Assembly: GCA_030549335.1 (NCBI GenBank)
Contig: CM060188.1
Location: 2,790,001-2,854,000, forward strand
DNA length: 64,000 nucleotides
Reading direction: 5' to 3'
Origin: Pontederia crassipes
Taxonomy: Eukaryota > Streptophyta > Magnoliopsida > Commelinales > Pontederiaceae
In this document: piece after piece, positions 1 to 64,000 of the stretch
Layout: every line of letters starts with the position of its first letter
Position numbering within the stretch: position 1 is the first letter of the stretch
Notes under the pieces: generated by a model
Told to the model about the DNA's origin: nothing
Database searches by the model: none
The model's input: only the letters and a program-made list of their open reading frames with translations
Translations under genes and position numbers: made by a program

Positions 1-3000
1 ATCTCGAATTCAAATTTAAAGATGGAGTATTAAAAAAATTGCGATATTCCAATTTGCAGGTGTGGTACAAGCAAGGAGTTGGAAGATGTATTAATTAACT
101 TTAAAGAAGAATTCGTATGACTGATATCATGTACTTGAAATATGATCCTCCACAACTAATAACAGGTGAACCATGTCCCTTTCTTTACCGTAGAACATTT
201 AACCCACGTGGATTATGGATTGAATCAGAATAAATCATCGTTATTCATTTATAATTTTTCTAAAACTTTCAACGTTAAATTTAATAAGAATTATAGGCAA
301 AATAATTAATAAATTTAATCAATTAAAAGAAAATGTTAAAAATATTATAGAAAATATTAAGAAAAATAAATCAAGAACATTAAAAACTGATTAATCGATG
401 AATATAAATTAAAATGGCACGTTTTTCCCACACCAATTCCACATTTTGTTTAGTTAGTGCATGGATCGCCCCAAATTGTACGCCACTTGACAAAACACTG
501 AAAGTTGGGTAGCTTTTTTTTCTTCTCTTTATGAATTTTGGTATTCAAAAGTAAAATTGCTTTGTGGTTTTACATTTCAAACGAACGCAGTTCAAAATGT
601 TCCAGGTACATAATATGTCATCTATTGTCAACTTTGTTTTCCAGACACTGAGAGAACGAGGAATATGATATGGATGGAAATATAGTTTTGGCTTATGAAT
701 GTCCTGCGCTCAGTGCGTGCAAAAGGCTTCGAGCTATTTTATTGGTGTAGATGATGCCCCAAGAATCCAAGATGCAACTGTTCATGTATTTCTTTTCTAT
801 TACAAAGCAAGGTTCATGAGTTTGAATGGCAATAAAATTCTTACGATAGAACCGAACTTGATATCATGATCAACAAGTGAAGCTATAATATGTTACTTTA
901 TTAAAGCCACGTTCTTTGAAACTATTCGCCCTTAAAAGTTCTTATGACGCAACCATGCACAATAGCTTGATGATCATGTCACATATGCTGTCACTAGCAG
1001 CTTCAAGACTTGTATCTCTATGGTTTTCTAATTTGCAGATTAATTTGATTAAGCTCTAAGAACGGTCTTATCCACTTTGAAGGCATGAACTTTACGTGCT
1101 TTTATGAATCACTAAGTAATGACTGTTAACCTGAATGACTAATGTCGCATTCTTTCTTTCTTTCTTTTTTGAAGCAATTATTAAGCAATTGTTGAGAAAA
1201 AAAAAACAAAGTTAAAAGGAAGCATATTCTGCTGAAACCAATTCTGGCGTCCTCATAATTTACTTACTATATTAGTTGGACAAGTACCAAATTTATGAAT
1301 GAACTCTCAGCATTTAGTGCTCTCATCCGTCATCCAGAGTCAATGTGATGGATAAACATAAACAAAGACTAGATTATCTTATTAAGAGAAATTTACAGCA
1401 GCAAGTCAGATTTTGCATGAATTGTGCTTTCTAATGAATCAGAAATATGCTTGATATTCAAGTGGCATTTTGAGTCTAATTTTGCTCAGCTTTTATGCCA
1501 GAGATGTATATTCTTCATTCCGATGATGGGAGGCAAAACTATGTGGAGAAAGGAATTTGTTTTTTCCTTTCATTGGTTTCCACTAGGTGTGTCTCATCAC
1601 TTTAATCCCACCCCAAAACTAAGGAACATGCTACTAATATGCCTGTGCAGTCCTCAAGAAAATTGATCAAATGTTCCTCATTTATTCCCCAATTTTGGAG
1701 CTTACAGAATCATTAGTATTCAGATTTCTGATCCTTTTTTCTTTGACAGTGACAACAACAAACGCTCAACTGAGGTTCACTTATGCGGTTACAACTGTGC
1801 AAGTTCATGACAAACAAATGGATATTAAAGCCAATTCCCACACAGCTGTGAATCTTGTGGTAACAGTGACAAGATGCGGCTATGACAAGCCAGTACAAAC
1901 AAGTGATAACAAAATGGGAATCATGAATGCTGATCTAGTTATATGATTAGCTTAATGAAATCGACTTCACCCCTGGAGAGGCCAAGGGCCAGAGCCAGCA
2001 ATTGAAGTAGTATTAGAGCACTTGAAGAAGTGATAGAAAATATAAGGTAAATAAGTAGAACTGATTCATAAGATGATAAGAGATATTAATATAATAATCA
2101 GTTGGAGCCGACCCAAGTGAACACCATACCATGTTAGCCTTTGAGCAACGAAAGCAGAGAGGCGTTCTGGTATATGTATATGATTCAGTAATACTAGTTG
2201 CAAGGCATTTATATATTATCCAACCAAAGACAAAGAGGGAGAGGAGGAGGAGGAGAAGGGAGAGAATGATGTCTTTGTTACTACTCGAATAAAGCTTCCC
2301 TGTGATGTCATGGCGGTTTGCCTTTTTTTTACCTCACATATGGTCTCTTTGTTCTCCACCACAGAAAGACGACCAAATTGTCTGGTAAGTGGCCTAAATG
2401 TGATTTGACTTGTGAAAATTGAACATGTCGTGCTTCTTTGAATCCGAACTGTTGTTTGTTTTGCTCAGGATTTCACAAAGATTCTTTCGTTGATGCCATC
2501 TGACACACTTTGTGATTCACGATTAGTTCTTGATCTATTCTAGTTTCATGTTATTGTCTCCAACTTAACCTCTACTGCAGAGGATAATTCCAACAGTTGT
2601 AACATCATAGAAGCATGCCTCTCAAAAGTTCTTACTGAGAAAACTGTCTGACTTCTTGTGGAAGTAACATTAAGATTTCACAAATGCTTCTTAATTGTTC
2701 TTTCGGTAAGCTGCCTCTCAAAAGTTCTTACTGAGAAAAATGTCTGACTTCTTGTGGAAGTAACATTAAGATTTCACAAATGCCTCTTAATTGTTCTTTC
2801 GGTAAGACCTTTGGAAATCTGATCTTTGTTACTTCGTCTCAGAAACTCGAAGCCTCCTTTTTGCTTCTAAGAACTGAAAAGAGAAGAAAAGGCTCAACGC
2901 AAGTAGTGGAAATGCGACCAATTTGAGGCCTCAACCTCAAAAGAAAAGGATCCATTGAATACACTTGTCACATTTGATGGCTGTTCTGCCTGCACTTTCT

Positions 3001-4250
3001 ACGTGGTTTTCTGATTTCCGCCAAGCAAAAAGATCTTGATGGAAGGAATTCCACTTGCATGGTTGGGCCATTAAAGTTCTCCACAGAGCTACTAGTCTAG
3101 TCACCTATATTTTTGTTATGATTTATGTTTACGCTCTTATTCAAACAACTTTACTCCTAACTCTAACCTCTAATAAGGTTTATATGGGCACAGCTTAGCT
3201 CATAATAAGATTATGTAGCAGAAAATTAAGATACTTAACATAAAATATGGAATTAAATTAATCTTGAATCATAAAATTCTCAAAAGTATTTCCTAAGTAG
3301 TGCTTCAACTCCCACATCTCAATTCTCCCCTTTGACTCTTCATCAAGCTTACTATATATCCAGATAGTGAGAACCTCATAGTGGGAAAATGCCTTTAACC
3401 GTAGACTTATATTTGCAAAAGATATGTCTTGAACTAATTTCACATGAATAAGTCACAAAAGAAATATTAGGCACATATAAAAAAAGTGATCTTAACATAC
3501 CCCTCGTCAAAAATTATGCCATTGGTGTAATACAATTTAACAAAATTGTGTGGTTGAAGACAAAAAAAAAATTTAATCAAGTTCTTATCAACTTGAATTT
3601 CATTGGATTATATTGAATCAAATAGTGTCATTGGATTACATAATTAATTTTTTTTAAAAATGTAAGTTTTTATCGAGATATGAATTAATGTTCAATAGGT
3701 ATAAATATTTTATTTGTTATGTTTTGACTAAAAAGGATGTCAACTTTTAATTAGATGGAATCAATTCATCTTTAAAAATAAAATATACTAATTAATCAGG
3801 TCGAGATTGATCGGATTTAGAAAATTAAAATCGGATCATTCGAGCCAACCCAATTGAGGTTGGATCATTAGGTTCATCAAATCAATCTGATCCAAAGAAT
3901 ATCTCTTAACTATAATTTAAAAATAGATGGTTTTTCAACTGGATTAATAATATTCAACACATTATCAACTGTTGTTATTTGAAACCCTTATGGAGCTTAG
4001 CATAAATTAAGTGAACTCGGGAAGGCTGTATGCTCAACTTGAAGTAATTATATGACAGTAGTTTGTGAGTAGGAAATATCCTGTGCATTGATTGTGGAAT
4101 ATATCTTTGAACTTAGAATCCAAGATTTTCCTCTGAAAAAAAGGTACACGAGGTATTTGGTCATATGAATTAGGCCGGATTGCAAGAAGTTTGGTATCCA
4201 ACTGAACACTACCCTCATGATCAAATCATTCTCAGAACTCCTTTTCTGGT
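1..4250. other. Intergenic AT-rich DNA, no gene recognised
   Basis: Both strands were read. The open frames here are under 100 codons, have no recognisable motif and lack plausible splice partners. The sequence is AT-rich with homopolymer runs. The only structured item is the 96-bp tandem duplication near 2.6-2.8 kb, listed separately. An untranslated exon or a small RNA gene cannot be excluded by eye. Confidence 0.6.
2616..2806. repeat. Tandem duplication, 2 x 96 bp
   Basis: Two adjacent copies with a 96-bp period, each beginning TGCCTCTCAAAAGTTCTTAC and ending in TTGTTCTTTCGGTAAG. They differ at only a few positions, so the duplication is fairly recent. No coding potential was seen in either copy. 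Confidence 0.9.
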
Positions 4251-4457
4251 CTCCCTAGCTGGTCACATATGTCTCTCGCACGTTTCTCTCAGTTGATTTG
4301 TGGTCTGAAACTTTATGAATGACTTTTTTAACTTCCAAGTTAATTTCAGACCCTGCAACAGTACAGAAGCTGAACTTGTCAACACAGTTGTTAAGCATGA
4401 TGAGCTTAATTTTATTTATCCTGCTGCCCGTCTCTCTGTGGGTGTGGAGGTGCGTAT

Positions 4458-4471
4458 TTGTGAGAGAGAGA

Positions 4472-4504
<33 letters not shown>

Positions 4505-4512
4505 GAAGAGAA
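4458..4512. repeat. Compound microsatellite (GA)n(GT)n(GA)n
   Basis: A run of GA, then GT, then GA dinucleotides. The overlapping open frames on both strands here encode only low-complexity dipeptide repeats and are products of the microsatellite. Confidence 0.9.
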
Positions 4513-6049
4513 AGAGATGGTACCACACGAACAATATTTGTGCGCTCCTTTCTGTGAAGCTACCGCTGCTGCCACTACTAGTAGTCGTGAAGGTAGGATG
4601 CGGCGAGTTATTTTATCAGGGGCAATCTAGAACTGCAATTTGGCTGGAGCAGCAACATGACAAAGTACGTTGATGCCACCACCAAATAATCATACAAAAG
4701 CATTAATGGAACAAGTTGAGGTGGCCTCGCAATGGATACATGCTTAATCTGGTGAGCTAAACGTACGTAGAGGGTGCCTTGCCCTCACTGTTACTCTTTG
4801 TCTCCTTGTATTCTGTCCCTTTGTCGTCTCCAAGGAAGGGAGTTGCATGTCATGGTGGCTTTAACCAAAGTCCGGTTCTCGTCGGATGTATATAGTATAC
4901 CCTTCATGCATCTAATGATCTTAAAAAAAAAACTGGATCATTGTACCACACAATCATATTGCAGCATTCAATAGTTAAAGAGATGCAGATTGTTGTGCAT
5001 GTATCTGCTGTAGAGAGATGGAAGCAAGACATGCACGCCAATGTGTATGAGCTAACTGCAAAAGCACAACCAGGACAATGCCGCCCAGCTGCATGCATGT
5101 GACCACTTCCCCTTCGCATCTCCATGCTTTGCTGTTTGCCATCTTTTCCAAAGCTACACGTCTACGACTCGTCTGGATCTCAAGCTCTGTGGTCAATCCT
5201 CAAATGACCTCCTATAGAATAATCAAAGCTTAAGAGTTCGTATAAGCACTTTTTTAGATTCCTAGTAGTCTCTTCATAAATTAGGTTTCCTACCGATAAA
5301 TGTGAAAAGAAATCAAATTCCTATTGAAAATAATAAATGAGATGTTGAAATGATCCTATATATAATACATATCAAGATATAGTTCCCTTAGTTGAGTAAT
5401 TAATGCTCTTCCACTGTACAACAAGTATGGGCAGTCTTCTTGTCTTAGATCATAATAAAACCACATCATTGTCAACGGATGCAAGTTTGAACAATCCAGT
5501 TCCCGTCGTGAACTTGAAACTAGCGAGAGAGATAGAAGAGAAGCATTTTTTTTTCTTTTGTTTAAAGGGAATGAAGGGCTCTAGGAAAAAAAATCCAAAA
5601 AATGATCCTTTTTTAAAAACTCATAATATATACATACAATGCATTACTTTTTTTCGTTAAAACAAAAAGAAAATTGATTAGTTCTTTTTTTTTCAAAAGA
5701 GTACAAGTTTTATAAGTTCTAGAGTTGGATGATTACATCTCTTCATTTCAACTTAAAATTGAACCAATTATTTTTAACTATAAATAAATTTGATTAATAT
5801 AATGAAAGTGTAAAAACTAAAATGCTTAAAATATCTCAAAATTTGATTCCTCTTAGTTGAAGCAAAATATTGAGTTCGAATTCGTGTGAACGTAAAAAAA
5901 TTTTACGATGAACTTACTTTTCAATCATAATTAATGCGCTCAATAAGGTCGCACAAATTAAACTGCTGCTTTTGCCACCCAAAAAATAAAATAAAATAAA
6001 ATCTTAAAATGAGTAAATTTTGATCAATGAGACGAAATATTTGTACGAG
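4513..6049. other. Intergenic DNA, no gene recognised
   Basis: AT-rich sequence with poly-A and poly-T runs, for example near 5.55 and 5.68 kb. No supported exon, RNA gene or transposon terminus was identified. Confidence 0.55.
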
Positions 6050-6560
6050 CTGTTGGTTGTTTTCTTTTCTTTGGGGCCCACCTCAGTAACCATCCACCGC
6101 CCGCCCCCGCCCAACTTCGAGTGCTATTATCGTCGTAAACACGACATTTCGGTCCTGAGAGCAGCTGCACAAGTGCGGGCGGCGATGCGCGACGAGGCCG
6201 GGCCCACAAGCCGCCCCCGGACCATTCAGGTGACACACGCCGTCGGATCACGGCACCGGCCAAGAACGGACGGCCTCGATGATGGGGTGCGTTCTCAAAG
6301 GGTTAATTAAAAATTAAAAGAACACCAGTGGATGATTTTGACCCCCCAACATAAAAAAGAGAAGGAGAACAGGATTCGTGGGGGTGGCACGTTTTGCACT
6401 CCACTGTCGTACGTGTGTTGCGCGAGGTAGAACGAGCCCATGCATCGCGGCGGTCCAAGGTCGATCGGACGGCCACCCATGGAAAGGAGCACGTGATGGA
6501 CCCACCGGAGTCCACCTCATTGATCCTAATCTCGGACCCGTTTCTAACGCTTTAAAGAGA
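6050..6560. other. GC-rich patch without recognisable gene
   Basis: A local GC-rich island in AT-rich surroundings. It holds GGGCCCAC-type and CCCGCCCCCGCCC tracts at 6.07-6.25 kb and a CACGTG palindrome near 6.49 kb. Short open frames exist on both strands but show no known motif and no splice chain. It could be promoter-like DNA, an untranslated first exon or a decayed gene fragment. Confidence 0.4.
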
Positions 6561-7910
6561 GCGACAGACAGACTAATATTTCTAAGAATAATCGAACATA
6601 AATCAGGGAGGAGCATATCTTTGATGTTAATATCCATCATCATTTTTGGTAATTTAGTCTCGTCTTGAATTAAATTGAATTTTGAATGCATATATATAAG
6701 AATAATACCGAAAAAGATATATTTATTATCACTTGATAAAATATAGAGGAACGAAGCAGGGAAGGGAATTTGATAATTCCAAAGCTAAAAAACGGACGGT
6801 CGTGGTGCGCTGCACACGACGAAGTGTAGACCTGGACGTGCCGAGAAGGGTGCCGACGAAGGCACGCATAAATGTCACGGTTTCATTTGGGCGTTAATGA
6901 GCCACATCAGTGTTAGTGTACCACAATAAAACAGTGGCACTGGCTTTAGCTGTTAGCAACAGCCAGGCCAGTACTCAAAAGGGGTCCAGAGAGAGAGTGT
7001 GGGTGTCTGTGTGAATGTGTGTGTGTGTGAGAGAGAGAGAGAGATGTTAATTAAGTGATTGAACTCAGTGAGGAAGCTGACAAGGAGAAAGGGAAATGAA
7101 CAAAAGGAAGAAGGTGTGAAGGTGCAACAGGAGCGGGTGAAGGAAAGAACATGTACTATTGGGTCCTTTGCAGGTGGGGAGTAGCAGAGAAGCAACATAA
7201 CTAGTCTGCACTCTGCACCAGTTGCTACATGCAGGCTTGCAGCTGCAGGGGAGTACCAGGGCCACCTCTCACTCTCTGCTCCCTCCTGTTCACTTCTTTC
7301 TTCACCCAACTGTTCAAGGTTGATGTGATGTGTGTCAAACCAGAATCATTCTTTTTTTCTTTTCTCTAATCCATTGTTCTGCGGAATTAGTGTGGGCAAT
7401 AAAGAATGTTGTTTAGCATCGAGGCATGGCAACGGAGACTAGAGGGCCTGACATGGTCGGGGGAGGAGGAAGGAAAACAACACCGGAAGCAGCAACAAGT
7501 TTAGAGAATAATCAAATCGAACTGTAATATCAAATTCTAATCTCGGATAAATATCCAATGGGGGTTCACTACCTCATTCCAGTACTGTTCATCAGCTGCT
7601 ACAGTAACTAAACTGTAACTGAATCAACAAAACCAGTTCCAGAAAAAAAAGAATAGGAACAGAAATGTCAGAAAAAGCAAAGATGAACAAGTAAATACAT
7701 AGTTCAACAGGAAAAAAAAAAGAAGGTAGAAGAATCAAAGCTGCTTGCTTTGCTTCAGAAGTTTGGTGTATGTTTGATTGGTGTCGATTCATACCTTGAA
7801 CTTGGAATTTGTAGTTCTACTTCGGTATCTGCTTTGTCACTTGCTCTGAAGCTTTTGACTACTTGAAGTTGTAAGCCTGGAGCGCATCAAACTTGCTAAT
7901 CTTTAATGGA
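6561..7910. other. Intergenic DNA downstream of the C2H2 gene
   Basis: Contains a GT/GA microsatellite at about 7014-7045 and pyrimidine/purine-biased stretches. The stretch nearest 7.9 kb is presumably the 3' untranslated region of the minus-strand zinc-finger gene. A 118-codon minus-strand frame at 6953-7309 is judged spurious because it is low-complexity and contains the microsatellite. Confidence 0.5.
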
Positions 7911-8978
7911 CTATGAAACACCGAACTCCATGTCGTCGTCCACCGGCGCCGGCAGGTTGAGATCGATCAGGACGACGCTCTTACCGCACTTCTCGCCAGA
8001 GGATGTGGCAGGGGACTTGCTCGGCGGCGAGCATGGCTGTGCACGCACCGGAACCTGGGAGTTGACGGCAATAGTTGTGCCTCCAGAGAACATCGGATGC
8101 GACCTCTTGTGACCGCCGAGCGCCTGTCCGGAGTCGAAGACCCTGAAGCAGATGGGGCACTCGTGGACCTTGGTTTCGTCATCGTCCCTGGCGCCGTCTT
8201 TGAGAACGCCGAGGATCCGGACGCAACCTCCTCCATTTTTGTGGCACGCCGCCCTGTGGCCGCCGAGCGCCTGGTACGACCTGAACATCTTCTTGCACGT
8301 CCCACACTGGTGCCCACTCCGACTCTTCTCCGGCCTCGATCGGCCGCCGGAGGCTCCGCCATCGACACCTTCCTCATCCTCGTCGACCAACGTCGGCTCG
8401 GACTTTGTCGTCCAGGTGTCCCGGGATAGCATCATGAGACAGATGGCCAAGTCCTCATCGGTGGTGGTACACGACGCCGAGCTCGCCGGCTCAGTCGAGT
8501 CCGGAGGTGACGGAGGCGACCGGAAGGTCCTCTGGCGGGGACGCTTCGATCGGCGGCGATGACTGGAAGCTCCGGGGGACTCTGTCTCGCTCTCACGGTC
8601 CTGAACCACAGACTCCGACAGCTCGCTTTCCCCCGCGGCGTGGAAGGAGAACTCCGGATCCACCAACCGGGAGCTCTTCCTGGGATTCTCCCGGAGTCTG
8701 TAGGAGGCTCCGGACGTCCCCTTCGCGTCCACCTGCTCCTGGCCACCTTCTTCTGCCACGACCTCGACCGCTACCGACGCCTCCGCCATCATAGTAGGAG
8801 GTTCCGCGGAGGTGGAGGCAGAGGAAGCGGAGTAATCGCCGGAGAGGAGGCGGACTCGCTTCTTGAGCGCCGCGCGCTGCCGGATGTCAGGCGAAGGGAC
8901 GTGCGAGCGCATGTGACCGCCGAGGGCGCGGCCATTGGAGAAGCGGCGGGAGCAGAGCTTGCAAGTGTGCTTCTCCAT
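7911..8978 (-). CDS. C2H2 zinc-finger transcription factor, ZAT type with EAR motif
   Basis: A single-exon gene of 355 residues. It is probably a nuclear transcriptional repressor of the plant C1-type (ZAT) family. Three fingers are visible. Finger 1 (about residues 4-26) has the variant helix GRALGGHMRSH; fingers 2 and 3 (about 221-244 and 275-297) have the plant-specific QALGGH helix. A basic stretch (RRRSKRPRQR, about 140-150) resembles a nuclear localisation signal. The segment LAICLMMLS (about 175-183) and the C-terminal IDLNLPAP (about 340-347, an EAR repression motif) fit the family. The frame extends seven codons upstream, but only to a TTG; the ATG at 8976-8978 (MEKHTCKLC) matches the usual family start directly before finger 1. 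The target genes are unknown. The C2H2 gene at 19.2-20.8 kb is a more distant relative on the same strand. Exact subgroup (ZAT1/4/9-like) is inferred. Confidence 0.92.
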   Translation of the reverse strand: MEKHTCKLCSRRFSNGRALGGHMRSHVPSPDIRQRAALKKRVRLLSGDYSASSASTSAEPPTMMAEASVAVEVVAEEGGQEQVDAKGTSGASYRLRENPRKSSRLVDPEFSFHAAGESELSESVVQDRESETESPGASSHRRRSKRPRQRTFRSPPSPPDSTEPASSASCTTTDEDLAICLMMLSRDTWTTKSEPTLVDEDEEGVDGGASGGRSRPEKSRSGHQCGTCKKMFRSYQALGGHRAACHKNGGGCVRILGVLKDGARDDDETKVHECPICFRVFDSGQALGGHKRSHPMFSGGTTIAVNSQVPVRAQPCSPPSKSPATSSGEKCGKSVVLIDLNLPAPVDDDMEFGVS

Positions 8979-9240
8979 GCGAGGCGAGAAGACCAAGATG
9001 CGAAGCGAAGCAAAGCGAAGGGAGTTGTATTATAAAAGGATCGGGGAGGACAAGTCTTGTTGTTGCTAAATGTTAAAAAGCTTCTCTTATCAGACCTTTT
9101 TATTCCACCGTTCAATGAAGGGAAAAATAAGAAGAGGTATACGAAGAGAAGAAACGAGGCATATGAAGAGATGGAATTGAGTAGGTGGCCTGCATTCTTC
9201 ACTCTTCACTCTTCACCCAGCACAGAAGAGGATGATACTT
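8979..9240 (-). promoter_or_regulatory. 5' flank of the first C2H2 gene
   Basis: Sequence immediately upstream of the minus-strand start. An A/T-rich TTTTATAATAC stretch (about 9028-9040, minus strand) might be a TATA-like element, but it lies only ~50 bases from the ATG. Purine-rich runs follow further upstream. Assignment as promoter rests on position only. Confidence 0.3.
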
Positions 9241-10481
9241 TTTAATAATTCTTTTAATGAGTGTAATAATTTTTGAAATATTAAAATTGGGAAAAAATTT
9301 TGTATGCTATTAAGTACAAGTGGGAATTCATCTTGCATTCACTTATTTTATGTGATTCGTGAATCATTATTGCTCCCAAGTTATGGTGTGTATCTTGAGG
9401 AACATATTTTAATTATCGGATTTCATAATATATATATAATTAAGGTAATTTTTATAATAATATTAAAGTGTGTACATAAAGCATGCATATTGGAATTGTA
9501 AGAGTTCACTGTATGTACAAAGGTATTTAATCAAGCTTGGTTGACACAGTCAGAGTTACTACTCCAGATTCTATTTCTAAAATTATTGCTTGATCTTTAT
9601 CATGACTTCGAGTTATTCTCATGCTTATAGCTTCGGCCAAGTGAATATTAAAAAAAAATTTAATAACGATATAAAGAGTATTTGTGTATCATCTTTAAAA
9701 TTAAGGTGTCTATCTCATTATAAAAGGTATACTAGTATATCACTCGTGCAATGTAGAAAATATATCGATAATAAGAATTACTCTTTTAAATAAATAAACG
9801 TTACATTAATTTCAGAATGTAATATTATGTGAAATATTTGATTTAGTTTTTTTTTTAAATAAAATATTCTTTAATTTTTTAAAATAGACATTTTGTACAA
9901 AAATGTATGTCTTCTTTAGAATTTTACTAAATTTAATAACTAATATTTTTATTAAAGGAATAAATTTTAACAATCTCCAACCCCCACGCATAAGATATTA
10001 CTGGAAAATTATATTATTTTGCATATTTCTAAATAATAATATAATATAATATAATATAATATAATATAATGTAGATTATAGACATCAATTTGGATTATAT
10101 ACATCATCAATTTAGATTATCATGAAAAACTATACTGTAATGCCTAATATGGTTTATTTGACTTATTATTACTATTATAGGATGTCGTAATACATATAAT
10201 GTCAGATTAAAGAAGTTTAATAATAACAATAAAATATTATATTTTTAGAATTCGTCCACATTAAATTATTCGCTTATCCACAAGATGGATGTATCATTAT
10301 TTACAACATTGTTAATATCGCTCCGAAATATAAGGTCTGTATTTCGCTATAGCAAGCATATTTGAATTGTAGGATCTCACAACAATGCGTATAATAATGT
10401 CAAAGTAATGTATTTTAATAATGTTATAAAAAAAATCATTGGTTAGCATGACCATAAATAGCACTGAGGATTTCGTTATAC
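9241..10481. other. AT-rich intergenic DNA
   Basis: No gene seen. Includes an (ATAAT)n pentanucleotide microsatellite at about 10035-10070. The sequence immediately left of 10482 is not shared with the second copy of the tandem duplication, which marks the duplication edge. Confidence 0.55.
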
Positions 10482-10591
10482 TAAAATGATGATAACATTC
10501 ACCTTACTTATCAGCGTATTATTATTGCTCCAAAATTAAGGCGCGTGTCTCACTACTATAAAGTATAGAGAGCATATTTGAATTAGTAGTA

Positions 10592-10676
<85 letters not shown>
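10592..10676. repeat. (CT)n(TA)n microsatellite
   Basis: About 14 bases of CT repeat followed by some 65 bases of nearly pure TA repeat. The corresponding site in copy B (about 13165-13195) has a much shorter interrupted TA/CA run, so the repeat differs in length between the duplicates. Confidence 0.9.
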
Positions 10677-10680
<4 letters not shown>

Positions 10681-11711
10681 ACATGAGAATGAAAAAAAAT
10701 AAAGAAAGGGGTACTTCATTAATTGTTTTTATCCTAAAAGTATATAACATAATATAATAATAAACAATTTGAACAAACAAATAAAATATTAAAATGACAT
10801 GACACTATTTTAAAAATAAACAAGTATTACTTTTATGTTATGGGAAAAGTCATAGAAATTAACCCAATAAAGTATTATAATTTTTAAGTAATAATTTATG
10901 TTAATTGATTGTGTTGATAATATTTTGAATTGTTATAATTTATATGAACTCGCGTTTAAATAATAAGGGTGACAAAATCGTCAGACTCTTATATAAATTT
11001 TACGATGATTGTGCTATTTTGTATTATTGTAATCATCAATATTTTATAATAAAAAAAGTCTTCGCTGCTCAAAGAAGTAGCATAATTTAAAATGAAGCTT
11101 GTAAATTTTACGTTCTTAGGGTGTGTGATTGAGCTCTCTCTTTCTTTTCATATTTTTCCTAACATTAGGAAAATGAGTTTATTTATAACTCAGTGGAGTT
11201 TTAAATAAATAACTCAACAACCAATGTTTACTATGTATTCTAAGCAATAAAAACTTGTTTTAAGAAAATACTTCTAAAGAATTCGTTGGCCCAAAAGCCC
11301 CAAACCGTAAGACCAGCTCTCCATATCAAGCACTAACCTTGTATTATGTTTTACATACATATAAAATGTATAGATCGGCTAAATATTACGAACATAACGA
11401 TCTATACATTAGCTTGATCATACAATTTCATCGCCAAACGAACCCCATATTTTTTAAGAGTTCAGGGGTCACTATAACTAACGGTGAATGCCAACCAACG
11501 ATAACCACATGATGTTATAGCACAAGCCAATGTTTGTGTTTTTTTTTTGTTGGATAATATATACTAGACCATTATTAAATTCTGATTAATATTTACATGT
11601 CTTTTTATCTCAACATTCACATCCAACGTACGTTAATGTATCTGCTCATTGGAACGGACCGAAGTCGTATCATTTGGTAGTGTATATATCTTACTTTATT
11701 TTCTTTTGATT

Positions 11712-12193
11712 TAGGAGTGTTCAACAGGTCGGATCGACCCGCAAATCCGATGACTTGGGGTCGAGTCAGATCCGACCCGACCTTGACCCCCGGCTCGAGT
11801 CAAATTTGATCCGACCTCGACCTTCGGGTCAGATACGGATCAAAAAATTCTGACCCAAATCAATCCGACCCAATCTGAAGACTCGACATTTTTTAGTTTT
11901 TAGTTAATATTTTGTGTAAAATGTAAAATAAAATAGTAAAATAAAATATTTCAAATGTGTAAAATAGTATATAAATGTCTAATAAATTATTTTATATTTT
12001 TAAATAAATATTATATAATATTTTTATATTAAATAATAAGAGAAGGTAAAAAAATGATGGTCAGATAATTCGATCACCCGACCTAGTACGGATCCAACCA
12101 TTTTAAGAGGATTGACCCAATTTAATTTGATCCGATCAAAATTGGGTGAGTCGAGTCGGATCCGGAGTCGGATTTCTACCCGTGAGCACCCTA
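11712..12193. mobile_element. 482-bp insertion specific to copy A, possible MITE
   Basis: Copy A and copy B align on either side, but only copy A has this segment. Its ends are imperfect inverted repeats: TAGGAGTGTTCA at the left and the reverse complement of TAGGGTGCTCAC at the right. The terminal ~150 bases are rich in GACCCGACC/GGTCGG-type motifs, and the middle is AT-rich. Such ends resemble non-autonomous hAT-like elements, but no exact 8-bp target duplication could be recognised. The superfamily is therefore uncertain; the insertion itself is directly visible. Confidence 0.65.
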
Positions 12194-12900
12194 TTCTCTT
12201 TGGATCAAAAAAACTCTGCCAACATGACAAATACGTGGGAAGAAGTGTGCACGAAGAAAATACTCCAAGGTCAACAACTACGAGTAACAAGACGCAGCCA
12301 AAGTGAAGCAACCAACTAACCAAACGATGGTTAACGCTGCTACTTAGCAGTTAGCAGAGCTGGGAGTTGGGACTCTATGTTAGTAATCTCATATTCGAGA
12401 TCATCTTTGCTCCCGTGCAAATATTGAATTAATAGTAGTCCTGAAAATTCATGGATCACTGGCCACGATAAAAAAAAAAACAAAAACAAAGCAACCGAAG
12501 TACATCAAAAAATTTTAATCAGTGTTTGAGATGTTGAATACCGTCACATGATCACCATCAAATTATATACTTTCCTATCTTTAATTACAAATTATAATTT
12601 TCTCTCTTTAATTACAAATGCATTATTCGGGTACGTATTTATATAACTATAATCTGAGATGTGAAGACAGTCAAGATAAAAGGATAGCCGAACGATTACT
12701 TGTTATATCTTTCTGAGGAACAAAAATAATAGTTACATGGTATTAAATTAACTGATCAAACGAAGTGCCAACGAAAAAATATTACATGCATACAGGAGTT
12801 TTTTTTTTCCTCTGTCGTGTTTCTGACTTTCTGTCAGTAATTGAACTGATCGAAATTAAGAACGAAATTTTTTTTAAAAAAAGTGTAAATAATGTTCTCC

Positions 12901-13043
12901 TCATGGGTCGGCATTGACTGTATTGCGCTCATTTGAAGGACCAATACCAACCTTCAGCCAAGGAGAGCCCTCCCTTGTTAATGTCTCTTAGATCACTGAG
13001 CTTTGCAATCTTAACTTTACTCTCGACCTCATCATCCATATTG
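12901..13043 (-). pseudogene. Truncated copy of the 3' end of the downstream C2H2 gene
   Basis: Matches the last ~45 codons and stop of the four-finger C2H2 gene (gene equivalent 19236-19383). It has substitutions and is 5 bp shorter at a CT-rich spot (GAGAGCCCTCCCTTG versus GAGAGCTCTCCCCTCCCTTG in the gene). The length change shifts the frame, and an in-frame stop follows in the fragment. It has no fingers and no start codon. It was produced by the tandem duplication breaking inside the gene. Confidence 0.92.
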
Positions 13044-13429
13044 AGATTAAAATGATGATAACATTCACTTACTTACAATCAGTGTATTATTATTATTGCT
13101 CCAAAATTAAGGCGCGTATCTCACTACTATAAAGTACAGAGAGTATATTTGAATTAGTAGTATGTCTATATACACACATATATATATATATATATACACA
13201 ACATAAGAATGAAAAAAAATAAAGAAATGGGTACTTCATTAATTGCTTTTATCCTAAAATTATATAATATAATATAATAATAAACAATTTGAACAAACAA
13301 ATAAAATATTAAAATGGAATGATACTATTTTAAAAATAAACAAGTATTACTTTTATGTTATGGGAAAAGTCATAGAAATTAACCCAATAAAGTATCATAA
13401 TTTTAAGTAATAATTTATGTTAATTGATA

Positions 13430-13452
13430 TTTAATAATAATAATAATAATAA

Positions 13453-13520
<68 letters not shown>

Positions 13521-13521
13521 G
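13430..13521. repeat. (AAT)n(ATT)n inverted trinucleotide repeat
   Basis: A run of AAT/TAA triplets passes directly into a longer run of ATT/TTA triplets, so the stretch can fold back on itself. Copy A has no such tract at the equivalent position (about 10920), so the repeat arose or expanded after the duplication, or was lost from A. Confidence 0.85.
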
Positions 13522-14002
13522 TTGATAATATTTTGAATCGTTGGAATCTTATATGAACTCGCGTTTAAATAATAAGGGTGACGAAATCGTCACTCATATA
13601 TAAATTTTACGATGATATATTGTACTATTTTGTATCATTGTAATCATCAATATTTCATAATAAAAAAGTCTTCACCGCTAGAAGATATATCACAGTTTAG
13701 GATGAAGCTCCTCTCTCTCTCTCTCCATATTTTCCTAACATTAGAAAATTTAGTTTATTTATAACTCAGTGGAGTTTTAAGTAAATAACTCAACAACCAA
13801 TGTTTACTATGAATTCTAAGCAATAAAAACTTGTTTTAAGAAAATACTTCTAAAGAAGTCGTTGGCCAAAAGCCCCAAACCGTAAGACCAGCTCTCCATA
13901 TCAAGCACTAACCTTGTATTATGTATTACATACATATAAAATGTATAGATCAGCTAAATATTACGACCATAACGATTTATACATTAGCTTGATCATACAA
14001 TT

Positions 14003-14577
14003 TGTATTATTGTGACCTTCACCAATCTATGATCAATTGGTAATTATTTAATATAATTGAATGAATATTGATCAACAATAATTGATGAAATGAATAGTTA
14101 CTATGATTGATCAAATTATTTATGATTTATTGATTATCATTAAATGTTATATATTCTGACCAATTATATATTGTTATGAATAATTATTATTGGTAGTATC
14201 GATATTGATATTGACCGTGGTTCATATTATTTATTTTTATAAGTGACCTTACCTACTGAGTTATCTCATTGGGCTTTGCCCTTGTATTTGAATCTATACA
14301 AGTAATCATGCTGACGATGATGAGACGGTTGGTGACTCTTATGACTGGTGACATGCACATAGATATAGAGTCCATTATTATATAGACATAGATCTTAACC
14401 CATAAGTTATTGGATATGATATAAACAGCTTTGGCATAATATAATATAATATTATAAATTAGTCTTCCATTTATATAAGCCAATTTGTTGATCGATTAAA
14501 GTCAAGATATATAATTGAGTGGCATCGTCGAGATAGCCTTCTGGGCAGGCAAAAGAAAAAAATCTCAGGACGTTACA
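14003..14577 (+). repeat. 5' LTR, truncated to its 3' 575 bp
   Basis: Aligns throughout with 17761-18295; shared blocks include GAGTTATCTCATT and GAGACGGTTGGTGACT. It ends in GACGTTACA, as does the other copy. It begins TGTATTATTG directly after the target duplication. The 3' LTR appears to start ~2.4 kb earlier, so this copy seems to lack its 5' portion. The alternative is that 535-575 bp is the whole LTR, with TG...CA ends. Confidence 0.8.
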
Positions 14578-14578
14578 A

Positions 14579-14591
14579 AGATATTAGAGCC
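14579..14591 (+). other. Primer-binding site, degenerate initiator-Met tRNA type
   Basis: One base after the LTR end the sequence AGATATTAGAGCC matches the canonical plant TGGTATCAGAGCC primer site at 10 of 13 positions. This fixes the element's orientation as plus. Confidence 0.7.
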
Positions 14592-15380
14592 TAACAAGAA
14601 ACATTTCTTAGTTGTCTCTAATAGAATAGAGTTCATGTGCACATGTCATGAGCAACCACCGTGCCATCAAGAAAGAGTCCAGTAAGTTTTTTGAACTCTG
14701 ATTAGCTTAGATAGCTTTTTAATGCAATATGAAATACGGAGTCTTTCAAGGCCATGGATAAAGTGAGGGATGACATAAATCCTTAAACAATGGAAATAGA
14801 ATTATTTCATTGATGATATAAGGCAACGTCTAAGGAGGTTATTCCGAAAGGAATAACCAAAATTTTAAGGTGGTTATTCTAAGATAGAATAACCAAAACC
14901 TTAAGGAAGTTAACCTCACATAGTATAAGAATAGAATAATTGTACATTGAAGGATTTAACCCTTAGGGCATAGATTGAGATAATAGTGAGGTGAATACAA
15001 TAAGTAAAGACATTTATTAAAAAAGACCTCAATGAATTCCTAATTAGGTTATGAAAGGTTATTGATTGAAATTGGAAAGTTAGTCTCTATATTTGTTGGG
15101 AATACCACCTATGAGAATAGCAAAAATTGCAAAAATGCATAATATTATGCCTTAATGATCATAATATAGAGATAGTCCAAAAGTCATGGCTAATAAAGAA
15201 TTCATTGCAGGAAAGATTTATGGAATAAATGACAAATAATTATAATAAAAATTGGATTGATGAAGAAAAAATTTATCATATGATTAAATATACATATTCC
15301 TTCTAAGAATGTTATCGATGGGATTGGTGAAATTCTCCTCCGCTAAATTCGATGACGAATTTATTTTTAAGAAAGTTTTT

Positions 15381-18295
15381 AGTAACACCCCAAGATTTAA
15401 TTAAGGGCAATCAAGTAATTTTATAAGTTAATTATAATCCTTGATGAATTGAAGATGATTAAAAGGGAAATTTGAAAAGGAATAGGAATATAATTGGAAA
15501 AGGAATATTAATCGAAGGAAAAAGTACTCCTACTTGAAGAAAGAATTAGAAGTTATGTAGGATTAAAAGTATGATTAGAAAAGAAGGAAAAGAAAAAAAA
15601 GATTAAATCCTATTGGGAGTAGAAATCATAATTAGAAATCATATTTAGGATTTCAATTTGATTTGAGGTATAAAAGAAATGTTTAATGGATATAGGACTC
15701 CCAAATAGGATAGAATTGAAAGTCTTATGACTTAGAAATATTTTAGCCATTTTAATCCGAAAATTAGATGATAAAATATTATAAAATTAAATAATTCTGA
15801 AAATTAGATGATAAAATCTTATCATATTAAATAATTACGAAATTTAGAGAAAAGATGGAAATAAAATGAAAAAAAGTGAAAGTAGAATTTGATCGAAGGA
15901 AGTTATGAAAGAGATAAAAATAAATTTGAATAGAGATATTTCGATAAGTATGATTATGGAATAATTAGTTAAATTTGAATTTAATTAAATCAAAATATTA
16001 TGAGATGATAACTAATGATGGATGGTCATGATTGATGAAAAAATAGTCTAAGGTCCAATCAGAGTCAAAAACTCTAGTTGAGAGCTATAAATATGATCTA
16101 AGGGGTGGTTAGAAAGTAGGATTTGTCTCCACAGAATTTCTACACGATAGTCCCTTCTTTCTTCTTCGCTTTCTCACAAACTGAGGCAAAAGCATGAGTG
16201 ATATATCGTTTCGAAACTCCGATAAAGGAGAACAAGATCTAAGTGGTAGTCGAATATTTCTGGACGTCAATAGAGGAAAATCATCGACCAAAGTCGCAAC
16301 GTCCATACAGTCCATAGGCAACAAGAACATAATTAGTTTTTCAACTAACTTAAGATAAGTAGAGGGATCCCTATACATCGATTTTTCGCGACATGGACTC
16401 ATGTACTCTTCTCCGTTATACAGATATTACATTGATATATTATTTGTATCGATTGGATACTATATGACATAAATAGGATGACCAGGAGTTACGTTAAAAA
16501 CATAATTTCCTAACAACAGTAGAACTCAACCCGAGTTCTATTCTGTCCGGCCTGAGTTCGATAGAATCCAGATTAAATCGTAGTAGGAACCGGATTGAGT
16601 TCCATGAACTCGGCCTGAGTTCTGATAGGCGCGGCCCGAATTTCCCTTACCCGAGTGCGACACGAGATTAGATCAATAGAACCGAACCGGTTCCAGCTTA
16701 CTCGATCCAGGTTTCAAAGACTCATTGATAATGGATTAAAATTGAGCCGATCCGGCCCGGATTCTACTTGACCTGGCCCGAGTTTGGATGACTGATATGG
16801 AATTGGATAAAGACAGACCTGACCCAAGTTTTACTAGACCCAACCCAGGTTGTGATATAGAAATTGGAGAAAGTGAAATAGATGAACCGACCCGAGTTTG
16901 TCATAGTGCGGGCTGAATTTTGAGGATTTAAAATATATTGTTAAATATATTTAAGTTTAATTGCATTGTTTAATAGCATTAATTATTCATGACCACGCAT
17001 TGATATGTATTGGTCTATTGATTGTGATTGTGATTATTATGTTAATTGATGTTAATAAATTATAATTGTAATCTGCTAATTGATAATAACTATTATGGAT
17101 TGATGGCCTATTATTCAATGGACATAATTGATAATGGGATTATTGATATTGATTGTGTATCGTCCAAGTGATGATATGGAAAATTACTACAATTGAATTG
17201 TTAAACTGATAATTGAGACCATCATGGTTGATGGAGGTTGTGATGATCGATGGAGACCCTCATAGTCGATAGAGATCCTTGTGATCGATTGAGGTCCATT
17301 AGGGTTGACGGAGACTCACGGAGTTGATTGTTATTGCATAATAGTTAATAAAGGCTCATGTGGTCGATTGAAATCTTTATGATCGATGGAGGCTCATGGA
17401 GTTGATTTTGAATGCATCATAGTTAATGGAGGCCCTTGTGGTCGATTGAGGCCTTAATGGTCGATGGAGGTTCATGGAGTCGATTGTTAATGCATAATAG
17501 TTAACGAAAACATTTGTGGTTGATTGAGGCATTTACGATCAATTAAGACCTTTATGATCGATGAAGGCCTTCATGGTCGAATGATCGATGGAGGTTCATT
17601 GTGATCGATGGAGACTGTTATGGTCGATGGATGTGTTCTTAATTGAATTGCATCGTTGATTGAATTGTGTCATAGTGGCTGATTGATAATTGAATTACTC
17701 CCTAGTGAATGATGAAAAATTGAATAGATAAATTATTAATAAAAATAATAATTGATAATTGTATTATTGTAGCCTTCATCGACTTATGACCAATTGGTAA
17801 TTGATTTAATATAATTAAATCGAATTGAATGAATATTGATCATCAATAATTGATGATATGGATAGTTATTATGATTGGTCAAATTATTTATTGATTATAG
17901 TTAAATGTTATATATTCTGATCAATTATATATTATTATGAATAATTGTTATTAGAAGTATTGATATTGATATTGACCATAGTTCATATAGTTTATTTTTA
18001 TGAATAACCTTACGTACTGAGTTATCTCATTAGACTTTGCCCATGTATTTGGATCCATACAGGTGAGACGGTTGGTGACTTCTCTCATGGGAGACATGCA
18101 CATGAATATAGAGTCAATTATTGTGTAGACGTGACCCTTAACTCACAAATTATTGAATATGGTATAAATAACTTTCACATATTATAATATAATATTATAA
18201 ATTAATTTTCCACTTATGTAAATCTATTTATTAATTAATTAAAATTAAGATATAAAATTGAGTGACGTCGTCAAAACAACCTTCCAGACGTTACA
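15381..18295 (+). repeat. 3' LTR, about 2.9 kb
   Basis: Begins AGTAACACCCC, apparently a mutated TGTAACACCCC start, right after the Gypsy-like pol-end motif. It has a TATA-like TATAAAT at 16086-16092, a pyrimidine-rich leader near 16140-16180, a stretch rich in CCCGAGTT/GGCCTGAGTT motifs at 16.51-16.92 kb, and degenerate short repeats at 17.21-17.64 kb built on GATCGATGGAGG and GTCGATTGAGGC. It ends GACGTTACA. Start assignment is inferred from the conserved boundary motif; the end is certain from the target duplication. Confidence 0.7.
17210..17640. repeat. Degenerate short tandem repeats inside the 3' LTR
   Basis: Many imperfect units based on GATCGATGGAGG, GTCGATTGAGGC and ATGGAGTTGATTG occur one after another. 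They have no coding meaning and have no equivalent in the truncated 5' LTR. Confidence 0.7.
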
Positions 18296-19235
18296 CAATT
18301 TCATCACTAAATGAATCCCATATTTTTTAAGAGTTCAAGGGTTATGACTAACAGTGAATGCCAACCAACGATAACCACATGATGTTATAGCACAAGCCAC
18401 AAGCTAATGTTTGTATTTTTTTTTTGGATAATATATACTAGACCATTATTAAATTCTGATTAATAGTTACATGTCTTTTTATCTCAACATTCACATCCAG
18501 CGTACGTTAATGTATCTACTCATTGGAACGGACCCCGAAGTCGTATCATTTGGTAGTGTATATATCTTACTTTATTTCCTTCTGTTTGGATCAAACAACC
18601 CTGCCAACATGACAATGTGCATGAAGAAAATACTCCAAGGTCGACAACTACGAGTAACAAGAGGCACCCATAGCGAAGCAACCAACTAACCAAACGATGG
18701 TTGGCACTGTTACTTAGAATGTTTAGTGATTTCATATTGGAGATCATTTTTGCTCCAAATATTGAATTAATAGTAGTCCTGAAAATTCATGGGTCACTGA
18801 CCACGAAAAAAAAAAAGCAACTGAAGTACATCGAAAAATTTTAATCAGTGTTTGAAAAATGTTGAATACCGTCACATGATCACACCATCAAATTATATAC
18901 TTTCCTATCTTTAATTACAAATTATATTTTTCTCTCTTTAATTAATTACAAAAAATGCATTATTCGGGTACGTATTTATATAACTATAATCTGAGATGTG
19001 AAGACAGTCAAGAAAAAAGGATGGCCGAACGATTACTTGTTATATCTTTCTGAGGAACAAAAATAGTTACATGGTATTAAATTAACTGATCAAACGAAGT
19101 GCCAAAGAAAAAATATTACATGCATACAGGAGTTTTTTTTTTTCCTCTGTCGTGTTTCTGACTTTCTGTCAGTAATTGAACTGATCGAAATTAAGAACGA
19201 AAAAATTAAAAAAAAAAGTGTAAATAATGTTCTCC

Positions 19236-20822
19236 TCATGGGTCGGCATTGACTGTATTGCTCTCATTTGAAGGACCAATACCAACCTGCAGCCAAAGAG
19301 AGCTCTCCCCTCCCTTGTTAATGTCTCTTAGATCACTGAGCTTTGCAATCTTAACTCTACTCTCGACCTCATCATCCATATTGTTATTGGCAGTATTGTT
19401 CTCATCACTTTTATTGCGATTATCCACATTGGATCCTTCATCAATGTTCTTATCCTTGCTACTTCCAGCGGCCACGTATTTACTCTCTTCTCTGTTGCTA
19501 TGCTCGACCCAATGCCGCAAAAGGATGGCCGCCGGCACGTCGAGCCGCCGGGGGCTCCCGACATCCTGCGGCCCCACCGCTTCATCGGCGGGAGCCACAG
19601 CCACAGGAAAGTTGAGGTCGAGAACGTGGTCGAGGATGCCGAACGAGCGGGCAAGCGCGAGCTGGTGCTGCAGGACGTTGGCGTGGTCGGGCACTGGGAG
19701 CAGCTTAAAGGCCTGGTCGGGCGAATTCGAGGTGATCCAGTGACAGCGTTTGTGTCCGCCCAGCGCCTGACCCGACGAGAACACGCGGTGGCATATCGAG
19801 CACTCGTGTACCCTCGACTTCTTCCTGGGCGGCGCGATCGACAGGGGCACCGGATTGTCGAACGGCACGATGGGCAGCGACATAGCTACCATCGATGCCC
19901 TCTCGGCGATGGTGCTGGCTTTGTCCCGTGCTGCCACGTCCTCGTCCGGTGGGGGCTCATCGGACTCGGCGAGCTTGTTGGCGAAGCAGCCTTTCACCTT
20001 CTTATGGCTGGCCCTATGGCCACCAAGGGCTTGGTGGGACGTGAATACCTTCTTGCAAGCTTTACACTCGAACATTCCTCTAGGCGTGCTCGGAGCGGGC
20101 GCCGATACCGGATCCTTAAACTTCTCCAGGGCGACGACAGGGGCGAAGGTGGACATTGGTTGCTTCCAGTGATCATGCGCTTCCTCCTTGCTTGGCGACG
20201 CGCGCGACTCGTCGGCCGCGACGATGACCATCGGCTCCGCGCGGGCGGCCGAGAGCATCACGAGGCAGTTGGCGAGATCCTCTTCTTCGCGTGAAGGACA
20301 ATTAGGAGAAGGCGCCAATGCATTCCCGCCGTTGCCACAACCGTTCAACTTAGCGCGCCGCGACCTTTTGCCTTTCGACCACCCGGCGCAGCCGGCGTGG
20401 CTTACGAGGCCCTCCTCGGCGTCGTCGGACCCCGGCGGCGAGGCGAAGTAGTCGTCATCACCGTCGTCTTCGTTGTCAGAGGTGCACTTCCCGTGCTCAA
20501 GGAAGGATTTCCACGAGAAGAACTCCTTCCCGCAGTTCTCGCAGACGCGGCACGTCTTCAGCCGACTGGGGTTGGTGCGCAGCGCGTACATCCGTTTCGC
20601 TGGTGGGCTTCTCAGCTTGTTCTCGACCCAGTTGGACGCCCCGGGGCCGAAGTCCGATGACTCGTCCATGTCGGGACCGTCGATGATGCCGTGAGCGCGC
20701 ATGTGGCCGCCCAGCGCACGGCCGCATCCGAACCCCTTCTTGCACACCTTGCAGTAGTGCTTGTAAGTCTGCTGCAGCCGCTGTTGCTGTTCCTGCTGGT
20801 CCATTAAAACTAACATTGCCAT
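19236..20822 (-). CDS. C2H2 zinc-finger transcription factor, four fingers with EAR-like motif
   Basis: A single-exon gene of 528 residues, probably a nuclear transcriptional regulator of the plant C1-type family. Finger 1 (about residues 22-44) has GRALGGHMRAH. Finger 2 (about 91-112, CENCGKEF...EHGKC) is degenerate, with Cys replacing the last His and no QALGGH. Fingers 3 and 4 (about 251-273 and 340-362) carry QALGGH. LANCLVMLS (about 185) parallels LAICLMMLS in the C2H2 gene at 7.9 kb. LDLNFPVA (about 401-408) is an EAR-like repression motif. The acidic, Asn-rich tail ends with SDLRDINKGGESSLWLQVGIG, which I believe recurs in close family members. A second in-frame Met (MDQQEQQQ, residue 7) could be the real start. 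The 3' end was duplicated 6.3 kb downstream, leaving a broken fragment. Specific targets are unknown. Confidence 0.92.
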   Translation of the reverse strand: MAMLVLMDQQEQQQRLQQTYKHYCKVCKKGFGCGRALGGHMRAHGIIDGPDMDESSDFGPGASNWVENKLRSPPAKRMYALRTNPSRLKTCRVCENCGKEFFSWKSFLEHGKCTSDNEDDGDDDYFASPPGSDDAEEGLVSHAGCAGWSKGKRSRRAKLNGCGNGGNALAPSPNCPSREEEDLANCLVMLSAARAEPMVIVAADESRASPSKEEAHDHWKQPMSTFAPVVALEKFKDPVSAPAPSTPRGMFECKACKKVFTSHQALGGHRASHKKVKGCFANKLAESDEPPPDEDVAARDKASTIAERASMVAMSLPIVPFDNPVPLSIAPPRKKSRVHECSICHRVFSSGQALGGHKRCHWITSNSPDQAFKLLPVPDHANVLQHQLALARSFGILDHVLDLNFPVAVAPADEAVGPQDVGSPRRLDVPAAILLRHWVEHSNREESKYVAAGSSKDKNIDEGSNVDNRNKSDENNTANNNMDDEVESRVKIAKLSDLRDINKGGESSLWLQVGIGPSNESNTVNADP

Positions 20823-22436
20823 GACATGGACATGAATACGAATGAGAAGAGAGAAAGACGTAGAGAAGAGAAGTGATTAGTTCATCACTTTGGCTGTTAA
20901 ACTTTTTATCGCTGTTAAGTGAGCGAGCAATGTATGGTGTAAGACTAATTAAGCTTCTTTTTATCTCCTTTCCTTCTCTCTCCAAATGAGTCTATGTCTT
21001 GAGGTGTTTATTTTTTTTACGTTATATAAATATATTGCATTTTAATTCCTTGGTCTTAGTTAGGAGGTAAAAAGAGTGGAGATGGACGGATTGGTGCAGT
21101 TAGAACTTTGAAGGGTGAGTTGACAAGTGGACGTAGGGCAAAATTTTGGAGTAGGAGACGGCGCCGAGTCAACAGCCAGCGCCACCCGTGGGACGGACGG
21201 TGGAGGGAGAGGGAGTTGTGGGTCTCGTTAAAAGGCCTGGCGTTGCAATTGTTTAGCATGCATGCATGGCTCCAGCACCGTTCAATTGTTCATACTACTA
21301 CAATTGTCTCAGTCAACTCTTTCTTATTTATTTTACCTTTTTTTTCTAAAGGAGAGACGAATAATTATTTTAAAATCATAATAAGAGAGAAAAGTACTGA
21401 GCATATGCATTTATTTATTTGACTTTATGACACTGTGTGTAAAAATTGGACCAAGTTAAAATACTTCTTTATCTATTTTTTTTAGTAACTATTTTATCTA
21501 TTTAGTAACTACAAATAATAATAGTGACAACCATATATATGCATGTGAGGTAGCAACTAACGTAGAAAATTATTTTCAAATACATCTTTAAGAATCTTTC
21601 ATTATTAATTATTATATTTATACGATTCAATTATTATTTAAATTTTATATTATATATTTTATTTATGTTATGTAATTTTTGACTTAAATATTTAATTAAA
21701 TAATAAATAAATCAAAACTATATTTTTAATATAATATTTTATATTAGTCTTTAAGTAGCTAAAAATAATAGTATAATTTTGTTTCAAACGCACAAAATAA
21801 GTAAAAATAGTTAAATTAATATATATGACTTTTTAAGACGTTGTGTACGTATTTATGAATTAATTGAGACGTCTAATTTATGAAGAATCTTTATTTATTT
21901 CAATAAATCAACCTCTATACATCAATCATTATTCCTTAAAATCTAATCGATAGCTAATTACATATACTAATTACGCTATATTATGTTCTCAAAACACAAG
22001 CTACCACTTTATATTTGTAGATACAAGTAACAAAGTGCAGAATCGCTCCATGAATCAAGTACTAATAGCCCCGTGGCACGGATCATTTCACAGACAAGAA
22101 AAAATGTGCTTTATAAGCATGCATGCAAAAGTGGCATTGGGCCTCATATTTGTTATTTTAGTTGTCTTCCTGGTAACTAGTTATCTGACTTATCTCCCAC
22201 TCTTCTAGCATTTATTAATTGTTGGAAGCATACCAAGAGTATCTTCTAAGAATGAAATGAAAGAAGCACTTCTAATTTTGAATTTTTCCCCACTACAAGT
22301 GTGATCTTGCTCTTTTCTATTTTCCTTCTTTTGTGGAGCTGTTCACAATCTGCGTCAAATTGATACGAGAGCAGAAGTTGATTTGTTGGGAGAAATTTGA
22401 AGCTCAACGTGGACAACGCAAGGCCACGTCTCAGTT
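20823..22436. other. Intergenic DNA between C2H2 and bHLH genes
   Basis: The first ~400 bases are the 5' flank of the minus-strand C2H2 gene, and a GC-richer patch lies at 21.1-21.25 kb. The rest is AT-rich with no recognisable gene. The last ~120 bases are the probable 3' untranslated region of the bHLH gene. Confidence 0.5.
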
Positions 22437-22454
22437 TTAAGTTTTCGGATTGGA

Positions 22455-22487
<33 letters not shown>

Positions 22488-24892
22488 ACAGAACTGTTGA
22501 AGCAGCGTCGCCATCCTGCTGTATGCGTCCATCGTCGTAGGCTGCTGCGAGAAGGAAAAGAAACTGGCGTCGTCAACAAAGCATGCAGGCTCAAATCGAT
22601 CGAAGATGCAATACCTGAGCGTTCTGGCAGGCGATTAGAGCGGATAGAGGATCGTGGAGGACGGAGCCTCCTGCTGCGGGCTGCTGCGCCATCTGATCTG
22701 CGGCCCCGTAGCCGCCGTCCCGCGTAGCGGCGGCGGGGAGGAAGGCGGCCAACGACGGATGGAGCAAGGGAGGTAGAGGAGGATACGCGGCCGGCCGGGA
22801 GACGGCCCCGGCGTCCACCATCCCCATCTGAGCCATCTGGGCCATCTGAACCATATTGTGAGCCATGTTGGCCATTATGGACATCTGGAACTGCTGAGGC
22901 ATGGCCATCGGCAGCATCATGCTGTTCATCCTGCTCATCATCTGCACCTGCGCCTGCAGCTGCTTCAGGTATTGGATCACCTCGTCTAGTATCGACGCCT
23001 TATCCGTCTTCACGGAGAGAAGAACGGCAAAAGTTACGGACTCTGTGGAACGCGATCGGCGAAAAAGGAAGACTGTTGAGTTGTAAGGATTCGTACCTTG
23101 CTTGAACTTGGGACAAGCTTCTGCAGTGTCTTCATCTTCTGGTTGATCCTATCTCTCCTTTTCTGCAAGGTGATGCATGTTGCGCGCATGATCATCTTAC
23201 TCACTGAACAGTTTCTTGTTCATCATCATATTTTTACTATAAATATACTAATTAATTGGATCCTCATAGTAAAAAGGAATAACTCAGACAGCCATTTCAG
23301 TTGGATCGGCAGGCGAATCACAGCAATAAATGGAAGAGAAGCTTTTAATGAGGTGAGGACGACACTTGAAACTGAGAGCACCAGCCACAAAAGGAGAGGC
23401 AAAGGTCAGACCAAGCCTTGCCACAATTGCTCCATCTTGCTCGATTGCATGGGCAAACACAATTTTAGCCCCCCAACGATCCTAAAAGGCTAAAACTAGA
23501 TGATGGTCCTCTACAATCCTACATGAAAGCTTACCTAAATAAAGTGAAGCACTGTATTACTATTTATAATTCCAATTTACATGTTTTATATTTTTTTACT
23601 AGAAAAAGATAGGATAAGAAATCCGGTCAAGTGCATAAAATGCTTCGCACAAACTCAGAATTCATGCAAACCAAGAATTGAGGCACGATGAAATTTTTTC
23701 ACATTAAAATTCGGAAACATTAAATGCATGATCTGAATTATTTTTTTTCCGAGAAAAATTAGTTTTTTTTACTATGAATGTGCTCTAATTGCAAGATCAA
23801 ATTAAAATTAATTTGGTGTAATGAAAATTTATTTAGGTACTTACACGTTCGGATTGGTTATGGACGGCAGCTGCCCTGCTCTTCTTGCGGGCCTTCATCT
23901 CCTCTTCGGACATGTCTCGCTATCATCCATGCCACAAAACTAACATCAGCATATGGATTTCACCATGTCGAATAGTAAATTGTAGGGTTTGACTTGATTA
24001 CTTTTTTCTGGGATCGTCTGCAGTGGGTGACGGAATCCGTGTCCGGCGACCCGTCTTCGCCTTCGTCGAGCGACTCGGAGTTCGTGGTCATGGTGGTGCC
24101 CGTCGCGGTGGCCGTGGCCGTGGCCGTGGTGGTGATGCCGAAGTCGTCCGCCGTCCCCCACGTGTCGATCGTCACCATCGTGCTCTCCATCCTCCGGCCA
24201 CGCCCGACGACGGGGGCCGCTGCGCTCCCCTGGCTCGAGCACTGCACCCCCACGATCGCCTGCGTCATTTTCCTCCCCGTGACGCCTGCCGCGGCCGCGT
24301 CGGGGACCCGATCGGCGGCCCCGGCGTCGACGACGTCGCGGCAGGGGACGAGCGCGTCCAACACTCCGGCGGGCATGCCGCCAACGTTGCGGGGCACCCC
24401 GAGCCAGTCGCCAAGGTCGATGGTGCGACTGCCGACTGGGGCAGCCGCAGGGCAGGGAAAGAGTTCAACGCCGGTGGCCTGGTTGAAGATAGACTCGAGA
24501 GTGTCACCAGCACCCGGGATCTGGTGCTTCCTCCAGGCGGGGTTGGCGGCGCCGGGGGCTGCGGCGGCAAAAGCTGACGGCCGGGTGCTCTTGGCAACAT
24601 GCTTACCCTCACAGGGGCTGCCGCGGAAGCCATGCAACGCAAGCTGTCCGTTCTCCCACGTTAGTTCAGCTACCTCGTGGTCCCTGAAAGCCAGAAGAGG
24701 CATCACAAGCTTTAGATATGATCACTACTCTACATGCACATAATTAACATCATAACATGTACGTGGTGGACTGGAAGGACAGAGGAAGAAGGGAGGAACA
24801 TACAAGGGAACCGCCGAGGGCTGGCCATGGCTCGGGAGACTGCAGGCAATTGGTGGATCATCGACCTCCCAACTGGGAACACACTGACTCAT
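22437..24892 (-). CDS. UNE10: bHLH transcription factor, UNE10/PIF8-like
   Basis: Six exons join with consistent phases: 24892-24804, 24683-24002, 23919-23845, 23162-23097, 23007-22615 and 22541-22437, giving 469 residues. The N-terminus MSQCVPSWEVDD and the segment DHEVAELTWENGQLALHG, split by intron 1, match the UNE10/PIF family. ELTWENGQ is the active-phytochrome-B-binding (APB) motif. The bHLH domain spans exons 3-5: basic region HNQSERKRRDRIN with the His-Glu-Arg DNA-contact pattern, then helices MKTLQKLVPSSSKTDKAS and LDEVIQYLKQLQ. A Met-rich stretch follows. The last exon encodes MDAYSRMATLLQQFC, a run of 11 prolines mostly from CCG repeats, and SNPKT. By family knowledge such factors bind G-box/E-box DNA in the nucleus and act in light signalling. 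All introns have GT-AG ends. The identity as UNE10/PIF8 rather than another PIF is inferred from the N-terminus. Confidence 0.93.
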
Positions 24893-25571
24893 GATCTCCC
24901 TCTTCCCACGGCAGCTGCTTCTTTCCCCTGTTCCTAATGGTGCCGGCCCTCAGTTGAGACGCGCGTGGACCTGGGGGGAGATGGAGCGTCTACGGTCCAG
25001 AAGAAGAGTTGAAAACCCACAACCCTACATGCACATCTGTCTACACGCTGTGCTGCACCATTTATGTCAAAAAAGAGGAGGGAGATCAAATTAAGTTCCT
25101 GGCTTTAACTTGTTGGCGCCTGTCGGCCGTCAACAGTGGGGTGTTAAAAGCGACGTAAATTCGGAAGCAGCTTGGTATGCCTTCCACGGCCTTGCCATCG
25201 CCATCGACAGGGAAGGCAGCAGCTGCTTCACTAGTTATAGTGTTTGGCTTATTACAATTAAACATTAAATATTTGCATGGAGAAGGGGACTGGTATATGA
25301 AGGGACCAATGGTGGCGGGGCATGATGCATATAAGATTCCGGCCGGTGAGCCAGTAACGAGAGAGAGAGAGAGAGAGAGAAAGGAGATGTGGATTTGGAC
25401 GTGAGAGAGAGGTGGATGAGGGGCACATGCATCAGCGACCTCTCGGCATTGGAGATGTGCGAGATGGGCACGTAGACAAGGTCCGATCCACACGTCCACC
25501 TGCGGAGAGTGTAAATCCCGGGGAAGTTTAATCATCTGATATTATTTTTTTTTTCTCGAGCTGATCGCAAT
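24893..25571 (-). promoter_or_regulatory. 5' flank of the bHLH gene
   Basis: Upstream of the minus-strand start codon. It contains a (GA)n microsatellite at about 25361-25382 and GC-richer patches. I saw no canonical CACGTG G-box in this stretch. The promoter role is inferred from position only. Confidence 0.35.
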
Positions 25572-25956
25572 CGCATGAAAGCTTTCATTTTTTTAAAAAA
25601 GATAATTTTATATTAAATACATATATCTGTTTTCTTCTTAGGATTGCCACGGTTATAACTTATTGCGTATAAGGAGATTTTTACTAAAATTTTCAATCTA
25701 AATGCACTGGCGTATGAGGCTTGACTGAAAAATAATCTCGAACAAATTGATTACATACTTTTAGTGGGAAACTTAATTATTCGGCATAAAAATAATCAAA
25801 ATTGACCTAGCCCCCTATTATAGATTAGAAGTGATCATCTTAATCATTTAACTTCAGAGCGGAAGACCTTACATTAGGTGGTGCGATGACTGCTTATAGC
25901 ACTTACACATAAATCATGATATCATATATTAGGACATGAGAATGTTTTAACTTTAT

Positions 25957-25968
25957 GCTCTGATACTT
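25957..25968 (-). other. Primer-binding site of the minus-strand LTR element
   Basis: Minus-strand AAGTATCAGAGC, three bases after the LTR end, matches TGGTATCAGAGC at 10 of 12 positions. This shows that 25972-28208 is an LTR and not a DNA transposon with terminal inverted repeats. Confidence 0.75.
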
Positions 25969-25971
25969 AAT

Positions 25972-28208
25972 TGTAACACCCTCAAATCGCACTCCATCAC
26001 GTGATATAATACGCTTCGATGCTACAGATCATCCTTATGTGTACATCATATTGACAAAAAAAGAAGACTTTGACAGATCAACTTGACATCATGATATGCG
26101 GAAGACTGATAAAAAATTTCATGTGAGTCCAAAGAAAAACTAGTACATCAAACTGAATGACTCAATATACCTATGTGCAGCCACCTACGAGCTCGATCTA
26201 TCATCGTTGGTCATCCTCATCATTAAAATCTACTTCTACGTTTACGAACATGCAGGGGAGAAACTTCTCTATGAGTTTTGTAACTCAGTATGAAAATAAA
26301 ATAAAGACAAATCATAAGATCACGATACTAGTCAAGAATCATAAGTACATCATCATCATGTAAAAAAAAATAGGCATCATCATGATTTGAATAAAAGGAT
26401 TCTTGTAACATATCATATGAGTAAGAGATCACTAAGATCATAAAAAATTCATAAATCATATCATCTTCTTGAGATCATAAGATCAAGGATCAATATAAAT
26501 TATAATAAATCGTCATAGAATGACAAGAGTTAATCATCATGATTATAATGTTATCATCATATAAAGATTCATGAGAGATAATTGTATAAAGATAAAAAAT
26601 CATGATTTGTATCATCTTCTTTAGATCATATTACTAATAGATCAAGAGATCATGAAAAGATCATCATAAATATGACAAGAACCACTAATCATCACGAAGA
26701 TATTTCATTATTAATATGCTTCATCTTGTTCATCATCTTATTATTCATCTTTGACTTATAGTGGTGTATATTTTAACCTACGTGGAGGCATGCCTCAACC
26801 CGTCTATCATCAGACAAAGTCAGCCCATAACTGACCGGAGTCAGCCCATAACTAATCGGAGTCAGCTCATACCTGATCGTCGCCAGTCCATCATAAAAAG
26901 AGCTCTTCATTTAATATTTTTCATATTTTATCTTGTAGCTTTTAATTTATCTTTATTAGGATATAAGGATCATAATCAATGTTTGATTATCATAAGAAAA
27001 TGATCAACGAATCATACTGATCAAGGGTCATAATCATCGTTATCATTATATAAGACTTAATTGGAGCTACAAGATAGAATCATGGAGAGAAATCAGATGT
27101 GCATAAACATCTTAATCATCATCATAAAATAGATCAACTTTGATGGATATGAATCGGTGTCATCACCGATATGATTGGATCTAATTTAAATCATCATAAT
27201 AAGAGTCATAAGATCGTGATCATGTTGGACATCATTATAGTAAATGCATAATACATAATCATATCATGACTTATATCAGGATTAAGTACATGAATTAGAA
27301 ACATTAATAGTATAATTATCATCATCGTCAATATCTGAGTTAAGTGCACAATCAGAGATCAAAGGATTATAAAAATCAACTTAATCGCTTTGACACTCGG
27401 GCCGAGTAAGGGTGGAACCCGGACCGAGTTTATCAATCATCGTTTATGGAAATCTGGGGTAAACCGGGCCGAGTTCTCATCCGGACCGGATTGGGTCGTC
27501 GTCGAGTCTGACTGGCCGTCGCACTCGACATCTTCGTCATGTCGAGTTCATCTAGTTGCAGAGCTCGGAAGCGTCGACAATGAAAGATCTGGACTGAATT
27601 CGAACAAACTCGATCCGGGCATGTCTTAGTCCGGGCTAGATACGAAGAAACCTGGGCCGAGTTCGCCTTGCGGAGAAAGACTACGTTGCGCAATACGTTT
27701 TCCGATCAACTTTCCGACGATGGCCGACATCAGTAATTATCATAATTCATAGTACTATAACTAAGGATCAAGTAAGACATGTTTCGAGTATAAAATCATG
27801 ATGTTAGGAAGAATCTACCTTACTTCCATACCTTGCAAGTTTTTATTCAAGAAATTGTTTACTATATTCTTCTTTCTTCTTCTTCCTCCTCTTCTTCTTC
27901 CTCTTTCTCAGGACGTTCCTCTCTGTTCAGACACATTGTCATCGGTGTTCACGTCTCCCGATTGCCCTCCTATTGACGGCAGCAGCCCGACGTGAGAGAG
28001 AGACACACAAAAATAAAAGGAAATTAGAGCCGGTCATGAAAAAAAATAAGGGGCTGATTTATTTGATTTGATCTCATATTTATAGGAAGAGATTCAAAGT
28101 TATGATTAGAAACAAACTTCTCCTCAAATCTGAATCAAATTTTATCTTTTCCCCCTTTTAATTTTTATTTTTGTTTCTTTTAATCTTAAGAGAATATGGG
28201 GTGTTACA
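25972..28208 (-). repeat. Single LTR, about 2.24 kb
   Basis: The ends TGTAACACCC...GGGTGTTACA form a 10-bp inverted repeat, as is common in plant LTRs. A TATA-like TATAAAT lies about 125 bases inside the start (28078-28084, minus). A CT-rich tract (27.84-27.91 kb), a GGGCCGAG-rich region (27.40-27.67 kb) and long ATCATCAT-type low-complexity DNA (26.2-27.3 kb) follow. The order of parts resembles the LTR at 15.4-18.3 kb, but the families appear different. Confidence 0.72.
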
Positions 28209-28865
28209 ATGGACTTATAGACAAGACTAGAATCGCAGTCTCATTTCAGTTAATTTCGTTAAACAATGGTACACTTGATGAAAACTTGATATTAGGTAAT
28301 CTCAATTTCCAACAAATTTCACTTTTTTTTCCTTTTTTTAACGTGACAGCACTTTTTAAAATTTATTCTTTTTTTCCTTTTTCTATCTCACAAAATAATT
28401 TATTTATTAAATATAATATATTTATGATAAAAATAATTGAAATTTTGAAATAATATTATTTAATATTTAGTTTTATTAAAAAAATAATATTTCATTAAAT
28501 ATAATTTATTAGAATATTATTTTTCATATTTAAATAATATTTTTTTACATTTTTTTATAAAAATAATTTTTATATGATTATTTTTATTAATTAATAAAAT
28601 TAAATTTCACATTTAGAATATTTATTTTTTAAACAAATATTTATTAAAATTAATTTATTACATCTATTTTTAATAATAATTCTTCGTTATTATATTTCAC
28701 TCCATTCAATTACATATCAAACTAATTTGTCAATCAACTCATAAAAAACTAAGATTTCATCACAACCAAAAAAAAAAGAAAAAGATGAATTTGAATATCA
28801 CCAAAATGTATGACATTGAAAAAGAAACATATAATTTAACAACTTCATTTTGTTCGCTGACCTTA

Positions 28866-29615
28866 CGGGGTGTTTGATATTAGAATAGGATTAATAAGAA
28901 TTAGAAATAATATTCCCTTTTTATTGTCGTGAGAGAAACACAAGTGAAAATGTTCTCAATCACAAAAAAATAATAGTGTTTGGATACACCAAGAACAAAA
29001 GGAAAAGTAGAATAATAAATTTAATGCACATAGTTGCACATCTTATTAAACAATGTTATTAAAAGACTAATAATAAAATAATTTTAGTTAAATAAAATAG
29101 CATAATTTTTAAATAAAATATTTTTAGTTATTAAAAGATTAATTTTTAAAATTAATTGGTCTAATTTATTTTATTTATAGAAAATATTATTTTAAATAAG
29201 TATTATTTTATATTAGTTAAGTAATATTTTAATCACTGATTAATATTTCACATTGTTAACATTTAAATTATATTTAAGTATAATTTATTAATAGTGTTTT
29301 TTTGTGAAATATTTAATAAATATAAAATATAATTAATAGTCTCTTTGTGAAATATTTAATAAATATAAAATATAATTAATTGTGCAGAATTATTAATATG
29401 AAATAAAATGAAAATTTGAGAACAAAATATTTGTTCTCTCATTTGCAGGAACATTATGTTCCCATTTTAGGAATAAAATATAATGGTTTTTGCAAATTTT
29501 AAGATGATTTTAAAATTTTGAAAGTTTGATTAGAACAAATTATTCTTAGAATGTTTGATTGCAAAAATAAGAATAAGACTTTTGTTCCACCTCCTGATCT
29601 CGTACCAAACACTTC
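28866..29615. mobile_element. Probable MITE, about 750 bp
   Basis: Left end CGGGGTGTTTGATA and right end, read as reverse complement, CGGAAGTGTTTGGTA form an imperfect terminal inverted repeat. Further inverted similarity extends inward (AATAAGAAT-type blocks). GTGTTTGG-type termini are common in plant non-autonomous DNA transposons. No clear target duplication was found and no coding sequence is present. Confidence 0.4.
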
Positions 29616-30790
29616 CGATTTGCACGATAATGGATATCAATCTCTTATAATGAATTGCGAATAATAATGTGATAGTAAATTTAATATAAATATTTAATAC
29701 ACATATCGGAACGAACAATAAAATTATAATTTATGTATTTTTATTTTTAATGCATTAGAGATTTTTTTATAACATAGCTATGTTGATGGTTTTTAGAAAG
29801 ATATATTTATTTAACAACAATAAAATAAACTGAAGAGGAATATTAAAAAATATAGATACATTTTAATTTGATAAAAAAAATATAGAGACGTGAATTAATA
29901 AAAAAATAAAGAAGGATATATTTGAAAATAAATATACATGCAAACTTTTACATTATATGTTGTAGCGTGAGTAATAGTGTATAGCATTTTAACTTTTAAT
30001 TTCTATACTTTACTCCAAATGAACATTTACCATATATCTTTAGCACTAATCAACACATCCTATTACTTTTTTTTCGATTGAGACTCATCAATGTACAAGA
30101 TTATTAAGATCCGATTAATTTGAAATTCGAACGGAAATAATATAAGTAAATTTTAACTAAAATGATGAGTATAAAAATTGAATATGAAATTAGTAACATT
30201 CAAGCATCTCATAACACAATTTCTTTTTCCATTGCGCCAACCATTCAACGCACAGTACTTTACTAAAGAGATGTCACCGAATGGTGCCCAATTTAGAAAG
30301 AAACGAATACATATATAATGATTAAGCTATTTTTATCAATAAATTAACATTTTAAAACATAAAATTAAGATTCAAAACTTCTTTTTATCAATGTACTAGC
30401 AAACTAGCATTTCTATAAAGCAAAAAAATAAAATTGAAAAGATGGAAAAAGCACTACTGTAAATAAATTACACATCCGCGTAGATAATAATATATTAAAT
30501 AATATGAAGTTATAAAAGACATTTTACAAAAACGTCCACTTTTTTAAAAATTTCAAACTGAACAGAATATTCCCCCAATGATGTCATCATAATTATTGAG
30601 ACCATGTGCCAAAACAATTATGGAAGACTTTTTTGGGCGCAAGCTGCAAAGGCAATGGAATAAAACTTATTGAGTAAATGATAAATAATAATGATTGTTT
30701 TAAATTTTATATTAGATAGTGTTCAAATATTGAAAATTTATCATGTACTAATTTTATTGTTGTCTCGCAGTTGCTGCTAAACCACTCCTC

Positions 30791-31244
30791 GGTTGTGTTT
30801 GGGTCTAGAATTTAGAAGAAATGAGTTAGATCTAATTATGATTGATGGATTTAAAAATTGTACACTTTCTTGAATATAATTTTTAATAATCTAACTAAAG
30901 ATGAGTTAGAATTCCTAAATCTGTTACTTAACTTAAAATTAATTCCTCCAAATTAATAGTTTTGGAAATATTAGAAATAATTATTCTCAGTTCATCATTA
31001 TTTTTTCTCAACCAAATAAAAAAAATTCTCAAGAATAAAAAAGGCATTTATTAAACTTAACTTTTCCTAACTCATATATCATATTTTATATCCAAACGAA
31101 GAGTCCATTCAATTAACTCAACTCATGCCATTGATTTATATTCAAACATGATTTATATAGACACTCATCACACTCAATCTTATCAATTCTCATTACATCA
31201 TCCTAATCGATCCGTCTTAAATTAAATTATCGAACAAAGCCTAG
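30791..31244. mobile_element. Possible MITE, about 450 bp
   Basis: The left terminus GGTTGTGTTTGGGTCTAG and the reverse complement of the right terminus (CTAGGCTTTGTTCGATAAT) are loosely inverted copies. AT-rich interior, no coding sequence. No target duplication was found, so this rests on end similarity alone. Confidence 0.3.
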
Positions 31245-31695
31245 AAGTTAGCAGCAAAAGCTGATTTGCCAACTTGTTCCAACTCAAAAGTCTTGGATCT
31301 AAGTAACCCGCCCTGACTCATCCAAAATATTTGGAATGGGAAATCAATTGATTAAATGTTAAGTGTTTGATATAAAAGTTGAATTATTAAAATATTTATT
31401 CTTAATTTTATTTGTTTAGCTATTAACAAATTTTATTTTATTAAATATTATTTACATTTATTATTTTTTAAAAAAATCAAGAAATCCAATTTGGCAACGC
31501 GTGTAGGCCCAAAATTTGGACCAATTTCTCGTGCAGCTTCGCCGTCGGTACTTTCCTCTTCCATATAATAAGCCTAGCCCAGTCCAGATACTTTTGAGCC
31601 TGTTAGGGCCCATACGTTCACGTCATCTGACGGACCACGCTCACATCATTCGAGTAAAACAAAATAAAGAGACAAAAAAAGTAAAAGCACTTCAG

Positions 31696-31703
31696 TGACG
31701 TCA
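31696..31703. promoter_or_regulatory. TGACGTCA palindrome upstream of the F-box gene
   Basis: A perfect bZIP-type (CRE/TGA-like) palindrome about 720 bases before the F-box start codon. A related CACGTCA occurs near 31.62 kb. Function is inferred only from the motif. Confidence 0.3.
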
Positions 31704-32349
31704 CACAATCGCGAGAACACTTTCGTAGTTAATGACAACTCTGTACACTCTCTTTTTCTTCTATTTATCCATTTTGCTTTTACCTAAATATATTAAATTA
31801 GTTTAAGTACGAAGATACGATATCACAATTTTTTTAAAAAACTTAAATTCGATTAGATATATTTTTAAAATTTATGCTTTTATATTTTGAACATTAATAC
31901 CTTTAACTTTTTTTATAAAAGAGAAAATGCCAATTCCGTGCCAGAGAATTAACAAGTTAACCCCGATGTCATATAAATAAATAAAAGACGCCGCAATTAT
32001 TTTTCGCTAAAAACGTCTTGGAACTGCGAAAGACAATTTTAACCCTGAAATCACGAAAAGGACAAAAAGGAAAAACACATGTCGCCGTTCCATCTCCATA
32101 ATTTCCCAATTCTCTCGTCCCCCTCAATATTATTATATTTTGAAAAGAGAGAAATAATTCTTCTCATTTATCGCTCCGCTCTCCTCCTCCTTTTTTTTTG
32201 TTTTTTAAACCAAAAAATAAAATAGAGAACAGCGCCAGCGGCGGCGGCGGCAAGCTTCAGAGAGAGACAAAGAGATTTGGCTTTGGAAGGCTACCCGGCG
32301 GCAACGTTGCTCCGCCGGTGACCATCATCGGAACCCTAGACGCAGCGCC

Positions 32350-32391
32350 ATGACCAACCGAAGAGATCTCCGGACCTCCGCCTCCTCGTAG
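32350..32391 (+). promoter_or_regulatory. Upstream ORF 1 of the F-box gene, 13 codons
   Basis: ATG at 32350 opens a 13-codon frame ending in TAG at 32389-32391, about 30 bases before the main start. It lies in the probable 5' leader. It would be translated only if the transcript starts upstream of it. Confidence 0.45.
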
Positions 32392-32406
32392 GCCTGTCCC
32401 TCGAAC

Positions 32407-32430
32407 ATGTGTTCCTCAGGATGCAGCTAA
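32407..32430 (+). promoter_or_regulatory. Upstream ORF 2, overlapping the F-box start codon
   Basis: ATG at 32407 starts a 7-codon frame that ends with TAA at 32428-32430. It therefore overlaps the main ATG (32421) in another frame. Such an arrangement usually lowers translation of the main frame unless scanning is leaky. Confidence 0.5.
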
Positions 32431-35400
32431 GCGACCGCTCACTAACCCTAGAGTCCTCCTCACTCCTCCCGCCTTCACCGAAAAACGATACCTACTCCTC
32501 CTCCGGAGTCTGCGACCTTACCGCCCTCCTCTCCGACGAGCTCCTCCTTCGCGTCCTCTCGGCCATCCCCGAACCCCTTCTCCTCCCGGCCTCCCTTGTC
32601 TGCAAACGATGGCTCCGTCTCGTCGGCCGCCTCCGCCGATCCCTCACTCTCCTCCGCTGGCCGTTCCTGCTTCGCGGCCTCCCCATCCGCTTCCCCGACC
32701 TCACGGACCTCGACCTCGTCCCCGCCTCCTTCGCCTTATTCTCTGGAGCCGCATCCGACATCCTTCTCACCCGTGGACCCGTCTCCGTCGCGCTTGACCC
32801 TCACGCCGACCCTCCTATCGGCGAATGTCGATTCCTGGACCCGGAGATCACCGACCGTGGCCTCGAGGCCGTCGCACGCGGCTTCCCCAGTCTCCACCGG
32901 CTTTCCCTTGTAGCCGCCACCGCTTCCGACTCAGCACTCATGGCTGTTGCCACCGGTTGCGGGACTCTCTTCGAACTCGAGCTCCACGCCTGCTCCGACC
33001 TCGCCCTCCGCCCAATATCCGCCTTCTGCAACCTGCAGATCTTACGGCTTGTTGGATCTGTAGATGGCCTGTACTACGGGCCAGGTGTCACTGACATTGG
33101 CCTCACCATCGTGGCTCATGGGTGCAAGCGGCTGGTAAAGCTGGAGCTTGCCGGGTGCGAAGGAAGCTATGATGGCATCTCTGCAATCGGCCGGTGTTGC
33201 CTCATGCTGGAGGAGCTGATAATAACGGACCACTGCATGGATGCTGGCTGGATGGCCGCGCTCTCCTTTTGCGGAAACCTTAAGACGCTGAGGCTACAGA
33301 GTTGCAAGAGGATAGACACGGATCCTGGGCCTCCAGAGCATCTTGGATCATGCCCCGCAATTGAAAGGATACATTTGCAGCGGTGTCAACTACGTGATAA
33401 GAGAAGCTTGGGGGCGCTGTTTATGGTCTGTGGGGTCGTTAGAGACGTTCTTTTTGAAAATTGCTGGGGTCTGGACGATGAAATGTTCAGTGTCATTAGA
33501 GTTTGCAGGTATGGGTTCTCTATCAGGATGTTCCTGTTTCTTGCCTGGATAATGTTTAGTTACCCAAAATACTTCCTTTTATCTGTTTGTTCCCATAGAG
33601 TGTTTTCATTCAGATACTAATATATTTGTGCTTCTTTGCTTGAGTGCATATTACATTTTCTTATCTTACTTTCGATTGTTGAGTGGTATCTGATTAAGTG
33701 TCCTTACACAGTTGTTGCTCCACCAAGATCGGAATGCATTTCTTTCTTTTCTCTCTCTTTTTTTATTCAATATCTAGCTGTGTTTTCCTGCAATAAACCA
33801 GTAATGTCTTTTTGCTTGCATTATGTACAAGTTGTGCAAACAGTATGCATCACTCATACAGGGAGACACTTATTATACACTTCTATTATCTCCTTCTGTC
33901 CTTAAGTTCATCTGTACTCTGCACGAATTTCAACCAAAGTATCCTATGTTTATTGGAAGTTCAATGTCTATGACGTTTTTTTCTGTGTCCTTTGTTCATC
34001 GAGAACAAGTACTCTCTTTAATGCAGTTAGTTATAGATATGCTATAATGTGATGTATCTTCATCTTTGAAATACGTATATACCCATGGTTTATGAAATCT
34101 CTCTTCGAATTCCTGAATTCATCTGTTTGAGCATTTTCGTGAAGCCTGTAAATAATGGAGTTCCGACAGTCCACTAAATTTTGGTGTAACCAATGTCTTT
34201 GAGTAAAAAATAACTATATGCGTAACGAATTTTGACAATGTGAGATTCCACAGATCTACTTTGAATATTCTACTGATAGTCTGATAATTTATCATTTCAC
34301 ATGATTGCTATTGATTTATGCAAAACATGTTTGTATAGTTGTATAAGGCATTAACTTGGTCACTCTTGCTTTTATATGACACCCTAAGAAGAAGGGTGCT
34401 TCATATGCTTTAGTTTGTTTGACTTCTTGTGGCGATGTGATCTCAAGATGTGCACACGAGAAAATGTTGTGTGTGAACTTGTGGTGAATTAATATAAAGG
34501 TTTACAAACATAGTTCTCAAGATTTTGCATTAAGTGTGTAGGTATCAGAATTTAGTCAAAATTTTGGTTTGATATTAACAGAGTTATTTTTTGTGGTTAC
34601 TAGTTTTGTATGAAAATTCTCTTGTACCATTGATATGTAATTTTTTGAGAGCACCATTGATATGCATTTGATAACAGCTTTACATCTAAATCAACCTTTC
34701 TTCGGTGTCGCTAGATTTATAAGAAAAGCTTTCCATTTTGTAGTTCTGATATGCATTGTCCATCTTCCTAGGGGCGATTTCTTGCTTCTACATTTTGATT
34801 ACAATTCGTGTGAATGGGTAAGCCACCATATGGGAGAAAAGGAAGATTATTGTTGGACTGAGTTCTAGAAATGTGTCTAAGTTTGTCTTTAGTTTGCCCA
34901 AAAGTGCTACTCTAGATGCTGATTGAAGTAGCAATTTAGGAAAACTGCTTCGTTTCAGAAAAAAAAAGGGCAAACTGTTGTTCTGCAAACTGTAGCTTAA
35001 GATATTTCTCTTTGATTAGACTCAGTTTTACATGGCATTTATGACAAATGAGGTTAAACATTAATTCTGTGACTCAGTTGGATCTTCGAGAAACATATTA
35101 TACATTTTTTACAGCTTACTAATGATAGCGCAACCCATCTAAATTTTTTTTTTTTTTTTTTGTATTTTAACACGGTGTTCACTTCTCTTGGTCAATTGGT
35201 TCAGAACTACATGAATTTCACATGCATTTGGAGTTCAGAACCATTTTTTTCTTTTCACAATTACTGTATATCATCCACAATAAAAGTGAAGTTTAAAGAT
35301 ATGCCAAGTTATAAATATCTGGATTCTTTATGTTACGATATTTTTTTATTCCTCAATATTTTGTATGTTTTGGGCTTTGTAATGACCATTTCATTTTCTT

Positions 35401-35881
35401 CCTTAAATGTGGGTAAATCATTACATACTGACTGAGTGGTTGCTCAATTTTCTAATCCCCTTTTCTCTGTATTATGCAGGAGGGTTAAATTTCTGTCACT
35501 AGAAGGATGCTCACTGTTAAAAACAGAAGGTCTCGAGTCAGTTATATTATCTTGGCAGGATTTGCAAACTCTTATTGTTGTCTCGTGCAATAACATAAAG
35601 GATGAGGAGGTATCTCCGTCCCAATCGAATCTATTCACGACTCTCAAGGACTTAAAGTGGCGGCCGGATTCCAAATCTGTACTTGCTATGAGTCTTGAAG
35701 GAACAGGAATGGGGAGAAAGGGTGGAAGATTTTTCAAAAGGGTATATAACTTGTCAATTTGACATCCCCAGTAGCCTCCTCTCTGCTCCTTCCCAAATTG
35801 AACTTTCTGACTTCTCTCCTTTTGCAGCGTATATTGCGTGGTCACCAACGACACAATGAAAAGTTGGATGAAGACTCATGA
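32421..35881 (+). CDS. F-box protein with leucine-rich repeats
   Basis: Three exons, 32421-33508, 35480-35741 and 35828-35881, join in phase to give 467 residues. Both introns have GT-AG ends; the first is about 1.97 kb. An F-box-like segment, [16 protein letters not shown]...[14 protein letters not shown], lies at about residues 37-75. It is followed by repeated LRR (AMN1-like) units such as [42 protein letters not shown] and [16 protein letters not shown] up to exon 2 ([18 protein letters not shown]). The C-terminus is short and polar. Family members act as substrate-recognition subunits of SCF ubiquitin ligases; the substrate is not evident. It resembles Arabidopsis F-box proteins of the At5g51370/At5g51380 kind. 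The frame can be extended 12 bases upstream only to a GTG, so ATG 32421 is chosen. Two upstream ORFs suggest translational control. Confidence 0.9.
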
Positions 35882-37240
35882 CTAATCTGTGTTGCTTGAA
35901 CACCAGCTCGAGCTAACTGAACCTGCAAATTTTGTCTTGATTAATGCTTATCAATTGGTTACATTATTCTTTGGTGAGTTGCAGCTAACTACTGCAATTT
36001 ATCGAGTTGTTAAAGGAGTAACCATTTTATAATTTCTCATAATCTTCTTATACTTGTTTGTAATACCTTATCAATTGTAATACTCGCTAAACAATTACAT
36101 CGACCAGAGGGAAATGCATTTCATAATTTGATTTTATACCAGAAGTATTTGCTTTGTGGTGACCTTAAAGAACTGTTTGAGCACATGAATAAAATTTTAT
36201 TCGCAAGACAATTTATGCAGAAGAAGCATCTAGAGCGCCTTGCTCTACATGTAGAGCGCTCAATTTTCTCTCGATTCTGAATAATTAATGTGCAACTCAT
36301 AAACTGAATAACTTCATGGCTATCTAAACAATGCTCTGAAATACTTTATGAGGACAAATAAATCATAATGTTGACTTGATCAAATATATGAAAGAAGTTC
36401 CAGCCTTCGTTCTGTTGTCCTTTGGGAGATAAAAGAATCCAAATAGGACTTTTAAGTTAAGAAAAATGATTAAGCAGTACTTCCCTATGATTCTCATCTA
36501 GAATATACTCCTATTCACTGATTAAAAAACCAACTACCTAGAATGAATAATTCTTTATTATTTATCAACTTTATTATTTATCTTACAAATTTTATTGAAA
36601 AAGTTCTTGGAAACATAATCACTCACGAGAATCAATAATGAATTATGATAGGTAGGTAAATGTGTTGTCAATAATGAATTCACAGCAACCATATGCAGAA
36701 CTATCATTAATGCAAATCATCTCATAAATATAATAACCTTTATTTTCTTAATGCCCATATGAAATTAACTAAAATATTTTTTCATTATTCTACCGGTAAG
36801 CACTGTCTTTGTTTAAGCACCTCGAGTTCCAAATCGTAAAGAAAGATGAACTCACTCAATTTTTTTTCGACGAAGGTCAATTATATTGGACTAATTCGAT
36901 GTTGGAATGTAATAAATAAAAATGATCATAATAAAATTAGTGATTTCAGAATTCGAAGTTCGTGTTAGCTCTGCTCTTAACTTTTGTTGAACTTAGCTAT
37001 TTTATCTATTAAAAAGAAAATAAGATTTTTCAAAAAAAATAATTGTGAAAATCTAATTGATAAATTTGCATCTAAAAAGCCTTAAAAATACATTTAAGAA
37101 ATTTCTTTATTTATTTGTAGAGATCTCACAATATAATTTGGTTTAGACCCTCGCAGAATGACATAGTATACTACTATTATTTTAATTTGCAACTATAATA
37201 ACAAACTCCTCCCGCGTCGTCTGCTCTCCGTGAACGGTCG
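35882..37240. other. Intergenic DNA downstream of the F-box gene
   Basis: The first few hundred bases are the probable 3' untranslated region of the F-box gene. The remainder is AT-rich with no recognised feature. Confidence 0.5.
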
Positions 37241-37249
37241 GCGTTGCGC

Positions 37250-38290
37250 ATGTCACGACACGCACAAGGTGGATTCTGCCGACTTCTCAAAGCCCAAAAC
37301 GTAGTTTCCTACCTCCGTCCGGGGAAAATGATGGGACTCCGGCGAGGGAACGGAGCAGCGGCGCGTCGCAAGAGCCCGGCGGTCTCTCTCCGAAGAAAGA
37401 AGAGGTTCTATCCACCACCATCTCCCTCCCCGCTCCCCGCGCTCCGGAGAGCCCTCCGACGAGAAGAGGAAGAGCACTCCCTTGACGACAACGATGCCTT
37501 CGCTTCCTTCTTCCCGGATGCCCTCCTGGAATGCTTCGTCCAAGTACGACTTCTCATCCCCGTTCCCCTGTTGTCCCCTGGAAACACCCTCAGGAGGTCG
37601 ATCCCTGTTTTGAATTTTGTCGTGTTTCCTTATTTTCATTAATTTGCGAGTGCGATTGTGGCGATTAGGTTAAAGTGTGGCTTGGTGATAGTGCCTACTA
37701 CTCTTACGTGCTTTCGTGGTTTCTTCTCAGCAGGATGCTGACGCTTGTGATCGTGTTGATATGGTAAATGGGGATAATGTGAAGCGATTTGGTAAAACAA
37801 CATTGTTTAAGCGTCTGTTATTAAAAAATAGTGACCTAATTGTTATTTATTTCATATTCTGACATCAAGGTTGCTCTTGAGCTGAAGAAGTTGCTCGTAG
37901 ACGGTACTCACTTATATGTTGATAAGTGAAACTTTTGGCCAGTAAATGACATGCAATTCTGGTGCTATTGAGATATCATGTTTTTTTTTTTTTTTTTTTT
38001 TTTGCATTATTGAACATGAAATTCCTATTACCATACTAATACTAATTGTATGAATGCATATATTTGCCTTTTTGTCAGCATTCTTTCTTGTAGCTTTCAT
38101 CGCCAAGCAGTTATCCTTGTTCTTCTTGTATGTGCAGTCGCTTGCTGGAAAATCCATAAATTGGCACACAGCTTGCTCAAAGGTTGAATTTACCAAATCT
38201 TGCTTCCTATAATGGTTTCATCACTATTTTCTTTCAGAATTCACATGTTCATAGTTGCAAAGTGATTGCAAAGGCCATATTGGGAATCTT
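37250..38290 (+). CDS. Candidate small multi-exon gene, unknown function
   Basis: A GC-rich first exon (ATG at 37250, or in frame at 37328) runs to a GT donor at 37544. It encodes a basic, Pro/Arg-rich segment (GLRRGNGAAARRKSPAVSL, then RRALRREEEEHSLDD and FFPDALLECFVQ). Possible further exons in phase are about 37732-37764 (QDADACDRVDM), 37871-37904 (VALELKKLLVD) and 38139-38185 (CWKIHKLAHSLLK), then a last piece near 38238 reaching a stop. All junctions have GT-AG ends but were chained by eye. No domain is recognised. The first exon is the best supported part. The chain could also be a decayed gene or a noncoding transcript. Confidence 0.35.
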
Positions 38291-40767
38291 CTAGGTTAAA
38301 TTTCAAATCATCTACAAAAGTTTGTTATGTCATGCTACAAATAAACCATTTAGGCCTTGCCACATGTTTCCTGTTCTATTCATAAGTTTTTATATTGCCA
38401 TTCATTGTGCTAAAGGATTGATGCCGTAGACTTTTTTGTTATCCTTTCCCCTTTTTTAGCTAAATATCATCATATGCCTGATCATTTAATCTATTATACT
38501 AATTACTCTCGATATGCTTCAGTAGACTCTTTCATCTTCAACCTTTAGTCTTCCAAGATTAGAAGACTTTTGGTTGCCTGCTTGAATCATTGCATATCTC
38601 TTCTTATATCCTCACTTAACTGATGGTCTCAATAGACCTTTCCTTTGATGCACGCCTCCCCATATCAGTGAACGAATGACCCTCCATGGTTATCATGTTT
38701 GTCTTATTTTTACTTTTTTCTTTAGAGGTGATATGTGTATGTGCATATAATATGACAATACGTATCTTCCAAACATCTTAATAATTCCTTCAAGACATCT
38801 TGAAATAAAATAGGGAACACTTCCCTATATATTTAGTAAATTTGGACAATCTCAGGCTGACAGAAGTTTTCTTTCTTTATGATGTTTCTCAAGACCAAAA
38901 TGAACTTATGGGAGCTTATGGCCAATCTTAAAACGATTCAGATTACATTTGCTACTTTCACTCATCGGTAAACCTTTTTTTTCGGTAACTAGTCCTTGGT
39001 GTCTAAGAAGCGAGAGCCGACGATTCAATTCGTGTGGCGTTAATGATTATAAACACAAGTTGGAGGCTGATCCAACTAATCGGATAAGATCGCTTCACGT
39101 CGTATACCTGACAAAGGTAGGTGATGCTCCCAATAAAAAATTTTTACATTCATAAGGACTCGAACTTAAAATCTTACTTAATTGAGGTCCTTCACCCCAA
39201 CCTACTGGTAAACTTTCACTGTCGTGATTCTATAGATCTTTACGATATTTTCCTCAATCGTAAAAGCATTAATTGTCGGAATAAAACTGTGGTGCAGTAC
39301 CAAGAGGTTTAGAGCTTAAGGGTGTTTGCTACGACATAATTTAGATACATTATGAGTTATTTTATTTAAAATTTTTAAAACTCATCACATTATCTCATTT
39401 GATTGTGACTGATTATCGATAATTTTAATTAATATTGTAATCAAGTATGAATATGCACATACAAACATGCATGACATCCTAGAAACAAAAGTAATGGTTG
39501 AGCAATGTAGTTCATGTCTATGGGGTCTTCTTCCGTTTTACATCTCTTTCTTTTTGCCACTATGTGTCCTTGGAGAGCATTTCATCGACAGCATTTCCTC
39601 GTAGCTTGGGCTTGATCACATAACTACAGGTTTGAACGCCTCTTGCGATTGACCTTTTTTTAATTAAGGTACATTAACCTTATGAGCTTTCAGAACGTTC
39701 CTATATGATTAGTTAAAAGTTCTGCTAATTGTAGAGTAAATTTCATTCATGAGCCTCAAATTTTACTCTCAACCAATTTGGTCCCTTGGAATAATTTTGT
39801 ATCCCGATTTTTATGTCTATCACTTTATAATCTCTGACTCTTCGCTTTAATAGTCCCTTTGGTATGGGTGTTTCACCCTTTTTTTTCAATATACATCCAT
39901 CAACTTGCAGCTTACCATTGTAAGCTTGGAATTTTATAAAAAAAAAAATCAAAACACCAAAACTAAATAGTTAAAGGGAGAGAAGAATCACGAAAACCGC
40001 CCCTTTTCGGATGATCCACCCCGTCTACATTATAATGTATTTAGTATTTATAATAGATATTTAAAGATTACGACATTTTAATGTTGTCTAAATTTATTAT
40101 TATTTAAAATTAATGTGATGAATTCAATTATTCATGTTGACGGTGGGTCCTGATCTCCGGGGCACTATGCCCCTCGTTCCAGTCCTGAAGGGGACAATTT
40201 TTCTACCTCTGCAACTTCCAAGATCAGTAAATCACCAGAGAATCAGGATACACTGAACTCCATCTAGATCCCCATTTGTACCTATAAGAACTCATGGTTG
40301 TGAAACTCTAAAATATTGGAGGTTTGTTTGCCCTCAAGTCATTTAAAAAAAATTATCTTCATAGTTAGTTTCCACAATTCCCTTCTTATCCACTTTTTCG
40401 CCTAACCTTTCCCTTCTTTTTCATCTCCTTCCATTCTAGTTTCCATCATTTCATTCATATATTCAATCTAATATTTATTCATTTCTTCCCATTCATAGAA
40501 CCAAAACCAGATCGACTAAACCATAAATATCATTCTAAAATTTCTAATAGTACCACAAGTCCAAAAGCTAGGCATCCTTCTGCGAGTCTAATACACAGTT
40601 TCCTTCATCACGAAGGGACGTTGTACGAGACTGATTTTGATTTGGAGCAAAAATGACTCCCTAACGATCAGAAGCCATTTCCTCTTAAAAAATAAATTTA
40701 TAACTACATGGTTTTCCTTCTATCACTAGTAAATGTACATGACATACAAATTATATGTGCAATCAGC
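38291..40767. other. Intergenic DNA between the candidate gene and NOT1
   Basis: No coding exon recognised. A minus-strand AAGTTCGAGTCC at about 39157-39168 resembles a Pol III B box and might mark a degraded tRNA-derived SINE. A segment at 38.95-39.25 kb is less AT-rich than its surroundings. The right end includes the 3' untranslated region of NOT1. Confidence 0.4.
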
Positions 40768-43700
40768 TCAATGGCTGACATCAGGAATACCAACGCTGGA
40801 GACCATCGCATCATCCACGGCTTTTGGACCACCGCATGATCTAGATACTGATTCAAATAACTTCTCAATCTCGGGGGCGCACCTTGTGAATGAGCGGCTC
40901 CAGAAACTGTAACGCGGATTCTGCAATGAAGACAAATATATAAGTCACGAAACTCCCCATTGGAAAACCACGACAGCTGAACTTCGTTCATACCTTGATT
41001 AACTCGATGAAAGTGATCAACAGACCCCATGGATGAGGACGATTAACTATCAAACGCTCCAACAGAACTCGTGTTATTTGTTCCTGAATAATGTCCTGCA
41101 TTATGCAAGAAGATAAGTTGCCTGCTTGAGTACACTACCAAAATAGAAGCTCACAAGGTACTGAATAATTATTTCCAAAACTATCTGGCTACTAAAGCTA
41201 AAATTCCACTGGGTTTCTTCTGAAGCTTCAACTGCTAAGTTTATCAGCAGTTAGGAGTTTTGGTAAATATCCATATACATATGGTTCTGGTTATTGCATA
41301 TCTTTGTTTCTAACTATTTGATTCAATTCAGCGTTCTTTACTATAATTATATCTTAACTATATCTTGAGCTCACTTCTTTTCTTTTTTTCCTAGAATCTT
41401 AGACGAAAGAAAAATCTTTAAATGAAGTGCGGACATGTGCTAAGATCTTGCAAGATAGTGGTGCAACTTATGTCTGGCCAACATTCTTGATATTTTCTCA
41501 TTACGTAAATACTTGAAGAAAAATGTTTTAACTCGTATAAGTCCACTTTAGTTCCTTTGTCCTACCATATTGAATTGTTTCCTACAATTTTCACAAATCA
41601 CAATTCTCACTCCAAAGGGGAATAATTTTCACTGTCAGATTCTCATGACCTCTGTGCTCGGAAATGAAAGTTCAAGAAAAGAACAATGCAAATTTCAAAA
41701 AGGATATTCTACGTGGATCTACAAAGCAGATTAACAGAAAATCAAACACACTTACCATGTTTACTTCCGCAAATAAGTATAAGAGAACAAATGAGAAGTA
41801 ATGCGTGTGGTTATTTGGGTATCTCAATTGGTTGGCAACTGCATTAAGAAAGAGATAGCGTCCCTCTGTATCCAGATTTTTTGCTAGGCTAACATAGATA
41901 TCCATAGCTGCTGTAACTAGGAATATATCCATAGGGTTATGTGCCACTTGCTGTGTTTGCAAAAGTTGTATAGCCTGCAATACCGGAACAGCATGTTACA
42001 TGCACAACACACATGTCGACAATTGATCACACAACAAAAAATGATCAAGTTAATTGTTGTATATACATATGACAAACTGAAGACATCTTGAACTTGAAGA
42101 ATCATACATCTAACACAAATCAAAGATCTGAAAACAATTTAGTACTTTTTTTCTTTTTAACCACCTGGAAACAAAATAACATGGTATATTTACGTTTTGA
42201 CCTCCAAATTTCAGGCTATAAATTAGCTAAAAAACTCTGGTGAATGAAAAACTGTTTAGGCAACCTAGCAGTCAAGCAACAGAAAAGGCTGCAAAACCTT
42301 AGCTTGTGGTAACCATCTAATCCACAACAAATCTCATCCAAGGGAGCGGTCTTAGTCTTTTAACACTTACCCATCATGAAATAAACCCTATTTTTCATCA
42401 ATCCGTAATCAAACATAAAATTAAAATGTTGGAAAACTAACACCAGTCCTTGATCATATCTAACTAATATTTACGCCATCTGATTACTACGTCTTGGTCT
42501 GAGATTAAATACACCCTTCTTTTTCATTCATCATTAATTTTAACAAATTCAAATACCTAAGTGTATAAGCAAGGAATGGATCTTGTACCTAAGCGTCCTT
42601 TCACAAAAGAAACAATTTCTATACAGAACTCCCACGATTCACCACATGGTATTTTATTTTAATTAAATTTCATGAAAAAAAAAACTTGTAATATTAATAT
42701 GGTTATGTTTTGTCACCTGGCATAATTAATATAACAAAAAACTATAAAGTAAACTAACATAATTTAATACTACCATATACCAGTAGACAATCATCATGAA
42801 ACAACTGCTGGTTTCAAGATTCATCCTACTATCTTATTGTACCTTAATGAAAACATAATGTGGAAGATTAAGATATAAGTTATAATAGACAATCCTTGGA
42901 AAGGTTTCATCTATAAGACTCCAGCAAAAGACCACAGACAGCGCAGATGAAAGAATACCTGGATGCCTACATACAGCACAAGCGAGTTTATTAATGGTAC
43001 ATTATAACGTGTTCCAGCTAGGTTTGCTTCACTTTGTAGAAGTAGTAATCGTTGCTTCAAGTCAGTTAAAAAGGAAGATGCTTCTGGCTTCGTCTGCAGG
43101 AATTCATGATCAGTGGAAGGTCTAATTACATAGCCAACACAACACCCACCAAAATTTAATCATTACCTTGAGATATTCATCAACGTCACCCTTCAACTGC
43201 TTTGCTTTTAAAGCACCCTCAACATCAGAAAGAATCCTTGGAGATATGGTGATTTCAGCGAGGAGATCAATCTGCATCACAGATATAAAAAAAAAAAAAA
43301 GACATACATTACACAATTTTTTTGAGGTACAAAAAAAATTTATTTTTGTTTCCGCTGCACTGGAAATGACTGGCATCAGACGTCAAGTAAGAAACCTTTA
43401 AATTTGGAGTTGATGGGTCAGGAAGCCTCATATTGCGCGGGAATGCACTAAGAATAACGTTACGCATTTGGATGCAACTAGGAGGAATCACATCACAGAA
43501 ACTGAAATGATAGTCGCAAAGAAATTCTGGAAAATCATGCAGCAGCACCAGCAGTACCCTTAGAGTTCCTTTGTACAAGAGCTGAACCTGTATAAGAACC
43601 AACATCGAGCGCAACTACTAATCAATGATTGTACTTTAATGAAGGTGTACCAGAAGATCAGAAGAAACAAACCGCCTGTCCTAGCTCAGCATTTCTTAGA

Positions 43701-46700
43701 TAAGGCTCCATGAATTTGAACAGATCAACAAGCAGGCGCTGGAAGAAAGGCCACCCTTTTGGTGAATTGCATGTCAGCAATTTTGGCATGAAGCTTCTGT
43801 GGCTTACCAACTCAAGCCAAGCAAAGCTGCAATCAATTTAATACGATATGGACGCATATCTTAAAAGGAGGGATAAAAGAATTGCTCAAGGACATAAGTA
43901 GAAATAACAACAACAACAACAACAAAGCCTTATCCCACTAGGTGGGGTCGGCTACATGGATCATACGACGCCATTCCGCTCTATTAGTAACCAAACCTTT
44001 CGGTATATTATTCACCAATAGATCTTGCTCTATTAGACATAAGTAGAAATAAATCAAGAGATAGTACTTTGACAACTTCTAAAAAAAACAAAACTTAGAC
44101 AATTACATAAACTAGACTAGGAACAAAAATCCTTCATTCTACACTCATTAACTATCAACTAAGCAGCTTGCTGAAAGCATAAGATAGAGAACCAAAGAAA
44201 CGAAAGAAACAAAATTTTAACAAACAATCCAAAATGAAGAAATCAGATGTGACGAAGGAAAAAGAACAACATGTCATTCTGATTTATCAACAGCATGCAG
44301 AAAGGAATCAGCAGAAATTCTTAAAGAAAGGGCAACACATAATGCCCTAAAGATCTTTGACGGAAAAGGATGATCCTATGATTCTCACCCAGCATATTAA
44401 GTGAAAATAAATACATATAAACAACAAGTGTAATATTCTATACAGTTATAGCTCATTTGTCCTTTCAATAAATGCAACCCAAGTGCCCTCTTCAATCCCT
44501 AACCAGCCAAGGTAGCTAATTAAACTTGTACATGGGTAGGTTAAGTTCTCCCTCTTCAATCCCTAACCAGCCTAGATAGCTATTAAACTTGTACATGGGT
44601 AGCTTAAGTTGTCCCTCTTCAATCCCTAACCAACCTAGATAGCTATTAAACTTGTACATGGGTAGGTTAAGTTGTCCCTCTTCAATCCCTAACCAACCTA
44701 GATAGCTATAAGACTTGTATCTTTGTCATCTGATTCTTCTTTTGCACAAAGGTAACCCCCCAACTTTGCCTTACTTTCGTGTGTAGATAAACAAATGGGA
44801 TAGAATGTGGTATTACATGAGGGCATAAGTAGCTAGTGGTGATCTCTATTTGACAATTGCTATCCCATTTTTGAAATTTTGAGTTTGGATTTTTATTTTT
44901 ATTGTTTTTTATATTAATATATTGAGATTGCGGTGAACGAAGCGTTGTATCACTGCAGCTTCATTCTTGGTCTTCGTCAATAGGGAAACATCGGGCAGAT
45001 GGGTGCAGCCGTAGAGGGGAGATTGACAGGTCTGTCCATTGACCCCCATGCTCTTTGTGCTGGCAGTCGGCACCCTTGCCACCTGCACCTAGGCATCCTA
45101 CGAGGCCGGCCTCTTCAGCAACTTCGCTGGGATTCATGTTCCCCTACTGTAGTGTGCGGACTACATGGTATTTTTTTCATCAAGAGCACTGATCAGGAGG
45201 CCAGATGGGTGACCATCCTCGTGGAGCTTTTTGGTGCAATGTCCGGTCTTCAAACTAACCATGCCAAGTCATCCTTCAATCCTTTTGGCATGGTCATTGA
45301 AGATGCATCTCGATGTGTGGCTGAACTTCACACTCCGACCAGCACCTTGCTGATCACATATTTGGTCCTTCCTCTCTCATATCACCACATTAGCTTACCC
45401 CCAGTGGAGTCCAATTATCGAGTGACTAGAACACTCATATTAAAAACAAGGACTGCACCACTTCAGAGGCTGTGGGGAAAAGGACTCCCCCTACATCTCA
45501 AGAGCCCTCTCCCCTCCCCTCCTAAAAGCTAGAGGAAGGGTCAACCTCCGCCCCTGATATATTATTTTTTATGGTGTCAATGAAAGAAAAATATACTACT
45601 AAAAACATCTGCTAGTTGGGGACTGCAAAAATATTTGGGGCGATCCGCAAAATTGATGGCTCATTGGTGTAATTTACCCTGCTCGTCATAGTAAATTTCT
45701 TCGCCAAAGTGACTTGGTTCCTTCAAAGCCAAATGACCCAAACCCATTGATATTTGGAGCAGTATCCAAGGTCCTACTTGTTTCCCCATCAAAACTTAAT
45801 GTAACACGAAGCTCTATTAATTTAATAGTAAAGGGCAGGGAAGGGAAAGAGGGGGGTAATAGTTTAACCTGTTTAGTTATAAATGGAGGGGAAAGTAGGG
45901 AAAGACCCCTTCATTCCCCTCCAATATGTAAATTTTCTTTCAATCCTTTCCTCAAAAAAAAAATTCCTTTCAATCTCAAGTTGGGGTGTAAAGATGGGGA
46001 GAGGTTTAATTAAAACAAATTTGACCTTATGAAAGTAAACATGTAGAAATGATTACTTTTCTAAATCAAATTATCCTTTAATTTTCATTTAGTTGTGTCA
46101 TCCAAACAAGGCTAATTCTTTACCTTCATTCTCGTCCATTTTCTTCCCTTCTTTACCTTTCCCTCCATTACCTTCCCCTTCCTTCTACTAAGGACTCTCC
46201 AACCAAACAAAGCTAATCAAGTTTATTTGTTATTTCATTTGTCTTTTTTATCTTAAGTTGATTTGTTTGTTATTTCGAATCTTATTGAAGTTGAACTTTA
46301 TATGTAAACTTATATGAGTTTCATTAATATGAATAAAATTAGAGGACATTTTGCCTAATTGAATTTTGTGTTATTTTATCCTGCAAACTCACAATGTCTC
46401 ATCAGATTGAAAGAGATGATAAATTCAACACACACCAATTGGATATCTTACTTTATTCTGTGAATTCACGATGCCTTATAAAATTGATGCAAAAGATGGA
46501 TTCTATAGGTTTTCATAGCACAAAATTTCATGATGGACTCATATAACAAAGTTTCATGATTGTCTTCAATGAATTCCAATGATGATGATAGATTGTGTAA
46601 TTATTTTTCTAATCAAATTGAAGCAGATGACAGATTTCGTGATTGTTTCATTGCTCGCCTTATCTCATCGCCATGTCACTCCACCTACAATGATCTTTCA

Positions 46701-49700
46701 CAAATCCGAAACAAAATAAACGTAAAGCAAAGTTTTCTAATTCAGCAACAATTGGATGATCCAAAGAATAGAGCTATGTTCTTAGACATCAAACTGAATA
46801 GATGCCAAAATGATGATATTACAATATACTTGTTGGGAAAAATGCAAGTATATTAATAATGAACCTTCAAATGAATTAAATGAACCTTCAGACGAATTAA
46901 CTTATGTTACCTGATTATTTAGTTAATAGTCATGGAAGGTAAAACACACTTAATTTTTATGTCAACAATCAAAAGATAAAATGACAATCCATGTTATCAA
47001 TCTTGAGCCAAAATAATAAATAAACAATTGTGTGGTAATAATTGAAAAAGAGAACTGTTTTCTGTACCTCCAACCAGGAACTTTCAAGGGTTGCAGAGCA
47101 TGGAAAGCATTGGCAAAATAAGTCAGCACCTACAGCAACAAATTCAAGAGGACGTACGAGATATGGATGTGAGATAGTTGTTTTTAGAGTGAGATTTTAT
47201 TCTAAAGAAAATATTGCACCTGGAAGTTGGCATTATCCATCACATCAGGAGATGTGAGGTCCAAAAGCCAATTAATAAACAACCTAAAGTATGGCCTTGG
47301 ATTGAAAGCCATTTTCTTTTCTTCTGCATCTTTTTGGATCACACGTACTGCCACAAGCAAAATCTACAACAGCAAATAATGTGATTCATTGATCACAATT
47401 GTATAGCAAATAAACGAAGTAATATCACTTCTAGTTGAGAAGTTGAACCTTTGGGAGCAGAATAGATTTTGTTGCTCCTTGATCCAGCGAACAATACTAA
47501 AACGATAAAAGAAGTCAAATGAATAAAAGAATCGCAACAGTTATTTGTAACAATAGATCATGCTAAAAAAAATGTTCATTCATATACGTAACCAGAAACA
47601 AATATATGCCCGCATATAGTAGTAACTAAACTCACCTTTAGAACCAGAACTACAAGCTTTGCACATGAATCAATGGAAGAGAAGGAAAACTGCTGTGACA
47701 CTGAGTTAATAGTAATCACATGCTCTGGCACAGATAAGCATTGGGACACAGAAAGTTCCTGAAGATTATAATACTTGAACTCAGTATCTAAAACCAGCAC
47801 CGATTTTTTTTTATTTGTAACCAAAAAAACATAGAAGAATACCATGAGAATACGGAAAAAACGATCTGTGGTATCATCGCCCAGAAGGAAACCATTTTGC
47901 TGCAACTGAGAGATGTAATGACTGAACACTGAATCATTTGTTGTGGGCAGATCACATATTTGAGACCACTCAGCAAAATAAGCAGCAACCTATAGATATA
48001 AAAGAGAATGCTCATTAAGTTCAAAAAAGACTATATAGAAGAATTCACACAATGAAAAGAAGAAAACAATAAAAGATTTATGAAGAAGAGACAGAAACAA
48101 CAACAACAAAGCCTTATCCCACTAGGTGGACAAGAAGAGACAAGAAGAGACAGAAAATGATATCAAATTTCGTAAAAAAATATAATGTATTGTATTACAG
48201 TGCAATGTCATTTAGGATGAGTTTGATAGGTTTCTTTTTAAAGGCAAGATGGGTTTGGTAGCTAACGTACAACCATATGTAACCAAACTGCAAACATTAA
48301 TACCACAGTGGAATAGTGATCTTGGATCATTCAGTAATAGCAGCCTTAAGCAATTTTCTTTTAGAGCAGAAAATGATGAGTATGTGTCAACAAAAAAAAT
48401 GTGGGAAGATGTACGAGTTTTTTAGGAGAAAAAGAATGATTACCAAGATTTGCAGTTGTCATCCATGTGTGTATATATATATATACAAACATATATATGC
48501 ACATGGACACACACACACCAGTAGAGCTATGAAGTATAAATACAACATAAGAGTGAGAGATAATGAAGTACTACCCCTACTAATGCATCGAAGAGATTAA
48601 GTGATGTATAACACATCACCGTCCTCCCTGACCCCCAACCCCCACCAACCCACCAAGAAAAAGCATCCTATGTACACAGCAAACACATCACTCGTGGAAT
48701 TGCCGTTGGGGAGGGCAATCCAGGGCATGTGCTGAACTGTATATAGGGTTAGCTAAGATTGGCAGATAGTCATCCCCAAAATAGGGATGTTCAGCCTGAA
48801 GCAATTTTATGTACCCTAAAATAAATACTCAGAGAAAACTATGGAATGCCAAAATGTTTAGCTTAATAGAATATCTCTGAGAATCACTACTTCATGTAAG
48901 TATTTTTTTTTTTTGAGGAGGTACTTCGTATAAGATTGTCTAGTGTAAATATGTTACGCCCTTAGTTCTGTAGTGTTCTTGAACCAATGTCAAACCAATT
49001 GTGTTCAGTAACTGTTCTGATTTTCATTTCCTTATAAAAAATGGGTATTTCCCTCTCAAGAAAAACATGGATAATTGGATATAATGGAGGACCTACCTAC
49101 TCAAGTAGGTAGGAGCCTCCTAACTACATTAGATGCCATCCCTCAGATGGCATCCGTAGGAGCACGCTGACCCGGATAAAAACACTTGAATCAGAGCTGG
49201 TCCACAAATTATTTCTGCAGACAGTGCCCTCCTCTTATGATCGTGACCTCGCGACATGCGATCGGTGACCCGTTGCTCGTGGTGTTCGTCTCCTCGCCAT
49301 CCTGGACATGCACGATGTCGCTGACCTTCGAGTTGTGCCCCAGACGACGATCACCGCCGCCCTCGACCTTGCGCGATCCTCGCTGCAATCGACCTCGTCG
49401 ATCCTCGCCGCTGTTCGTCCCTCGCCTTCACCATCATCGCTCGCAGCTGCCGCCCTTGAGCTTGCCAATCCTCACCGCCATCTCTCGCCCTCGCCATCGT
49501 CGCTTACAGCCGCCACCAACGGTCGTGCCCTCGGCGCCATCATCCTCGCCCTCACCATCGGAGATCGTGTGGAACCACGAGGCGAGGTGAACATTGATGG
49601 ATGACATTCGGTGAAGAAGGATTCACGAGATGGATGGCATAGGAACTCCTTCAGTTTGCCGACGAGAAATCAATAGTCAACGATGACATGGAGAAGGACG

Positions 49701-52700
49701 ATGGCGGCGAGTCGAACGTTTCGGGAGGTGGACTGGAGACGAACGCCGCACGAGAGACTCGAGAGGAGAGAGAACGGCTTGGCTGAATCCAATCTCAACT
49801 GAACCGCTAGGTTTTTTCCACTGAATCGCACCATTTCGATCAGCCATTGATTGCCGATCAGACGGCCGCACGCGTGAGTAGGACGGTGATGCCAACACAT
49901 TGTAACCTGATAGATAAAAGAAGACTATTTCCACCAAGCATCCTTCCTCACTCAAAATTTTAGAACACTCACTCTTTTGAAACGGAGAACACAATTGTTT
50001 TTACTTTAAATAATACAGAGATATTATCTTATCCCCAGATTTATCTGGATTATTGCCAGTTAATGGAATTTCAATTCCAATCAGACTCAGCCGATCCCCT
50101 AGGATGGCCTTGTTCTATATCCTATATCTCTATTGTTCGCTAGGTATTCCTTTCATTTGCAGCTATCAAACAAATCAATGAAACTCCGTAGCAGAAATAA
50201 CTATTATCTCTTCGGAGAAAACAAATGCAGATATTATTTAGATCATAAAAACATATGAAAGTTCAAACCTGCTCTCGGAAACCAGGAGGATCAGCTGATA
50301 GTGGTTCACCAGAAATATATTCCTGTCTGCTTGTTGATGAGCGAGCAGAAAGAATCTGCGAGAAGACAAACAAATATGACACTATCTTAATATTCTTAAT
50401 AAAAGTAGTGATGATTGACACAATGGATTCACCTTTACCTTCTTATCTCTAAGTTGCTTGGCCTTCTCTTCCTTGTTAGCACTATAACTAGGTGAGTTAA
50501 TGGTGTTCTTAGCGATCTCAATCAACTGCTGAAGAGATTCTGGTGACCCTGGTCTCATTGCAAGCTGCAACATGGAACAAATTTTAAAGACTCCTTATTT
50601 GAAGGACATAGTAAAAATCATCAGGAAATAGTGCAGAATAACATGTACTTTTGTCAAGGCATCCATGAGATTGTATAGTTCTGACATGCTGACAGCAGGT
50701 TCCTGAACAAGTAAAGTTTGAACGAGGGATATTGCAAATTCGGTGGCCGCTTCTGTGGAAGATCCCAAGTAGTTTAATGACCCAACAAAAGAAACTAAAA
50801 CTAGAAGAACATTGCAACACAGAAAGACAAGGCAGATAAATCACGGAGTTCACAGGGCATGACACATCCTCAATACGAGTAAAGGGCAGATTAGCTGTGC
50901 CCTCTACTCACCTTTGCTAGAGTGAGTGTATCTTTAAAATTTGGTCATTCATAATCACTCAAGCAGTTAATGTTCTAATCTCACAAAATAAATTGACATA
51001 CTATTTCTCCCTCCATCAATAAGCTTTGCAAGATGGACATTGTACTCAGCAAGGTTGAGCAATTCTGAACGGACAAGACCAACCGTTATTTCTTTGTTAA
51101 ATTTCCGTTCTTCATCTGAATAGATAACCTGCAAAATCGGAACACCACATTGTTCATAAATTGTAATTGAAAATTAAGATTTGATTGTCCAGCAGGAAAA
51201 TCAGCAACCAAATGACCTGAGGAAACATTGGTTTGGCATAGTAAAATTTGCTTGATAATTGAAAACAAAATCCCATATAATTCAGAGAAGATATATGAAT
51301 AGAGAGTACAAGATAGTAATAAGGAAAGAAGGAAAGAAGAATGTCATCAATAATTAATTTACTACATACCCAGCTAGTCAATTCTTTGACAACAAGTTTG
51401 CACACATCTCGTATAGCTGCTAGAATTGCAAGATGTGAAGCAACATGAAGACTGTTCGATGCATTTTCATATAGACTTCTAAATACCTGAATCATAGAAT
51501 TATTCCATCATCATAACTAGGTAAGACAACAACTCAGCGAGAGGAATAAATAAACTTTTAGTTAAAGGAACTGTACCTTCTGAGCAACAGCCAGTGCAGC
51601 CTCATCTCGGCTTACACATCTTAGTATGATATCAGGGACCTCAGCTACAATCACCTGAATGCATGTATGCTAAGAAACATCAGCAGTTTCTTTTGAAGGA
51701 GAAAAGGATGACCACGATATCGCAATCACTCAACAAGAAAGAATAATATAGAAAACATCAACAAGACAGAAGAAAGATGCCGTGAAGACTGACCTGGATT
51801 TCTGCATCATTGGCATCTTTAGCAATCAACGCTTCCAGCTGCAAAGGAACAAAAGTAGGCACAACTAAGATTTCTGTGTCCAAAACCCTAAGGGGAGATT
51901 TCCAGGTCCAAATGCAAATTAAAGAAGACAATGCAACATAAAATTACAAAACAACACAAAGTACGTTCCTTTTCCATCCAGAATGATTCCAAAAGCTATT
52001 ATAAACACAAATAGAAACAAGATAGAGCAGTAAGGGAGTCTACAGTGATGGCCATGCAGTCTATGGCTAACCCAACAAACAGAACGTGCCAACAGCATAT
52101 GTCGGGTGATTGGGGACTTGCCCTCCAACCTTTATAGTTCACCTTCATGTAAAACTTCTGTATATTACATAACTCATGGGGTCATTCTTTCTTACCCTCC
52201 TAACTAGGTTACAATTCAAACAAAGATGACGAGCAGAACTATAAAAAAACTGTGCTAATTTGAGCTGGTTAACTTAACTCAGAACCAAACAAGACCAACA
52301 TTTTAATGCATACAACACAAAGACAGAGAAAGGAATATTTTAGTGACCCTATATAGATTCTGCAACTTTTCTGACTTTGTTTCCGACAAGCAGATGAAGT
52401 AATCGAACTCAACACAAGAATTATAAGACAAAGGATAATACAACTTTTTTTTTATTATAAGACGGATAATACAACTTTTTTTTTATTATAAGACGGATAA
52501 AGTAGCCGACCCCACCTAGTGGGATAAGGCTTTGTTGTTGTTGTATAAGACGGATAAAGCGTTGGTATGAAATCTATTTAAAGAAAAAGTTCGAATTTGA
52601 CAAGTCGATATAAATGAGATAACTTGAGGCGTTTACCCTTTGTGCAATTTGTTGGTACTTCTCCAACGCATCTCCAGTACTCAACAATGAATCGGGTAAA

Positions 52701-55700
52701 CCAGTTCCAAGCCGATCCCCAACCGGAAGAGGTGAAGATGGAGCAACAGATCCTAAATCCTGTCACCATATCAAATGAAGTCGTGCATACATGTAAATAA
52801 TATGTAATGGTAAATTCAGTAAGTTTGAATAAAACGATTTGAGAAAAGTTGGAAGCTACTGACATTTGATGAATCCACAATCTGAAGCTCGGAAGAAACA
52901 GCAGTTGATGGAAATGCATCAACCACCGAATTAACTTCACTACCATGTGGGATAAGGCTATCATTAGACATTCCATGAGTAGGCAAAACACTAAAATAAC
53001 AAAATATAAATCAAATGTCAGTTATAATCCAAGTGTAACAAAATAATATATGAATTACGAAAACATAAAAAGAATACACCAAATGACCTGAGTAATTGTG
53101 TTGAAGGTCGTTCTTTTTCTTCTGAGATAATATCCAAGGGCTGAGAAACAGAACCGAGCGGAGCTACTTGTGATGTCGAGTAGACACTAGAATTCTGCAA
53201 CGACGAGTTTGGGCCATATATACGAGACAAGGACGTATTAACAGTACTAGCAGTGATACTGGGAGGACCAGAAGAAGCAGCACTCACACTCTGGCTAGGT
53301 TGATTTTGCCAAATATTTTTTATGAACTCCTGCATAAGTCATTCAAATTTGTTAAGGACAAACCTATATGCTACAAATTCAAGTGAAGGGAGTGTGGATT
53401 GTGCTTTTACATCATAGACGCGCTGTTGGGCGGGTGATAAACGACCAGGTTTAGGACGAAGTGCCTCAGGTAATCGTGCATATGGACCTTGTGCGTAAGT
53501 GCCAGCATCATAAAATGCAGAACCAGCTGCCTCTCTCTGTTTTCTTATTGCAGAAAATGCAGGGCCTATCTCTCCATCGATCAACTCTACAGCCTGAAAT
53601 GTTTTCAAAGGCGAGAAGGGTTGGAACATCTTGAAATTCATTTGATTGCAGGAAAAACAAAGAGACAAGCTGAATCTTTTGTATAAACAACTTAACACTT
53701 TAAAGCCAACAACTTTCTGGCCTCACAAGTTTAACAAAATTAAACATGAAAAATTCGAAGAAAAAAAAAGAAGAAAGGGAATGGCTTTCACCTAAGTTCC
53801 AAATAATTTTTAGCAACAAGAGAAGAAACTAGTGAACAAATATGTGAATCATAATGTGATACTTGGTTATCTTTCATTCTTGTCAGGTGCATACCGGGTA
53901 CAGTAAAGGTATAACACCAACAGATAACCATTATACCTCAATACACCCACAAATTTAAAAAAACAACATTTGACTCAAAAAAATCCTAGTTAATGCAAGA
54001 ATAATTAACCACGCCCCCCCCCAAACAAAAAAAAGGATAAAATAAGATAAACATGACATCATCTGGAAAAGATATGCCAAAATAAATGTGATGAGAAAAG
54101 AAACCATACTTTTACTCTTTGGAACATGGAGAAGTCAGATTATCTGTAGGGGAAATTTAATCGTAGAATAATGAGAACCACAATTCTGGGTGATCATCCT
54201 TTTCTCTCAAAAAAAAAATTGTAGAATAATGAAAGCTCTTATGAGTTTTAGCCACATCTGACAGTTGAAATACAAACCAATAGCAATATTCATTTCTTAA
54301 ACAACAGAAACAAAGAAAAAATATAGAAAAAATATCTAAAGCGGATTCCCACTTACAGAATGTAGCACTTGGCAATACCTTTTTTTTCCCTTTTTCCCCT
54401 TTAAGGGATTTCTTTTACTGATCTATTCCGTACCAGTTGATGAAATAACATATTGAACAAATAGAAAGTAACTCTCTAATAGATTACAATTTTATTTAAA
54501 ATAAAAGAATCACTGATACAAACAAATAACGAGAGAAATGCAATACAACCTATACAGCCTATTCCTATGATGCTGCCACAATGAAAGTGTAGTGTAACAA
54601 AGTACATAAAAGACAGACAATTTTTCAAAAAGTAAATTCTGAATGAAAGGGCAATTACCTTTTCAGAAGCAACATTTTCAATCACTGCACAACCAAGATC
54701 CAGATGATCTGTAGTAAGTATTTGAACTATCTGGTCGATCCGCTCAGTAGTTACATTTAAGGCTTGAAGAAGACTTCTAAGGTGACTTGACAAGGACACG
54801 CGGAGTGGTTCCTGAAGATTTTCACAAAGTTAACAATTACTTCTTAAGAGTGCATACAATAGACAATAACACAAAATGCATGTCACATTACTCCAAGGCC
54901 AAAAGAGATGTTACACCAGGCAAATGTAAGAGTTTTAGGGATCATATGTATTAAAGTCAAACGAGTTAAATAATTTGATTGCCAAGGGAAAAAAGGAAAT
55001 ACCTTGCAAGTCACATGAGCTAAACTTCCAGCTAATGTTCCAACCATCAGGTGTGCTGCTCGAGATATAACACCATCATCTGTCTCCAAAGCATAATCCT
55101 GCACAGAGTACAAAGAAAGGACCAGGTCAACTTGTACATAGAAAGTTTTTCTTTTTTTTTTAAGAAAGTGATCATTTAGGTACTCAAATAACAATAAGTC
55201 ACATTCTGCTAAGTTTGAACGAGGAAATTGGTTTGTAATGCAAGATGAGAGTAACAAACTAAATGCACCTTTAACACAAGTTCCTTAGTTGTCCGGCTAG
55301 CTATGGTAACACTCCGTTGGATAACTGGGGATACAATTTCTTTGATGGCCCTATCCATAGCAGCTTGAAGAATTCTGTAACAATGAAGATGTTAGAATAA
55401 AATAATTAAAATTGAGGTACCTGCATTGACAAGTTCTTTTCTTTTGAGAAATTATAGGATGATTACCAAGGATGTAGTCATCAATACCTGCACTGTCAAA
55501 TTAAAAAAAAAAAAGAAAACACCCTTGTAAATAAATACCTCTGGAATTGCACTTGTGACCCCATCGAACTAAGCTTCGGATTGATGTTTATATAAGAATC
55601 AGCATTCGGAATTATAGTCATAAGCTGCAGAAGTTACCGACACAAATAAAAACATGCTAAACACATGAAGGTAATGAAACATTGAAAAGAGAAATTAGAA

Positions 55701-58700
55701 ATATCTTGAGGTAAAACAAAACCTGATTCAAAGAAAATGGAGATGGAGATGGAGATGGAGAAGGTGATGGTGAAGGAGATGGTGATGATGTAACTTGGGT
55801 CAAACCCTGACCAGATGGGACACGTTCAGGAACATTAAGGGGACCAACTTTATCATCCTCAAACATGGTACTTGAAGTGAAATTCAAAGGAGCAGCAAAC
55901 TGAAAGCAACAAAATGATATAATAAGACACCAATTATACAAGGAGTAAGACAATGTAAAAATAAGGAAGTTAACAACCTGTGCAAGAACATTATGGTTAG
56001 CTGGATGAGATGAATTACTGACATCAGGCTGTATTTCCACATGATTCAACGATGATATTATGCCAGAATTGTCCACGATCGTCGATGTCTGGCCAGCACT
56101 ATTATCCTTGTTGGAAAAATCTGGATTACCTTCCACTTCACGTACCTTATCTTTAAGAAGTGTTGTTGGGGTAACTTCTTTCATATCCACGGCAAGGTTC
56201 TTAAATAAAACCTATAATTTTCCAATAGAATAAAAATTTTGGCAAAAGAATAAATGTCTAGTGCAATGAAAATTTGAAATAGGGTGGAGGTGAGAAGCAA
56301 ATACCTCAATATCAAATTTCAGGTTCATTTTAAGGTTTGGATGATTATAAATCTCAACAAGTAAACTAAGGATGCCCATGGTCCATGGATTAGGAGGTTG
56401 ATATGCTAAACTTGATTGGCATGGTTCCAGAATCTACAACATATTATAGTGTATTAGCAGAAAAACAAAAACAAAAAAAAAGTTTGTTAATAAAGAAAAT
56501 TCAACTTAACTACCTTTGAAGTAAATGGTATCACTGCGATCATTAATCCCTTCTCATATGCCTAGCCAAACAAGAGAACAAACAAGTTACGAACACAAAC
56601 GGCAAAGAAAAGTGAAGACGTGCCCCTACGAACATAGGTGGCTTTAAATAAAATAACAATAGGGTAGGATCTGCAATCCAAAGGGATGTGACAAGAAAAG
56701 GAAGCTTAGGACAGTTTAAATTAACAGAAGAAGCAAAACTTCATTTCACCTCAATGATAAGAGCCTTTGGGTCAATTTCCTTGGCTCGTAAAGCCTGATT
56801 TCTACCAATTGTAAACTTCCCGAGCCAGCTACCAAGGTTCTTTAGCAATGACCGCTCTTCCGAGCTGGATTTTATAAGATCGGATCTCAGCAACACCTAA
56901 AGCGAACATGAGTCAGAACGTAAATAAATTCATCCCATAACAACAGAAACATTTATATTACACGAATGAACCTTGCAATTCTCATAAGTAGCTTTCACAA
57001 TCTCCTTGTTCAATGATTTGGAGTTTACTTTGTCCAAAAACTTGAGATACAAATCATGAAAATTTGGCTCAATGCTTGCCCTGTTAAAATTCATACAAAG
57101 GGTCATATAATTTTGTAAAAATAAACAGAATTATCCTAAAAAAGAGTGAAAAGTTAGACGACTTCAAATAGATCTTTGTTTCACCTTTTCATCACCATAT
57201 ACTGTGCAAACCAAGGATAATACTGTTCCTTAAGAACCTCATTAAATTCTTTTGCTTTGGCATCCATATTAGAAGTTGAAATGTTATTAATCATAAATAA
57301 TATCTTGTCCTGGATTTCTGACGAAGGAACCTGAACAACACAAAAGGAACAGTAGTAACAAGTTGAAGAAAATGAAATGACTGCATTGGACACTATACAA
57401 AAAAATCCAACAAACCTCTATAGGTGTATCTCTTCTTTCTGCAGCAGCAACAAGTGTTTCAATGTTTAAAGCAGCCCCAAAACCGGTGCTGTAAGAAGGT
57501 TGCCGAAGCATACCTACAACACAGAAAATGAATTTATAATTAACTTCACAAGGGAGTATTACGAATACCAACTAATGAATATGATATGGACACCTTTAGC
57601 AACATCGAAAGAGAGTAATATCCTTCTAAAAAAAAAGAGAGTAATATGCACAAATAGTGCACACTAATCTACAACACGAAGTAGGAAAAGAACAGAATCT
57701 ATAGTGCAATATGACAAAAGACCAATAACTTCTACCAGTAGATGCCGCACTCCGGGAGCGAAGAAAACCAGGAGAGGAAGATAAAGCAGCTGTGGCACTG
57801 GCAACATGATGAGGGGAGGATTGCAGAGACTGCATAGTGATCAGAAGGATACTAAATGTAACTAACAAAAAGAGAAGTTGAAAATACAATATAGTGATAC
57901 ATAAAAATTGATTCTGCACAAGTCCAGTTTATGACAACATGACAGAAACTTTTAATACCTTCTGGCTGGTGACAGACTCAACAGCTCCAGGTACAAATGA
58001 AGATTGCAAAGGATGTGATGGCATAGGTTTTGTGTAGTTGACAAGTCCATTAGGGGCTTTAAGCCTTTCGCCAAGAAAACCTTGATGCCTCTGTTGCAAC
58101 TGCAATGAAGAAAGCTGTTGACTTAACTGCGTTGATGCTGAACCTATAAGCTGCCATGATGCCTCAGATACCTGGATTCATATATCAGAACTAAATTAAA
58201 AGGTTCTACTAAAAAAACTAAATGAAAAGGTCAAAGACATTTTGGCTTTGGACGCTGAAAGATGCTTCAAAAAGTCGATAAAATTTGGCATAGCTGGAAG
58301 TGGAACTATAGCAGAACTTTTTCCCTTGAGAGAGAATAGACGGATTTTGAAATACCATGCACACACGAGCAAAGAAACAGACCTATAGCAACCCTTTTTC
58401 CCCTGTGAGGGGGAATTGACAGGTTTTGAAATTCCGTATGCACAAACACAACCCTAACATTAATATCTATTAGAATAGGCTAGTCAATGCAAACAAATCT
58501 ATGCTTAAGCTTCTATGCATTACTAGACCATTACAAGAAATAATAATGAAAAATGAGTTAAAATACAGCACCAAAACAATGACTTGCTAAGATAGTTCAT
58601 ACATGAAAGAACTATCTATCAGTAAGACATGTCATACCTCCATATTGTCAATGGAAGATGCTACAGAACCAGGTTGCTGATCAATAGGAACAGAGTTGCT

Positions 58701-61700
58701 ACCACTTGTTTCCGACTGACTAGATGAGATCCTTGCAAGTGCGCGCTCAATGAAAGAAACTAGCTCAGCATGTGTTGCACGCAAATGAGATATCTGTAAT
58801 ATGTGATTGCAATATTGTGGCCATTCTACCAGACGATCAGTGAACTGCTCCAAAGCTTTGGTGCCAAACATAAACATCTGCACCAACAGTTTGTTATTAA
58901 AAGGTTAAAAAACTTAAAACAGCAGAAAGCATTATTCATCAATTAATTTATCAACCTTTGAGTCAACAGATTTCCGCAATGCATCAAGAACTCCACGTAA
59001 AGCAATGCCCAGAGTAAGATGCGTAACAAGTTGGTGTTTTATCAGAGAACCTGCAAAACATTGTAATGAAAACAAAAATAGCAAGAGAAACATGGAAGAA
59101 TACAGGGCCCAGATAGTAGATGGAATTATATAAGAAATAAACACTCACCAAAAAGCACGGCCACCAACTTAAGTTGTCTATCTGGATACTTTGGGAAGAA
59201 CTTATACTCTTCAAAAAGGTTGCGAATGATGCACTCAAAGATCAGCTGCTCCCTGTAAAATTTATATCGAACCAGTAGAAAATATTTATCATATACAAGT
59301 TCTTGCAACAGGAACCATTTTAAGACAATTCAGTAAAGAGAAATCCGTTTGTTGACACAATACAAACTCATCACTAGAGTACACAAAGCAAGGTGGGTGC
59401 ACAATACAGAAATACGTGTCATGGGTGGGGCTGGTGAGGAGGATATTGAACATCAGTTTTTGGCATCAATTGCCACCGAGGCGTGGCACCACATGGGATA
59501 TTCATGGATTGACATTGCTACTGCTGAGTCTTTCTAGAGGCCATTCAGCTCATATGGGGAGTGTGTCCCAAGCCACACTGATTTTTCCGTGTCCCAATCC
59601 ACATGGCTGCCGCATAACCATACCACCTTGTATTGGGGAGTGGAAAAAATATTTGTAATGTAGCAACACTTTTTGTACCAGTTGAATTCCAACTTTTCTT
59701 TTGCTTTCGTTCAAAAAATATGTTGTAACCTTTTATTACCTCAATGGAACCTATGGATGACTACCATATTGCTAATCGTTCTCTCTCATTTAAAGAAAAA
59801 AACTGTACCACCTTCAAGGGTGAGATATGCTATGTGGGCAATACTGTACATCTATGCCTTTCTTGGAAAGGAGTGGGAAATGGGTATGTGAACTATTTGC
59901 TTCAGCACTCACACTCACTCCTAGGTTTTGTGTTTTGGTCTCCCCTCACACGCACATGACATATCTTTGCTTTTATCAAACAAAAGAATGGCTACGTATT
60001 GGTGTTGTCATCTTTTCCCCTTCAGAAAGAACTTTAACAACACAAAATGATATCTATACAAGTGATAATATCACGGCCTTGCCACTCGGCAATGAATCTC
60101 CAGGAAAAAATATATGATTCAAGGATAATAATGGCACCAACATCCCAAGAGATTTCACAACACCCATCATAAAAAGATTCAAAGACACCTCAACATATCA
60201 TAAAAGGACATCATCAGCATATCACGACCAAATTCCCGTAACATACTAGACGCTGAAATTCTTGAGTAGCACTGAGTGGAAAGAAAAACACCAAAAATAT
60301 ATAAAAGCTTAATAATATATAGAATAAATTTGGAACTGAAAAAAAAATGTAGAACAAGAACTGAACCAATAAACCATTAACTATATAAAGCCACCTACAC
60401 TGCTAGAAAATATAGCACCACAACCAAATACTATTTCAAGAGACATAAGGAAGAAAGGATTCAAATGTTACAATCATGCAAGACAAAATATATCTATCCC
60501 ATTGTCATACTGAACTAGAGTTTGGATCTATTTAAAATTCATCCAAACACAAACCATATATATAAAGAAATGAGTAAGATAAGGATTTCTGAACTACAAA
60601 CTACTAAAATACATCATATTCAAAATAGAAATAAAAGATGGCAAGAGATCGAGACAAATGTAACTCTTGATGAGAAAAAGCAACATATAGAAGGACTTCC
60701 TTAAAAAAATATATGGTCAGGTACTGATAATATAATCTAGCCCCATTTCATTCTACCTACATCTAGTCCAATAAACAGAAATAAATCAAAATTCTTCATT
60801 TCAATCAAATAGAAGACAGTGACCATGGTTCTGTTTGACAAGGTTAGTGGCTTGATATGGAAAATATGTCCACTTTGGACAATATGGAGAGAGAGAAATG
60901 AATGTATCTTCCGGAATTCTCGATTCTATATTGAGAATTTAGTGGAGGGAACTACACATGATTAAGAAATGGGCAACATATAGTTGATAATTAATATTCT
61001 CATACTTCTAAGTGACATTTTTTCCATAACAATAAAATAGATCTCTGAAACGTCTGAGATCCTTCCTCTTTTCAGTCCATATCCGATGGATGCGTATGGT
61101 TATCTGAGTCCTTCTCAACGCGCAGCCTCTACATTCGATTCCTACCATCCATCACTCTGTATATGGCGGTTACATGTGCCGTTGAAAGTCACGATCTTTG
61201 CTTGGCTTCTACGGCACGGCCGGCTTCTCACTAGGAGGTACAGGGCGAGATGGGCTCCTCACAGTGACACATCCTGTGTGCTATGTGACGAGGCAGAGGA
61301 GGACATCACCCATTTATTTTTTTACTGCCCAACGGCTCGAGGCGTGTGGCAGCAAACCAGCATTGCGGGCCTCTTCTCATCAGATTCGGAGAGCATGTGG
61401 CACTCACTTCGTGGTTTAGCCCGTCAGAGACAAGGATGGAGAGCGTCTTTCGCGACCTTTTTGGCCAATGCTTGGGGAGAGATGTCAGACTGAGGGTATT
61501 GTATACCACATCCTCTTTCTTATCCGGCAGTGGGGTTTTGTTTAGCTGGGACACTTCCTATTTTTTGTTGTTGCCCTCCCTTTGAGAGCTCACATTTGTA
61601 CATGACTTTCAGTTCACAGTTATATATAGATGGATGACAACCACAACTCTGGTGGTCATCATTTTTCTCCTAAAAAAAATCCTTCCTCTTTTCAAAAAAA

Positions 61701-63235
61701 AAAAGTTAGTGGCTTGATTGGGCAGTAGTATTTTGATTAACAAATAGCGATTAACAACAAGTGCATAGTTGTATGATCAGTAAATTTGATAAAATAAATA
61801 GATAAAATCTTAAACGTATTAGAGATTATTCTTATAACAATACAACAACAACAAAGCCTTATCCCACTAGGTGGATTATTCTTATAACAATAAATAATTT
61901 ATTTATCATTTTTCAAATAGTTGATTTATTTTAAACTTTAAGTATAATTTTTTTAGGACACTTTAAGTATAGTTTCAACATAAAAATGAAGAAAAAGTTA
62001 CTCAATTTAAATAAAGGAATAAAAAACTTTTCACTTTGATAAGAAAAGAATAGAAATATGAGAAATCATAATATACAAAGTGATATATGGTTATAAAAAA
62101 GAAAGAATAATCAAACAAATATATTTTTAAAGAGACAAGAGGACATTTTAGAAATAAAATATCAAGCCAATAACTTCTTTAAAAAAGTGTTTACCAAACA
62201 CCTTAAGAGAAGTTTTAAATAGGTCAAAATTCTATCTTCAACAAAGCAGTTCATATACTAGTGGGTATTGCACAAAACAAAAGCACTATGATATTGTATT
62301 AAAGAAAAAAAAGGAATGCTCCCTAACAACAACCATAACTTTTGTTTTGAAAGAAATAACAACTACCACAATGAAGTTTGCATAAAATGATGGCAAGACA
62401 AAGTGAAAAAATAATAATGTAAAAAAAAGTGGCAAGAACGTGAGTTTTATTATGCAAAGGGCTAACTAGACAGAATACCACTTTCCTAAATCCAGTAAAG
62501 GAAAGAGGAGCAAACTAACCGCTTTTCAGATGACTCTTTAAAACGTGCAAGCATTTGAACCATTGAATCAATGGTTAACTGCCCAGAGAACATCTGTTGG
62601 AAGTAACTATTTGCATCCGCTTCAACATCATCAGAAACTGTTTCATTACTTGCTGATTCTGTTGTTCCAGTAATTGGTGCTTTTGGGTTAGATGAATATA
62701 GCTTCTTTATTTCTTCAAAAGAATGTTGAGCAGCAAGCTGACCGGAATGAGTTTGAAGAACCTACATAAAACAGTTATATTGGTCCAACACACATGGAAA
62801 GAATTGATTTTATGCTGATATGAGGCATTAATATAACTTTTCATTTTTTGAAAAGAGATTATTATAAATATTTCTTTGTGTAAAACCTTGAAAAATACAG
62901 GGCATGCATCCTGGTAAGCATTCATAATAGTCACACGAGATACTTGAACAGGACTATCCAGGACTTCAACTGTTCCATTGTTGACCACATCTCTCAAGAA
63001 TTCGAGGCATTGCTGGAAAAAAAAATATTTTCAGAGAAACACTTCAGCAAGATCATCATCATTTAAACACAATAGTATGTGTTTAATATATGTGTACCTC
63101 AAAGAAAGCATCTCTGCATGTACTCAAGTTATCATTCAACCAGTTCTCAAGATTTATCTGTTCTTTTGCAGATGCAATTGCAGCCAATTTAATGCTGAAC
63201 GAGAAAGGAGCAGCAGCCAAAACTGATTGCAAAAT
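40768..63235 (-). CDS. NOT1: CCR4-NOT complex scaffold subunit NOT1 (3' part; N-terminus outside the window)
   Basis: NOT1 is the large scaffold of the CCR4-NOT deadenylase, which shortens poly(A) tails in the cytoplasm and so controls mRNA decay. I recognise 43 exons with GT-AG junctions and consistent phases (5724 nt with stop; 1907 residues). Plant NOT1 is about 2400 residues, so roughly 500 N-terminal residues lie beyond 64000. In protein order there are a helical region ([10 protein letters not shown]..., [11 protein letters not shown]), a Gln/Ser-rich linker, the MIF4G-like CAF1-binding region ([25 protein letters not shown]), the CNOT9-binding DUF3819 region ([19 protein letters not shown]) and the C-terminal NOT1 superfamily homology domain, ending in [11 protein letters not shown]. 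Exon coordinates are in the four block entries. No frameshift or premature stop was found, so the gene looks functional. Some exon edges could be off by a few bases. Confidence 0.95.
43908..44035 (-). mobile_element. 5'-truncated SINE (Au-like), 128 bp, in a NOT1 intron
   Basis: Read on the minus strand it ends ...CCCCACCTAGTGGGATAAGG, then a CTTTGTTG...(TTG)n tail, as in Au-type plant SINEs. It is flanked by a perfect 17-bp target duplication GACATAAGTAGAAATAA (43891-43907 and 44036-44052), which proves retrotransposition. Pol III box sequences are missing, so the 5' part was lost on insertion. This is the longest of four related fragments in NOT1 introns. Confidence 0.85.
44486..44719. repeat. 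Minisatellite, unit 63-64 bp, about 3.7 copies
   Basis: Units start CCCTCTTCAATCCCTAACCA at 44486, 44550, 44613 and 44676. Each contains TATTAAACTTGTACATGGGT, except the last, which is partial and diverged. It lies in the 3.2-kb NOT1 intron. Confidence 0.9.
45040..45480 (+). mobile_element. LINE reverse-transcriptase fragment in a NOT1 intron
   Basis: A plus-strand frame reads [16 protein letters not shown] and, further on, [15 protein letters not shown]. These correspond to the conserved FG..SGL..N..KS and ITYLGLPL blocks of plant LINE reverse transcriptases. Just upstream, in another frame, CADYMVFF (45153 onward) is a decayed YADD active-site box. Frameshifts and the missing flanking domains show that it is inactive. 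Boundaries are approximate. Confidence 0.7.
45868..46213. mobile_element. Probable Tourist/Harbinger-like MITE, 346 bp, in a NOT1 intron
   Basis: The left end CCTGTTTAGTTATAAATGG and the reverse complement of the right end (GCTTTGTTTGGTTGGAGAG) are imperfect inverted copies. Similarity continues inward (TGGAGGGGAAAG). TAA flanks both ends (45865-45867 and 46214-46216), consistent with the 3-bp target duplication of that group. Confidence 0.45.
48098..48130 (-). mobile_element. 33-bp SINE 3'-end fragment with target duplication
   Basis: Contains only the (CAA)n tail and the AAAGCCTTATCCCACTAGGT end of the SINE. It is flanked by AAGAAGAGACAGAAA at 48083-48097 and 48142-48156. Ten bases of the duplication are repeated once more between the element and the right copy. 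Confidence 0.8.
48466..48520. repeat. TA/CA microsatellite
   Basis: TATATATATATA and CACACACA tracts in the 47990-50268 intron of NOT1. Confidence 0.8.
49084..49120. repeat. Inverted repeat (foldback) in a NOT1 intron
   Basis: GGAGG...CCTACCTAC, a short loop, then GTAGGTAGG...CCTCC form a long imperfect hairpin. A second hairpin, GATGCCATC-CCTCA-GATGGCATC, lies just to the right (about 49131-49153). Both are next to a GC-rich intronic segment. Confidence 0.7.
49155..49790. other. GC-rich insert-like segment in a NOT1 intron
   Basis: About 600 bp of GC-rich sequence (CGCCGCCCTCGACC, CTCGCCATCGTCGC) within an otherwise AT-rich intron. Open frames of up to 134 codons exist on both strands, but they are low-complexity (Ser/Pro/Arg/His) with no motif. 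It may be a captured gene fragment or a transposon; its origin is unknown. Confidence 0.4.
50269..53593 (-). other. NOT1: NOT1 exons of the middle linker region
   Basis: Exons: 50269-50355, 50439-50564, 50649-50752, 51002-51128, 51370-51486, 51577-51654, 51794-51838, 52637-52759, 52864-52990, 53088-53329 and 53411-53593. They encode the region between the CNOT9-binding part and the C-terminal domain. Part is well-folded helical sequence ([32 protein letters not shown]). Part is a Ser/Pro-rich linker ([18 protein letters not shown]) that is probably disordered. Confidence 0.88.
52503..52543 (+). mobile_element. 41-bp SINE 3'-end fragment with target duplication
   Basis: The plus-strand core TAGCCGACCCCACCTAGTGG runs on through GGATAAGGC into (TTG)n. 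It is flanked by TATAAGACGGATAAAG at 52487-52502 and 52544-52559. A further partial copy of the flank (near 52.43-52.47 kb) is an older local tandem duplication. Confidence 0.85.
54659..57513 (-). other. NOT1: NOT1 exons encoding CNOT9-binding and CAF1-binding (MIF4G) regions
   Basis: Exons: 54659-54811, 55003-55098, 55269-55374, 55539-55624, 55723-55899, 55978-56211, 56305-56433, 56514-56561, 56750-56896, 56972-57080, 57185-57330 and 57416-57513. The first four encode the DUF3819-like CNOT9-binding helices. The 55723-55899 exon encodes a serine-proline dipeptide repeat (about eight SP pairs) in the linker. The remaining exons encode the MIF4G-like domain that in other eukaryotes binds the CAF1 deadenylase. 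Confidence 0.88.
58306..58450. repeat. Imperfect direct duplication, about 77-bp period
   Basis: Two diverged copies within the 58172-58637 intron share blocks such as CTATAGCA, CTTTTTCCC and GGTTTTGAAAT/GGATTTTGAAAT and end in a related ATGCACA stretch. No function apparent. Confidence 0.5.
59385..59650 (+). mobile_element. Decayed LINE fragment, zf-RVT-like
   Basis: The plus-strand frame KARWVHNTE...[12 protein letters not shown] resembles the RARW...[13 protein letters not shown] segment of the better preserved LINE copy at 61.1-61.5 kb. It is frameshifted and lacks the Cys/His residues. Boundaries are uncertain. Confidence 0.45.
60857..61704 (+). mobile_element. 5'-truncated LINE 3' end, interrupted by a second LINE
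   Basis: Plus-strand sequence at 60857-61074 encodes [20 protein letters not shown], typical of the C-terminal end of plant LINE ORF2. The element's 3' end resumes at 61695 as a poly-A run. A 14-bp target duplication GTTAGTGGCTTGAT flanks the whole block (60843-60856 and 61705-61718). The middle (61075-61694) is a later insertion with its duplicated target. Confidence 0.7.
61075..61678 (+). mobile_element. Inner 5'-truncated LINE with zf-RVT domain
   Basis: A 604-bp insertion flanked by the 16-bp duplication ATCCTTCCTCTTTTCA (61059-61074 and 61679-61694) and ending in TAAAAAAAA. It carries a nearly intact plus-strand frame with the zinc-binding reverse-transcriptase C-terminal domain: [41 protein letters not shown]. 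The Cys-Cys-His-Cys ligands are visible. It lies in the sense opposite to NOT1. Confidence 0.82.
61843..61873 (-). mobile_element. 31-bp SINE 3'-end fragment with target duplication
   Basis: Only (CAA)n and AAAGCCTTATCCCACTAGGT followed by GG remain. Flanks are GATTATTCTTATAACAATA at 61824-61842 and 61874-61892 (19 bp). It is the shortest of the four related insertions. Confidence 0.82.
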
Positions 63236-64000
63236 CTGATAACATTTGAAGAAACTTATGTAATCAATCAAAAAAGGCAAGAACAGTACATGCATACTCT
63301 AAAAACTCATTTCATAACTAATTGACGTGACCCTATTCCATATTTAATAGTTTCACTGATGTTAACGTAATGGTAATGATCATGAAAAAGAAAATACAAA
63401 AGAATTACCCAGCTAAACCAAAAATATATATACTTGTGATATGTGAAATATGCATAAAAGTATTAAGTGTCCACTAGGAAAAGTGAACCTCTAGACCTCA
63501 AAATAAAGGTTATATAATTTTAATGGGGAGGCAATTTTTTGCAAATAAAGGTACTACTAACATGTCTGGGGCTGATATTTCAAACTTGAACTGTGTAGAT
63601 GACATGTATGACACACATTCCGTGTAATGTTCAAAGTGGTCATCAGAAGAAGTCAACATTTTCACTAATATTTTGGTTTTCATCTTTCCATCGCACCCTT
63701 ATGGAAGGATTAATGCACTTTCAGACTATAACCAAAGATGCATATTGAAGATCACATGACAATTAAGAACATAATTTCAAAACTAGTAAAATTTTTGTCT
63801 AATAAAACTAGTACAATTTGATGAAGATCTAAAAGAAAAATAGCAATCAACAATAAACTACTTGAAATAGCTAACAAACAAACTGCTAGGTCATCAATGG
63901 AAAGAAAACTATATAAATTGAACAATGAAATTTATGAGGAAATGACATCCAAAGAACTAGCCGAATGCACAGCAATAAAAGATTAAAAAAAAAGAAATAT
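63236..64000. other. NOT1: NOT1 intron sequence to the window edge
   Basis: AT-rich DNA with no exon I could support. The next upstream NOT1 exon should lie to the right of 64000. Confidence 0.6.

Follow-up and report, generated by a model that had tools for sequence, protein, structure and literature searches.

Short copies of an RTE-type LINE in Pontederia crassipes and two-piece copies with a proposed origin by template jumping

Plant RTE LINEs, for example RTE-1_Stu, the partner of the tobacco TS SINE, are described in parts of two earlier reports (PMC13295347, PMC3747384). They share with the element studied here a 3' end of TTG repeats, an endonuclease and a reverse transcriptase, and a T-run about 10 nt before a target-site duplication that begins with T, whereas most copies sampled here are two-piece composites. 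PMC13295347 also cites a 2018 study of RTE-related short retroposons. An RTE 5' end joined to an RTE 3' tail, as in our composites, is likewise found in Bov-A2, RTE1-N1, MAR4 and RTESINE1, which the relevant section of PMC3747384 lists as families. A 5' ribozyme in truncated form is a further shared feature: twisters that are truncated yet competent, sited at the 5' ends of RTE retrotransposons, are mentioned in a passage of PMC7761336, which refers to work in preparation by Martin and de la Pena and is silent on composites and breakpoints.

The MINE elements of Magnaporthe, whose chimeras are attributed to template switching in a passage of PMC2104539, resemble our composites in having a constant 5' RNA, a 5'-truncated LINE tail and duplications around the whole. 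They are given there as 31 copies with a 1.1-kb non-LINE RNA, whereas the copies described here run to thousands and the LINE's own 5' end would be the second template. A LINE with a second RNA in one insertion is termed occasional in the published passages concerned and is the majority class in our sample. Three features are already known singly, namely template-switch chimeras, elements that join RTE 5' and 3' ends, and twisters at the 5' end of RTEs; searches of an open-licence library, which omits many papers, did not show them combined in a majority class whose acceptor is fixed.

Insertions in the NOT1 window and their parent LINE

The window, which is the whole stretch of 64,000 nucleotides analysed (C6:2790001-2854000, assembly GCA_030549335.1), had been described in a preliminary description as carrying four insertions in NOT1 introns. 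The host gene was borne out by Pfam matches to Not1 PF04054 at 43312-43614(-) and 41675-41995(-) and to Not1 DUF3819 at 54479-54829(-); three further stretches gave no match in the same search. The four insertions with their own target duplications of 15-19 bp were also found, at coordinates agreeing within about one base, and are listed below, with starts given as bases before the core used for searching.

43891..43907: left target-site duplication of the 128-bp copy, 17 bp
43908..44035, minus strand: 5'-truncated RTE LINE 3' end, 128 bp (LINE nt 3032-3151) plus TTG repeats; 98.3% over 120 nt
44036..44052: right target-site duplication of the 128-bp copy, 17 bp
48083..48097: left target-site duplication of the 32-bp copy, 15 bp
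48098..48129, minus strand: LINE 3' end, 32 bp, start at -9 (in the 5' arm of the hairpin)
48130..48141: 12 extra bases, a partial second target copy between the 32-bp element and the right duplication
48142..48156: right target-site duplication of the 32-bp copy, 15 bp
52487..52502: left target-site duplication of the 41-bp copy, 16 bp
52503..52543, plus strand: LINE 3' end, 41 bp, start at -18/-19 (one base common to the duplication)
52544..52559: right target-site duplication of the 41-bp copy, 16 bp
61824..61842: left target-site duplication of the 31-bp copy, 19 bp
61843..61873, minus strand: LINE 3' end, 31 bp, start at -8/-9
61874..61892: right target-site duplication of the 31-bp copy, 19 bp

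The separate duplications of 17, 15, 16 and 19 bp uphold four independent target-primed insertions, three of them very short. For the copy at 48098, the element and its 15-bp duplication stood as first described and its extent was corrected, the element ending at 48129 and being followed by the 12 extra bases. The 17-base core matched the window four times with no mismatches, against a mean of 0.05 matches in shuffled sequences even with up to three mismatches allowed. Exact matches to the LINE 3' end covered 29, 39 and 29 bases of the 32-, 41- and 31-bp copies, and the 128-bp copy was open in the LINE frame up to the LINE stop codon. No LINE piece was found in two 5-kb stretches flanking the window. 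An open stretch at 61041-61490 (+) of the window may resemble the C-terminal part of another non-LTR retrotransposon.

The SINE parentage first proposed did not hold, since the tail reads as part of an open LINE frame and a 3151-bp LINE copy lies on contig C1 (L025:989-4139) between 16-bp duplications. Pieces of L025 matched the Pfam endonuclease domain PF03372 (32.5 bits) and RVT_1 PF00078, the latter with 33.4 bits on one piece and 19.7, under the cut-off, on another; L025 itself has an interrupted reading frame. The 3' hairpin takes in the LINE stop codon, and the C1 copies end in (TTG)n repeats. The first base of the duplication was T in 90% of the composites (39 duplications) and in 86% of the bare copies (21 duplications), with a T-run at -11 to -9 in both. 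From its 3' end, size, domains, target signature and a C-terminal motif that we take to be RTE-like, the parent is classed as an RTE-type LINE. Reversed LINE sequence gave no match in the sampled stretches. A SINE is ruled out by the LINE frame and the LINE 5' end, and an Au or TS SINE was rejected in particular, the 5' part of the composites being LINE nt 1 to about 120 and not tRNA-related; a scan for intact tRNA genes in six loci found none. At L016:4080-5199 a LINE copy holds an inverted and a directly oriented segment side by side, the arrangement that ordinary twin priming produces.

The LINE begins with AACTCCGCC, directly after the predicted twister cut. By cmscan, twister-P1 (RF03160) matched 19 of 20 composite-bearing stretches with 44-68 bits, L063 being the one without, and the LINE itself with 59 bits; the gathering score of 67.2 was reached by one match only. 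The P1 helix is not encoded in the element, as its upstream (5') strand sits in the host flank; a passage of a review describes P1 as dispensable. The putative ribozyme may cleave the LINE RNA.

Two-piece composites in the genome and the C1 sample

Searched for genome-wide, as the preliminary description had suggested, the exact core was found at 25,077 places (12,611 + 12,466) in the 1.13-Gb genome, while the reversed core had no match. A sample was taken as 89 stretches around 100 listed C1 places, chosen by exact core and spanning the first 4.8 Mb of this one contig. It yielded 101 copies with up to two core mismatches, that is, the 100 listed places and one mismatch copy. The idea of a common and easily missed insertion class was thus right as to a large class, but its bigger group is not the short footprint: 61 of the 101 copies were composites, in which a 5' piece from LINE nt 1 to about nt 113-120 is followed by a 3' tail whose length varies. 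Extrapolated from the C1 share to the genome, about 15,000 of the exact-core copies would be composite.

Whether a copy was composite or bare differed across the zones in which the 3' tail stopped (P=1.2e-7):

Tail up to 19 nt: 3 composite, 10 bare
Tail 20-45 nt: 41 composite, 0 bare
Tail 46-70 nt: 15 composite, 7 bare
Tail over 70 nt: 2 composite, 23 bare

The lack of bare inserts at 20-45 nt gave P=0.0005 in a uniform-stop test. Tails of L065 and L092 were set to 18 from the duplication (the automatic values, 26 and 27, extended into matching flank) and that of L049 to 50 for the same kind of extension; L045_590, L064 and L085 were assigned composite by hand. The junction recount omits L045_590, to which the 5' piece of its neighbour had been assigned, and so rests on 59 composites instead of 60, and the likeness test given below also omits L012_8485, which shares its flank with L014_4912 and represents one event with it; both copies are kept in the 61 of 101 and in the zone counts.

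The 5' piece ended at nt 113-120 in 54 of 59 composites (one of the 54, L045_421, is doubtful), with a mode at nt 115; the five exceptions ended at nt 103, 107, 110, 137 and 155. Where the two pieces shared no bases, 25 of 28 junctions had the end at nt 113-118. One to nine bases were common to both pieces at 30 of 60 junctions, so that some composites may be internal deletions guided by microhomology, and one or two bases were added at 5 of 60. Forty-six of 59 composites extended to nt 1 and the other 13 began later. A strong duplication was present in 34 of these 46, ending no more than 2 nt from nt 1 in 30 of the 34. Altogether, a strong duplication surrounded the whole composite in 39 of 61 cases and was not found for the remaining 22 within the sequence stretch examined. 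Genome-wide, the composite-junction pattern (exact flanks and a spacer of 0-12 only) occurred at 6405 places and an unbroken 5' end continuing into the LINE at 1545, with no place found for the reversed controls of either pattern. At L045:287-620 two composites lie head to tail, the second without its first bases, from serial jumps or nesting.

Start points of the short bare copies

Bare inserts as short as those of the window made up 10 of the 101 C1 copies, compared with three of the four window copies, a difference probably due either to chance or to selection that favours small inserts in the introns of NOT1. The ten sampled copies began 4, 6, 8, 9, 12, 13, 14, 18, 18 and 18 bases before the core and the three window copies 19, 9 and 9. 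Two of the window copies had been described as stopping at the 5' side of the hairpin and one about 8 bases beyond it; the two shortest begin inside its 5' arm, so that they lack the outermost C of CCCAC-CTA-GTGGG, and the third begins at -18/-19. Clear duplications of at least 13 bases flanked six of the ten sampled copies, L046 and L068 had duplications of 7-8 bases, and none was found for L028. L019_5985 (minus strand) carries an 18-nt LINE tail, then 52 further bases and then the left duplication; it may not be bare, because its 15-bp duplication requires the 52 extra bases to be in the insert, and is perhaps another kind of chimera. At L022:4940-5200 (minus strand) a short insert that begins 6 nt ahead of the core and has a 30-bp duplication lies directly behind an older LINE tail whose hairpin is lost.

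Three start positions were counted genome-wide with patterns that required six non-consensus bases ahead of the element; starts inside the core are invisible to these counts, as the core was the search word. The raw counts were 55 at -9, 75 at -16 and 221 at -18; scaling for the chance of passing the pattern raised them to about 206, 574 and 1433, indicating a preference beyond the hairpin among the three counted positions (about 1433 at -18 against 206 at -9). Among 100 listed of the 221 places at -18, 25 were composite-like and 4 internal-deletion-like. Eight of the 75 places at -16 were composite-like and 10 had the word ATATAC in common ahead of GCCGACC, which may reflect one copy that has spread or composites that gained a C. 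Six of the 55 at -9 looked internal-deletion-like by eye. The truncation points are thus unevenly spread, both in the C1 starts and at the three positions counted genome-wide.

Possible routes to the composites

We consider it likely that the short inserts are 5'-truncated RTE LINE copies and that the composites arise through template jumping in target-primed reverse transcription. The LINE RNA would begin at the twister-ribozyme cut and end in TTG repeats, and the LINE enzyme would nick a T-rich site and copy the RNA from its 3' end, departing from this first template within the last 100 nt in most sampled copies. Copying that ends no more than about 20 nt from the core would often leave a bare short insert, as in the window, while a stop 20-45 nt out would be followed by a jump to a second template, as in every sampled case. 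This second template would be the 5' part of the LINE RNA, which the enzyme would enter at roughly nt 113-120 (12-19 nt beyond the A of the AUG at nt 102) and in most cases follow to nt 1, so that a SINE-like composite stands in a single target duplication. Judged from the DNA, the acceptor would be an RNA with a real 3' end near nt 113-120. Template jumping fits because the donor stop is variable, the acceptor start nearly constant, the copy runs to nt 1 and one duplication surrounds the whole; a constant acceptor, a variable donor stop and one duplication are also the marks of LINE template-switch chimeras. The proposal leaves the broad spread of donor stops (33-48) unexplained. A protective hairpin at nt 87-113 was not preferred as the cause of the 5' breakpoint because its predicted energy, -2.2 kcal/mol, is weak.

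A tentative reading of the hot spots, which we hold possible but doubtful, is that they mark ribosome edges on the LINE mRNA and that the enzyme copies ribosome-protected mRNA fragments end to end. Two in-frame AUGs, at nt 96 and nt 102, precede the endonuclease region; L025 has an extra AUG at nt 42 that is absent from the composites examined for it. The modal 5'-piece end, nt 115, is +14 from the AUG at nt 102, and the -18 start, the commonest bare start counted, lies 14 nt before the UAG. The 5'-piece end would then be the front edge of an initiating ribosome and the -18 start the rear edge of a terminating one. On the mRNA, the cover of an initiating ribosome extends to about +15 to +17. 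For the -18 start the agreement is close without being exact, with 14 nt here against a peak of plant degradome 5' ends at 16-17 nt in a passage of PMC7998949, and the broad donor stops lie outside its account as well. If this were true, the genomic composites would be a fossil ribosome footprint.

It is unlikely that the composites form an ordinary SINE-like family spread from master copies, with junction changes inside the masters or by later small deletions. Compact families of RTE 5' and 3' ends are known in animals, namely Bov-A2, RTE1-N1 and MAR4 (in the part of PMC3747384 cited above), and some spacers recur, the commonest in 10 of the 100 listed among the 6405 genome-wide junctions. 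However, these 100 hold 38 different spacers, and there were 39 distinct junctions among 59 composites, not tied to lineage: sequence difference was 5.5% in 23 same-junction pairs and 5.6% in 1252 other pairs (51 copies). Identical 5' pieces also carried different junctions, as in L023, L062, L090 and L094, whose tails of 48, 46, 38 and 35 make four junctions. Since the junctions vary widely and same-junction copies are no more alike, the join was probably made anew at insertion. In 37 composites that could be typed for both 5' and 3' alleles, linkage between the two gave P=0.05 overall and P=0.03 in a single allele class, which is too weak to build on, and a 3-nt periodicity of donor stops was not found by eye among the composite junctions.

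Alternatively, the LINE RNA may have been internally deleted before copying, by cutting and ligation or an unusual splice, and then used as one short template, which would make a jump unnecessary and agrees with the sharp 5' border. We regard this as quite improbable, as there is neither a GT directly after nt 113-119 nor a constant acceptor of a splice, and several copies suggest jumps. L064:221-400 has tandem 5' pieces, both ending at nt 116 within one 19-bp duplication, although the inner piece stops short at about nt 74; this single case fits a double jump with two entries at the same acceptor place. An extra partial copy of the LINE start stands before nt 1, inside the duplication, in L023 (4083-4108, the first 26 bases) and in L054 (the first 19). 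Similar partial copies precede nt 1 in L060, where a 13-bp duplication overlaps the partial copy, and in L086, where no duplication was found; the extra copies in all four span the first 17-26 LINE bases. At L018:4824-5204, inverted LINE nt 120-to-1 is followed by a 262-nt LINE tail, with a duplication of about 11 bp; this single case looks much like twin priming in which the second primer was set at the same end of the RNA (nt 118-120).

Finally, the preliminary description took the inserts for SINE 3' ends at which reverse transcription had stalled at the CCCACCTAGTGGG hairpin, which is very improbable: the hairpin is predicted, and two window starts and the sampled starts at 4, 6, 8 and 9 lie inside its 5' arm, but the tail is part of a LINE and carries its open frame, six of ten sampled starts lie beyond the hairpin, -18 is the highest and the hairpin arm the lowest of the three positions counted genome-wide, and the enzyme would reach the 3' arm first, yet the copies keep nearly the whole hairpin.

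Template jumping during reverse transcription, as the junctions suggest it, would have several consequences. LINE template switching is usually termed occasional. In this genome it seems to be the predominant outcome, with thousands of events, and because these events have base-level junctions, the rules of reverse transcriptase arrest and jumping could be read from the genome. It offers a route by which SINE-like elements may arise from a LINE without a tRNA. Annotation that names the composites SINEs, or misses the 31-bp copies, would misjudge both LINE activity and intron evolution. The composites are an unusually clear record of how an element copies itself.
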